Assembly: GCA_950295325.1 (NCBI GenBank)
Contig: OX485806.1
Location: 38,504,001 to 38,568,000 of the forward strand
Source of the DNA: Polytrichum commune
Lineage: Eukaryota > Streptophyta > Polytrichopsida > Polytrichales > Polytrichaceae
Reading direction: 5' to 3'
DNA: 64,000 nt
Part shown: positions 1-64,000 of the stretch, one piece after another
Layout of the letters: each line of letters starts with the position of its first letter
Numbering within the stretch: the first letter of the stretch is position 1
The notes under the pieces: model-generated
Databases searched by the model: none
Seen by the model: only the letters and a program-made list of their open reading frames with translations
Told to the model about the DNA's origin: nothing
Made by a program: the position numbers and the translations under genes

Positions 1-2197
1 GAAATGCAACTCTGCCCACCAATCAGGCGTTGGATGCTTCAAATCCAACCAAGCAGCATCTAACTCCGCAAGCCACTGTTGTTTCGATTCCACTTGCCTG
101 GCACCTGCGAACACAAGGAAGCCTTCCTCTTTCAAGTACTTGGTACCCAAATGCCACGCACGCCATCCATCTCCGGCATCTTCTTTTGCCAGCTTCAACC
201 ATGTCGTAACGTTGCCGAGGGTTCCTCCACTAAAAGGGTGCGATATGATGGGGGGCAGTAGACTGTGAAATTTAAGAAAACAACGCAAAAAAAGGACTGA
301 CCATGGTACAGGGTGAACCCTTTGAACATGTGATTGTTCCAGGAGCCCAGAATGCACGTTCATCCCTTCTACAACTGAGTGATACAAAGGGTATGCTGGT
401 CTAAAAATGGAGCAAAGGGGGTTAGCCACGAACGACAAATAAAAAGGGTGCCAACCCCATGTGGCTTCAAGCAAACTGGGGTAATGCTTGTCATCCCATT
501 CTTTCATGGTTGTTGCAATGGCTGCGTTCACCTTTGACTGGCGGTCCTCGTCCCATTGCTTGCGCTGCTTCATCACGTTACGCATGAGAACCATGTGTTG
601 GATGTAGTTCAGTAGAGCATCGACCTCAGCCGCAAATGCAGGTTCATCGCCTACCTTGCTCATTGTGGCAACAACAGTCTCCGTCATTGATGGTTTTACG
701 TCTGATCTAGCCTGTAACATCACCCATTGCACATGTTACGATACAAGAACCCTGCGTGAATTCATGTTACAGAGATTGAATAGAAGGCTCATTAACGAGG
801 CATGTTGACTGCACTTAAGAATGACCACAACGTCACATGTTACAGCTGGGAATTAAAAACCTGAATGGCAAAGAAAACACAATTCATTCGTGGAAAACCA
901 GAGGTTGCACCTGATGCGAAGGTATGTAGAACCTCCCATACGCTGCGCACAGCCTGTCCATGAATGTTGGGTCGTTCCTCCAATTGTCAACCTCTTGCTG
1001 GAAATCAAGGAATGAGCCGCACTCCAAGTCAAACTTCAACAAACCACACTGCAACAAATGAAATAGACCTGGGGGTTGTACTGGAGGCCTCAAAGGAGGT
1101 TTGGGCATGTCCATCTTGACATTGGCACGCGCTGCACTTGCAGCCTTCAGGTAGAAGGCCTGGCGATCCTTTCGGAGCCTTCCAGCAACATCATGCTCAC
1201 CGCTTGAGTTCTTGTTACGAGGGACAAGCATCTCATTACAAGTGACAGGCGTAACAGATGGCATTGGGGCGGCAGGTGGTACATGTGGAACGGGAGTCGG
1301 AGGAGCCTGAATTGCAACCCTCTCTGGTGAGGGGCTACGAGTCTGGATGGGTGTCACAAAAAGTGGCTAGGGAGGCGGCCATGGCGAGGGACGTGACGTT
1401 CGGGGTGGTTTCGATCTTTGCCTCTCAGCACCACCACTTCGGCGGGAAGGCTCCGCGGTAGGTTTCTTGTGCACACGCTCGAACTGCCGAGGAGAGTGGT
1501 AAACGCGATGTCCTTCATCCATTTGTGCATGAGATCGCTTCCTGGGTTGTGGAATGGGCGGGTCAGTGTCGTCGTTGCCGTCATCTTCGAGGTCAACGAA
1601 TTCTAGTGCTGCGGCTGGTGCCCTAGCTGGTGGCGTACGTGGCTTCGGAGGTCGTTCAGGTCTATGCTTGCACTGCGCACTCCCTCCTCCCGTGTCTGGG
1701 CAAGGTGTCAATCTGTCAAGAGTCGGCTCCATGAACCGCCGCACTTGCACTCTTGCTCCAGCGGGGGGGAAAGTGGGGTCCTGGAGCTCGGGGTTGAGCT
1801 CTAGCCAAATGGTGTTGTCCTGCAAACTGTCCCATACATTACCGTCACCTCGTTGCAGCGCTAGTTTGAGGTCCTTACCCTGCTTGGCTGTCTTCAAATT
1901 TGGATACACGGGAAGCTCCCATCGTGAGCCAGCGGAGTCCAGTGGTCCACACGGGCAGCCCACCACCCGGTGATCCGTCAAGCGCAGCTTACTCGGAAAA
2001 GAGTGCCTGCAATAAACGCACAACCAGTCATCCCTCGCCTTCTGCACATCCCTCTTTCGATTGCGAGTACACTCCAATTTCAGTTCGATGTAGACGCGCC
2101 TCTTGACACACTGCTCCACCCATCCAGAGAAATCTCTGTTCACATAGTACACGACTTCGTCTTCTGCACCCAAAGGCGTGTGTGCAGCAGAATCCAT
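1..2197 (-). CDS. Unrecognised zinc-finger-like gene, runs off the left edge
   Basis: Two exons join in phase: 2197 to 911 and 711 to 1, with donor CAG|GTGCAA at 910 and acceptor TTACAG at 712. The second exon is open to the window edge, 237 codons without a stop. I chose ATG 2197 because a good acceptor (TCTTGCAG) lies just upstream. Seen: a CxxC...H...C cluster (DWLCVYCRHSF...DHRVVGC) near residues 60-80 resembling a degenerate C2H2/BED finger, then a Pro/Arg-rich acidic linker with a KRSH basic patch, then a helical Trp-rich region (KQRKQWDEDRQ). One in-frame TAG (1367-1369) interrupts exon 1, so this is either a pseudogene or a gene with an intron I missed. The layout resembles a transposon-derived protein, but I recognise no catalytic domain and assign no function. 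Confidence 0.55.
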
Positions 2198-2739
2198 ATT
2201 CTGCAAGACACAATGCAAATCAATAGCAAGGAATAGAGCAATTTCAGGCGAGAGCGTGAATGAGGGGGGGTGGAATTTCGAAGCTCGGGGAGCGACCCTA
2301 AACATGTGAGGTGTTGGGTTTTTGCATCCCTCCATGGAAGGGTTCGGACCAACAGCCATGGCCACAGTTGAAGGCAGAAGGAGCGTCAACAAACACTTGC
2401 CTGCACTCTAACTATTCTGCTCCTAAAACTCCAAAGAGAGGATGACCCAGGCCACCAAAGCAGGGAATGACCATAAGCATACATGTGAATGCCGGAGACG
2501 GTCCCACCCTAAACAAAACAGACCCTAAACCCCGAAGACCCAACAGGTCCCAAAGGATGCATATGAATGCCTTGGACAGTTGAATTTGTTGTCATTCTGT
2601 CACCCCCGATCCTCAGTTGTTGAAAATGCAGTGTGAAGCAGCAATTTCCGGCCTTCACAACCCTAGTACGCACGGCAGGATCAAACACGTCTGTACTGGA
2701 CCAACAGAGGAACCAACAGAGGAACCAGAAGACATCACA

Positions 2740-4080
2740 GACAATGCTCGAGCATACACAACACCGACGCCCTCGCAAACATGTCAATGGCAGAAAAACG
2801 GCCACCCAGAAAAATGAGTGAAGCCACAAGTAACCTGCAATATCGGATGTTTCCAGCGCCCTGGCAGACATGTAGTAGGGCAGAGAAGCGGCGAGCCAGA
2901 AACAAGAGTGAACCCTAAAAAAATGACCAATTTCCGACGCTACCATGTGAAGACCTGAACCCCAACTAATCTATCGAAAACAGCGTACTGCGTAGACGAA
3001 CCAAGCGACCTAAACAAATACAACGGTGAAGCAAACACAACGCCGACTGACTGGTAAACATGTAGGAGGGCAGAAAAGAGGCCAGCTAGAAACAAGAATG
3101 AACCCCAAAAAAAATGTTCATTTCCGACAAGTGCACGTCAACACCCTGAACCCCAACTAATCTAACAAAAAAAATGTACTTCCTACACGAACCAAGTGAC
3201 CTACACACATACAACGCTGAAGCCTACACAAAGTCGACGCCGTGGCAGAGATGTAGTAGGGCAGAAAAGCGGCCAGCCACAAAGAAGACTGAACCCACAA
3301 AAACCGAACAATTTTCGACGCTGAAGCCCCTAGAAAACAGGCGAACCAGAAACAAGAGTGAACCCCCAAAAAATCGACCAATTTCCGACACGTGCTTGTG
3401 AACACCTTCAAGCCAGACTAATCTAACCAAAAAAATGACTTTCCTAGACGAACCAAGCGACCTGCTTCGATACAACGCTGAAGCATACACGAAACCGATG
3501 CCCTAGCAAACATGTAGTAGGGCAGAAAAGAGGCCACCCAGAAACAATAATGAACCCCCAAAAAAACGACCACTTTCTGATGCGAGCACATGACCACCCT
3601 GAACCCTAACTAATCTAACCAAAAAAATGTAGTTCCGAGATGAACCAAGCGACCTACACACATACAACGCTGAAGCCTCCACAAAGCCGACGCCGTGCCA
3701 GAGATGTAGTAGTGCAGAAAAGCGGCCAGCCACAAAGAAGAGTGAACCCACAAAAAACGAAGAACTTCCGACGCATGCCCCCTCACACCTGAACCCCACC
3801 TAAACCCTTACCAAAAAAGCGTAGTGCATACCTAAACCTAGCGACCTAAACAGATACAACGCTGAAGCATACACAACGCCGACTGAGTGGCAAACATGTA
3901 GTAGGGCATAAAAGAGGCCGGCCAGAATGAAGAGTGAACCCCAAAAAAATGATCATTTCCGAGAAGTGCACGTGAACACCCTGAACCCCAACTACTCTAA
4001 CCACCAAAATGTAGTTCCTACACGAACCAAGCGACCTACACACATACAACGCTCAAGCACTCATGTGAATGCCACAAACG
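2740..4080. repeat. ~190-bp tandem repeat array, about six copies
   Basis: The core ATGTAGTAGGGCAG (with small variants) recurs near 2870, 3060, 3250, 3511, 3704 and 3896, giving spacings of about 190, 190, 261, 193 and 192 bases. Each unit also carries GAACCAAGCGACCTA and a run of A before a CATTTCCGA-like motif. The 261-base interval holds an extra partial unit (about 3300-3370). Open frames across the array follow the repeat and are not genes. This is satellite or minisatellite DNA. Confidence 0.8.
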
Positions 4081-5320
4081 CGGCGACTCAGAAAGACGAA
4101 TGAAAAAAGAAAACCCGGAAGATCCGCTGTGAAGACCAGTGTTACAGATGACCTCCACATTACCACAAAAGCACCCTAAACCGTAACTATACCAAGCCGA
4201 AAACTGCAATGCCTGCAGCCAGGAAGGGATTCCATTCACAAACAATGCCTAAGCATGCATCCAAATGGCAGAATCGTTGCCACACACAAACAACACCCAA
4301 CAAATGATTGCAGCCAAAAGATAGGAAAAAATGACATGTTACAGTACTTACAGATCATACACGGCGTACGCCCCTTGTAACGTACGTTTCTGGACGTCCT
4401 CCTCGTTCGGCGCTCATCGCTATGCAGCAGAATGGCGGACGGAGCTTCTCCTCATAGCATGGAACACCTGCAACATCACCAATGAAGACAACATCAACAA
4501 ATATTATTGGCCAATCAGAATTCACCTCTGTAACATGACTGCCATGACCACTGTGGCTGATAATGGAAGTACACTCAGTGCATCCTAAACCTCGTTACCA
4601 GATCTTGCGCGTCAGTCTTCACCGCATCATTGTCCTAACCTTCTTCCTAAACTATCACTTCATACAAGGCACTCCAGTGCGCCGCAAACCCGGACTAAGC
4701 AGCAATTAAGTAGGTTACAATCAATCAAAAGTGATGGTTGATTGGGTCCATTGAAGCGAAATATGAGAAATGATGTGATTTACCTTCATTGTACCCACCG
4801 TCCTACAAAAGTAACACTCCTAAACTGCGATCTCGGCCGTAAACATTGCATTCCATCATTGCTACAACGTCATCAGCACCCTAAAAACACTCCATAGCAC
4901 CAGCAATCACAACTGTCCAGGTTACAAAGAATCATAATGGTTGCTTGAATGAGGTTTTGAAAAGCAGGGTATGGAGAGCGCACTCCCCGAGGGCGCTTAG
5001 GTTACCGCCATGGATGGATGGATGGTGGGTGATGTCCATGGTCGTGATGGTATGGGCATGGCATGGCATGTGGTGCGAGGACCCTGTTACCTCGGGGGGC
5101 GGGCGGACGGCAGCGGACCTGGACCTGCGACGTGGCGGACAGCGTGGAGGTGGGCCACGTGGATGCCAAGGTGGCGTTCCATCCCGGGCCGGGGCGGGTC
5201 CGGCAGCACGCAGGCAGGCAGGTGACTCTGAACGGTGACCACCCTCCTTATTCCGCTCTGACGCCACTCTGCAATGCCTCAATGCAAGGGCTGCAGTAAA
5301 TACCTTTGGGCTCGGTAATG
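4081..5320. other. No gene seen; includes a GC-rich patch
   Basis: This stretch is mostly AT-rich with no convincing exon. About 4970-5290 is GC-rich and contains a short GGAT/ATGG repeat near 5010-5030. Its overlapping short frames in both strands look like composition artefacts. It could be a CpG-island-like promoter or first-exon region of an unseen gene, but nothing in it proves that. Confidence 0.4.
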
Positions 5321-5848
5321 TTAGGGACTACAGTATGGGAATTTTTGAAAACCACTTGAGATAAAAAAAAAAAAAATTTAAAATAGGGTCAATTAATTCG
5401 TTTAGGGTAAATTTTATAATTTCGATAGATCTACCACAACATTGGGAATATGTCCCCTACATGATTGTATGTAAATTAGGGTGATGGATAATTCCTCCAT
5501 TTTAGTAATAAAAAAGAAGAAGGTCATAGACATAGGATCCCCCTAAAAGTGTGTAGTAGGATCAGTAGAATAGTTATGGGTTTGACTACTTGGATGAAGA
5601 AGTATGTAGTATCTGTTCAAAGTGGGCCTTAGGCGGGAAGACGTCATGGGATCGGAGTAGGTGATCTTGATCTAACGTTGGCGAAGCCCTGAAGGTTTTG
5701 AAAGGTCGCCGGAGGTAAGGGGAAGGAGGTAAGAGTTGAAGCAAGAGTAGGTGCTCCTCGAACTCCTTCCCCCAACCACCCACCTCTTCAAAACTCGAAA
5801 GGGCGCCAATGGAGGATATAGCTCACGGAAAACCTAGATCAGCCACAA

Positions 5849-5855
5849 TATAAAA
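5849..5855 (+). promoter_or_regulatory. TATA box candidate upstream of the LINE leader
   Basis: TATAAAA is followed about 30 bases later by a pyrimidine/CA-rich stretch (CATCACACATCTCC) of the kind where plant transcription starts. It lies upstream of the repeat-containing leader that precedes LINE ORF1. It may drive the LINE or mark the edge of another element; the 5' boundary of the LINE is not resolved. Confidence 0.35.
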
Positions 5856-6111
5856 CCCTCATACTCGCCCCATCACACATCTCCTTCTCCAATCGAACTA
5901 CTCTCTACACTAGTCTACTCACGAGTCAGATCTATCCACATCACAACTGCTGTGATCCATCTCTTTCTACACCGAAGCTCTTGACAGCAACTCCCGTTGA
6001 GAAGAGACAGCGCCACCGAATTGCTCCTACCTCGAAGATCGATCCACAACGCTGGAGCGCCTCTCGAAGTCCCTGCCCCCGTAGCTGAACACCGCCGCCA
6101 CCTCCATATAC

Positions 6112-6543
6112 GATACACCTCACTGCAACGCCGGAGCCATCACAAGCACCGACTTACTTCTGCTGACATCAGAGGATACCCAGAGGCCCAGATCTAGATC
6201 GATGCTCGTTGATGTAACATCGAGTCGTTAAAATCTGCTGATGTAGATCACACCACTTGACTGCTGCTGCCACCTGAAGCAAACATCAACACCCGCTCAC
6301 CTAGAAGACACACCGGAACTCGTCTGCAACGATACACCTCACTGCAACGCCGGAGCCATCACAAGCACCGACTTACTTCTGCTGACATCAGAGGATACCC
6401 AGAGGCCCAGATCTAGATCGAGGCTCGCTGATGTAACATCGAGTCGTTAAAATCTGCTGATGTAAATCACACCACTTGACTGCTGCTGCCACCTGAAGCA
6501 AACATCAACACCCGCTCACCTAGAAGACACACCGGAACTCGTC
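6112..6543. repeat. 219-bp direct repeat, two copies, in the LINE leader
   Basis: The segment starting GATACACCTCACTGCAACG at 6112 recurs at 6331 almost without change up to the GGAACTCGTC motif. Related fragments (CCTGCGGGGAAGCTGCG and flanks) recur near 6610 and 6910. Tandem units in the leader are common in non-LTR retrotransposons, where they can act as promoter units. That role is inferred here from position only. Confidence 0.75.
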
Positions 6544-7924
6544 ACCAACTGCTCTGCCTGCTACAGTGCCGAAATCTCTACTGAAGTCCCAACCCTTGTT
6601 GGATTGCCTGCGGGGAAGCTGCGATGAAGCTAAGCTGCGGTGAAACTAAGGTGAAGCCTGCGGGGAAGCTAAGACACACCGGAACTCGTCACCAACCGCT
6701 CTGCCTACAGCATCGTAGATACAGCATTCACAACTCCGGAGATAAACCCAGCAGAGACCCTCTGCCTGCGAATACTACAACAACAACAAACTGCATTTAC
6801 AGTGCCGATACATTGCCGAAGAAGTTGTTGATATAGTGCTGCTACAGTGCCGAAGATACTACAGCCAAGTGCCGAAATCTCTACCGGAGTCTCAACCCTT
6901 GTTGGACTGCCTGCGGGGAAGCTGCGGTGAAGCTAAGCTCTGCGGTGAAGCTAAGGTGCGGTGAAGCTAAGGCGAAGCCTACGAGGAAGCTAAGGTGCTG
7001 CATTTCGAGCTCACAGTTTTCAGACTGTTGTTGCCAACCCCCCGTAGCTGCTGAAGTCACTTGCTGTTGCAACCCCTGCTGGAGTTGCTGCCTGCTGTTG
7101 CTGCCCATCTTCATCGAGCTCTAGGTAAAACTTCCAATCACCCGCCCATTGCACATAGATTCAGAGGCACACACATAGTAATAAGTAGTCACATAGAAAT
7201 CCTTTTTGCTAAGATAGAAGGTAGTATGAAGGTTGCATATGCAACCAAACTTGTGTTTGTATTTTGGCTCATAGTAGCCGCCCCATATTGGAAAAACTCT
7301 CCCCATGTCTTCTCTCACACCCCTAGGAAAAGATACTCAAATTGTTGTTATGAAAACATAAATGAACATAAACTAAAAACAAAAATAGAACCACCATGTT
7401 TTCATGCATCTCCTTATTGGAACCTCTTGTATACCATTAAAACACATAGGCTGAAGCAGTATAGTGTATGCATCTTCATAAATATGAAACACACCAAATG
7501 TTTGCTCTTGGTAAATCTATGTCAGCCTAGTATAAGTCACCCAACACAATCTTATTTGCAAAATGATGTTTTAGAGATGTATACCGGTAATCACAAAAAA
7601 CTTACACACTATCTAAACCTTATATATACCTCAAATGCTAAATGCTACACCCACAAAAGGTTGAGAATGATAGCTAAAGTACAAATAAAAAGTAACACAT
7701 TTTTTAGGATGTATGTTTTAGATAGGATGTATAAGATACATGTGTATGACAGTTTGAGATTGTGTACAAAACACTCTAAACACTCCTCCTCTGATATTAA
7801 GTTCCAAAATGGCCCACAACTTAATTTGTGGAATGGACTTAATACAGAGGTGTTAAGGGGCAAAAACCTTGAAATACTATCACACAAACGCATTTACTCA
7901 TCTCTATATTGTCTATGTAACATA

Positions 7925-9552
7925 ATGGCTACCACTCCAAACACCACCGCCGCTACTAGGAAGTTGTTTGAACATAATAATGAGAGTATGGATTTGTCAA
8001 ACGGTCAAAAAAGGCAAGTTAATGTATCGGTGGTTTCAAGCCAAAAGAAGGCAAAGGGCAAAGGAAAGACATTCCAACGCCCTCCCTTTTGGCTTGGATA
8101 CCACGCATTAAATGCAATTGCGTGTGACAATGATGAGCCACTAGAACCCACACATTCAGTGAGTCAACTTGTCAAATTAGGGATGGCACATAACGAAGCA
8201 CTAGAACACTTGGAAGCGGTCCCCTCCTTTCCATACATCCCACAAGAGGCATGGCCTTCAAAAAGGATAGATGGGAAAGAGGGTGGCCACTTCAATCTTA
8301 CCCAAGTCCCCTTTGATGTTGAAATAGATGAGGAAGGATTTGCCCTTGATTATCAAATAGCCATCACCTTTGAGCTATGTGAACGAAACTTAACTAGAGA
8401 TGAAATACACTCTAAAACAATTGAGAGACTCAAGAAAATGGATATTGAGCTAGGTGATATCCTTGGGGAACGGTAGCTATCTTATGCTTTCATGGCTCCA
8501 AGAGGTGGAGTGGAACAATTAAGCTCCACCTCAAGAATCCAATGAAAGACGCCAACGAACTTCTGCAAGGGACTCGATCATTCATCTTGAAATTGGATGA
8601 TATTACCTATTGTAGGGGAAAAGTGTTTAAATCTTTTGACTCTATAGCCATAGCAAGCTTACTCTCTGTAAAAATCACAAGCCCAACACTAAAAGGGAAA
8701 AAATGGTTTCAACTACATGAGGAAATTGTGAAAGATGGCTTCAAACGAGGATATGAGTTTGAAGTCACAAATGTTCAAAAAAATGATGATGTTGAGTTCG
8801 CATGGATAAAAACACCCTCACCAGAGCAAGCAAAGAGAATCAAGACTTACAAAATTTCATTTTGGAATGAAATCTCGGAAGTCAACTTTGCAAGTACTGA
8901 CAAACTCTCCGAGGACGATAAGGCAAGGAAAAATGCGGTTGTTTTGATTGCAAAGAATCTAAACAAAACCAAATCCACATCAACCTTAGAGGAGGGAATA
9001 AAAAACCTCTTTGGAGAAGGGAATGTCATAGGAATATTCTTTCGACTAGAGAAAGGTAAACACATAGGGTCTTGCAATGTGCAATGTCTGAATGCAGCCG
9101 TCTACAAAAAATATGTGAAACAAAATATTCCAATCTTGGGCAAATATGTGGAATTTTCACCCCATCCCAAAAGCCTAGACGGCATAGACGCACCATCTGC
9201 AATAGAACTTGCTAGATTAGGTTTCTCGGATGTTAACACTGCACTGGCAAATACCATACAAGCATTAGAGAACGCTCCAAACAAAGGCTACACCAAAGCT
9301 GATCTGAGCAAGATGGTTGAAGAAGCAGTCAACAAAGGGGCAACAGAAATCCGGAAAGAAATGAGCTTACTCAAAGGGGAGATAGTAGAAGAAGCAAAAA
9401 TCTACGCCGATAAAGTACAAGCGGAGTCAAACAGAAACTCAAGAGTTCAAATAGCCCTCCTCCAAAAGCAAATGCGCCTCACACTAGAGACCCTTCAAGC
9501 CGACCACCCCGATACCCTTGAGATTGAAGGAAATATGGACCTATCAAACTAG
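7925..9552 (+). pseudogene. LINE ORF1: RRM-like RNA-binding, coiled-coil protein (frameshifted)
   Basis: ORF1 proteins of LINEs bind and package the element RNA. From ATG 7925 the frame runs to a TAG ending at 8476. The neighbouring frame then carries clearly matching sequence (PWGTVAILCFHGSKRW) from about 8461 to 9552. A one-base loss in the CC run at about 8460 explains the shift, giving a protein of roughly 540 residues if intact. Visible features: a basic KKAKGKGK patch near the N terminus; an RRM-like segment (AVVLIAKNLNKT to KYVEFSPH, about 8935-9170); and a Glu/Lys-rich coiled coil (about 9300-9510). The open frame extends upstream to 7061, but that part lacks protein-like composition, so I took the ATG at MATTPNT. 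The next ORF starts 153 bases downstream. Confidence 0.75.
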
Positions 9553-10056
9553 CTTTGACAAACGCAGCGACAAAACTAACTAATACCAAAGTATATATAT
9601 ATATACTATTAAATTTACAAACAAAATATAATAACAATTTATAAAGTATTATTAAATACTATAATACTATATATCAAAACAAACAAAAAGCATAATATAA
9701 ACATAATGACTAAACCAAATACATCCCTCTATCATACACAATCCTACGCACCTTACTTTCCAAAGATAAAGAAAATAAGGTCAAAGAAAAAACTTATAAC
9801 ACAACACAAAAAAAACCTTACAACAATAAATAAATACCACAACCACAACACAAACCAAACGGTCTCGGCCTACCGGCCTCGACAAACAAAAAACCAAACC
9901 AACAAAACCTATCAACATACCTATAACAAAATCAAACAAAACACATACAGAAACTACGAAAACATACGATATCGTCTAAACCAAAATATGGAAAGAAAAC
10001 CTAATAAAATATGGGAAAGATATTTAAATAAAAACCCCCAACAAAAAATAACACCA

Positions 10057-10119
10057 AATTACGCCCTCAACTACCTCCTGCTAGCACAATGTGGCGACAT
10101 TGAATCCAATCCCGGCCCA
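10057..10119 (+). other. 2A ribosome-skipping peptide
   Basis: Residues 118-138 of ORF2 end in DIESNPGP, a full match to the 2A consensus D(V/I)ExNPGP, preceded by the usual hydrophobic stretch (NYLLLAQCG). In known 2A peptides the ribosome skips the last Gly-Pro bond; here that would be between G137 and P138 (10116/10117). It would release the basic leader from the downstream endonuclease-polymerase polyprotein. The motif is directly visible; activity is inferred. Confidence 0.88.
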
Positions 10120-10187
10120 ATGCCCAATATACTACAGAATCACCCAACCGCTCATAAAAGACGATACTCAACCTACTTTATACCTAG

Positions 10188-10191
10188 CACT
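10188..10191. repeat. Target-site duplication, left copy (CACT)
   Basis: CACT abuts the left inverted repeat and matches CACT at 29001-29004 after the right one. The last three bases are codon ACT of LINE ORF2, and the same codon is repeated at 29002-29004. Confidence 0.85.
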
Positions 10192-10213
10192 AACACTATA
10201 TTCGTTAAATTGA
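10192..10213 (+). repeat. Left terminal inverted repeat (22 bp)
   Basis: It is identical to the reverse complement of 28979-29000 over 22 bases; similarity ends at the 23rd base on the inner side and at the CACT boundary on the outer side. It contains CACTA two bases in, but a CACTA start gives no matching duplication. Confidence 0.9.
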
Positions 10214-10309
10214 AATTTTTTGGGCATTTTGAGACATTCATAGAAATAAGAACAAGGATAAATGGAACACATATTGGTGAAAGTTGTAAGATGCGAACAC
10301 TTTGAAGCG

Positions 10310-10765
10310 GGTGCTTAGACCAAGAACCCCATTAATAACTCATATTTGTGATGGTATAGGGTGGGCAATCGAAACCTTAGACCAAATTGAAGGGGACATC
10401 TTAAAACATTCATATTAATGCACACAAAATATGAGAGCTTGTATGAATATGGTTTAGGTAGGGCAATCCAAACCATAGATCTTATTGAAGGGAAAACCTT
10501 AAAACATTCATATTAATGCACACAAAATATGAGAGCTTGTATGAATATGGTTTAGGTAGGGCAATCCAAACCATAGATCTTATTGAAGGGAAAATCTTGA
10601 AACATTCATATTAATGCACACAAAATATGAGAGCTTGTAATGTATGGTTTAGGTAGGGCACTCCAAACCATAGATCTTATTGAAGGGGAAATCTTAAAAC
10701 ATTCATATTAATGCACACAATAAGGCACTCCAAACCTTAGACCATATTGAAGGCAAAATCATGTG
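10310..10765. repeat. 98-bp subterminal tandem repeats, ~4.5 copies
   Basis: The motif TTAAAACATTCATATTAATG recurs with spacing 98, 98 and 97 (10401, 10499, 10597, 10694), flanked by partial units. Each unit contains GGCAATCCAAACC or GGCACTCCAAACC. The reverse-complement core GTTTGGAGTGC occurs near the opposite end of the element (about 28788). Subterminal repeats of this kind bind transposase in several plant DNA transposons; that role is inferred. Confidence 0.85.
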
Positions 10766-10895
10766 ACACTTATATTATTGCAAAAAAAACAAAAAAAACA
10801 CGTAAAATGCATAGCATGCTAACACCACACATCCATTGGATAGTGTGACCCAAAATCATATTGCCTATGGTCCAAAACCCTACGCCTACTATGGC

Positions 10896-11696
10896 CTATC
10901 TAGCCTCGGAGACTGCCTCTATCTCTTTTGCCTTTTTTTCTTTTGCTTCTTTTGTTTTTGCTTCTTTTTCTTTTGCTGCGGCTTCTTTTGCTCGCATTGC
11001 TTCAACATTCCTGAAAATCTCCGCCCCGCGACTATAGCCATTTTTGGGTTGACCGCCCTCTATAACACATTTTGGATTCCGTTGGCCACCCGAATTATAC
11101 GACGAAGAATTCGAATACGATGAAGTGGACTGTCTTGCATTTCTGGTCATGGAGTAGAAACGCTCCAACTCGACGGACACACTAGACCGCATAGGTTTAC
11201 GGGTGGGAGCAACCTGCAACGCGTGAATGCAAGAACACACGTGTTAGTTTAGGGAGGAAGACCCAAACGTGTCACACGTTCATTTTTTAAGTGCTGGATG
11301 ATTGTAATGCGCGGATAACCATGTTTAGGGGGGGGGGTTCACCTTGTCACCGGGGGCGTTCCCGTCGGAGTCGGTGAGGAGGGGCAATGCGTCCCGCAAA
11401 GGAATAGGAAGGGTTCCACTCTTCGTTGGCCGAGCGTCCATCCGCAGCCACCGTTGAGGTGTACTACTGCCGCCGGGCCGAGAGGGGGACGTCCGGACGC
11501 ATTTGCGATTTATGCCCTTGAGCGGCGACGGGGACGCAGATCGCCGGAAGATTTGCTTGGGTGGGGGGCTATCGACGACGCCGGCGTCAAGAGGCTCCTT
11601 GGAGTAGTCAATGGTCGACGCGGCGTCGTAGACGGTCTCGTAGAAGAAGCTCCCCAAGTCTGACTCGCTGACGATGTCAATCGAGGGCTCCAAACG
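10896..11696 (-). CDS. Cargo gene with Lys/Glu/Ala-rich tail, 5' end unknown
   Basis: Two exons join in phase 0: 11696 to 11343 (acceptor TTTGCGCCAG; donor AAG|GTGAAC) and 11213 to 10896 (acceptor GCGTTGCAG). The first encodes a Ser/Pro-rich, acidic segment (SESDLGSFFYETVYD, KQIFRRSASPSPLK). The second encodes an Arg/Ser-rich stretch (RKPMRSSVSVELERFYSM) and then a repetitive charged helix (AKEAAAKEKEAKTKEAKEKK), probably a coiled coil. It lies 164 bases downstream of the phosphatase-like gene on the same strand and could be its 3' extension or the end of a longer transcript. I recognise no family. Confidence 0.5.
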
Positions 11697-11859
11697 CTGG
11701 CGCAAAAAAGGAAACGAAACAAAACCCAAGGGAGGAGGGTTTGATAGAGCACGTGAAAATCAAGATACATATGAAGCATATATTACACAAAATGAAAGGG
11801 CGCGCGCGCCCACACACACACATACATACATACATACACATACAAACACACGTAGTGTC

Positions 11860-12672
11860 TCAAATGAGCTTGTTAAATTTCGCGTGAGATAACAACTCTC
11901 TGTACAAATGGTCTCGTGGATCCAAGTATCTCTCGCCTATCGGATTGTTCCTAACAAAATTGTTTACGGGCAGTCCGCTTCCGCAGAGCGCCTGGAGGTA
12001 TTTACCAAGGTCTAACAAAAATCGGTCCCGGACCTTCTCGACCGTCCAGGTAGGGCAAACTATGAGGTTGGCCGTCGGGTTCAACATGTTCTTTGCGGCG
12101 CTGTCGTCCACCATGAGCGTGTTCTCGCGGGTGGGACGGACGTCGTAGGGGACGCCTATCAAGGACGGCCGCTGGTCCCAAAAAATGGGCTTCAAGACCT
12201 TGAGGTATTGGGGGGAAGCGGGGTTGTTTGGTTTTTTGACGACTTTGCCGTCCGGTGTGTACAATATTCTACAGGCTTCCTGTGCTAGGACCATGCAGGG
12301 GGGCTCGATGCCCTTGAAGATGAACTCCACGACGGCATTGGTGTTCTCGGCCGTCATGGAGCTCCAAACAACCACCCACCATCGTTGTTGGGCCAGCTGG
12401 AGGAAGGTCCGAAGCCACGGGCGGAGGTGAACTAGCTTGCTCTTTATGAACGTGGGCGGGCCGTCGTAATTCGCGTCCTCGGGCTTGCAAAAGGGCACCG
12501 TGGGGGTCCTCGGGCAATGAACGCATTGGACGAGGACCCCGTTCAGGTCTAACACCAGGAATCGTTTCTTCGGCCGCGGGGGCGGGGCGGGTAAAATCGG
12601 GGGCGCCGCCGTGCTGCCCTCTCTGCTCCTTGGAGAAGAGCGTCGGGGAGCCGCTACGCTATGCTCCGAGCC
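11860..12672 (-). CDS. FCP1/NLI-type phosphatase-like protein (HAD fold)
   Basis: The family removes phosphate from proteins such as the RNA polymerase II tail, using an Asp nucleophile in a DxDx(T/V) motif. Here KKRFLVLDLNGVLVQ supplies motif I as DLNGV, so the first Asp is kept and the second is Asn, a change also seen in plant FCP1-domain/TIM50-like proteins. WVVWSSMT resembles motif II, and LMVDDSAAKNM the acidic motif with VDD. The first ATG within the domain (12555) is too late: an open Pro-rich leader (PPILPAPPPRPKKR) continues upstream to an acceptor-like CCGCAG at about 12673, so a 5' exon is missing from my model. The C terminus (ELLSHAKFNKLI, stop 11860) looks natural. It sits between the other minus-strand cargo genes. 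Confidence 0.65.
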   Translation of the reverse strand, partial: GSEHSVAAPRRSSPRSREGSTAAPPILPAPPPRPKKRFLVLDLNGVLVQCVHCPRTPTVPFCKPEDANYDGPPTFIKSKLVHLRPWLRTFLQLAQQRWWVVVWSSMTAENTNAVVEFIFKGIEPPCMVLAQEACRILYTPDGKVVKKPNNPASPQYLKVLKPIFWDQRPSLIGVPYDVRPTRENTLMVDDSAAKNMLNPTANLIVCPTWTVEKVRDRFLLDLGKYLQALCGSGLPVNNFVRNNPIGERYLDPRDHLYRELLSHAKFNKLI

Positions 12673-12711
12673 CTGCGGATACGATCGAGAGAAAATGGTG
12701 GGCGACTTATG

Positions 12712-13146
12712 TCATGCTATGTCCAAACGAAGCATTAAAGAAACGAGTGTTCTCGGTGCAAACACAAAACCATTTGATTCATTTTGGAGGGGGTGCAACA
12801 AGGGACACAAGAGAGGCAAGAGCATACAACATACATTCAAACACAGGATACAAGTATATAGGAGTAAAAAATGGCGATTATATTGTATACAATGCTCTAT
12901 GTACATCTTGATTGGGGGGAGCCGCGTTGAACGATGCGTTCAAACTAGCCTACTTCTACATCTAGCAAAAATTGAAGAGACGGGCCGCCGTGATGAAGAC
13001 TTCGTCGCAAGCCGGGGGGGTATGTGGACGAACGAATGGTCGGGGGGATGTGGCGAAGGGCGCGAGTGCCGGGGGGGGGGAGATGTGTGCGTGAGTTTAG
13101 GGTAGCTAGGGGACACGACCAAGGCAAGAAGACAAAGACCCAGGGA
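12712..13146. other. Intergenic or intronic gap in the transposon
   Basis: I see no coding exon here on either strand. The open plus-strand frames lie opposite the minus-strand gene set and lack protein-like composition. It contains a G-run (about 13070-13080) and ends at the palindrome at 13147. Confidence 0.4.
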
Positions 13147-13168
13147 GTTTGGGTCGACCGACCCAAAC
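13147..13168. repeat. 22-bp palindrome, centre AC
   Basis: Arms GTTTGGGTCG and CGACCCAAAC are perfect. It lies downstream of the donor-like site at about 13187 of the minus-strand gene, so it is probably intronic. Confidence 0.9.
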
Positions 13169-13177
13169 TGAGTGGGG

Positions 13178-13778
13178 TCAGTGCATTACCTCGCCTTGGT
13201 CATGCCTCGACGACGTTGATGCCGGCATCGCGTGCGTTGCCCCACCTCTGTTACCGCCGCCTCCGACGACGACGTCAGCCGCAACCTGCTCTTGCAAAGG
13301 CTGACTGTCAGGCCTTTGTCCCAACCCAACCTCCGCATGCGCATCATGCATTGGTTCATCGACTGGGTTAGGAGTAGAGGTATCACCAGGCCCTTGCGGG
13401 CCTTCAACATCTAACATGGGCTCATCCACCGGGGTCTGATCGGGGACGGGGTTTGGGTCGGCCGACCCAAACCCTGCTACTTGGCGAGTGTCGCTCTGGG
13501 ACGCTGCAACGTCGGCACTGTTTGGGTCGGACGACCCAAACATGTGGGGGCGAGAGGATGGGAGGCCGGAGCGGCGGGGGTGCCAACGAGCTGGAAGCTC
13601 CGGGGACGCGCCAAAGGTTGGGGTCGTCCACCTGCTGGACGGGCGCGTAAGGGCGGGCGTGTGGCTGCAGCAAGTGCGCGAAGCTGAAGGACTGCTGCGG
13701 CGCCGGCCGCGGGCGGATATCCTGTGGAGGGAAGCCTGCGGGCAAGTGAGGGAATGAACTCGGGGGAGCCATCACCAA
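13178..13778 (-). pseudogene. Proline-rich continuation of the methyltransferase-like gene
   Basis: This follows an in-frame TAG (13782-13784) in the upstream gene with unbroken low-complexity coding character (MAPPSSFPHLPAGFPPQ, then APPPLRPPILSPP). A second frame, 13543-13178, continues as Asp/Pro/Glu-rich sequence (DEPMLDVEGPQGPGD) and ends at a donor-like GAG|GTAATG near 13187. Two 22-bp palindromes (13451, 13520) sit at the change of frame and are translated as GSSDPN/VWVVRPK-type residues. Either an intron lies between the palindromes or the copy is frameshifted. No domain is recognised. Confidence 0.45.
13451..13541. repeat. Two 22-bp palindromes (13451-13472, 13520-13541)
   Basis: Both have perfect arms with centres GC and GA. 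They flank a 47-base segment where the minus-strand reading frame changes, consistent with a small intron or degenerate exon. Confidence 0.9.
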
Positions 13779-14718
13779 TCCCTACGCCAGCATGCCCTGG
13801 ATCACTTGCGTGATCAGGTCCGCTTGGGACGGAGGTGGGGCCATCGCCCTTTGCCGCTCCTGCTCCAACAGGAGAGCCCTCAACTCCGCGACTTCGTTGC
13901 GGACCGAGGGCTCCTCGGCGGCGGCCTTTTGCAATCGGACGCGTTGCTCCTCGTCCCGGAGCATCTTCGCGTTGGCCTCCTCCACGGTGAGGACCTCGGG
14001 TTTCACCCTCACCATCCCGGCGAACGCTGTGGGGGAGGCAGGATCCGACCTCAGCCTCTTCGCGAGCTCCATGTCGTCCTCGTCCTCGGAGCTTATGGCG
14101 ATCGTCTCCTCCACCGCATAATCGCTGTATAATTTCTTCCCCTTCAGCATTCGCCGCTCCCTGAAGGTGGCCATCGCGTCCCTCGAATACATGTCCTTCG
14201 CGTCGGCCACCGTGAGGACGGGCACTAGCTTGCTCTGCAGCGTGGCAGCTCGCATGGCCTTCTTCCGCTGAGGGGCCTCGGATTCTTGAGTGAATCATGT
14301 TGCCCCTTCCTCGACCTCCCCCTCCACTTTCTCTGCTTCCTCCTCATCCTCCTCTTCCTCCCCCTCCTCTGCAACCTCGCCACCTGCTCCCATAGACGGA
14401 TTGCCCGGATGCAACCCGATGAGCGGCTCTGGCAATTGAACGGGGGCGCGCATGGCGAATTCACCCGGGTTGATTCGCCTCGCCATATCCAAAGGATTCT
14501 CGCCCCCCTCGACGATCTCTTCGACGTAGGATCCGGGTATCCAGTCGAGGATGTCCATTCTCTTCGCCAGCGCCTTCTGGGTCTTGTAGAATTGAACATC
14601 GGTATCCTCCACATAGGAGTAGATGTTCAACCCAGACATCTGCACAATCCAAATCAATAGTATTAGTATCACAAATGAAGAATAAGCAAAAATGACACCC
14701 AAAAAACAATAATAGTTA

Positions 14719-14776
14719 GTTTGGGTCGCTCGACCCAAACTGTGCATGCCCATAGTTTGGGTCGCTCGACCCAAAC
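14719..14776. repeat. Two 22-bp palindromes in an intron (14719-14740, 14755-14776)
   Basis: Both have perfect arms and the same centre, CT. They lie inside the intron 14640-14809 of the methyltransferase-like gene. Confidence 0.9.
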
Positions 14777-16200
14777 CAGGCATATACATCCACGAGGTTA
14801 GTTTCTTACCATTGCTGCAAAAACCGGTTTGGAGCCCCCGAAGACGTTGAAGATGAAGTCCCCCCTCTTCGTGAGGGTCCTCATCATCCGCAGGTAAAAA
14901 TCCATCCGCAGCTCATCCGCGGGGTAGTTGGCATACTTCGCCTCGTCGTACAAGCTTCTGCTGGTGCCCAACCCTTCTGGGACTTGGAAAAGCTTTTCCA
15001 TCCGGGCTATAGGATGGTTTGGCACCTTCAGCAGCTCAGCTTTGTACACGAAGTACAAGCACAGCACACAGACTATCTTCGTCTTCTTGTCTTTCAATGA
15101 GCTGTACGCCCCCTCCGCCGGTACAGCAACGTAATGAAATTTTGAGACGGCGTACTCTGGTTGCAATTTACGCACGATCTCGTACACCTGCTCCGCCCTC
15201 CTGTCCTCGACAATCCACAACCAGACGTCGACCTCCCTGAATTTGGGGTTGGCGTAGTCCACGAACTTGGTGAAGAACGGCTCGTAAAACGGGGTGCTCA
15301 TTGTCCCCTCGAATGACGCTCCAGGAATGTTCCTGAAGTCTATCATTCCGAAGGGGAATCGGTCCCCGGCTGCAGTCCTGATCGCCTTCCTAGCATCAGA
15401 GCCCGGCCAACCTTGGATCTTTAGAGGCTCGAGGGAGACCAAGTTGAAGTGAGCTTCGCCCTCGAACCTGACGATCTTCTTCTCCTTTATAAAGTTGGAG
15501 AAGGCACGCGCGGAGTGTTCGGGAAGCGCCCGGTTCCTCCCACCCTTCACGAACTTGGACCTGAGGAAGTCGTCTCCCGCCTCCCTCATGAGTGCCGCCA
15601 TGGACGCACTGGTGAACTTGTACTCGGCTTTGAATGCCCTCCAGTGCACCTCGTCAACCTCTCCGTCCACGATGAGCTTCTTCTCGGGCACCAGCTTGTG
15701 CAGCTCTTGGACGATGGTCGTCTTCTTCTTCCTGTTCTCCGTCCATTCCTTCAAGGTGTAGCATGAAGGGACGAAGATCTTAGGCTTCGTGAAGACGATC
15801 TTCGGGTGAACCCAACATTTCTTCGCCGTCGGCTGCATGTGGAGGATGTGGGACGCCGCCTTTCCCACCTCTGTCTCCGAGAGACCTTGAAGAGCTCTGA
15901 AGAGCTCCCTCACCAGTGGCTTCATTTGCTTGAAGCGTGTAGTCTGGTTGTACAGAATGCCGGTGTCGGAATCGATGAGGTCTCCCGTCTCGTGTTTTTC
16001 GAAGACAGTCTTCCATTTTGTCCACACGGAGTCGGACGCTGTGATCAAGTAGATTTCTCCTCTTAGCTCGTTATATTTTTTTTGCTTGTGGCTAGCGTTG
16101 TCAATAGAGGAGAATTTATTGATCATCTGGTATTTGAAGTCCTGTACATGAAGTCAAGAACATATGTTAGAGAACACATCATGAAAAAAATGGAACAGTA

Positions 16201-16336
16201 GTTTGGGTCGATCAACCCAAACTTTAAATCTCATGAAGACTATAAGACAATCCAGCAGTTTGGGTCGATCGACCCAAACTTTAAATCTGATGAAGACTAT
16301 AAGACAATCCAAGAGTTTGGGTCGATCGACCCAAAC
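16201..16336. repeat. Three 22-bp palindromes in an intron, 57-bp period
   Basis: Copies at 16201, 16258 and 16315 share the centre AT and near-identical linkers (CTTTAAATCT...GAAGACTATAAGACAATCCA). The first has one arm mismatch (CAACCC). They fill most of the intron 16142-16344. Confidence 0.9.
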
Positions 16337-17696
16337 TTACTCACCTCCCATTTTGGGTTCTTGTCTTTTGCATTCTCCCTTTCCTTGGGAGGCCTGCCAT
16401 AGAACTCCCACACATCCCTCGAGGCCATTATATTCCTAATCCAGGATGCCTGATACGCCCTCTTTTTATTCCCCATGTTGAAAAACCTGGAGATGTCACT
16501 GAGGACGGTCTCGTTGTCCGACCAAACCACCAGTGCCTTCCATACCTTCAGCTTCTCCTTCTGGTTGTTGGGGTCGTCCCATTCAGTCATCAGCTGGATT
16601 TTTTTGGAGGCCTCGACACTGTGCTGGCCGTCAATCAGCCAGAAATCTCCTTTAGAAATCGCCGGCCACATATCAGCCGTAGGCATTCTTTTTAGCCCCT
16701 GGGGCATCACGACAATTGTCTGCCTGTCGTCCTTGAACTGCCCGCCCGAGATTTGAGCGACCATCCAGTCGACATAGGCATCCTCCTTGGCTCGGACACA
16801 CTTTTCAGGTGGCGCAAGGTGGCATTGTGCAATGTTCACCTCGAACTTGAAGTCCCTGCCCATGAAGAAGCAATGGAGGCATTTCATCTCAAAATTGTCG
16901 TTGATTTTCTAAATTTCCCCAGCATCAACCTCTTGGCCAGGCTTGGGCATCCGCAACTCTGGCGAAACTGGCTCGGTGGTCATGACTGATGACTCCCTTG
17001 CCCTTTTCGACGGGGTCGTCTGCCGGCTTCCTGAAGGAGTTGGCGTCTCGCTGTCAGCCGGAGTCGAGGTAGTGCTCAGTCTTCTAGAATCTGCCGGAAC
17101 CGCCAGCGGAATCCTCACAGATTGGGGTCTGGAGGAACCTGCTCCTTCTTCTGTCTTGGCCTTCCGCCTGACAGGCTGTTGCGTTTTTGGTTTGTTTTGC
17201 AACGCTTTATTCAAAACCGTGATCGTTTGTTTCAGTTTTGTGAACCTGCTAGCGACCTTGGTGTTCGATACAGTGCCATCTATGAAGATGGTCTCCGGTT
17301 TTATTATCTCCGTGTCAACGCACGTCTCCTTGGCGTATAGGGGGTCGAAAGCCTCGGAAAATTGGTGCATGAACATATGCACGTTCTGCACTGCGGAGTT
17401 CTCTAGAATAACGTCAACGTGCTCCCCGAGAGCTTGGATGGAAGCAACCTCCCATCCCGTCAGCGTTGCCCAGGTGTGTTGCTCGTGGGTCCCCACTTTC
17501 ACCACGAACAAGAGCATGTACTGGGAGGCTTTCACAACCTGAACGGACCACGCAAGAACGATCCCGCCCTTTGGGACGTATGAGTCGTCCTGTGGAGTTT
17601 CGTACTCCTCCCAAAGGTGGTCTGGGGCGAGCATGAACCACCTCTCTCCAGGTCTCTTTTTAGTGGCCATCTGTAAGTCCAGAAACAAAATTGTTA

Positions 17697-18115
17697 GTTT
17701 AGGTCGATCGACCCAAAGTTTTTCAACTTGGATTGAACATCAGTGCAAATTGAAGGGTGCTCTACTGGCCATCATGAATAGGTTTGGGTCGACCGACCCA
17801 AACCCAAGCCTCGAATAGCCTAATCGTATAAGAATTATTGGTAGAGTTCGGGTCTTAAGAATATGAATATATTGAATATTGTGTAGTGGTTAAATTATCC
17901 AACAGGAGAGCAATTTTTGGTGACCTTCTAGGGCCGCGCTGGACGTATGTGGACATGCCAACAAATATCAGACGATTTCAAACTATAGCCATTTGAATAT
18001 AATTTCTTGTTGATGGTGGGAAGGATGTTTATTTTGGGATATTGGATTTGTAGGTTGCAGAGTTTGGGTCGTTCGACCCAAACCAGCTGCAGAGTTTGGG
18101 TCGCTCGACCCAAAC
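17697..18115. repeat. Four palindromes upstream of the methyltransferase-like gene
   Basis: Copies lie at 17697-17718 (degenerate, GTTTAGG...), 17782-17803 (centre AC), 18062-18083 (TT) and 18094-18115 (CT). They sit in the region 5' of ATG 17670, where promoter or leader introns would be. Confidence 0.85.
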
Positions 18116-18539
18116 TAGCTGCCCAGTTAATTCTTTATGGGTTTGGGGTTTAATATAGAGGTTTCGGGCGTCTACCGAAACCGTAGTGTTTCAATATTCA
18201 TACATAATGTCTTACGCTGCATATACAATGCTTATGCATTGTATATGCATGAAGACCCTAAAGGATATGAAGCATGTTATGTTGAGTGAAATTAGTTACC
18301 TTGATGCAAGCTCTGCCAATCTGATGTTGTTTTGCCAATAGGTTTTGCCAATCTGATTCTTAGAATCAGATTACACCTGAACACTCAGATATCACTAACA
18401 CTCACTAAAATTCCTCTCACTGGATTTCACAAACAACTCACACACACTCTTAATCTCAGATGCACTCAATAGTTTGTTTTTGCAACAACCTGATCCTTCC
18501 AACAAAACCCTAAGCAGTCTGAAATTACTCAAATAACTT

Positions 18540-18870
18540 AAGAACAAAAACACACTTCAAAACAACAAAAACACTCTGAAATCACTACAAGCGCGCACTT
18601 TAATACAAAAACACACTCCTAACCAACAAACACACTCTGAAATCACTCAATGGTCGTATTTTTAAATAAACAACACTCCTAAACAACAAACACACTCAAT
18701 GCAGATACTTTTACACACAAACACACTCAATCACTCAATGCGGATACTTTTACACAAAAACACTACCCTAAACAATAAACACACTCAATGCGGATACTTT
18801 TACACACAAACACACTCAATGCGGATACTTTTACACAAAAACACTACCCTAAACAATAAACACACACTAC
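18540..18870. repeat. AC-rich imperfect tandem repeat
   Basis: Units such as CACTCAATGCGGATACTTTT and AAACACTACCCTAAACAATA recur several times. It is low-complexity DNA with no coding potential. 18900-19300 next to it is a GC-rich stretch in which I see no supported gene. Confidence 0.7.
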
Positions 18871-19830
18871 AATCACTCCTAAACCCTCACAAGAAGAAGA
18901 GAGAATGAGAGAATGAAGGTGAGACAATGCAAGAAGGAGAGAATGGGAAAGGAAGGTGAGACGGAGCCGAAAGGTTGGGGCTAGGCGGAGGCGCCGCTTC
19001 AAGGGAGGCGACGCTTCACGACAAGGAGTCAAAAACGAGGGAGAGAAAGGAGGGAGCTTGGCGCGGAGGGATATTTATAGAGTTAGAGGGGTCGCCATGG
19101 GACCCAATCTGGGCCATGGGAGCGCCCCGAGCCCATCTACGGCTCACAAGCCTCGCGGGCAGCCACCCTGCCATGTGTCAACACCTTATTGGTGATGGTG
19201 GCTACCCGAGGCTTCTGGGGTGCACACCTAGCGCCTAGCGGCCACCCGGCCTCCTGCCCGCCGAAACCCGGCCCCGGCCTTCTAAGCCACTATCTATATA
19301 GGCTTAGCCCAAAAATCGAAAAGCAACATAGCCTAAGGTATTGCACAAAATTAACACCATCACCAACTCTTATTTTAATGGTGTTCAATTCAATGGTCCC
19401 GCGTTGGAATTGCTTACATCATAGAATGAATCCATTATTTGTTTTAGTATTTGAATATTGTAGTCATATGGAGTAAGATGAGAGCGATACAAAGTCTAAG
19501 AGGAGTGTTTCATAAGTATATTGCAATCCTCAAATGCAATTGCACGGTGCAACAATTAAAATATGGTGACAATTTACATGGTCAAGGGTTTAGTGCTCTC
19601 TATTGTAATTTCTATAACCCAAGTTCGTAGAAGATAAGGCTCTAGCCTACAATGGATATTACCCACCCAAGTAGCATTAAATTCAACATTTATATCAGTA
19701 CATAGAAGTTGACATTTGAAGTACATGGGAGATACACAAAGATTACAAATTTATCTACTGCAACCCCATGGAGTTCAACATCATATGAAGCCATGTAAGC
19801 ATTAAGCTTGATGTTCGATGATCCCTCCAA

Positions 19831-19858
19831 CCTAAACCCTAAACCCTAAACCCTAAAC
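19831..19858 (+). repeat. Interstitial telomere-like repeat (CCTAAAC x4)
   Basis: Four exact tandem CCTAAAC units, the Arabidopsis-type telomere sequence on its C-rich strand. Confidence 0.9.
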
Positions 19859-21414
19859 ACCGCAAGCCTTAAATGAATGGCACATAAGGTTAAATGACAG
19901 GGCCTTAGTGCTTGTAGTTTCCAATACAAATGTATATTGTCTTGACAACATCCTAATCATATGTGCTCACGATCATGTCAACCAATATTAAGTTATAACA
20001 ATGTCTGTCTAAAAAGAAGAGTATAATAACTTGATTATAGTATATATGATCTTCATACTAGATTTCAAATGGACTTCATGATAGTTTCAAACATCCTTGA
20101 AAGAGTGAACTAAAAAGTCCTATTCGTGATGGAATTCCCATTAATGCCTTTCACATAGGTTATCCAATGCCACACTTGTATGTTGGACAATGGATCAACG
20201 TTGTGTGCACACATTACAAACGTCACATGTTCCTTTAAAGCTTTTCTCATTTTATTGTTGCAAATTGAAAGTTGGCCAATTTATTCAAATTTGTCATGAG
20301 ATCAATTCCTTGTTTTCAATGTATAAGTCCTCATGTGAAAGTCTTCATAACGACATAAACTGTAATTGTATTTGGTGGCTTCAGCTATATGAAGTTTCAT
20401 AATGTTGCCACATATATTGTCAAGATATTATTTGAAATAAACCATAATATTTGAGTCCAAGTAGAGTAATATCCTGGAAGTACATAATTTAATTTGTATG
20501 CAATGCATCAATGTGAAGTTGTGGAGGATGGGTTCTCAAAATCAGTTATCAAATATCATTTTCTTCCCAATGGTGCATGTCATAGGCACATAAAATGAGA
20601 CAGTCTACCCCCATCAACAATAATTTTAATTTTTTTGACAAATATTGTTATAGGATATTGGAAGATATATTGGAGATCTTTCTTTATCATTTTTTTTCCA
20701 TATCCTTACTAACACTATATTCAAACATGTAACTTCAACATATTACCATAGATAATATTGAGTGTTTGAGTTTACAATGTTTGATGTTACTTACTTTCAT
20801 AGTGGTATTAGTATTGAGTAGATGCGTTCGTATTTAGTGTATCAAACTCTAAATATGTTATGAACTAAACTCCTAAACCCAACTACACAAAATATGATAT
20901 CTAGTGTTTGATACCCTATATACAAGCGCATGCACTAAATATCAATAACCATATGAAAGTCAGTGACATAAAATGTAAACTCTCACAATAAGTATCATCT
21001 ATGGTAATATGTGGAATTTACATGTTTGCAATTAGTGTTAGGAAGGATGTGAAAAGAAAAAATATACGTGAAAGTAGAAGGTAAGCGACACATTTATGTG
21101 TAACAGTAATTGTCAAAGATTTAAAAATTAATGTTAAGCATAGTAGGGTGGTAACAACACTAAATATAATGAAACACACACCCCATATTTTGTGTAGTTA
21201 TTTCATCACGGAATTAGCAATGTCATTTGATGGTTGGCGCCACGAAGAGCCACGAAGGCCACACATTAGTAAACTTGAAGTGAACTTCAAGATGGATTCA
21301 AATATCATTAACAGATTGAACTAAAAAGCGACATTGGTAGTTAGTATCCCTTTAACAACGTCCACATACGTTCCTCATTGGCACACTTGCATGCGAGATA
21401 ATAGAGCAATGTTC

Positions 21415-21434
21415 TAGGGTTTAGGGTTTAGGGG
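21415..21434 (-). repeat. Interstitial telomere-like repeat (TTTAGGG, opposite orientation)
   Basis: About 2.5 units of TAGGGTT, inverted relative to 19831-19858. It abuts the end of a diverged repeat copy. Confidence 0.85.
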
Positions 21435-21847
21435 AGACAAATAAATAATTTTATTCATCACGACAATGGCCTCAAGCCTTGGAAACCCTTTCATAATTGC
21501 AGCCTCTAAATGGCCCAAACCCCACCTAAATAGGTTTACACTTGAAAGCATTGAATGGAGTTAAAATATTTGTTAAAATATACCGTCATGACACTTGAAA
21601 AAATTAATGTGGCCGCCACCCTTCCTCCCAACGGCGTATGTCATATCCACACAAGACAAAAAAAAAAATTAAATATCATAGACTAAGTCATATGACGGCT
21701 GGGGTATCAGAGGGGCATTGAAAGATGCGCATTTTCTACTATAAAAAAAAAATGGGGAATTATGTCAGGAGGTTTGAAATAACCTCTGCAGGAGAACAAG
21801 GCGGGAAAGGCATCCAATGAGGAAGTCCGAGAAACGGAGGTGGATAG

Positions 21848-21854
21848 TATAAAG
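21848..21854 (+). promoter_or_regulatory. TATA box candidate
   Basis: TATAAAG lies in a locally GC-richer stretch, followed by a pyrimidine-rich CTTTTTTGCTCTTCTCC segment typical of plant start regions. It could serve a long-leader transcript of the downstream plus-strand gene or a nested element; no exon is proven after it. Confidence 0.3.
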
Positions 21855-22117
21855 GGACGCACCCCCCAAAAGTCTGTCCTTTTTTGCTCTTCTCCTACTC
21901 TTGAATTCGTAGAGAGAACTCTTAGTCGGAGCTATACTTCAAGGTTCGTGCATGCTGCCGTTCATTAGCACTTATCCACAGCATGCAAGTTCATGAGCAC
22001 CTACCCACAGCATGGAAGCCCACCGTGAACTTTGCAATGAGCTTAAAAACAACACATTTCGGATTATCCGCCGCATTATCCGCCGGATTTTGAGGGTTTT
22101 AGCGTGACTCTTATCAG

Positions 22118-22203
22118 GTTTGGGTCGGTCGACCCAAACCCCTCCGCTACTGTGGGCGGGTTTCAGCCTGACCCTGATCAGGTTTGGGTCGGTCGACCCA
22201 AAC
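22118..22203. repeat. Two 22-bp palindromes, 64-bp spacing
   Basis: Copies at 22118-22139 and 22182-22203 have perfect arms and centre GT. The linker (CCTCC..TA.TGTGGGCGGGTTTCAGC) repeats after each. Short frames translating the palindromes are not genes. Confidence 0.9.
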
Positions 22204-22984
22204 CCCTCCACTAGTGTGGGCGGGTTTCAGCTTGATCCAAACCTATCCCCTCGTGAGGCAGGTACTAGAGTGGACAAGGAGCCCATCTGTGAGGCCAAAC
22301 CCCCCACCCTTAAGCGTCCGTAGTCCGAGTAGTGGGTTTGGGCTCACATTCCTCCGCGGTATTGGATTTGGACTTGGATGAGTCCATAGTGCAAGGTTCA
22401 CCCTTCAAGTGGTCTTGGATTTAACTGGAATTTCACTTTTAACAACTCAATGTACAATTTCAATACGTATGTGGAGAATGCACAAGTTAACTATGTTATT
22501 TTAACCTCCTTATACTCGGGTGCTATTTTGTCTTTGTTTGCTTCTAACGTCCATCCGGCCGTTTTAGCTACACAAGCCCTTAAGGATATCCCTCTCCTAA
22601 ATGGAGTCCGTGCCGTTGACTCTATACTACCACTTGAACTATCACTTGTGTATTCCGTATCGCTACTATAAGAGGTCTCACTTGGTGTCTCCATACCGTA
22701 CATAAGCCTTTAAGTATTAAGAAATACTTATGTGACTTATGTCAATCTCTCCCTCGCACCTTTGGTCTTTGCTTCCTTTGTCTTGCCATCGCGAGAGTGC
22801 TCCACATTCTCCATTAATTTGTGCACGTGGTTTATTTTTAAAGAGAGGATGCAAGTGTTAAAAAAAACACTATTCTCTATAGTCAATCTCAAATACATTT
22901 ACTTGTGAAAGCCACACATAACACTAACTAGCATAATGTAACTAACTACTTGTCTATGAGCTAATTAGGTAGGCTATCTACTAA

Positions 22985-23250
22985 GCTCCTTCATGAACCC
23001 ATCTCTTTACTTTCTAATTACATAAACCTAGCTCCTTCATAAACCCAGCTCCTTCATAAACCCAGCTTCTTAGCTTCTAACTAAACAAACCCAGCTCCTT
23101 CATAAACCCAGCTCCTTCATGAACCCAGCTCCTTAGCTTCTAACTAAACAAACCCAGGTCCTTCATAAACCCAGCTCTTTACTTTCTAACTAAACAAACC
23201 CAGCTCCTTCATAAACCCAGCTCCTTCATGAACCCACAACTTTGTAGTTG
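22985..23250. repeat. Minisatellite of AACCCAGCTCCTTCAT units
   Basis: The phrase (A)AACCCAGCTCCTTCATAA recurs about ten times, interspersed with TTAGCTTCTAACTAAACA blocks. The surrounding 22700-24400 shows no supported gene. Confidence 0.8.
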
Positions 23251-24469
23251 TAATCCCCAACTACCTCACTAATTATTCAAGCCCTTAACTAATCTTCCTA
23301 CCTAATTTCCCTAATTCTACTAACAACCCCTTTCTAATCACACAATTCTTCTCTAATCCTAAAATCCTAAAATCCTAGAGAGGAGAGGGGGAGAGAGAAT
23401 TCCCTAACTTCACTAAGACTAACTAATCCACACAAGTATATTTTTGCACTCATCACAACATCAAGTGCTCAACTCTTAAACATGGAACTTGCAACCACGT
23501 GTATTCAAAACATGAACTTTAAGTACCACAAATTGGAATCATGAATTAACTTTAAAATCCTTCACGTCAACACTAATTCTACCAAGAGGTCAAGCCCTCT
23601 TCAAGGCTAACAAGCCTTGGCTCTCAAACTAAAAACTAAGCACACACATGTGCTCCAATATGGCTTCCCACACCCACACTTATAACTCGTGGGGTGCCTT
23701 GGAGCACAAAGGAAAGAGAGGATGAGTGAGGGAAGAATGAGGGATTATATAGTAAGCTTGAGGGGGTGAGCACCCTCAAGGCTCACGATAAGCCCTTGAG
23801 ATTTCCTCCTACTTAGTAGGCGCCAATCCTATCTTCTAAGCCTTCCTCCCTCAAATGATCAACAAGGATCCTAATTCGAACATTTAACTAGCCTTGGCTT
23901 TCTACCTACCACACTTTACCAAACTTGGGATGCTTCAACCCAAACTTAGCCTCCTTCGCTTTCCGCCGCCATAACTTTCTCCCCTTACTTTCCCAAATCG
24001 TCGCTCACCACTTAATTCAAACCACGATGCTTAACTCGTGATTTGATTGGTGCTTTGAGAATTTGCTTATCCTCCACCTTGCATTCTTCCTTGGGCCTTC
24101 CCCATTAAGTGGCCATGATGAGGTGGTCCACTTGTGCGCTCCATGTGATCCTCCATTCATCCCAATTCGAATGCACTTGCCTCTTGAGTCACTTTGGTTG
24201 TCTCCATCCATTTGTACTAGCCTACTTACTAACTACTCAATCCAAGTTCTCCTTACCTATCCTCATTCACTCAAATCCTTCCGAAGGTAAAAACACAATA
24301 ACAACTCACATCCTAGCCTCTTACAACATGGTACTTCTAAGACTAACATTTCACTTTTTTTATATTTTTGTGAAGTAACATGCTACTTCAAAGTGCATCA
24401 ACTAACGTTTCAAGGGTCTAAGACTAAATGTGGGCACCCTTTTGGGCTCACACCATCCTGGCCCTCAAG

Positions 24470-25194
24470 GTTTGGGTCGGTCGACCCAAACCTATACCCT
24501 CCTGAGGCAGGTACTATGGTGGACACGGAGTCCATCTTGCCCCTCAAGGTTTGGATCGGTCGACCGAAACCTTTACTCTCATGAGGCGGGTACTAGGGTG
24601 GACACGGAGTCCATCCTGCCCCTCAAAGTTTGGGTCGGTCGACCCAAACCTATCCCCTCGTGAGGCAGGGTCTAGAGTGGACAAGGAGCCCATCCTGGCC
24701 CTCAAGGTTTGGGTCGGTCGACCCAAACCTATCCCCTCGTGAGGCAGGGTCTAGAGTGGACAAGGAGCCCATCCAGGCCCTCAAGGTTTGGGTCGGTCGA
24801 CCCAAACCTATACGCTCATGAGGCAGGTACTATGGTGGACACGGAGTCCATCTTACCCCTCAAGGTTTGGGTCGGTCGACCCAAACCCACCCCCACGTGA
24901 GGCAGGTACTAGGGTGGACTTTGAGCCCTTCCTGCCCTATAAGGTTTGGGTTGGTCGACCCAAACCTTATCCCACAGTGGGCATGTACTAGGTTTGACAC
25001 ATCCCATTGCCCTTACATAATTTGGGACGGTCTACCCAATCCATCCCCACTGTGTGGGTGCTCTCTGTTATGAGCCTGAACCCATCTTGCGAAAAGGTTT
25101 GGGTCGGTCGACCCAATTTATCCCCACTGTTTGGATGGAGTCTGGATGACCATGATCCCATCGTGCCACAAGGTTTGGGTAGGTCGACCCAAAC
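24470..25194. repeat. 79-bp tandem array, one 22-bp palindrome per unit
   Basis: Palindromes start at 24470, 24549, 24628, 24707, 24786, 24865 and 24944, exactly 79 bases apart, with centre GT. Linkers are near-identical (CCTCGTGAGGCAGG...GTGGACA.GGAG.CCATC). Degenerate copies continue near 25020, 25097 and 25173. The array ends about 200 bases before the DUF7869-like gene, so it could act on that gene's promoter. Confidence 0.95.
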
Positions 25195-25406
25195 CCAAAC
25201 CCACCGTGTGGATGGGCTCTAAATGATAGTGTGTCCATTGGCCAACCCAAACCTTTACAAAGCCAATGGCATAGCATTCATATGAACATGTATGAACACT
25301 GTGTATTTGCAATATTGTTTATATAAGATGGTTTTTGTATTATTCGATTGGAACCTACAATTTTGTGGTTTCTTGATAAGGTTCAATGTTCATGTGTGTA
25401 GGCAGA

Positions 25407-28400
25407 ATGAATGGGTTTAGTGAAAGAGGGGATTGGTCATCTGAAGATATGGCCACTTGGCCATTTGCATCTGAGGATGAGATAGACATTGTCGGGGAGG
25501 ATACTTTGGCTGACAGTGCAGATGAAGATCATTTGGATTTACCTTCGCCTTCCGTACCGCAATGTCCCATTGCTGAATGTACGGGACTCTCAAGGGCTTC
25601 ATGGGTGAATTTGGAGGTGGTACTTCTTAATGACAGTGGAGTTGTTGTGGCGGAGGGGATTTGTCGCAACACCCATCCACAAGATTGCATTGATGAAAAC
25701 CCGCTTGGCACCGAGGACGTTGGGGTTGTCATATTGGAGTCGCTCGTTCATTCCGAGGTGGATCCCACTCATAGGTTCTCCCTCCGGAGGTGGCCATTGA
25801 GGAATGTCACGATTGATGGTGTTTCCTTGTGTGAACATGAGCAACGACACTTGCAAATCCAAAAAGAGCAGCAATCAAACATGCGGCCACGCAAGGGTCA
25901 AAGAAAGTACGATACATTGGCACGTCCTGCTCCGTCTGCAACTGATTGTAAACGTCAAAGGTTGCTCGGGGAGGAGTCCATTAGAGAAGTTGCCACAAAG
26001 GATTGTTGTGTGCATCGTTGTTGCCAATTGTTTCCCCGGGATAAATTGTTGGCCATCCGCGAAGAAATGTGGCTTGGTGATTTCCGTCTAAGATCCACCA
26101 AAAAACTTGATGTGCATAGGGCGATACATGTGAATGGGGCGGGTCGCAAGGTCATCACCATTAAGAGCATAGACGTGTGTTGCAAGGCATGGTACACCAT
26201 TCATGGTGTGTCGAAAGCGGACTTTTATAGACAAGCTGCTTATGCCAAGGAAGGCCGCCGGTCCCGTCACCATGGGAACGTGGGTTTAAAGAAACCTAGG
26301 GAAGCAACAAGGCAAGCAACGGCTACTCTAGCAACCATAATTGTCCCACTTGCCGATGCAATGCCGCACAAAACACGCACACTCACAACTGGTGAAAAGG
26401 TTGTGGAGAAAGTTCTTCCCACAGGCACAAAATGGAAAGACATATTGTTGGATGTAAATGCAGTTGGGGAGAAGATTGGGTTGGAGCCAATTTCATCGTC
26501 AAAATTGAGTGCAATCAAGAAAGCAAACTTCAGCGAATACATTACAAAAAGACGAGGGGACAAATTTGCAAGGTGCTCTAATTGCGAGAAGTTGAAGCGC
26601 CTTCGGGATGCACACACGATGGGTACCGAGTCGTTTGCGGTGCATCAATTGAACTATTTCAAGCACGTAAACATGCAAGAGGCACACCGTAATGATTACT
26701 ACACAAATAGAGCGTTGTCCATCTCCAGGCCCTTGGAAGTTCTTACGGTCATCCATGACAAAATGGACCATGCCAAGACAGCCTCCCCATGTTTTGCAAA
26801 ACGAATCAAGGCCACGGATGGGTTTTTTAAGTTGCCTGTATCGGTTACAGGTGATCTTCGAAACAATGTTGACATACCCTAAATATTGTTGTATTTTATT
26901 ATGTGATGTACTTGAGAACATTGATTCACTCAAAACGATTTAGACATACATAGATACTAATCACTTTGGGTTGGCATTGTAGGAATGATTGCACATGGAC
27001 ACGGTGATGTCAAGTTTGCCCATTATGCTCTTGATTTGTATCCATCAGATTCAAACCACACGATAGGGTCATTTGCAAGGCTTTTGTGTGATTTAGAGAA
27101 ACCACCAGCCTATTCTTCAGGATTGTTATTTGAAAATACGGGTTCAACACCTTTATATGAAGCAGTGATGGATGGAAAAGATGTATGCTTGCATTCGTTG
27201 CCCGAACCACCCAGTGAACCCGTGATAGCCAAGAAGTTGCCCCCCACTTTGCGTGTCCAATTGGACAATTGTGCCAAGGACAATAAAAGTAGATATGTAT
27301 TTGCATATTGGTCGTTGTTGGTTGCAAAAGGCATTTTCAAGGAGGTTTTTGTGTCCTTCCTATTGGTAGGCCACACGCACGACGATATTGATGCATCTTT
27401 TGGACGGTGGAGCATGAAGTTGCGGGAGGAGGATTTTCCTACAATCCCGTTATTGATGAAGTCGTACATGGATTTGGAGAACGTTCCCGTCATCCCCCAT
27501 ATGATTGAGGAGGTGCCAGACTTCAAGGCATTTATAGAACCTTATATTCGAAGTGGAGCTCATCGATTGATTGGCCATACGAAGGCACAACAATTCCGGT
27601 TCTACATGCGTGACGATGGTGTCCCGGCCATGCAATACAAGTTGTTGTGCACGACACAAGACTGGAGCCCGCCAGAGGGTCTCCTTGTGTGGTGCGTGGA
27701 TGCGGATGGGAAGACCATGTTACCGGATGGAGAGCCTAGGCCTTGCAAGCCAATCGCCATGAAGAATTTGGAGGATATTTTGAAAGGTATATTAGGCTTC
27801 ATTCAATATTGGGAGAGTTTGAAGATAGCGGATGTTGGCGGATCATGTTGGCATCGTTATGGGAGTTGGATACATTATTGGACACGTGTTCGTGCGGCCT
27901 TGGCAGACCTCCACCAAGATAGCCCTCATACTTTGAGGCACGGATTTTGGCCACAAACTCGTATCGATGTACAAGCTTCGGAGGCTAGTCTTTTGAGTAA
28001 TGGAGAGGTTCGTGAGGAGTTTGATATGGACGACCATTACGTTGGGCCTGCTAGTCAACGTCCCCCACCATCTTTCCGCATTGCAGTGGATTGTCATGAA
28101 GGTTATATGCTCATTTTGCGTCCTGGAGATGAGACATATGCAAAGCCAGTGTGGGTGGCAAGAGCTTTGTCCAATCCAAATTTTGTATCTTCCAGCCCTC
28201 ATTTTCGACAAATACAAGTAGAGTACTACCGACCGACAACACGGAATGAAGATGTTGTTCGGCATTATACAGGCTGGGATACAAACCAACACTTTCGGTG
28301 GAAGGTGGATTCTGAGCACGGTCCATCTTGGGTAGATACAGATTCCATATTCATAGCATGGAAACCACGGAAAAATCATAGTGGATCAGTGTCCATCCCT

Positions 28401-28469
28401 CAAAAGTACATAACTTTTGCAAAAAACAACCTTGCTCGGATCGCAGAAGAAGCAACCCACGTTGAATGA
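25407..28469 (+). CDS. DUF7869-like protein, candidate transposase of the 18.8-kb element
   Basis: Two exons, 25407-26850 and 26983-28469, join in phase 1 across a 132-base GT-AG intron (ACAG|GTGATC, CATTGTAG|GA), giving about 976 residues. ATG 25407 is chosen because an acceptor (GTGTGTAG) lies just before it. Exon 1 has an acidic N terminus, Cys/His residues (CCVHRCCQLF; CSNCEKLKRLRDAH) that could bind metal, and DKMDHAKTA near its end. Exon 2 carries LDNCAKDNK and VGHTHDDIDASFGRWS, the signature I associate with DUF7869. Spaced Asp residues (DKMD, LDN, HDDID) suggest an RNase H-fold DDD enzyme. The ORF has no internal stop, unlike the other genes of the element, and ends 531 bases from the right inverted repeat, the usual place for a transposase. 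Confidence 0.75.
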
Positions 28470-28978
28470 GAAGTTGGTAGGATTGTGTTAGCATGATTAT
28501 AGTGTAAACAGTAATTCGACGAATATATATTACTCATATGTGTGCTCCTCAAACTTGGGGCAAAGTTTGGGTAGAACTTGCGAATGCTATATTGTTTGGG
28601 GTTGGATGAATATCCATTTACTATATTTCAATACAATTGTGAAGTTCATTTTTTTATTAAATTTGGGACTAAATTTTCCATTGAAGAAATACGCATTTAT
28701 TGCATGCACTTTGTATGTTGCAATGTCTATATTTTATTGACCATGCTAATAATAGAAATCATTTTATATGTTTCTTGGGTGAAACTAGTTTGGAGTGCTC
28801 TACCCAAAGTGTTTTTGTTGATGAGGTTGGTGTTGAGTGCTCTACCATATGTACTTATGTCCACACATAATAGATTTGGGATATTAGAACATATAATATA
28901 TTTGAGATTGTTCGCAATATAGTTTCGGAACACGGAATGTTGTTTGATCCATATATTAATTTGAGACTAGAGAAAGTC
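28470..28978. other. Right subterminal region of the transposon
   Basis: AT-rich and non-coding. It holds GTTTGGAGTGC (about 28788) and GTTGAGTGCTCTACC, matching in inverted orientation the left subterminal repeat core. Just inside the right end is a hairpin, TTGAGACT ... AGTCTCAA (28961-28982), partly overlapping the inverted repeat. Confidence 0.6.
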
Positions 28979-29000
28979 TCAATTTAACGAATATAGTGTT
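28979..29000 (-). repeat. Right terminal inverted repeat (22 bp)
   Basis: Reverse complement of 10192-10213 with no mismatch, ending ...ATATAGTGTT. Confidence 0.9.
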
Positions 29001-29004
29001 CACT
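29001..29004. repeat. Target-site duplication, right copy (CACT)
   Basis: It matches 10188-10191 and is directly followed by ATAAAACTACAACC, the LINE frame continuation. Confidence 0.85.
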
Positions 29005-29547
29005 ATAAAACTACAACCAGAATACCAACACCTAGCTACTAGCTTCAAACCACTATTCCAAAATACACACCCCCTTCACGGACAAGTTACATCCTCACTC
29101 CCACACTTACACAATTTTATGCAACAAAATACCAACCACCCACCCCCTAGAGTAATATACGCCCTAATTGTAACAATTAGCCCCTCCACCAAAGATTGCA
29201 ACACATACTTACAACAACAACCAACGCCTAATTGGGCCGCACAACTATTAGTAAAAATGACAAATTTACCTAATCCGCCGGAAAGACACGTTGAAACCCC
29301 GCACCCGTATACACAACTCATGTCTACACATCAAGACAAAATATCTCCCCCAAACACAATACACCATCAACTATATGCCTATATACACCGACACGTCATA
29401 CCACCCAATCTTCAGGACCTACAGGCCACGTTCCCATACCTACCCCAACAATTACTTACAGAAGCATTAAGATGTACAGAACCTATCACAGAATACACAC
29501 ACCCTACCCCCCCCCCTGATAGTACACAACCAAATAATGTCACCTAG
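29005..29547 (+). pseudogene. LINE ORF2, linker between 2A and endonuclease
   Basis: From codon 29002 the frame encodes about 180 Pro/Thr/Gln/His-rich residues (IKLQPEYQHLATSFKP...), ending at TAG 29545-29547. The next domain's frame starts at ATG 29537 and overlaps this stop. A run of ten C (about 29506-29516) just upstream is a likely place for a length change, so a frameshift is the simpler explanation. Overlapping stop-start reinitiation cannot be excluded. Confidence 0.6.
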
Positions 29548-30349
29548 ACCAACAACACCCACAAGCCAAGAAACATACATAATAACGTGGAATGCCACGT
29601 CACTCAACACGGCAATGTCATGCCTCCACGAACTACTAACCCACTACCAATACCCCCCAACAGCCATAACCATACAAGAAACCAAACTTACTGCCATAAA
29701 ATCCACCAAATACATACAAAACATCTTCCCACAATACAAACTCTTCTTCAATAATACACACAACATCACACGTACTATACGTCAAAGAATGACACATAGG
29801 AGTCATAGAGGCGGTCTACTCACTCTCATCCATAATAACCATGCATACCCTGGTAACCTATCTAAAATATCCACCCCTGTAAATATATCACATTTTCTCC
29901 AAATAATATGTATAGCTAACCAACCCCTCCAACCATGGCTATTAATAAACATATATATGCCATCCCACGACGAAGATCTACCCCTCATCCCCACCATACA
30001 AACTACCATAATTGAACAAATTAATGCACACCCCAACCACGCCTATGTAGTATGTGGCGATTTTAACCGAGACATAGCACTCATAGGAAGACAAAACGAC
30101 CAACAAATTACACCACCCCAAGCATAAGATTATCAATGGAGGTCATTTACAGACAACTTAGATTTAACATACGTTACAACAAATTCCACATTCTCAAGAC
30201 AAGGAGGAAACAACTACACGCACAACATCCTAATAGATGGCTTCTTCATAAAAACCCCAAACAATAACCAATATAGGTCAACCACAAACCAAGATATAAA
30301 CCTCAACTCTGATCACATACCCGTACAACTACATATCCCACATAATACA
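29537..30349 (+). pseudogene. LINE AP-type (EEP) endonuclease domain
   Basis: AP-type endonucleases nick the target DNA to prime reverse transcription. Seen: YIITWNATSLN at the start (the N motif), TAITIQETKL (the catalytic Glu), CGDFNRDI near 30052-30072 (the GDFN motif) and SDHIPV near 30316 (the terminal SDH motif). An in-frame TAA at 30125-30127 lies between GDFN and SDH, and the coding frame continues unchanged after it (DYQWRSFTDNLDLTYV). CAA to TAA by C-to-T change would explain it. Confidence 0.8.
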
Positions 30350-32581
30350 TTGATAGCCAAAATACCATTACCCAAACCGGAACCACCCCCAAGAATCCTC
30401 AACCCCATACCAAAGTCAAACCTAGACAACTTTCACGTACAATTCTTCGAGACCAATTCAATTCAAATAAACGAACTTACACAATTGCTTGAAACTAATA
30501 CGACTTTAACAACAACACAATGGCAAATGGCATGTGCATCATTCGAAACCCTCGTCAATAACATCTCTAATACAATCCTAGAAACATGCAGTGCACCACC
30601 AATTCCGAACTTACCAAACAACATTGCTAAACAAGGAGGCTATCTTCCAAAAAAACTCCAAAAACAATGGAAAAAACACCTAGCCACATATCACCTCACC
30701 CGGAAAATAATATACATTACAAAAAATAACCCGAATTGGCGAGACCACCCCATCATCCAACAAATGGATAACCACACACATAGCACCCTCCCAACCCCCC
30801 CAATACACCCTCTCCCACACAATACATGGATAGAAGATCTAGCCAACAAGGCAAAAATAGCCAAAAAAAAAGCCCGGAAAATCTCAACAGAATACTCATT
30901 AAAACAAATAAAAAAAACCATATCCAAATACCAACAGCTATATGACAAAAGCCCCAAAAAAATTAACAACAAGGTCTTCAAAGAAAACGAATCACCCCCA
31001 CTAGACTGCATCATAGATAGATATAACAACATCCTCACCAACCCAGAAGACATCGCCAAAGAAATTCACACCCAACAATCTATCATTAACAAACCTACAG
31101 TTCCCACATGCTACTACCAACCTAATCACCCACAATACTGCACATGTGGGGTTAGGCAATACCCATGGCATGATCTAGACGGATATACTATAGAAAAAAG
31201 AGGTGAACCAAATGTCCCCTTACACACATACCTAGACCAAGAAACATACGACATATGTCTCCGAAACCTAGCAAATGGGAAAATTCCAGGGCCAGACAAA
31301 ATCCCTAATGCCATACTAAAATCTATGCCTCCACGCTTCCACACACTCCTATATCTCTTCTTTACCCATTGCTATAAACAAAAACGCATCCCGACATCTT
31401 GGAAAACAAGTCTTACCATACTATTGTATAAGAAAGGCAACCCATATTGCCTCAACAACCACAGACCAATAGCTCTTGCCAACACAATATACAAATTCTT
31501 TACTAGCACACTCACTAGCATCATTGCCACGTATGGAAAAAGACATCAAATCCTACATGACAGCCAAGAAGGATTTAGAGCCGAAAGATGTACATCAAGG
31601 CAACTACAAACCCTTATATCAACACTTAAAGATGCCAGATTCACAAACCAAGATATCTACATACTATACATAGACTTCAAAAATGCCTTTGGTTCAATTG
31701 ATCATGCTAGACTACTAGCCATCATGAAAGACCTAGGTTACTCACAAGACGCCGTAGCATTGATAGGAAATATCTATTCACAATCTACGACCACATACAT
31801 GGGAGAATACTTTGGTAAAACACAACCAATCCCCATACAACGAGGAACCATACAAGGAGATACATTAAGCCCATACTTGTTTATTATTTTTCTAGAACCC
31901 CTCTTACGGTGGTTACAAAGGGGAAACTATGGATATACCTTTAAAACCTCTACCACTAAGTTAAACTCCGCAGCATATGCCGATGACTTAGCCGTCCTAG
32001 CCAACAAAGTAACATCCTTACAATTACAACTAGACAAGTTCTGTGAATGGGCAGAAATGGACCTAGGTATACCCAAATGCGCGATCACCGGATGCCCCAA
32101 CAAGTCAAAACTAAACCCACAAGCCTTCAAAACACACTTACAAGAAGCAAATATAAATTTCAGACAACAACCAATACCCATACTTAGCCAATACGAACCA
32201 TATGTATACCTTGGAATTAACCTAGTTCCGTCATTACAGTGGAAAATACAAATGCACATCACCACGGCTAAACTAACCAAACAAAGCAAACTCTTAATAA
32301 CATGCCCAGCTACCATGAAACAAAAAATAAAAATGGTCGATATAGTCATAAGAGCTGGCATTGCCTATAGCTTCTATGTCGTCCCGTACTTTCTTCCAGC
32401 CATTAAAAAACTAGACAAGAAAATTATCGCCCTACACAAAACTATATGTGGCTTACCAAAATGCATGTCAAATGCCGTCACACAATTACCACACGACATG
32501 TTCGGGACAGAAGCCTTTTCATTAAAAAAACGCATACATAACATATATAGGAGAACAACTCATAAATGCCCTAAACAATAA
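30350..32581 (+). pseudogene. LINE reverse transcriptase domain
   Basis: The enzyme copies the element RNA into DNA at the nicked target. The frame is continuous with the endonuclease. Motifs in order: PDKIPNAILK; HRPIALANTIYKF; YIDFKNAFGSIDH (motif A, near 31660-31700); QGDTLSPYLFIIF (motif B); and AYADDLAVLA, the YADD active site, near 31975-31990. It ends at TAA 32579. Just before that, the zero-phase frame carries the natural continuation (LGRIYKGLIQHILAKHGG), so a one-base shift near 32550-32570 broke the ORF. Confidence 0.9.
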
Positions 32582-34084
32582 AGGGAGGCTTGGTAGAATA
32601 TACAAAGGATTAATACAACACATACTTGCCAAACACGGAGGAGCCCAAAACCTAACACGTCTCTCACCTCATGACTGTATGCGATCACCAATTACAAGAT
32701 CCCTATTCCTACTGAAAAAAACAAGTGGAACCCACCTCAAAAGTACACTAGGAAACTTCCCCCTCACCCCTACACCACTAGAAACACAATGGATGATACT
32801 AGCAAGAAACACTCCAACACTTACCCCCGAACTATCACTAAAATACCTTCACAAGCTAATATTACATAACATATATAAAATAAAACATATCACATGCCCC
32901 AATGGAACACACCTAATGAATAACGAAGAATTTAAAAGTCACTACAATAAACCCACTAAATTAGAGAAAACCGCACTAGAATATGCCAGAAAACTATTTT
33001 GTAAGCCAACATGCCTTACCCCATGCACACGACAATGCCTAACACATACGACACCAAACACCCTAAAAGATGAATATAAAATACTAAACCATAATATACC
33101 CCTGAACCCCCAAAGACACCATACTTATGTACCACCCTCAATAATGGAAGAATACCCAAAACCACCCCCTTACATACTCAAAGACCCAACACACTTCCTG
33201 ATATATAAAATAAAAAATGACCGCCCATGCGCATACACAGACAAATACAAAATCAAGAAAAAATACACATCTTACCTATGCCAATGGACACTCCCAAATG
33301 ATATAACCTATGATAAATGGCTACCCCAAAAGGAGTTGTTCCCTTGGAACAACCAAAACGCCATAAACCACAACACTTTGCTATTAATACAATACTATAC
33401 CCGAAAACAACACCAACATTTTACTAACATCCTCAACATAAACTTCAACCACGAACAAATGAGAGACACCAGATATATCTCCCCACCACATACCATACCC
33501 TTATGCCACATACCATACCCTTATGCCACATACACATCAACGAATGTAACCCAGAGGATGATATTGCAAGCACACAGTATACTATCCAAACCCAACATGA
33601 CACTGCACACATCTATGACAACACCGGACGCCACCTAATTACCATCCCAAAAACAAGATTAAACTGGTTGTGGAACCAATACCACTCAGTACTAAACAAA
33701 CCACACAACCTAGAACCACCCACTCAATCATTCGAAACAGAAGTAGCATGGCTATACCAAAGGTATAAATACAAAACCCCTAAAAATGACCCCCTTAAAC
33801 TCTCTCAATACACACTCCCAAATGCCATCCTTGAAAACTTCATAAACACATTCCAAATAACACACGCATATTTCTCGTCAACGGTAACATGGCCCACTAC
33901 ACTCAAACAATTTCACTCCCCATTTCCTAGAGATGCAATATTTGGATCAACTGGAAAGGCATTCTAGCATAAATGGCATGGAAATGGCTATGCACATCCA
34001 CACACGGATACCGAAACTCAACAAGCCCTCCATTGGGCCCGCCTCGCAGCCGTAAATGATTCCAACTCTGTCACAATACTAGTA
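32582..34084 (+). pseudogene. LINE ORF2 region between polymerase and RNase H
   Basis: The polymerase frame continues in phase 0 to 33638, then in phase 2. The switch coincides with a 20-bp tandem duplication, TACCATACCCTTATGCCACA at 33491-33510 and 33511-33530; 20 bases shifts the frame by two, exactly as seen. Before RNase H the phase-2 frame carries FPRDAIFGSTGKAF, an in-frame TAG (33965-33967), then HKWHGNGYAHPHTDTETQQA and a predicted strand-rich segment. This conserved-looking domain is one I cannot name. Confidence 0.7.
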
Positions 34085-35671
34085 ATGCCAGACAAAAATT
34101 GGTATCACAATCCTAACCCCCATAATGGACCCTTCCCAGACTCACATATCATAACTCACTTCAAAGCCGACACCATCACATACGAAGAACCAACAATTCC
34201 CCCAGAACTACGTACAGAACCTAGAACAGAAACCCACGCTATACAAATAATATGTATACATCACAAAAACACACCCATAGGAACAGATACCTTCACCCAA
34301 CAAATGAATGATACTGCCAACACACTACAAATCCCTGAAATGGTCTGTCAAATTGCCCCACCAACGCCACCAGACACACCAGTAAACCGCAATAAAAAAT
34401 GGACCAAACTCACCTATCCACCTCCACCTACCCCGCCAACCACCCAAATACCAACCAACCTATGGAACATCAACCCAGTACAATGCTTACCGCTTAAATA
34501 CCCGCCTCAATTTTGCTATTACACGGACGGGTCATTCAAACCACCAAAACAGATAAACAATGGACAATGGAGACGGGAAAAAGTTGGTTATGGCATTTAC
34601 AACCCTTTCAAAAACCTAAAAATTACAGAAAGGTTACCAGGACTACAAAATATTCTCCGAGCAGAAATGATGGCCATACATCACACTCTACAACTCCTCA
34701 CAACAATATACCGAAATGAGCCAGCACACATATTCACAGATTGCCTAAACATACTATATTTCTTAAATACACAAATCAAACACCCCACCAGTCATAACAG
34801 TCACCCAGACAAAATAATCCTAGAAAGCATGCTTAAAATGTTAACATCCCGAACACAAATAACCACACTACACAAAATCAAGGCTCACACAAACATAGGA
34901 GGAAATGACCAAGCAGATACACTAGCCAAACAAGGATGTGAACTAGACCACAGAGATGCTACACTCCCATATGAACACGCACACCCCACACCATACTTCC
35001 TACAAAAAGATTGGTGGCACTCCATGCAAGAAACACCTGACAAAGGCCCCATTAGACACCTCAGCAAACATATCCTCAAACATGACAATGAACATAACTT
35101 AGCTATAATAGCAAATCAAACGCATCAATTACACAAATGGCTGGACAATGACGACATAGATAAAACATTATCAAATGACTTTTGGACGAATCCTAACGTC
35201 ACAGATAAACAAAAAACATGCTTAGTAAAATTCCGAACCGGTCAATATATGGGTCATGCACGAAAACAACTCTTTTTTGGAAGAGAAGCCTTCCCTTCGA
35301 GAACATGCCCCATATGCAATTCGACAGATGCCGATACATGGCTACATGTACTACTTAAATGCAAGCAACAACATATCCATGCACTAATCACTAAAAGGCA
35401 TAATAAAGCGGTATGGGAAATACGTAAACTCATTGTCTCAAACCGTACATCAAGACACTACACATTAATGAATGCAAGAATACATAATGACCAACCGCAA
35501 GAAAATACAGTCCCACCATGGCTACTTCCATGTACATGTAATTCCCAAAGATGTCACTGCAACGCTAGGCTCAAACCCGACATATTATGCATCATAGGCC
35601 ACCCATATAACCACCCACCCCCAGAAACCCCCACACCTGATATCACCATACAGTTCATAGAATTCACATAA
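34085..35671 (+). pseudogene. LINE RNase H, CCHC finger and restriction-like endonuclease
   Basis: RNase H catalytic residues are all present: YYTDGSF (D), RAEMMAIHH (E), IFTDCLN (D) and NDQADTLAKQG (D), about 34510-34935. Then comes CPICNSTDADTWLHVLLKC, a CxxC...H...C finger (about 35305-35363) like that before the endonuclease of R2-type elements. RLKPDIL (about 35570) and IQFIEFT supply the PD and E positions of a PD-(D/E)xK nuclease. The frame ends at TAA 35669-35671; the second copy at 43 kb reads TAC there and continues, so the stop is secondary. Confidence 0.8.
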
Positions 35672-35982
35672 TGCAACGATAGATTCCCACTGAAACCTTA
35701 GACAGAAAAATTATGAAATACCAACCACTCATAAACAACATCACCACAAAAGGTTGGAAGGTAGCCCCACTCATGGTACTAGTTGCGGGAGCAAGAGGCA
35801 CAACATATATCCCCTCAATGAAAAACTTGGAATCAACATTTACACTCCCTATCACGAAAATTAAAAACACGTTTAAACAAATTAATATAATTGCTATACA
35901 ATACGCACACTCCATACTTATACATAAACGAAGGCTAGAAAACCGACAATCTATTAATGATCTCCAAGACCCCCATAATTAA
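35672..35982 (+). pseudogene. LINE ORF2 C terminus (end of the restriction-like endonuclease)
   Basis: After several stops the frame resumes as KYQPLINNITTKGWKVAPL and then AGARGTTYIPSMKNL. It matches KYDPLINTIQNNGWKVNPL and AGVRGAIHEHSMEKL in the 43-kb copy. The Lys-Tyr after the Glu strand fits the K position of R2-type nucleases. The reading frame is shifted relative to the RNase H part. Confidence 0.7.
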
Positions 35983-36183
35983 AACTCCCCACCTAAAGCA
36001 AATCCCCCCCCCCCTCTCACCAAAAACCCCAAACAAGAACCACATATAACTAACCAGCTACCGAAAGTTAACACTGATTACTAAATATAGTGTCTACGTC
36101 CTGAAAGGGGCGAAGTAGTTTTACATCTAAAGCCAATGCCGCAAGGCTTGGCCTAGGATGTTCTACGAACAGACACTTTATTC

Positions 36184-36209
36184 ACTCCGGCCTTTGAAGA
36201 GGCCGGAGT
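36184..36209 (+). other. Hairpin near the 3' end of the LINE
   Basis: ACTCCGGCCT and AGGCCGGAGT form a perfect 10-bp stem around TTGAAG. It lies at the end of the 3' untranslated region, where LINE reverse transcriptases recognise template RNA. A second imperfect stem (GCCAATGCC...GGCTTGGC, about 36132-36153) lies just upstream. Confidence 0.7.
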
Positions 36210-36240
36210 TCTTTATCTTCTCTATCTGTTCAAATTTGAA

Positions 36241-39200
36241 TCAAGCACGTTAGTATGGAAGGACACATCGTGGGATTTTTTTGGGGAAGAAATGTGCTAG
36301 CGCCCCTCAACGGCCGTTGGGTTTTGTAACGACTCTAAACATGTGGGACCTTGCTGGATGCTTATTTATTTCAACTTGTATATTTTGTTATCTCCATATT
36401 TACTGGTAACCATTTAACTAGTCTTATGTGTTATTGGTTGTGTTTTGAATGGTACTTGAATGATTTAGGATTGGTATTACTAATCGAAACCAAATGAATG
36501 ACAATCTGAATGGTATGGAATGTTTGTTGGTCACATAGTCAACTTCGCAATGCTATAGTATTTTGTTCACTATTTGGTACTTGTACGATTTATAAAAAAA
36601 ATATCATGCCAAAAATCAACCTCTCTAAATAATTACAAATAAATATAGGGTGCTAGAAAATATGTCTAAGTAGCTTTTTATATACAAATAAGGAGGAATA
36701 AAATATTGAGAGGTGCATAAATATCCCTTCATTAAATACCCCATTATTGCACGTGATTACAAAACGTAAGGGGATTTGATCGGCCCGAGTCCTTTCGGAT
36801 GGATTTGCCTTCCAAAAACCATTCATAAGCCCAAAACGAGTCTCTCGGGATTAATGACGGTTACGTGAGCTTGGCCTGCATGTATTGTCCACAACCCACC
36901 CCATTTTGAGGATGTTGCGTGGGGGCTAGGTTTGGGCTAGGACTAGGTGGACCTAAGACCACACGTTTATGAGTTGACATATCATGGGGCTAGCTCCCAA
37001 CTAGGGGGAGCCTAGGTAGGTGTCGGTCACCTCTTCCAACCAAAGTTGGGGAAGTTTTTGAAGCCTTAGTGGCTAATTGCCGGTAGTTGCTACGAAGGGT
37101 CGGATTTTTCCCAATTTACATCGGCAACAACCGGTCTTTTGTAAAATCAATCGGCCAATTGCCTATATTTTCATATTTTCATTGGCCAATATCCGATTAA
37201 ATGGAATTCATATCGGCACTATTTTTATTTTAAATGTATGAAAAGTTATTAGAAATCATTTCTTAGTACAAAATCTTGAATAAGTGAAAAGAAAGGCATG
37301 TTCAAAACTTTAAATTTGAAGAGTTAATATCCTTGGGAATTGAACCTAGCAATGCCTTCACCGCTTGAAGGCCAAGGGTCCCCCAATTCTTCATAGAAGC
37401 AATTGGATTTGGTCATGGAATGGTTGCATAATTCAAAAAGTTGAAGGTTTAGGGTACTTCCTCAAGTGCATCATCAGATGCCCCAGACAAATAGCGCTTT
37501 GGATGCTTCCAACTGAAATCCAGTAACTCACAAGAAGAATCGGCTACATTTCCGGGACATTTTCTGGTCCATCAGCTAATTGCCGGAGGATTGAAATTAC
37601 AATCGGATTGCCATCCGATGGTTTGGACCGGCCATGAGGGGAAATCCATTGGCTGATAATGAACTAGCCGTCGGTTTTCCCCGAACATAGCTTCCAACCG
37701 GATGGTAAACTTCGATAGCCATCCCAATAATTTCATGCAATAAGGATTCATTTTTATTGAACCAATACAAGATTAGATAGACTGAGGGGCTAATCATACC
37801 AACCATTTTTGGTACCATCCGTTAGCATCTTCGGCTATAATAAACGTGAAAAGTGGTGGGACCACATCTATTTCTCAACATAATCCCTAACAATTTCACG
37901 GCCGGACCGGATGGAAAGTTTGGTGTGATCGGAGCATGAGTAAGTCATTTCTTTCTAAAAAGGGAGCACTCCGCAAGCTCTTACTACTTGTAATGGTAAG
38001 CTCTCTTTGGCCCATGATAATTTAAACCGAATATTGCCGTCTTGGATTACAAGATTGACAAACAAGCCTTCAAGTATTAGATTTGTCCCACGGGTTCATC
38101 AAGATGGGTTCACGGGGGGTGCACTTCATTGTCAAGTTGAACACCATGTGCGATAAAACAAAATCTACTTTTTACATAAAGCATCACCAAAATGGTTCAA
38201 AAGTTTATGGTTTTTTTTTCATGAGTAGATATACATAGTATCTATTACATAGTAAAAATTGGTAACCAAATTTGATGATTTGTTTTTTTTATAAAACATA
38301 CCATTTCTAACTGGAATGACACAACATTAAACTAAACAAATTACTACAAAAAATGAAGATGACTAAAAATTTCAAAAAAATATACAAAAGATATTATCAA
38401 TGGTTATGTGTATGTAGAAAAAATATCATAATTTTAAAAATTATCTATGGCATGTAATATAGGGTAGCAAACTTTTATCGCACGTGGTTATGAAATGTAA
38501 GGGGGTGTGATCCCCCCGTGGATGGGTTCCAACAATAACACCTCAAGTTCGAGCTTCTAGTTGCAACATGTTGGAGAGTTGAATTTTTCAGGGAAAGATT
38601 TTGACATCCGCCTACAAACCAATGCTCACATCGACCTATCTCCAAATGCTCTTACAAATATCATTCCAACTACACTGGTTATCCCAATTAGTGTGTGTGG
38701 TACTAATTCCCAAAACACGCACTATTTTGTCAAGTCTCAAAATTAGTGAGGGCTGGAATTTTTACTAGATGATATGGAATTCATGAATACATGCTCATTT
38801 ACCATACATCTCAAGACAATTAGTGTATGCTCTAAGATACTTGTAGAGTGATAAAATAAAATAATGCAAACACATGGTTGTCAATGGATATTGCTATTAT
38901 GAATAGTTATTTTGGTGAATAGTGCTTGGATAAATAGTGCTTCGTAGATCTTTTGGTGGCGCGAATCTCATTGTGTAAAGAAATTTAGTATGGCCTTCAC
39001 TAATTTCCCTCATGCACTATCAGCCCTCCCTCACTAATTGGGTGTATCCCAACAAAGTAGCATATGCCAAACATGAACTTGTGGGCTTATCATCAATAAA
39101 ATGTTTTTTACAAAAAATCCAAAGAACTTCAACAGTGTCTTCACACAACATCAATCTCACTCGTGGTCCAAAAACAATACAAAATTTGCTTGACAAGTCA

Positions 39201-42200
39201 TGCTGACACACTACCATAAAAATGGGAATGAGACAAGCAAACAAGATGAATGTCTAGCTCATTTTAAATGACTTTTTGAATATGCCCAATTTTAGATTAT
39301 TATTTGGGTTGCCTACTTACTTTTGCCCTTTAATGAATTGTTAGGCAAAAAGGTGCCCAAGCTGCTAGAGAGCTACGGTACCAAGTTATCTCGAATGGAA
39401 GCGAACTTGGAGTGAAATTGTTGGTGATATCGATGGTGATTCTTTTGGATCCAACTTTAAAAACTTGGACACACTTTAAGTGGTGGATCCCAATGAAACA
39501 AAATTGACATAAAATTTCACAACGCCAAAATGCTTTTAAGATTAAATGTACATTAAGATGATGACAAAAGAAAGCTAATTCCCTAGAGCAATAGAGTACA
39601 ATGACCTCCGTGAGATAGAAGTTGATGTCAACTTGATCAATGGTCCAATTGGAAGAACAACTTGAGACTCCTATTATTACACTCTAAAATCCGATTTCCC
39701 GAGAGGTGGAGGATGAACTATGAGAAGAGAATAGTGCTTCATGGCTAAGTTATGGTATTTGAAAGAATGGTCTTCTAAAGTCAACCAATGATGTTTATGG
39801 ATTTAATTTGGAGCTTTTAGCGAACCTTTTTTTGTTACTTGGACTAAATCTGAGTAGATTATTCTCAAATGTCTCATTCTGTAATCAAGTTTTTTTTTTA
39901 ATTTTTTTTTAATTTTTTTGTGTGTTGGTGCAAAATAGCAAATCTTTAAAATAATTAATACCCATACAATCAAAGGGCTTGGATATTAATTGGGTGAATT
40001 GACTTCCTCAGTATGCTAAGATAGATGTGCCCAAATTAAACACAACAATAATGTGGATGATTCTGTTGGGGTGGCATGAGGTTAGGTGTGGATCTTAGAG
40101 CTGGCACCAAAAAGACATGTGTTCAAAGAGATTGGACTAAGTGCTCAAAATATGTTAACCATTTGAGGCTCAATAAACAACATGATTTGGGGGGGGGGGG
40201 ACCCTACATGACTATTGAATGACACACGAGAATCTTCAATTTGATAATGAATAGGAGACTATTGGTTACGGGCACGGTTTGGATTTGCTACGTCATCTTC
40301 CAGTGATTGCATGTTTCATATCCTAAGAGAAGTGGGTGTAGAATGAAAAATATATATCCAAGGCATGGACTCTACCTTATGCATGCATTGATATTAATAT
40401 CTATGGCAAGTATAACCTAATTTTGTAATATACTCTAGAACTACTTTGGACCCTTGCCATCTCGGCCTACCCATGCATGTGAATTATGAATCACTTTAAT
40501 GTGGTTTCCCGATGTGGTCCAAGCCTACCATCTCTATTTCATTCATCGTTTTCAGAATGTTTGGGAATGGTGGGGGACAATCTCACCATCACCACCACAT
40601 TGTCCTTTACTTCATAGATTGTTTTTGTATTACATAGAGGTGTATAAGTTAGAGTATAGCGATCCAAGCGGATCTTTGCATCCAAGTGTTAAATGTCCTA
40701 GTTGATATCATGGTTTTTTTCTTCTTATTTTAATCAGCTTTTATTAATTATGTGACTTATAACTTTCAATATAGAATTGCTAACTTCGACTTTTAATGGA
40801 TGATATAAGGTCTGAAAATGTAAACCTTATCGAAATTGGTTGTGACAACAATACATATGTCATATTTAGCCTTTGTAACCCAAACTCTCATTGAATATCC
40901 ATTTTTACACCTACAAAGTCTCCCCCCAACTATAAATAAAATAATAATACTATAATAATACTATAATTTTTGTAAATAAAGACCAAAGACTTGTTACAAA
41001 TAGAATGCACATGAAAGCATTTTGTGTTGCTCATACATACACATTAATAAAAAAAATTGGAGGCAGAAATCATATACATATGATCAAAAAATATTTGTAT
41101 ATATACTTTGGAGAGCCATTGGTCCAATCAACATCCTAAATGTGTACTATTCACAAATAACACAATGTTGCATGCTATTATATTTGTTTATGACAACCCA
41201 TTAGATTTTACTCATGTAGACGTAATGACTTTGCAAGCCATATTAGAGAAGCTCAATAAGATAGTCGCTGGTAATTTGAAGTGCTTACATTAGTGGGCTA
41301 TCAATTCCTTCTCCAAGTCCACATAGATTTCATGATGGAATTTTGCATATTTGTAAAGACATTTTAAATAATATTAATTTTATATATGTGGCCAAATATC
41401 TAATGTGTGTTTTCATGAAGTCACCAAGGGGGGGGGGTTGTATATCATGTATGACCAAGCGGTATTTTGTAGGGGGTGTTTTAATGGCCCGGACTAATTT
41501 AATGGACCATTCAATTATCTAATTATTTAATTCATGGTTTTTTCGGGGTTTATATAATTACTTACAAATCATGAAGGGGGTTTTTATTTATTATAATAAA
41601 TTGAAGTAAAATAAAAACATGAAATCCAAAGATTAAAGACAATGATATTTCTAACAATTTGAATGCCAAAAACTAAGGCTAAGCTATCAAGGAATAGCAC
41701 CAAGAATCATTGAGTTCCAAATCGCATCGCTTTTGTAATGAAGACTGTAACATCCCCGGGACATGAAGTACCTCGTTATTATGACAAAGAGGCCCAATGT
41801 GTCATATTGTTGAATTTGTGACACCTCCATAATATGACAATTTTATTGTTTCCAAAATGTGTCATATTAAAGAGGTATGACTCTAGTCAAAGTTCATTTC
41901 CGTGAGGTGGAAAGAGTTTCCTTATTGAGCATGATAGGCTGGCTTAAAGAGCATCAAATGTGACTTTGGGGGTGTGGCTATGTCATGGGTTACCTATTGT
42001 GGTAGACCATGATGCCTTCTAAAAAGTTGTTGTTTTGAGGTAGATGTTAAATTTGTGTTCAACCTAGTTTTGAGAAAGTGAGATTGCTTGAGTGATTAAC
42101 CAAGAGGAGGTAGGTGGGCTAGACGTTGTTGGAAACATGTAGACTTTATCGCTTAAGGGCTGAGGCTTATTCTGTATGCAAAGAATATAGTAAGTGGTTA

Positions 42201-42328
42201 TAAAGACAAAAGTGCTTATCACACACCAAACAATTATCCAAGTGTCTATGTCACATTTGGACATCCACAACTTCTAGGATGGCTATTAATGATGACACTA
42301 GCATGTTGGGCTAATCATGTCTAATGGC
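36241..42328. other. Intergenic region with repeat debris, no gene seen
   Basis: AT-rich, with short frames only. Dispersed repeats found: GCACGTG.TTA...AA.GTAAGGGG at about 36753 and 38478 (direct); 38670-38818, matching 63845-64000; 40080-40260, matching 43890-44070; and 40490-40640, matching 59975-60110. Homopolymers of T (39890) and G (40190, 41430) occur. Confidence 0.55.
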
Positions 42329-42894
42329 CAGGGTTGTCTATTGTGTCGTCACGGAGGCTAATCTCGGCATAATGTCGTGCCGTCACGACATTATGCCAGA
42401 TGCTGTCTTTATCATGACGGACTTGATTTTTATTGAATTATGTGTGTAATTACATTACCCCATTTCAGACACATAGGATGTAAGATGTCCACGTGTGATG
42501 ACATGTCAGCAAAGTAGAGGTAAAGTGGGGAAAAAATTACTAGCCCCCGTCCGCCCCCGTTCCCGCCCCCGTTCCCGCCCCGTCCGCACCCGCTCCCCCC
42601 CCCCCCCGTCCGCCCCACACACTCCTTAGTCATATTTTACTACTTTGATTTTAACATAATGATAACAGAATGGCAAAATGGTTTACCTGGCGCTAGGCAT
42701 ATCCACGTCCACGTCGGCTTTTTCTGCCACATAGGACGCCACCTTGGCAAGAAGGTAAGTATTTTACCCACCCTACTAGCTGCCCCCTAGGTTGACCCTA
42801 CGTGGACCCTATTGTGTCGTGACGGAGGGGTCCGTCACGACACGACACGTCATGACGGCACGACACCGTCATGACGTCGGGATAGACAACCCTG
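42329..42894. mobile_element. hAT-type MITE, 566 bp
   Basis: The ends are inverted repeats CAGGGTTGTCTAT (13 bp perfect; similarity extends through a TCGTCACGG/CGTCATGACGG segment). They are flanked by a perfect 8-bp duplication CTAATGGC (42321-42328 and 42895-42902). Eight-base duplications with CAGGG-type ends are the hallmark of hAT transposons. There is no coding capacity; the middle holds a CCCCCGTCCGCC-type low-complexity tract (42541-42617). It is a non-autonomous copy. Confidence 0.92.
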
Positions 42895-42912
42895 CTAATG
42901 GCTTGACGATCA

Positions 42913-43560
42913 ATGATACAAGTCATGGGAAATCTTACATACCTTGTGATGATTGCCCCATATATGTACCAAGCCCACAACCAATCATCAACACCGATGC
43001 TACCCTCCCCTAAACATACAATCCAATTCATCGAATTTACATACTGCCATGACAGATTTCCTGAAGAAGCACTCACCCACAAACACGCCAAATATGACCC
43101 ACTCATCAACACCATACAAAACAACGGATGGAAAGTCAACCCCCTAATCACCATCACAGCTGGAGTAAGAGGTGCTATCCACGAACATTCCATGGAAAAG
43201 CTAACCAACCTAAAAATCCCAAAACACAACATTAAAACCCTCATGAAGAAAATACATGAAAATGCCATCAAATATCTCACATACCTCGTCCTAAACAAAA
43301 GAAAACTCGATAACAAACAAACCCCTGTCCCCCCACCCTAACCAAACTTAACTAATATAATATGATATAATTTGATAACAAGAGCCCACCTCCCAAAAGA
43401 GGCATAACGCCCTATATTGCATCACGGGATACCGCGATCAATACAGGGCTAACGGGCTCGCATTCATGCCGGTATACAATACTGGCGTTATTTTTTCTTT
43501 TCTTTCTACCAAGCCCTCCTGCGGGTGCCCCTCATAAAAGATTCACTTTAATACCTTTAA
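42913..43560 (+). mobile_element. 5'-truncated LINE copy of a related family
   Basis: An open frame to 43341 encodes the restriction-like endonuclease end (IQFIEFTYCHDRF, KYDPLINTIQNNGWKV, AGVRGAIHEHSMEKL), homologous to 35650-35982. No stop interrupts it, so it is better preserved than the 36-kb copy. The following 3' tail differs from that copy and has its own pairing segments (TAACGCC near 43405 with GGCGTTA near 43489), so this is another family. The exact 5' truncation point is uncertain. Confidence 0.75.
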
Positions 43561-44529
43561 AAAAATTCAAGGGAAGATTCTTTTTTCTTATTAAAACATC
43601 GTATAGGAACCCCTCAAATATGCTCACTACATGTTGTACCTAAAATATTAACAGATTTTGAGCTTATTGTCCAATCTCTATCAAACACAAGTCTATTTGT
43701 TGCCTGTTTTTAGATCCACACCTAACTTCACACCACTCAAATATAAATGTCCGATTAAGATAAGTAATTGTTGTGTACAAAAAGCCCTTCAAGGGGTTTG
43801 AGCCCTTTGAGAGGCTAGGGCCTTCAAAGTAAAACTAGAAGTGTTTAATTTTAATACTTCTCTTATCAAACATCTATATTTGAGTGGTATGTAGTTAGGT
43901 GTGGCTTCAAGAACGGATACATTAAGACATGTGTTTCCAATAGATTGGATCAGATGTTCAAAATATAATAACCATTCTAAGCTCAATATTCAACATAATT
44001 GGGAAAACCTATATGGCCACTCAATGAACATGAGAACCTTCACTTTGATAATAAAGAAGATATTCATAGGAGCTCCAAAAATCATAGAAAAGCTAAAATA
44101 GAAAATTCCTTTTGGGGTGATTGACCTATTAGCCACGTGTCGTCTCCTGCGACTGTCCAAATGGCATACAGAGAGGGAGCGCTCCCTACATGTAACTCCC
44201 ACTATTCTTGCCCGTCACCGCCCGTCACCCGACCCCACTCTTCCTCTTTGTCTTCTGCGCCGCTGATTCTCCCATACTTTCGCATATTCTGTTCAATTTT
44301 GCTTCTCGACCCTCGATTGGAGTGGGATCCCATGTTGCACTGGCCCCGAAAACAATTCAAACTGCCTTTCCTCAAACAAATCCATCTCTGCTGTCCCAGA
44401 CAAGGCATGTAGTGTCAAAATTTCATTGCTTTTTGGAGTACAGGTGAAGAAGCATTCGGCATGGATTCCCACCACGATACCTGTCAATTCTCTCGAAAGG
44501 TATTTACCACAATTTCTGGCGATCACAGA

Positions 44530-45169
44530 TGAATTTCACGCAAAATGTAGGGGAAAAGCGATAAAAAAAGTTTTGCGGGATTCCTGATGAAATTCGCAGA
44601 AGTGGGAGAGTCTTTTGAAGAAGGGTTGTGAGGTTTGCGAGAGGAATCTCCAGAGAGATTTACATATGAATTCGACACAAAATTCAGTGGAAAAGCGAGC
44701 GAAGAGGGTTGTGGGAATCCTGAAATTGAAGGGAAAAGCGTGCAAGGAGGGTTGAGGGATTCTTGACGAAATTCGCAGAAGTGGGAGGAGTAAGTTTTGA
44801 AGAAGGTTTGTGAGGTTTGGAACAGAAATCTCAACAGACATCCACATACGAATGTTGGTGTGGCAGGTGAATGTCTGCAGATAATTGGGTGGACAATCGA
44901 ACAAAGAGGGTTGCGACGTTCGTGATATTTGAGAAGAAATGGGAGTAACAAGTTTCGAAGAAAGTTGGTGAAATTTGTAAGTTTGTAAGGTTTGTAAGAT
45001 TTGTGAGGTTTGCAAGAGGAATATCCAAAGAGATTCACATATGAATGTTGGTGTCACAGGTGAATTTCTGCACATTATTGGTGGATAATCGAGCAAAGAG
45101 GATTCGAGAAGAAGTGGGAGTAATAAATTTGGAAGAAGGTTTGTAAGGTTTGTGAGGTTTGCAATTGGA
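44530..45169. repeat. ~170-bp imperfect tandem repeats upstream of the anoctamin gene
   Basis: Four diverged units share ATTCGCAGAAGTGGGAG(AG)AGT..., GAAGAAGGTTTGTGAGGTTTG and ACATATGAAT.TTGGTG motifs. The last unit runs directly into the anoctamin start codon, so copies of the gene's 5' leader seem to have been duplicated. Minus-strand open frames here (up to 262 codons) follow the repeat and are not supported as genes. Confidence 0.65.
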
Positions 45170-48100
45170 ATGGAGGAGGCAGAGGGGGCGGAGGAGATGC
45201 AGGAGGAAGTGGCAAGCACCGAAAATGGGAGCTGCGAGGAGGGTCCCCCAGAGAGGTTCCAGTACGAGATGGTGGTGGTGTGTGCCGTGCCAAGGCAGCG
45301 AGTCGCGTGCGGCACGAGTCGCAAAGGGAATGGTAATGGTAATGGTGGCGATGATGATGGCGATGGGAATGATGAAGACGAGGATGATAATGTTGTGCAT
45401 GTGGACGTGGATGTGGTGAGCTACTTGATGGAAGCGCTGGAGGCAGCTGGTCTGGAAGTCCAGCATCTGGAGGGCATGGATTCCAAAGTCTTTCTCAAGG
45501 TACTGGATTCCCTCCCTAACTTGTTTCATTGCTTTTCTTAGGAGATTCTGTGCACATTAAGAAAAGGAGGCCATTCTTTTGTTTTTGATGAAGATCGCAC
45601 CATGGGTGGAGAATATGGCTTACTGATCACATTTTGGAAGTGGAGAGTGAAGGTGGTAGGTATTGCAAACTGGGTTATGTGTTGGGAAGTATCTGTTCAT
45701 ATGCCCTAAACCGCAACTTCGAGTTGATCTGCACATGTTTGGTTTATTACTTTGCTTCTGATAGAAATGTCAAATTCTGTTCTGTGCACTTAGAAAACGG
45801 AACCAGTTTTGCTTTGTTTCCAATGAAGATCGCATCATGGGTGGAGAATATGGGTTACTGATCACATTTTGGAAGTGGAGAGTGAAGGTGGTAAGTAAGG
45901 CAATTGGGTTGTGTGTTGTGAATATCTGTGCATTTGGCCTAAATCGCATCTTCGAGTTGATCTGCACATGTTTGCTTTGGAACTTTGCTTCTAGAAGGAA
46001 TGTCAAATCCTGTTCTGTGCACCTCAAGAAACAGAGACCAATTTTTTCTTTGTTTCTGATGTGTGGATATATGGCTACTGATTGGATTTTATAAGTGGAG
46101 AGTGAAGGTGGTAGGTATTGGAAATTAGGTTCTATATGGTGTATTTCTGTTCATGTGCCCTAAAGCTCATCTTTGAGTTGATCTCCACATGTTTGATTTG
46201 GAACTTTGCTTCTGAAAGAATGTCAATTTTTGTTCTGTGCACCTTAAGAAACAAAGACTATTTCTTCATTTTCTTCTGATGAAGATCGCATCATGGGTGG
46301 AGAATATGGCTTGTTGATCAGATTTCTGGAAGTGGACAGTGAAGGTTGTAGGTTTCTGGAGTTGGGGTTGTGTATTGTGAATTTCTGTTCAGAAGCAGCT
46401 AATTAGTGTCCGAAAGGCATTTGCCCTAAATCGCAGTGTCAACTTCATCATTCGAGTTACAGATGTTTGCTTTCGAACTTTGCTTCTGAGAGAGATGTTA
46501 AACTTTATTCAGTGCACCTTAAGAACCGCATCATGGGTGAAACATTTGGGTTACTGATCAGGTTTTGGAACTGGAGAGTGAAGGTTGTAGTAGGTATTGC
46601 AAATTGGGTTGTGTATTGTGAATTTCTGGTCAGAAGCAGCTACGGTGCAAATTACTCAGTATTTGTAGATATTTGCTTTGGAAATTTGCTTCTGGGAGAA
46701 TTGTCAGATTTAAGGGAGCTCTGTAGAAATGTGTCTGTTATGCGGTTAGGGATCCCTGGATTGGGCAGAAAGAGTGTGCAGTAAGAAATGGTGACATTTC
46801 TTCTTGACTCTGAGTGCATCATGGGTACAGAACATAGTCACAGATTGGATTTTGAAGGACCGGAGATTCTTCAAGGCGGTAGTACTAGGAGTTGATAGTT
46901 TGAAAATGCATAATGTTTGGTGGGAGCACCAATAAGTGCCAAAACCCTTAAACGAATGTCAGATGCAGAGGGGAAACGTACAGTTCTTGGATCCAAAATG
47001 CACCTGAAATTATTAGGGCAACAAGTTTACTATGTTATTGTTTTAGGCCGCTCATTTTTCTGGTGAAATTCTTTTGTAGATTGCAGCAACCGAGAAGATA
47101 ATTGGCCGAGCTGCAGAGAAGCTGCAATTGAAGAAGCAGATAGACTTAGGTAAGTTGAGTCATTAGTGTACTTGGAGCCTCTTTTCGTACTCCACATACA
47201 CACACACACATATATATACACACACTTGTCACATTGCAATAATTTTTACAGATGGAAACTTCCATCATGTGTAGGTCTGCAGACAGTGTTTGAGTGGGAT
47301 CTTCGTGAATCATTTACAAGGCAATCAAGTGATGGGGCGCTCTTTAGCTGGACAGAGCGCTATTACTGCCTTGACTTCATCATTCATAACCTGGTGATTA
47401 TTCTCAACATCTGGTTTCAAACTATTAGATTTTCTATTGGTCATCAACGCAGTCCTCTTTTCTGTGACCAGTCCCTGCACTTAATCATAGTGGTCGCAAT
47501 GTCGTGTGATACTCAAGAGCTTGTAGAAAACAAGCTAATCCAGGGCTAAACTGACGGATGGATGCAATCCGGTCATAGAAACAAGGCTACCACTGGCTTT
47601 ACTTCATCATTCTAGTCTTATAATTATTATCAACATCACTTTTCCAACCATATCGATTGTCAACGCGGTTGTGCAGGCTTGGGTGATTGAAAAGCTATCA
47701 AAACAGCTTGGAAGCAAATTGTTAGGTTTAATATTATCTGATGTACTGCCTTGTCTGTGACCGATCCCTATAAATTTTCAAATTGTTGGCAATGTAATCA
47801 ATCCTCAAGAGCTTGAAGACGACAACCTAATGCAAGGCTAACTGACTGATGGATGCAATTTGGCCATAGAAAGAAGGCTACTACTGCCTTGACTTTATCA
47901 TTGCTAATCTTGTGATTATTCTCAACATATGCTTTCGAACCATCAAAATTCTATGCTCATCGATGCAGTCACGCAGGCTTGGGTGGCTGAATCCTATCAA
48001 ATGCTTGAAAGCAAATTGATAGGTATAGTGTTTATCAGATGCACTTACTGCCTTGTCTGTTATCGTTGGACCTCCTCTTCCAATTCAAAAAACTTGAAGA

Positions 48101-49965
48101 GAACTTTAGGATCTAGAATAGGGTCTCACCCATTGGACCCGCAATCCTAAATCCCGGCTTAACCTATCCAAGGCTAGCTTGGCACACTTATTCCAGGATG
48201 ACAAGCTAGTAAGGTTGTTATTTTTTAGCCTGGCCCCATTCTTTTGGCATGTTAATTTAGGCCTTACGAAACTTGGGTGACATCATGCATAAGCACTCAA
48301 ACTCACCATTTCAGTAGCCATCTCACCTGAGTTTGACCGGGAGACTTTACAGATAACTTTGATGTAATTAATAGTCGGAGAGCTTGTAAAAAGGGTAACT
48401 GACTGATGGATGCAAGTTGGCCGTGGATAGAAACAAGGAGCAGCACCCCAGGACGTGCACCTCCGAATGCCAGTTGCGTCAGGCGAAACTTCATGTGTTT
48501 CTCTTGCATCAGGAGCTCCATTAATCACATCTTTTGAAGACGCTGGTCTTGTGGTTGACATTTTTCCACTACATGGTAAAAGCACCATTCTCATCAACTG
48601 TTATGTGCTATGCTCATGTGGAGGCCACATACTTTCACATATGTTTGAAAACTCTGGTTTCAGAACCTAATTTGGTAGACCAACGTAAAATAAATGGACA
48701 TGTGCCTAACCTTGGGGAGCTTGGTTTGAAGGTTGGTCTCTCAAGGTTTAGTCCTCAAGGTTAGGCACATGTTGAGGCCAAGGTTCTTTTACCTTGGCCT
48801 ACCGAGCTCTATTTCAAAACCAGCGTTTTTGAATGTGTGTGGCCTCCCCTTCAGAGACTATCTCAACATACCAAATCCAAGGCTGATAGAGATATAATTA
48901 CGTTTATTTCATGGTTGCACCCAAGTCCAATCTTTTGTAGTTCATGAACAATATGTAATATTGGGACGCAGATGAGAAAATTAGGAAGGAGTTACTGCAC
49001 AGCTGGTCTCTGAACTGGCTTGGAGGAACATCTCAACCTTTGGATGCTGTCTACTCCTATTTCGGACCTAAGGTATTTGCCTGATAATCATTTGGTGTAT
49101 GAGGTGATGTTCTGGGATTGGGGATGCGGACGCCTTCCACAAAGCATAACCCTCTTCTTCCCATGCCCTTAGTCTACGTCTTTGTGATTGGAAGGTCTAG
49201 ACGAGAGGGCGCCAAAATGGTTATGTTTGGTAAGCACTGCTCTTCAGGGCCTCAAAGGTTACCTAGTCCTTAGGCCCCTGGTTTTTATGTGAGGTTAGCT
49301 TTTTATATCAGATCAGTAGAGGTATTGCTATTTAAGTTAATGAAGGTCATAGGCTATACATACTCGTTTACTCTTTGTTGTGAATCTAATAACCCTTTGT
49401 TAAATTCTGCTCAATGTTCCCTTAGAGCATTTGGTTATTAAGGACATTCTTGATGCTGATTGCTACTTGTGTGTCTGTTATATGGACAGATTGCTCTTTA
49501 TTTCGCTTTTTTGGGCATGTATACGAATTGGCTAGTTTTCCCAGCTGTTACAGGCACTCTCTTCTTCCTTGTTGACTTTGGGTAAGTGACGTTCAGTCTT
49601 ATGCCATATAGTATGTGTGATTATTTCGACTTTTCTAACATGTCCAGGAGGCACTTTTGCCAATTTGTGGTCTATTACTCACACTGCTGATTTCATAGTT
49701 ATACATGCAGAAATTGGAGATGGGTGGTGCCACCATTGGCAGCTGTAACAATGGTGGGCTGGTCAGCGCTATTTCTTCAATTCTGGAAGCGCCGCAATTT
49801 TTCTCTTTTGGAACGGTATCAACTTATTACAAGCCCTCAACATTTTGCTAGCATCTGTAGCTTGTAATTAGAGCACTTCTATGGTCACTGTAAAGCAATT
49901 CTGTCAATAATTGAATTTCAAAGATTTTTGGGCCAATGCCGCATGCTCGTCTCACACTTAAAGTA

Positions 49966-50006
<41 letters not shown>

Positions 50007-53000
50007 TAAATCTTTATTGCCCACTGATAAGTTTTCAATACTTGAGGGTTGAAAGGGGTTTAGAGGGTTGCCTCTCACTCAATAACCGGTGGGCAATAGG
50101 GATTGGAAAACATATGGACTTTGTGGTTGGAATGAGATGCGGTCTTGCCACCCCAAAAAACTTAGCAAACCGATTATTTAGAGAATCATTTTACAGTGAC
50201 CATAGGAGCTGCTCCAACATGGAGGGGATATATGTACACCTATTGGGATTCTTCACCCAATCGGCCATCTTAAAAGTTGCAGGTATCAAAGAGCTCTGTG
50301 ACCCTCATACGGAGGACCAATGGGTGATCAATGGGTGCCCCAGTTCCAATTGTCAGATAGAGTCCACCTCTTAATTGAGGTAGTAGCATCCAGGCAAAGA
50401 TACTCTCTTATTCATCATCCTAGAGTTGGAAAACATAGGCGTTATCCTTTTTGAGGGATTTCTTTATTCTAAAGAAGAAGGTAGAACAGAAAGAAAGTTG
50501 ACGCCAATGTTGCCATTGGCATGAATTATGGTGTTGTTTCGTCTTCAAGTCAGTCTAAGTCTATGTGTAATCCTGAAATGGGCATTACGAGAATGAGAGG
50601 GCCCCTGAAGACCACCTTTCAAAAGATGAACAGGTTTGGACTAGCCGATCTGAACCTGTCTCCCCAAGAGCAAGTTCTTAGGTTCCCACATGGTTGGTTG
50701 GATATCTCCGGCTCGCCTGGATACCCTCACTACAATTGGGTGGACCATAGGTGGTAGGGTGCACTGGAAATCAAGTGCTAGGAAGGTCATCCATCCTAAC
50801 ATTATTATGGCCTTAGGCAGCTTAAATCTCAAAGTTCCCATGAGATCCTGGCTAAGGCCTTGGGTTTTAAGCCACCCTTAGGACACTCTTTAATTCATGC
50901 TGGCGTTGGCAAACATAGGTATTATCTTTTTTGGGGGATCTCTTTGATTTTCAAGTATAATAAGTGAGGCCATTGTCTGATTTCAGGTGGGAGTTGAGAC
51001 TAGAGGAGGATGAAATGCATGCCCGGAAACCCTGGGATAACACGGAAGACGAATCGTTAATAGAGCAGCACTCACAAGTGCCCAGGGGACTCTCAGGCCA
51101 AGGGGTTGGGATTGGTCCATCTGCCCGACAGGCACTGGATGAAGAGGAATGGAGGGAACGACTCATGATTGTGCGCAACATTATCATTGTGTTTATTGCA
51201 GTAGTATTTTTCCAAATTCCTTTTGAGCTTCTGTATGCAACATTCAGTCAACACATCACCAGCGGAATGGCGAAGTAGGTCTCATGTGTTTCATGGTTCA
51301 ACAAATGTCCTCCTCTTCATGATAGTAAATTATAGTGATATGTTCATTAGATTCTCCAATGTTTCATTCGAACTGTTCTCTTTATTCTGGGCACTCTGTA
51401 TTTCCTATTCTGAAGTTATTAATATGATCTAGGTACTCAGTCCAGGTGAATTATGTCAAGTCTTTCACTCTGTTGACAAACTTCTTTCAATAGGAACTTG
51501 GCTTAATAGAAATATCCTTAATGTCACTAAAACCTCATGTTTTGGTTGGGAGTTTCGTCCTGTTTTAGACAATTATAGAATTCGTGAACAACTTAGATTG
51601 TCAAAAGTGGGATGAAACTCCGTACCAAACCATGGGTTGTTGAGAGACTTCAAGGATAGCTCTAACCTCCTGAGTTGTTACAAAGAACATTCTGTTTGTA
51701 GTCACCAAAGGCGAGGTGAAGGGAGAGTGCTGGATTTATGTGTGTATTTTATCATAGATTATTCTGCATGATCACTATAGATCATTATTTATGATTTTTA
51801 TTCATGAACTTATATATTCATTGGGTGTATCCAGGTTCGTCTCAATTGCTGGGTATCTTTACTGCATAACAAAGTACAAAGCAATGGGGTGCAAGTTGGC
51901 AGTGCGACTCAACAATGCTCAAGCCCATGTTAGTTCAGAAGCTGCAGCTGATAGCCTCATATATAAGGTGCTCCCAAATTTCAAAATTCTTGAAAGTTTA
52001 AACTTTGTAGTATATATGGTGTTATGAAGTTACATGCAAGGTATGCCTACTGTTGGATATTTATCTACTTGTACTGAAGCTACACTACTTATGTAATTTA
52101 GTGTGGGCTACGCTATTCATCATCACCCCACCATAATGAACTTTAGACTAATTATTGTGGGCCATGATTATTTTTTTGGTAACGCCTTTTTCTCAAGGTG
52201 GGTTGGTTGGTTTACACAAGGGTCCGGGTCCAAGAAACTTTGGGGTCCAAAACACCCCTTAATGGAACTTACTTTCAGGCTCGAGATTGGACCCAAGCTT
52301 GAAGATTGGTTCAGAGGTCATTTTAAAGAGTTCGAATATTAATGTGGCCCATGATAAATATGTGGCACATTAATTCTCATGCCACACTAAATCAGATATA
52401 TAGTGTAGTTTTGAGAGACTATTTATCTCGGAGCATTGTTTTTGCAATTATTGGACGTGAGAGCTCCTGAAAGGTCGGAAATGAGTGCTGTTGCTAACCG
52501 TAACGATAAGAGATGTTGCCAGCTTCTATTCTTTCTCATACATGTACTCACAGGAGTTCTCAAGTAAAAATTCGTGATTTTCTTTTGGAGCAAACATTCT
52601 CAAGTAAACATATTTGATGATACTAAACCTGCGACGGATATTGGTTGGACCAGGTCTTCTGGATTCACTTTGTGCAATCTTATATTGGGGTGTTCTATCA
52701 TGCATTTGTGCTACAAGACTTCAAACTTCTTCGGCAAACTCTAAACGACCGCATGTTGATGGCCCAGGTTTGTATACCAGCTGATTTTTAGTTACATTTT
52801 TTTGTACAACATTAACATGTTAAGAAGGCGTGGCAAAAACTTTAGTCCAATTTTAAGGGTTAATCACCATGTGTTGATGAAAGCAATTCCTGAGGAAGCA
52901 TAATGCGTAGGTCTTCATATAATATATATAAATAAAAATCACTAATTATATGAATTAGAAGATACTATCTAATATTAGCAGCGGTTCAAATTCTTAGAGG

Positions 53001-56000
53001 CTTTGTGGCTACTTTTTATGGTTAACTTGGAGTAGCTTAACAGTGCTTGTAGCAGGAGAAGAAAGAAACGCTGTCTCAAATTAAGGTAGGAGTTCCTATA
53101 ATGGACGCTTTGAACACTTGGAACACTTGATGTTCTCAAAAAACGTTTACACAAAACTTTAAAAATTTAGCAAATTCATAATAAGGTTATTGCAATTGAT
53201 GATGTCAATCATTGACATCATGTAATTTTGATATGATTTATGAAAGTCAAGGATACTTTACAAATTAAATTGGTTAATAGACCCCCAAAGGCGGGCAGTG
53301 TTGAGCATTGACTTTAAGTCTCTCTTAACCAATGAGTTGTCTCTGATCTTCATAATATTGGCATTAATATTCAATTCGAAGTATATAGCTTCCACTTTGG
53401 GGCCAAAAGTAGGTGTTGTAATTGGATCACTGACGGAATTAGTTACCTCTACCTTAACTTAGAGAAGGGTTTAAGTTTTGTGGGGGTAGTCAAATCTTGT
53501 TACTGGCTATCAAGGCAAATGCTGACAAACTTAAGAGTGGTGCATGGGGGTGCCTTGCAGATCATAAACAATGTGATGGAGAGTCTGGTTCCATACATTG
53601 CGTACCTCTTTGCTAGCAGGAGGACATTCACGTAAGCTCCATGTTTGGACTACCTATACTTACAAATCTTCAGAAAAGTGTAGTGAAATATTAGGGTTTT
53701 CCTTTAATTCATCTGGACTTTTGATCAGGAGTTGGTTTTATTGCATACAAATCTTTCCATTTTTGGTAAATCTTTGGTGCATGCTTGGAGTTGGTGTGGA
53801 GGTTTGAATGAAGAGCTTTCTAGATTGCTTCATTGAGGACCCAACTCATTGTGGCATCCAAAGAGGTGCTAAAATGAGTATGGCCCCCAATGAATCGATA
53901 TAGAATGTTCTCTCTTCAAACCTCCACACCAACTCTAAGCATGCACTGAAAACATACCGAACATGGAAAGTATCATATACATAAGAACTAACTACCGACC
54001 AAAACTTTGGTTGAAATAAAGGATAACTCCATCTATCAGAGCATTTGCCAACAAGAGTCCTCCGCTACCTATTCCCTTTCTACAAAATCTCCATATTATG
54101 AAATCATCTCATCTGAGCTCCAAAAATTACGAGGCAAATGGCTAAGTCTTGGATTTGGATTTGCTAATAACTCAAACCAATCGCTACCTATTTCCTTTTG
54201 CTGGATGACTTTTGTGTAAGTAGATGTATCCCGATTCGTGATATTTGTGTTTGCTTTTTTTCTGCAGATCTGAGAGGCGAGAAAAGGAGGCTGTTGGAGA
54301 AAAGGTTTCAGATTTGTCTACATCTCGTGTCGAAAGAGAGTATCTCAAGCCTCGGTACACGACTGCAATTGCAGACCAGGAGGTTGAAGGTCTATTTGAT
54401 GGTAGGTCAAATAAAGTGCCTATGATACTGTACCTGGAAAAATCAAACCAAGACGAATGATATTCCTTGAACTACATTGACTATGATAAATACTGCAGCC
54501 CACACTATTGAGCTGATTTCCACACTCGAACCATTGGGTATAACAATGTGGGTGCAAAACTATATCCCAACCCACAATATTTAACATAAGTCCACATTGT
54601 AGGTCGCAATATTTCTAGTGGATCCAAATTAGTGTGCAGTTGAAAAACTTCCAACCTAGGGGAAGACAGTGGGTTTATCATGGGGGCATGGTAACTGTAA
54701 TTAGAGTTGCACCCTACACTAAATAGTCCTATGATTGTGGGGCACAGTAATTCTCTAGAGCCCATACTAACTCTCATAATGAGAATTCATGTGGGCCACA
54801 TTTGTTTTCAACCCATGTTAATATTCTAGTAGAAAATTAGTGTGGGCCACATTATAAAAACATTACTAGAAAATTAATCTGGGTGATTTAGTTTTATGCT
54901 ACTTTTGATGTAATGTGACTATTTTGTATTATGGAAGGTGTTGGTTGAAAGTCTCAAAGGAAGATTGAGGGGAAGACCCGGGGTCCTGGACCCATGTCAA
55001 TTCCACCCTAACTAAAGAATTAGAGTGACCCATGCTATTTATTTTCATGCTAATTTTCCACCCACAGTAATAAATCCATTTAGTGTAGTTTCCTGTTTGA
55101 TGGTGTATATTGTGGATCACACTATAGGACTACCCAGGGCAAGTCACACTATAGATCTGCCCACACAATTTACTATAATCAGTGTAACGGCAAGCCAAAA
55201 ACATTTAGTACTGCTCTCATCCTTTAGAAAACCTCATTATTTCCAGCTTTTGACAGTGATCAAGATTCAGCTTCTGGTGGGCTTTCACTCAAGTGGGCTG
55301 TTTAATAACTGTTCTGCATGAAATTGTAATGTGCAGACTACCTGGAGTTGGCATTGCAGTTTGGTATCGTGGTCATGTTTGCCTCCACATTTCCTTTGGT
55401 GGCTGTCTTAGCCCTCTTAGTAAGTTCCTCCTCCCATACTTACAAACCGGCTTCATTTCTATTTCAAGCATAGCAGTCTTCAGTGGCAAAGATCATTGTC
55501 AGAATCCAAGGAAATTGAAAGTTGATGAGAATGGGTGGCTTTAACCATAGTCCTTAACCAGGATCCCATGAGAACTCTGAGGTTAGTTCAAGGCTGGAAT
55601 AGTGTTTGGATGGATGATCTTTCTAACAATTCATTTTCGGCACACCCACCACTATGGTTCACCTAATCATAGTGGGAGTATCCAGGTGAACCGGATATTT
55701 TCAACCAGCCTTAAGGGAACCTAGGGGCTTGCCCTTGGGGGGGCATAGGTGTAGATTGGCTTATCCACACATGTTCAAGGTGTTCACCTTTTAAAAGATG
55801 TTGTAGTCTTCAATGTCCCTCTAATTCTTTGATGTCCATTTCGAAATAACATATATAAGTAGGCTAACCTGAATATGAAGCAGCATCATAAATCATGCCA
55901 GTGGCAACATCGGAGTCATCTCTTCTTGTATGTCTCTCTTTGAAATTTCAAAATACAGAAAGCATCAGGAATACCATTTTGTATCTGAAAGTTCTGTAGG

Positions 56001-57607
56001 GCATCAAATGTGATGTTAGTACACATATCTAAGCTTACCAGAGTTTGATAGCTCAATATTGAAATGAGGGAAGAAACTGGTGCTGCCATATGCTTCGTGG
56101 AGTCTTGTATAATGGAAGCCATGTGCTTGCTGATCATCACAGAAGTGAGGCTGTTTTTGTTATAACCTTAATCACAAGAGCAATTTCATCTTGCAGAACA
56201 ATTTGGTGGAGATAAGGTCGGATTCATTCAAGCTTTTGGAGATGATGAAACGGCCGGTGCCACATATGGTCGGTTCTATTGGGGCATGGATGAACATATT
56301 CCAGGTCCAATCTTTTGCACCAGAACATCCTTCACTATCAAGTGTGGAAACTGGAATGTACTCCAATTTGCTTCCAAAGCCTATTATCCTGTTTTCCCTA
56401 TTGTTCTCAAGATTGTTGTAGAACTGACATGTGAGGATTTTATTTTGAAGGACATTGTGTGATTGCCGCATGTGCAGTACCTTGGTGGGGCAGCCATAGT
56501 GAGCAACTGTACTCTGCTGATATTTATGTATGACAAAGGGGGCAAGTGGAGCATGGACCCTGGTCTTGCAGGGGTGCTTGTCCTTGAGCATGCCTTGCTG
56601 GCTGCCAGATTTGGCCTCTCATGGTTTGTCCCTGAGGTGAGTATTTACTTATTTGGATGAAAATATTTCGTAAGGCTTAAGGCAGATGGGAGCTTAGATG
56701 GTTACTTTTCCAACTACTCCACTTCTCAGAGGATGTGAAACACACGGTTAGTACAAGATTATTAGCAAACCCAAATCGAGGCCGTAGCCACTTTCCTCAT
56801 AAATTTCGGAGCGCGTATGAATATCTTATTCATTATCAAAGTGAAGATCCTCGTGCTCATTACATGGTCATATGGGTGCCCCTAATTATGTTGATTATTG
56901 AACATAGAATGGTTATCATGATTTGAGCACACAGTTCAAACACGTCTTTTTGATATCCATTCTTAGAGCCAAACCAAATCACAAATACAGGTGTCCAACT
57001 AAGAAAAGTAACCGAATTAGGCACGTCTGCCTTTATTGAAAATTCTATAACACTAGGTATACAATATCATCAAGACCCCAACCTGGTTATTGAAACAGGA
57101 AACCATGCCGGGGCTTAAGAATATTATGTGCAAGAATTGCCTTGTTGGTTAAAAAAGGTATCGAAAATGAGAAAAATCTTGTAAAATGATTGACATTGCC
57201 CTCAATTTGTTGTTGCTAGGCCAAAGGTCGAATTTTCCGGAAATTCATCTTCATGGCAACAAGAATTTTCATTTTTCAAAAAAATAAAATATAAAATATT
57301 GACGAACTAGGATCACTCCTAAGGTACCGATTTCTCCATCATCCTACTATTTTTGTTCACCAGCTGAAAGCACCCTTTCCAGGAATACCAGAGAAATGCA
57401 GCCTGCCTCCAGCATGTGCAAAAAAGATTGGCTTGTAAAGCTATGTCAGCAGTTGGAGGTAATAAAAGTCATCTTGTATCAAAATTGCAGGTACCAGCTT
57501 GGGTGAAGGCCAAACGACGGAAACGAAGACGCATGCAGGAAGATTACTCTCTCCATGTGTTGAGGACCATCAGTAACAAAATTCTCCCAACGAGATTGTC
57601 AAGGTGA
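45170..57607 (+). CDS. Anoctamin-like membrane protein (TMEM16 family)
   Basis: Sixteen exons join in phase to 715 codons: 45170-45499, 47080-47149, 47275-47393, 48452-48575, 48972-49072, 49490-49581, 49711-49815, 50987-51274, 51835-51967, 52654-52767, 53561-53631, 54268-54401, 55337-55419, 56197-56304, 56478-56636, 57491-57607. TMEM16 proteins are ten-helix ion channels or lipid scramblases. The cytosolic N terminus is acidic ([13 protein letters not shown]); [10 protein letters not shown] and [15 protein letters not shown] match plant anoctamins. [33 protein letters not shown] enters the first helix; later exons carry hydrophobic helices ([37 protein letters not shown]) and the conserved [10 protein letters not shown] and [12 protein letters not shown] segments. 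The C terminus is basic ([10 protein letters not shown]). The exon 3/4 junction is least certain. Its introns are long and repeat-filled. This is the one clear host gene in the window. Confidence 0.92.
45545..46860. repeat. ~230-bp tandem repeats in anoctamin intron 1
   Basis: The blocks TTCTGTGCAC(C/T)T.AAGAAA, GATCGCA(T/C)CATGGGTGGAGAATATGG and GGAGAGTGAAGGTGGTAGG recur five to six times with spacing mostly 220-235 bases (the first block near 45548, 45782, 46014, 46235, 46508). They fill most of the 1.58-kb intron. Confidence 0.8.
47330..48440. repeat. Decayed duplicates of anoctamin exon 3 and its intron
   Basis: The exon 3 end (TATTACTGCCTTGACTTCAT near 47361) recurs with mutations near 47587 and 47878. 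The following intron motif GACTGATGGATGCAA (first copy GACGGATGGATGCAA) with AGAAACAAGG recurs near 47553, 47846 and 48405. Copies two and three lack an open frame, so they are non-functional. Confidence 0.7.
48620..48847. mobile_element. 228-bp foldback element in an anoctamin intron
   Basis: The left arm begins GGAGGCCACA and the right arm is its inverted copy; arms of about 95 bases pair imperfectly along their length and end in a perfect inner pair (ACATGTGCCTAACCTTG with CAAGGTTAGGCACATGT). It lies between exons 4 and 5. I found no clear target duplication. Confidence 0.65.
49969..50003. repeat. (CT)n microsatellite in an anoctamin intron
   Basis: An uninterrupted CT dinucleotide run of about 35 bases, between exons 7 and 8. 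Confidence 0.95.
52097..52391. mobile_element. Possible MITE in an anoctamin intron
   Basis: TTTAGTGTGG at the left pairs with CCACACTAAA at the right, 295 bases apart, between exons 9 and 10. Similar TTAGTGTGGGCCACATT phrases recur in the intron after exon 12 (about 54838), suggesting a family. No clear target duplication, so this is tentative. Confidence 0.35.
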
Positions 57608-60600
57608 GAAGACTTGCACATGAGGACGTGCCCTGGCTCCCTGTTCATTGTTGTTTACCAAGGTAAAATATATAACATTCTCGATTGCCAAATCAAAAAT
57701 AAAGATGAGGACAGATTTATGTTGGGAGGTAGAAGATTTGTGGTTAGGTTACTCAAACGATCATTCTTTAGGTCAAAGGTTAGTCCGATTCATCTTGTAC
57801 ATTTCCTTCAAAATGTTAACGCAGATTGCATTTGGTTGCAAATCATAGCCAAGATTTTAGTGACATGATGTTGTCTGAGGGAAAAGGATTCCAACTTGTA
57901 TCTTGGCCAGGTTCACTAACAGAGTAGAGTGATCAAAGAGCAATGCATTTGATTTTTCTGAGCCTCAGAGCTGTTTATTGGGTTTAATTCGTTACAGTGG
58001 TACCTAGTGTGTCCTATTTTTACCACATGGAATAAAGGTTTGATCCGATGTTGCAGTGGCAGTTTATGTTGTGTGTCACCTTGTTCTAAAGTATGTGAGC
58101 TTTATGTGATCAGTCTTCATAATTGGACACCTATATTGGAGTGGTATATGCTAAGGCCTGTAGTTAAGAGTGGACACTATAATGGCATGTGGTACAATGA
58201 GATTCACCTATGAGCTCACCATTCTATGTTTCATGAATAACATAATTGGAGGAGGCCTGTGTGATCAATCAAAGAGAGAATTTCCATTTTGACCATTGAT
58301 AACTTCTGCGTCTTAACCCTGACGTTAAAACTTGAAATAATGATGTTTGTGATCCGCAATTGTTAACTCAGTCATACAATTCCCACTTTGATCCAATGGC
58401 CGAAATTGATAGTTTGTGGAGTTGGAAGTGCCAAAAATAGGGCCACATACCTAAAGCTCACTAAGAAGGGACCAAATTAAGGAGATGACAGCAATTCAAT
58501 TTATTGTGATGCAAGGCACACGGTCTGCCACTAAGCAATAATGCCATGCGCACAAAACTGAGGGGATTAACACTACAATCTTCCCTCCATATCACAACGC
58601 TCTATTATACGGCACATTTTTCCATTGACCAAACTTTCTAGTGATAAGTTATCTCCACACTATGCTTGTGACACTCGTGATACGACAGTTCTTAGACCCA
58701 ATTTGTTATATAATAGAGGTAATTATTGTACATAAGTGATCGAAGCCAAATGTATTTTAGTGTTCAGAAGACTTGGTGAACATTGAACGGTTACGTACTT
58801 GTAAGCACACTCACATCTAAATGTGCATAATATAAGTATCGTCAGAGCTCTCTGGTGCATTTGGAAAAGCTGACTCAATGAGTATTAAGAAGACAGAGGA
58901 GACTGCTGCATTCATTCTCACTCGGTCTACACCTATCCAATTTTGCAGGCCCATGAGTGATATATAGCAACTTTTGTACTCTCCATTAGTACTTGGTTGT
59001 CTACTTGGCCAAAGCCCATAGTGGACACTTGTCATTGCGTACCCTTCATCCTCTATCTCTTACAGCTGTATGCAATTCTTACCTGAGTACTATTCTCCCT
59101 CTTTATCAAGACATGTTTGGTCGCACAAGACAGTGCAACAAACAGCGTAACCAAGTTGCAGAGTTCATAAGCATTGCAGCTTTTTAGTACCCTCGACTCT
59201 TATGGGGTGCTGTCATTTGAGCTTATTCCTTTGAGGTTACCATTTGAAATAAGAAAATGACATCTTGTTGCTAGTGTTGCCGTTTTTAGTTGTTTTCTAA
59301 AAAAGTAGCCCTTCTTGAAATATTTTTAATATTCTATGCAATATCTAGTATTTTAGGCCATCATTTCTACATATGACGTCAATCCTGCAACCTATGTTGT
59401 ACATAGGTTAGTTTTGAGCCTTGGGAGACAATTTCAATATATAATATCTTTAAAATGATGTTTTTGAATATTTACAATCAAAACTCATATGCGGAATTAT
59501 ACCATATTAAGATGTTATATTTAGATTTCGACCGTATGGATGTAATCTCTATGTGCTTTGGAAAAAGTTTCGTAGTGTGAACAAAATTTGAGGATTGAAA
59601 GTCATCCATCTTGAGTCATCCCACTTTCAAGAAACCTTTCAAGGTTGGCAGAGCCCACCTAGTTGCAATTTATCATGTATGATGAGTGTTGAACAATAAC
59701 AATTGTATGTGGAATAACCGAAAACTAGAAATATATGGGCATAAGTGTCATAAGTCCTCTCAAATTTCCAGGGATTTTTATTATGTTACACCTAGTCCAT
59801 GGGCTTTCTAGAACAAGGTACTATATGAACTCATCACTCCAACTCAAACCCTATTGTAAAGTATGGACACAAGGTTGATCTTGCATACTCTTGCTTGTAC
59901 GTAATATGACAAGTTTGGACTCGTGTCGTTCCAACAAGTTGTTCCCGTGCATATAAATCATGTATAAATTAACTTGGTCCCCAATGGTCCAAGCCTACCA
60001 CATCACCATTTTCACCCATCATTCTTGGAACGGCTGGGAATGATGGGGCAATGGTTTCACCTACATCACATTGTGTATTGTATAGTAGATTGGCCATGCC
60101 AATCACATAGTTGTTATGTGACGTATCTAACTTGTGACTTGGCTTCCCTTGGGTCACTCCCATTGGGTAAGGCTACAATATGCTCATGTAACATCACGTT
60201 CACCTTCCAAGCAAGGCAACACAAACACCTAGAAATATTGACAAGTTGTACATGTACCCAATGTAGAATATGCATGTACATGCATGTTAATGTCACCCAT
60301 GAGCTACTTGACGAAAAAATTAGCCAAGTGGCAATGCACCTCATGTCATGGGCAACCTCATGCCAAATGGGAACCATAAAGAGGAAGATTTCATACCAAA
60401 ACCCTGGGGGGTCACAACTATATTTTAGAAAACTACATGAGAAATATTGGGTCCACTTTAAAGTTGTGAGCTACAAATTATAAAACTTGTACTTGTAACA
60501 AAGCTCGAATTATATACTGAACACTATTGAACTCCATGGTATAAATAAATCAAGGTGTTTATGAATTGATCATGTTAGAAAAACTTTTAAAACTAATAGG

Positions 60601-63600
60601 ATACGGTAGGGTGAGGATTTAAAATAATACATATTAGGGCCCCACAATAAGAATGAGCACCATCAAATGACATCTTATCAATGTCTCTTGGTAGTTGAAT
60701 GTAATTTGTCGGGTTAGATGCGGGAAAGGCCCCTGATAGGTTTGCGCATTTTTTTTGGCTTTGTGAGTCCCAATTAGGGTTTGGGGGAGCTCTTTGAAGT
60801 GTTTATGTGTGTGCAACTCCCACCATCTTACAAACTTGGCGAATATTGGTGGTTGATTGTTGAAGGTTGAAGGTTGGACGGTAACCACACATGCATAATT
60901 GTGCTCCTCAAGTGTGCCCATCCCAAGGCTCATCTTTCCTACTTTCAATTTTTTGCTCATTTGTAGGGTCTTTAATTTTTGTTGTGATTTCTCATAGTTT
61001 TTTGGGAGCATTGTCGACATAGAGGAAGGGGGTGACATCAACAAGAGGTGTTTGTATGAGTGATACCAATTGCGACTTGAGTTACTCGGTTCTAGTGAGG
61101 TTGTTGGTCACAAACCAAGTTTGCAATGTCTTTGAAGTTGAAATAGTTGTCCCTTGCCTATGCTAGTCCAAAACTTATTGGATCATGCGAGCGTGTTGAG
61201 GACAACACATATGCAAAACTTAAACCATTACTTGAAGGTATTCATATTGTAGAATGACCCTTTCAATACTTTGATAATGAGAGTAGATGCAAGGTCAACT
61301 GCAAGCTTGAGGGGCTCAATAGAGAATTTTTTGATGTATGTTTTGCCACTAGCTAATCCCAACCTTGAATGCAAAAATCGCATGCATGTGGCTGACCTAG
61401 ATTTTTTTTTTGACTCCCAACAAACTCTAAAAGCACATAGTAGAGGAGGCCAAAATCCAAGATCTTACCACTCTTGATGACTATGACCATACATTGCCTT
61501 CATTCTAATTCTAGAGTTAATGGTGAGAGCACTGACCCATGTGACATTTAACTTGAAATCCACATTGGTGAGTGTTAAGGTTATGGCTAAATACTTGCTA
61601 ACCAAAGAGAAACTTAGGAAAGATTGAAACTAAAAACCTTGGAGGATCACCAATGGCACTTGAGGTCTTCAGAGTAGAATTTTATGGATTTAGTAAAGTT
61701 ATATTGTGTGGAGTGTTGCAAAGAGTTTGGATCCACCACTAGAGATCATTCCAATAACACAATCCACAACCTCTTTGCCAATTTTGAAAAATGTCACCTC
61801 ATGTCTAACATACATATATGAAATTGGTGTTGAAGAAAGGAAGTCTAGTTTAGTGATCATCCCCAATCACAAGCCTCTAAAGGATAGTCTATTGTCTTGA
61901 CCGCAATTGACCATCAAGCACTAGTAGTTGAAGGCATTCAGATACTAAGTGTAGTGAATGAAACTAGTACCAATGAAGGAAATTTATTTATATATATATC
62001 TCTCTAGTTGGGGATCCTAAATTGAAGGTTGCTAGGTCGTGTTGGGGACATGGCAAACATTCAAGGGGCATTGAGGGTGAACAACCAATATGTGCAAAAT
62101 GTGAGTTGGTTAAAGAGCCATCATTTATCAATGCAACTTAAATTTGTGGTTGTTGTCTGAGCCATAAGCTCAGTTGAGTGTCATTGAGTTGAAGGTTCTC
62201 TAGAATGCCCTATGTGTTTCTTACTATGATGTGGAGGCGAACTGCATAATTGGTTTGTTTGAGGAAATGCAGGAGTACAAACCTCCAATTGCTCGTTGAA
62301 TTGTTTTGTGTAGGATTTTAAATAGAGGTTGTGGCAATATTTTTGGCAAATTGTATAGTTTAGAGCGTTGGGGTTAAAGTTAGGGGTTTGGACTCTCTAT
62401 CTTGAGCACATGAAGTTGGATGTTCTGTATTGAGTGGTTTTAACCACTTAAACTTAAACAATGACAAAAATTGCTTCAAATCTGAATGTATAAACCCAAT
62501 ACAAACTTTGTGATTGGTGTTGTTTGGTTGTGTTCTACATATATGTGTGCAATTATATTTTTAAACACAATTTTTGTCAACATTTTCATGTATTTTAAAA
62601 ACGAGCATTTTTCACCATTTTCATGTGTGTATGTTTTGAATGAGCATAGTGCATACTAGGAAGCCAAATTGTATGCATGTTGTGTTGATGTGTGAATTAT
62701 GAGCTTGTATGTGTAAGTGTTAGATTTTACATGATATCAACAAAAACTATAATATATAACTACTATATGCCCATGTAAACGAAGAATAAATACCAAGTTA
62801 ACCTATACATATGATTCTTAAAATAGTAAATGATAGAAACTTACATAATAGTAGGGTCCACAATATTTACCTTCTCCAATATAATATCTCCCTTTAAATC
62901 ACCTTATGTTCTCATGTGTTCCCACTAGATACAGGGGAGTAACCCCCCCCCCCCCCCCGAGACCAAGACCCATCTAGAATTCCACCACTTTTGGAATGGC
63001 AAAGATCATATAGCTATAACCTTGTTCATATGGTAAATGGCTTAGGAAAATCCTAGAGGAGAATAACCATGTGCATGTGTCATAAACATGAGCCTTGCTT
63101 AGAAGGGGTTGCCCTGACAATAAGGGATAGAAATCTTATTAAAAAAAAATTTAAGAAGACCTCCATCATGAATAACATAACATTATCAAATTGAATATGC
63201 ACTAGTTGTGGCATCCCATGATTATAATCTCAAGGCTCAAATGAACAAACGCACAATGCTTAGTAATGTTATGAAGAATACTGACATCGTACAAACTAAT
63301 AAGGTGAGCTCCTAGCAAGATTGCATATGGAGTTCAACATGGCAAACACCTACACCATGGCCACATCTTCGAAGGTAGATCAAAGGGTGTCTCAACATAT
63401 ATTGTCTCCACAATTTTTGCACATGATTTCATTTCCCAACCCTAACATTATTAGCCATGTGGAACGGTTCCATTACCCTGGAATATATCAATTATATTAT
63501 CTGGGTCCCCCAAACAAAGTAAGAATATTCATTTACTATTCATACATTCAAGCTAACACTTGTAAATTTGAGTGGAGTTATACTCCTAGCACTATTCACA

Positions 63601-64000
63601 CGAATCATTGTTCATCATGGCTCTATTCATATAAAACATTATTCATTATGGTATTATTAACCAAAAATCCTATTCATAGCAACATTATCACTAGAAATAT
63701 TGATATTATTCACAATATTCATACAATTCATCATTTGTACCGGCGTCAATTTCTTCCTATTTTCTAAGTTTCTTCCCATGAAGGTAAGATAGTGGAGACC
63801 CATGTCAGCTGCTAAATATAAAATGAAACACATTCCCACTATAAGTTTGTTGCTAAACTAATTATCCCAATTAGTGTGTATGGCACTAAGTCCTAAACCA
63901 CAAACTATTTTGCCAAGTCTCAAAATTTGTGAGGCTTGAAATTTTTATTGAGTGATACTAAATTCAAGAATACATGGTCATTTATCATACATTTCAAGAA
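57608..64000. other. Intergenic, no gene seen
   Basis: AT-rich, with only short frames. It holds repeat fragments at about 59975-60110 and 63845-64000 (partners at 40.5 and 38.7 kb), a 16-base C run at 62943-62958 and a short TA run near 61990. Some of it may be old retrotransposon remains, but no motif could be read. Confidence 0.5.

Follow-up and report, generated by a model that had tools for sequence, protein, structure and literature searches.

A high-copy family of giant DUF7869 DNA transposons in Polytrichum commune and its family-specific palindromes

A giant transposon copy within a LINE

The window, a 64,000-nucleotide stretch of Polytrichum commune DNA (contig OX485806.1, positions 38,504,001 to 38,568,000), contains a giant DNA transposon copy inserted in a LINE (Table 1). 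Without a nested insertion and the 5-bp duplication that it made, the copy would measure 16,639 bp; this insertion is missing in a sister copy at C1:61.4 Mb. Both ends of the transposon carry the terminal sequence AACACTATATTCGTTAAATTGA (10192-10213 on the plus strand, 28979-29000 on the minus strand) with 0 mismatches, compared with a mean of 0 in 100 shuffles, and sister copies of the same family, F1, share the extended end AACACTATATTCGTTAAATTGAGACTTT. In the host LINE, the left part carries the motif CGDIESNPGP, which we take to be 2A-like, and the endonuclease of the right part scores slightly under the Pfam cut-off (E=6e-5).

Removal of the insert and one CACT rejoins the LINE as AGC ACT / ATA AAA, in a single frame across the join. 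To search for the empty site, the joined flank (426 nt) was compared with the host genome and 40 of 253 candidates were scored. The junction is spanned by 38 of these 40 matches; the remaining two correspond to the split LINE of the window itself, one half matching query positions 1-232 and the other 228-426. Four of the 38 junction-spanning LINE copies were inspected; all were uninterrupted at this point, with CACT in three and CACA in one. The inverted repeats, the CACT duplication and the LINE copies running through the empty site agree, and the original prediction of a DNA transposon with base-exact boundaries within a LINE is thereby confirmed.

Table 1. Features of the transposon copy and its host LINE in the window
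Feature	Position	Strand	Remarks
Host LINE, left part	9613..10191	+	carries CGDIESNPGP; LINE may reach beyond 9613
Left target-site duplication (TSD) CACT	10188..10191	.	read at flank
Giant DNA transposon copy	10192..29000	+	18,809 bp
Left terminal inverted repeat	10192..10213	+	perfect 22 bp; ~28 bp in sister copies
Subterminal tandem repeats	10351..10720	.	unit 98 bp, 3.8 copies
ORF pieces downstream of NIF-like gene	10896..11759	-	10896-11243 and 11325-11759
NIF/FCP1-like HAD phosphatase ORF	11860..12711	-	PF03031, E=1.5e-14
Palindromic sites TTTGGGTCGNNCGACCCAAA	13148..25193	.	24 sites, <=3 mismatches
Gene A exon 3 (predicted)	13182..14640	-	broken in window copy
Gene A exon 2 (predicted splice sites)	14815..16141	-	open in window copy
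Gene A exon 1 (predicted)	16351..17671	-	IDGQHS motif; one in-frame stop at 16909
Nested 2,165-bp insertion	22288..24452	.	starts TGTGAG, ends CTCACA; 5-bp duplication CCATC
Tandem arrays around palindrome	24453..25214	.	79-bp and 77-bp units, upstream of transposase gene
Transposase exon 1	25407..26850	+	start and splice site predicted; first conserved acidic residue (IHDKMDH)
Transposase exon 2	26983..28469	+	DUF7869 domain, QLDN ... HTHDDID
Right terminal inverted repeat	28979..29000	-	perfect 22 bp; ~28 bp in sister copies
Right TSD CACT	29001..29004	.	read at flank
Host LINE, right part	29005..35671	+	endonuclease, reverse transcriptase, RNase H

Across the 408-Mb host genome, 1229 + 1222 F1 ends were found at <=3 mismatches, against 2 + 3 for the reversed control. 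All 94 exact F1 ends of contig C1 were listed, and neighbouring ends less than 50 kb apart formed 36 +/- pairs, three ++, two -- and one -/+. The +/- pairs span 14.4-18.5 kb in 21 cases, 3.6 and 4.8 kb in two and 22.8-44.1 kb in 13. Twenty of them were fetched (17 of 14.4-18.4 kb, both short ones and one of 36.9 kb), and a perfect 4-bp duplication was present at 19, the exception being the 36.9-kb pair; the anticipated inward-facing pairs of ends with 4-bp duplications thus do occur elsewhere in the genome. In our reading, the members of F1 are giant cut-and-paste DNA transposons, and the family is present in many copies and has been active recently.

Transposase, accessory genes and affiliation

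The interior genes had been thought to have no obvious role in transposition. However, positions 25407-28469 of the window encode a DUF7869 protein (PF25273, E=6e-43) with transposase-like acidic residues. These positions, D (IHDKMDH/Y), D (DNC) and D/E (HTH[DE]D[IV]D), are conserved in F1 and in the related families F2-F4, the second and third being 39 positions apart; the F6 row starts past the first D, and the fetched F5 copy has N in place of the second. These residues may be catalytic. A structure model of transposase exon 2, made without an alignment, reached a pLDDT of only 32 and was unusable. When the best 86 of 1862 first-look candidates for transposase (tnp) matches in the host genome were scored, identities were 95-100%.

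The shared gene order places the NIF-like phosphatase and the three-exon gene A on one strand and the transposase on the other. In hand counts over best-scored subsets, which favour good copies, tnp exons were free of in-frame stops in 76 of 86 cases, NIF ORFs in 113 of 137 and gene A exon-2 matches in 67 of 94. Between subfamilies, tnp gave a dN/dS of 0.11-0.21 and NIF one of 0.15-0.27, indicating purifying selection on both. The window copy of gene A has in-frame stops in exon 3 at 14295 and 13782 and a frame change further on. Downstream of the NIF-like gene, the ORF piece at 10896-11243 has a counterpart in two of the three listed sister copies and that at 11325-11759 in all three; the latter includes a 54-aa stretch that is 56% identical to one adjoining a NIF-like gene in L053.

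The F1 layout recurs in F4, where all three genes were found, and in F2, where NIF and tnp are present and gene A in part. No exact F4 terminal repeat of 14-22 bp was found between the stretches compared. Between F1 and F4, identity is 63-64% for tnp, 42% for NIF and 26-41% for gene A, and the NIF of F2 is 31-33% identical. Within F1, the window and the copy at C1:34.07 Mb share 75% identity in NIF and 81% in gene A exon 1. NIF therefore diverges fast as well, so that rapid divergence is not a mark of gene A in particular. A NIF-like gene of 55% identity at the F2 locus belongs to another element there. Many copies contain the NIF-like phosphatase and gene A, selection on tnp and NIF is purifying, and the gene set is found again in F4 and partly in F2; the designation of these genes as cargo is therefore not upheld.

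Ten element ORFs were scanned against Pfam, and only DUF7869 and NIF scored above the cut-off. The giant Starships of fungi, to which the insert had been likened, have a tyrosine recombinase (DUF3435) captain and variable cargo. F1 shares with them its large size and several genes, and nothing else; it differs in its DUF7869 transposase, its inverted repeats with a 4-bp TSD and its recurring gene set, and no DUF3435 match was present among the ten ORFs. With no Starship hallmark found, a Starship-like origin is extremely improbable. Polintons/Mavericks have pPolB, a retroviral-type integrase and a 6-bp TSD; this assignment was rejected, as pPolB and integrase matches were absent among the ten ORFs and the TSD is 4 bp. 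CACTA/EnSpm elements, with a 3-bp TSD and CACTA termini, were rejected on the 4-bp TSD and on the ends, AACACT... and ATGGGG....

The original prediction knew of no described plant superfamily with these features, but Sola fits by description. Sola is described as having a 4-bp TSD, a DDD transposase, variable ends, some members of >15 kb and a presence in a moss (PMC10741241). By description, F1, a member of the DUF7869 group, is most likely of Sola type, since it combines 4-bp duplications (in 19 of 20 F1 pairs and, read by eye, in nine of nine F2 copies), a transposase with a putative acidic triad and great size. The 21.5-kb giant Sola1-1_Ec32 of Ectocarpus is described with a ParB-like gene opposite in strand to the transposase (PMC12477816), as is gene A in F1. 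In contrast, gene A has no methyltransferase match, and family-specific palindromes are unmentioned in the consulted parts of these two Sola descriptions. In literature mostly outside the subscription journals and Repbase, no listed title or abstract opening describes DUF7869 elements or giant transposons with family-specific palindromes, and a viral-contig search with the transposase found no relative. The F1 findings also link DUF7869, a domain of unknown function, to transposition with 4-bp duplications.

One palindrome in each element sequence

Of the 24 palindromic sites in the window, 22 lie outside the predicted exons and two inside, the exons making up 7,894 of the 18,809 bases. The F1 palindrome, GTTTGGGTCG NN CGACCCAAAC, occurs at 20-37 sites per F1 copy. 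Six F1 copies hold 178 sites, 136 of them exact, in which the inner arms are 93-100% conserved and the centre is free; the sites were picked at <=3 mismatches, a selection that favours apparent arm conservation. Among the changed arm positions, 59 break the symmetry and none is compensatory, which points to recognition as DNA and rules out an RNA hairpin.

Six palindromes of different sequence share a common geometry of 9-10-bp arms around a free 2-bp centre. When nine DUF7869 element sequences were cross-counted, each had exactly one of the six. F3 and F4, like F2 and F5, were separated by their palindromes, so that "one family, one palindrome" is partly definitional; one palindrome per sequence is not. 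Exact counts in the genome were 9,731 for F1, 819 for F2, 1,310 for F3, 3,737 for F4 and 208 for F5, and reversed controls gave 0 in all five families counted. Half-site difference correlates with transposase distance (Mantel r=0.85, a value reached by the true order alone of 720), a correlation that is also expected from common descent.

Many sites lie in tandem arrays with units of 57-79 bp that vary between copies, as would be seen if the palindromes were passive, functionless repeat units spread by slippage and gene conversion. However, the palindrome is common to different array units, to isolated intron sites and to two exon sites, conservation holds for the two arms whereas the centre and the outer flanks drift, and all six groups keep the symmetric layout with different letters. 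We therefore judge passive spread very improbable.

Candidate self-recognition by an element-encoded protein

By analogy with known systems, we infer that a dimeric, element-encoded protein binds the palindromes, in a self-recognition resembling that of VANC and VANDAL or of ParB and parS and probably serving anti-silencing. The most likely binder of these putative sites is the product of gene A, which would occupy introns and promoters of its own element. Such occupancy could let the element escape silencing and activate its divergent genes, as VANC does on VANDAL in Arabidopsis, and a private code per family would confine each family to activating its own copies. This explanation as a whole, a giant DUF7869 transposon with palindromes that are sites for a dimeric anti-silencing protein, is the best we can offer and stands at about an even chance.

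The VANDAL21 study describes element-specific tandem motifs in accessory-gene introns and upstream of the transposase gene, an accessory protein that varies more than the transposase does, and a 9-bp, non-palindromic VANC21 motif (PMC5735166). The motif arrangement agrees with that of the F1 palindromes, and binding and an effect on methylation may by analogy hold for F1 as well; F1 differs in its transposase and in its palindromic motif. Membership in VANDAL/VANC itself was rejected, as a MULE transposase was absent among the scanned element ORFs and gene A had no DUF1985 match. TnpA of Spm/En binds short, subterminal repeated motifs. The putative action of an element-encoded protein on repeated motifs is common to both systems, whereas the F1 sites are internal, long palindromes.

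Palindromic sites are also shared with ParB/parS. The minus-strand motif [DN]GQH of gene A, which in our view resembles that of ParB/DGQHR proteins, is present in F1, F2, F4 and F6, all four families for which the interval was fetched. In contrast, no kinship in sequence was detectable: Pfam gave nothing for gene A at E values up to 10, and of the two PDB matches obtained with a GQH-region profile neither is ParB. Family and PDB searches with gene A gave nothing above chance, weak hits to NF045752 and Cas1 (each E=0.045) being set aside, and a structure model of the GQH piece, made without an alignment, was unusable (pLDDT 40). Gene A might nevertheless spread from the palindromes along an excised circle, condensing, replicating or segregating it, which would make the element partly plasmid-like. 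This would suit the motif in four families, the distribution of palindromes along the element and the opposite-strand ParB-like gene described in the giant Sola1 (PMC12477816). Against it, no ParB match was obtained and the scan of ten ORFs turned up no gene for partition or replication, and we hold it to be quite unlikely.

In all families examined, palindromes are concentrated upstream of the transposase ORF. Together with the way in which palindrome sequence tracks transposase distance, this is what binding by the transposase itself, as by TnpA in Spm, or by a copy-number autorepressor, would produce without any anti-silencing. However, F1, F2 and F4 have further sites within gene A and on either side of it, at distances of thousands of bases from the transposase gene, the palindrome is absent from the terminal repeats, and gene A changes faster than tnp, though NIF does too. 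A transposase or autorepressor site is therefore an unlikely but serious candidate.

The preferred reading, anti-silencing through gene A, would extend to a whole lineage of giant plant transposons that use dimeric DNA addresses private to each family, in which the introns and promoters of a family carry tens of copies of the palindrome that matches its own diverging recognition protein; we consider this broader proposal plausible, at somewhat under an even chance. If true, at least six mutually distinct codes would exist within one genome, and VANC-type sequence-specific anti-silencing would have been invented a second time, independently, possibly from a ParB-like ancestor. The six natural sets, each with the conserved element plan and a diverging palindrome, offer material for tests of protein-site coevolution and for family-specific chromatin tools. 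A possible self-recognition layer may also explain how elements of 17-25 kb can become numerous; at least 86 transposase copies that are nearly identical were scored, and probably many more exist.

In favour of the preferred reading, the observed/expected CpG ratio is 0.76-0.79 in four element copies, compared with 0.51 for the remainder of the window. A test of CpG transitions for signs of hypomethylation gave ratios of 1.3-2.9 in the element and 1.0-2.0 in the LINE, which do not separate the two. Transition/transversion ratios, with age and selection uncontrolled, mostly lay in the direction expected for hypomethylation, at 0.9-1.4 in five element pairs against 1.6-3.1 in eight LINE pairs; the exceptions were F3 (1.6) and the coding portion of a single close pair (2.9).

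Boundaries and mobility of the F1 element

The 18.8-kb insert at 10192-29000, a copy of the F1 family, is a real giant transposon with exact boundaries. Its 22-bp ends (10192-10213 and 28979-29000) match with 0 mismatches, both are flanked by CACT, and removal of the insert with one CACT copy closes the LINE reading frame, confirming the base-exact limits of the original prediction. The joined LINE flank was compared with the host genome (407.8 Mb, 64 contigs; source of the window, C4:38504001-38568000). As anticipated, the rejoined LINE aligned through the junction in other copies: 38 of the 40 scored matches crossed it, and the other two were the window's own halves (hand count). All four of the 38 that were inspected were uninterrupted, with CACT in three and CACA in one. 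The LINE also encodes a 2A-like peptide motif, CGDIESNPGP (Table), to our knowledge unusual for flowering-plant LINEs.

The insertion is of the cut-and-paste type. The F1 end occurs 1229 + 1222 times in the genome (≤3 mismatches), compared to 2 + 3 for the reversed control. When all 94 exact ends on contig C1 were listed and neighbours ≤50 kb apart were paired, there were 36 inward pairs compared to 6 in other orientations; 21 of the 36 span 14.4-18.5 kb. Perfect 4-bp duplications flanked 19 of the 20 pairs fetched, bearing out the expectation that other such pairs exist; the target letters, judged by eye, had nothing in common. The sole exception, a 36.9-kb pair (C1:14111120-14148032) without matching duplication, perhaps represents nested copies or ends belonging to two different copies. 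Since a 3.6-kb (C1:11508363-11511968) and a 4.8-kb element (C1:42393157-42397936) are among the 19, shortened F1 forms are also mobile, and these two probably moved in trans. Main blocks of two other F1 copies are 95.8-99.2% identical, and F1 therefore moved recently.

The window copy owes its great length to a nested insertion (Table), which is missing from a sister copy with main blocks 92-98% identical to it. The nested insertion looks like a non-autonomous LTR-type element. Another copy lies within a palindrome in a fetched locus, L051 (about 5450-7767), and a partly related insert lies inside the transposase gene of the F1 copy at C1:34.07 Mb.

Features of the window
Feature	Position	Strand	Details
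Tandem repeats, outside element	2860-4059		~191-bp unit, 75-79% matches
Tandem repeats, outside element	6110-6543		219-bp unit (approx.), 98% matches
2A-like motif, host LINE	10090-10119
NIF/FCP1-like phosphatase gene (NIF)	11860-12711	-	E=1.5e-14
Gene A		-	three predicted exons; Pfam, NCBIfam, PHROG and PDB searches gave nothing above chance
Nested insertion	22288-24452		2,165 bp; TGTGAG...CTCACA; 5-bp duplication CCATC
Transposase gene	25407-26850, 26983-28469 (predicted exons)	+	DUF7869, E=6e-43

Genes of F1 and related families

The F1 gene set comprises the transposase gene, NIF and gene A. The transposase has conserved acidic residues D, D and D/E, with a distance of 39 positions from the second to the third. 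DxD is the catalytic motif of NIF/FCP1-type phosphatases; the protein of F1, F2 (C4:31913150-31938400) and F4 (L088) has DxN at this place and may be without ordinary phosphatase activity. Three in-frame stops and a switch of reading frame interrupt gene A in the window copy, where the other two genes are open; at C1:34.07 Mb, all three gene A exons are open and the transposase gene is interrupted. The genes had been regarded as cargo. With dN/dS between F1 subfamilies of 0.11-0.21 (transposase) and 0.15-0.27 (NIF), they look like core genes rather than captured cargo. Between the window copy and a close copy (C1:61.4 Mb), dN/dS was 0.45-1.22, from very few changes.

A DUF7869 search of the host genome, in which 150 of 1491 candidates were scored, was accompanied by searches of 14 well-known control genomes, where none was found. 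The F2 copy fetched is 25,034 bp long with ends ATGGGGATATTAACTAAAATGAG, and all nine F2 copies examined have 4-bp duplications. Six F2 right ends were compared over their last 900 bases, and nearly every 60-bp block showed 98-100% agreement. F2 has the F1 layout of NIF(-), gene A(-) and transposase(+), with 34-51% identity to F1 in transposase pieces and 33% in NIF; tblastn recovers only part of gene A (29%). F4 has the F1 gene order, with identities of 63-64% (transposase), 42% (NIF) and 26-41% (gene A pieces). In F6, tblastn detected only the transposase (37%); a minus-strand ORF with VDGQH occupies the position corresponding to gene A, and the sequence retrieved for this family contained no NIF. 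The F3 and F5 sequences retrieved cover the transposase side. The F5 transposase copy L085 may be inactive because N replaces its second conserved aspartate.

Each family carries its own palindrome

Six F1 copies each contain 20-37 sites (≤3 mismatches) of the palindrome TTTGGGTCG NN CGACCCAAA, and the window has no such site outside the element. Across the 178 sites, conservation is 93-100% in the inner arms and 91-93% for an outer G...C pair, the centre is free and the flanks drift; no compensatory arm changes were found. The palindrome stays constant while array units vary (57, 64, 78, 79 bp and others), and 22 of the 24 sites in the window copy lie outside predicted exons. The exact palindrome occurs 9,731 times in the genome, against 0 for the reversed control. 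Ninety of the first 100 listed were examined for placement (hand count): 63 lie within two end-bounded F1 copies, 18 no more than 16 kb from an unpaired F1 end, and nine in L051, in arrays on either side of the nested-insertion copy.

The half-sites are GTTTGGGTCG (F1), CCCACGGGTG (F2), TTTACGGACG (F3), TTTACGAACG (F4), (c)CCACGGGCG (F5) and (g)GGTGAGGCA (F6), where bracketed letters are conserved in under 70%. Cross-counting of nine sequences (≤1 mismatch) gave 6-34 sites of one palindrome in each and 0 of the other five. The close relatives F3/F4 and F2/F5, which were divided into families on the basis of their palindromes, differ by one letter per arm. Exact genome counts were 819 (F2), 1310 (F3), 3737 (F4) and 208 (F5), with reversed controls at 0. 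Half-site difference correlated with DUF7869-region distance (r=0.85, one sequence per family), a value reached only by the true order among 720. Common descent alone would be enough for a correlation, but the sites' preserved symmetry and uniformity would not follow from it.

Possible self-recognition and known systems

We propose that a dimer binds the palindrome, that the binder would be the gene A protein, and that binding would keep the element active. The fast divergence of NIF as well counts against singling out gene A. The [DN]GQH motif of gene A resembles that of ParB/DGQHR proteins; the absence of a profile match between gene A and ParB counts against a ParB-like reading. In Ectocarpus, a giant Sola1 is reported to encode a ParB-like protein on the strand opposite its transposase gene, and this protein has been proposed to bind the element that encodes it and to modify it (PMC12477816). 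The insert is probably Sola-type, and so a kind of transposon already known, although it had been thought to fit no described plant superfamily.

In the VANC21 system, motifs were shown to lie in accessory-gene introns and upstream of the transposase gene, tandem motif arrays turn over, and the accessory protein varies more than the transposase does (PMC5735166; PMC10398659). The F1 arrangement of palindromes and genes resembles this system. In the literature searched we found no account of private palindromes with shared geometry, which here yield a testable hypothesis of self-recognition. A CpG-transition test did not separate the element from the LINE. CpG observed/expected was 0.76-0.79 in four F1 copies, above the 0.51 of the remaining window sequence; either low methylation or a young age would fit this difference.
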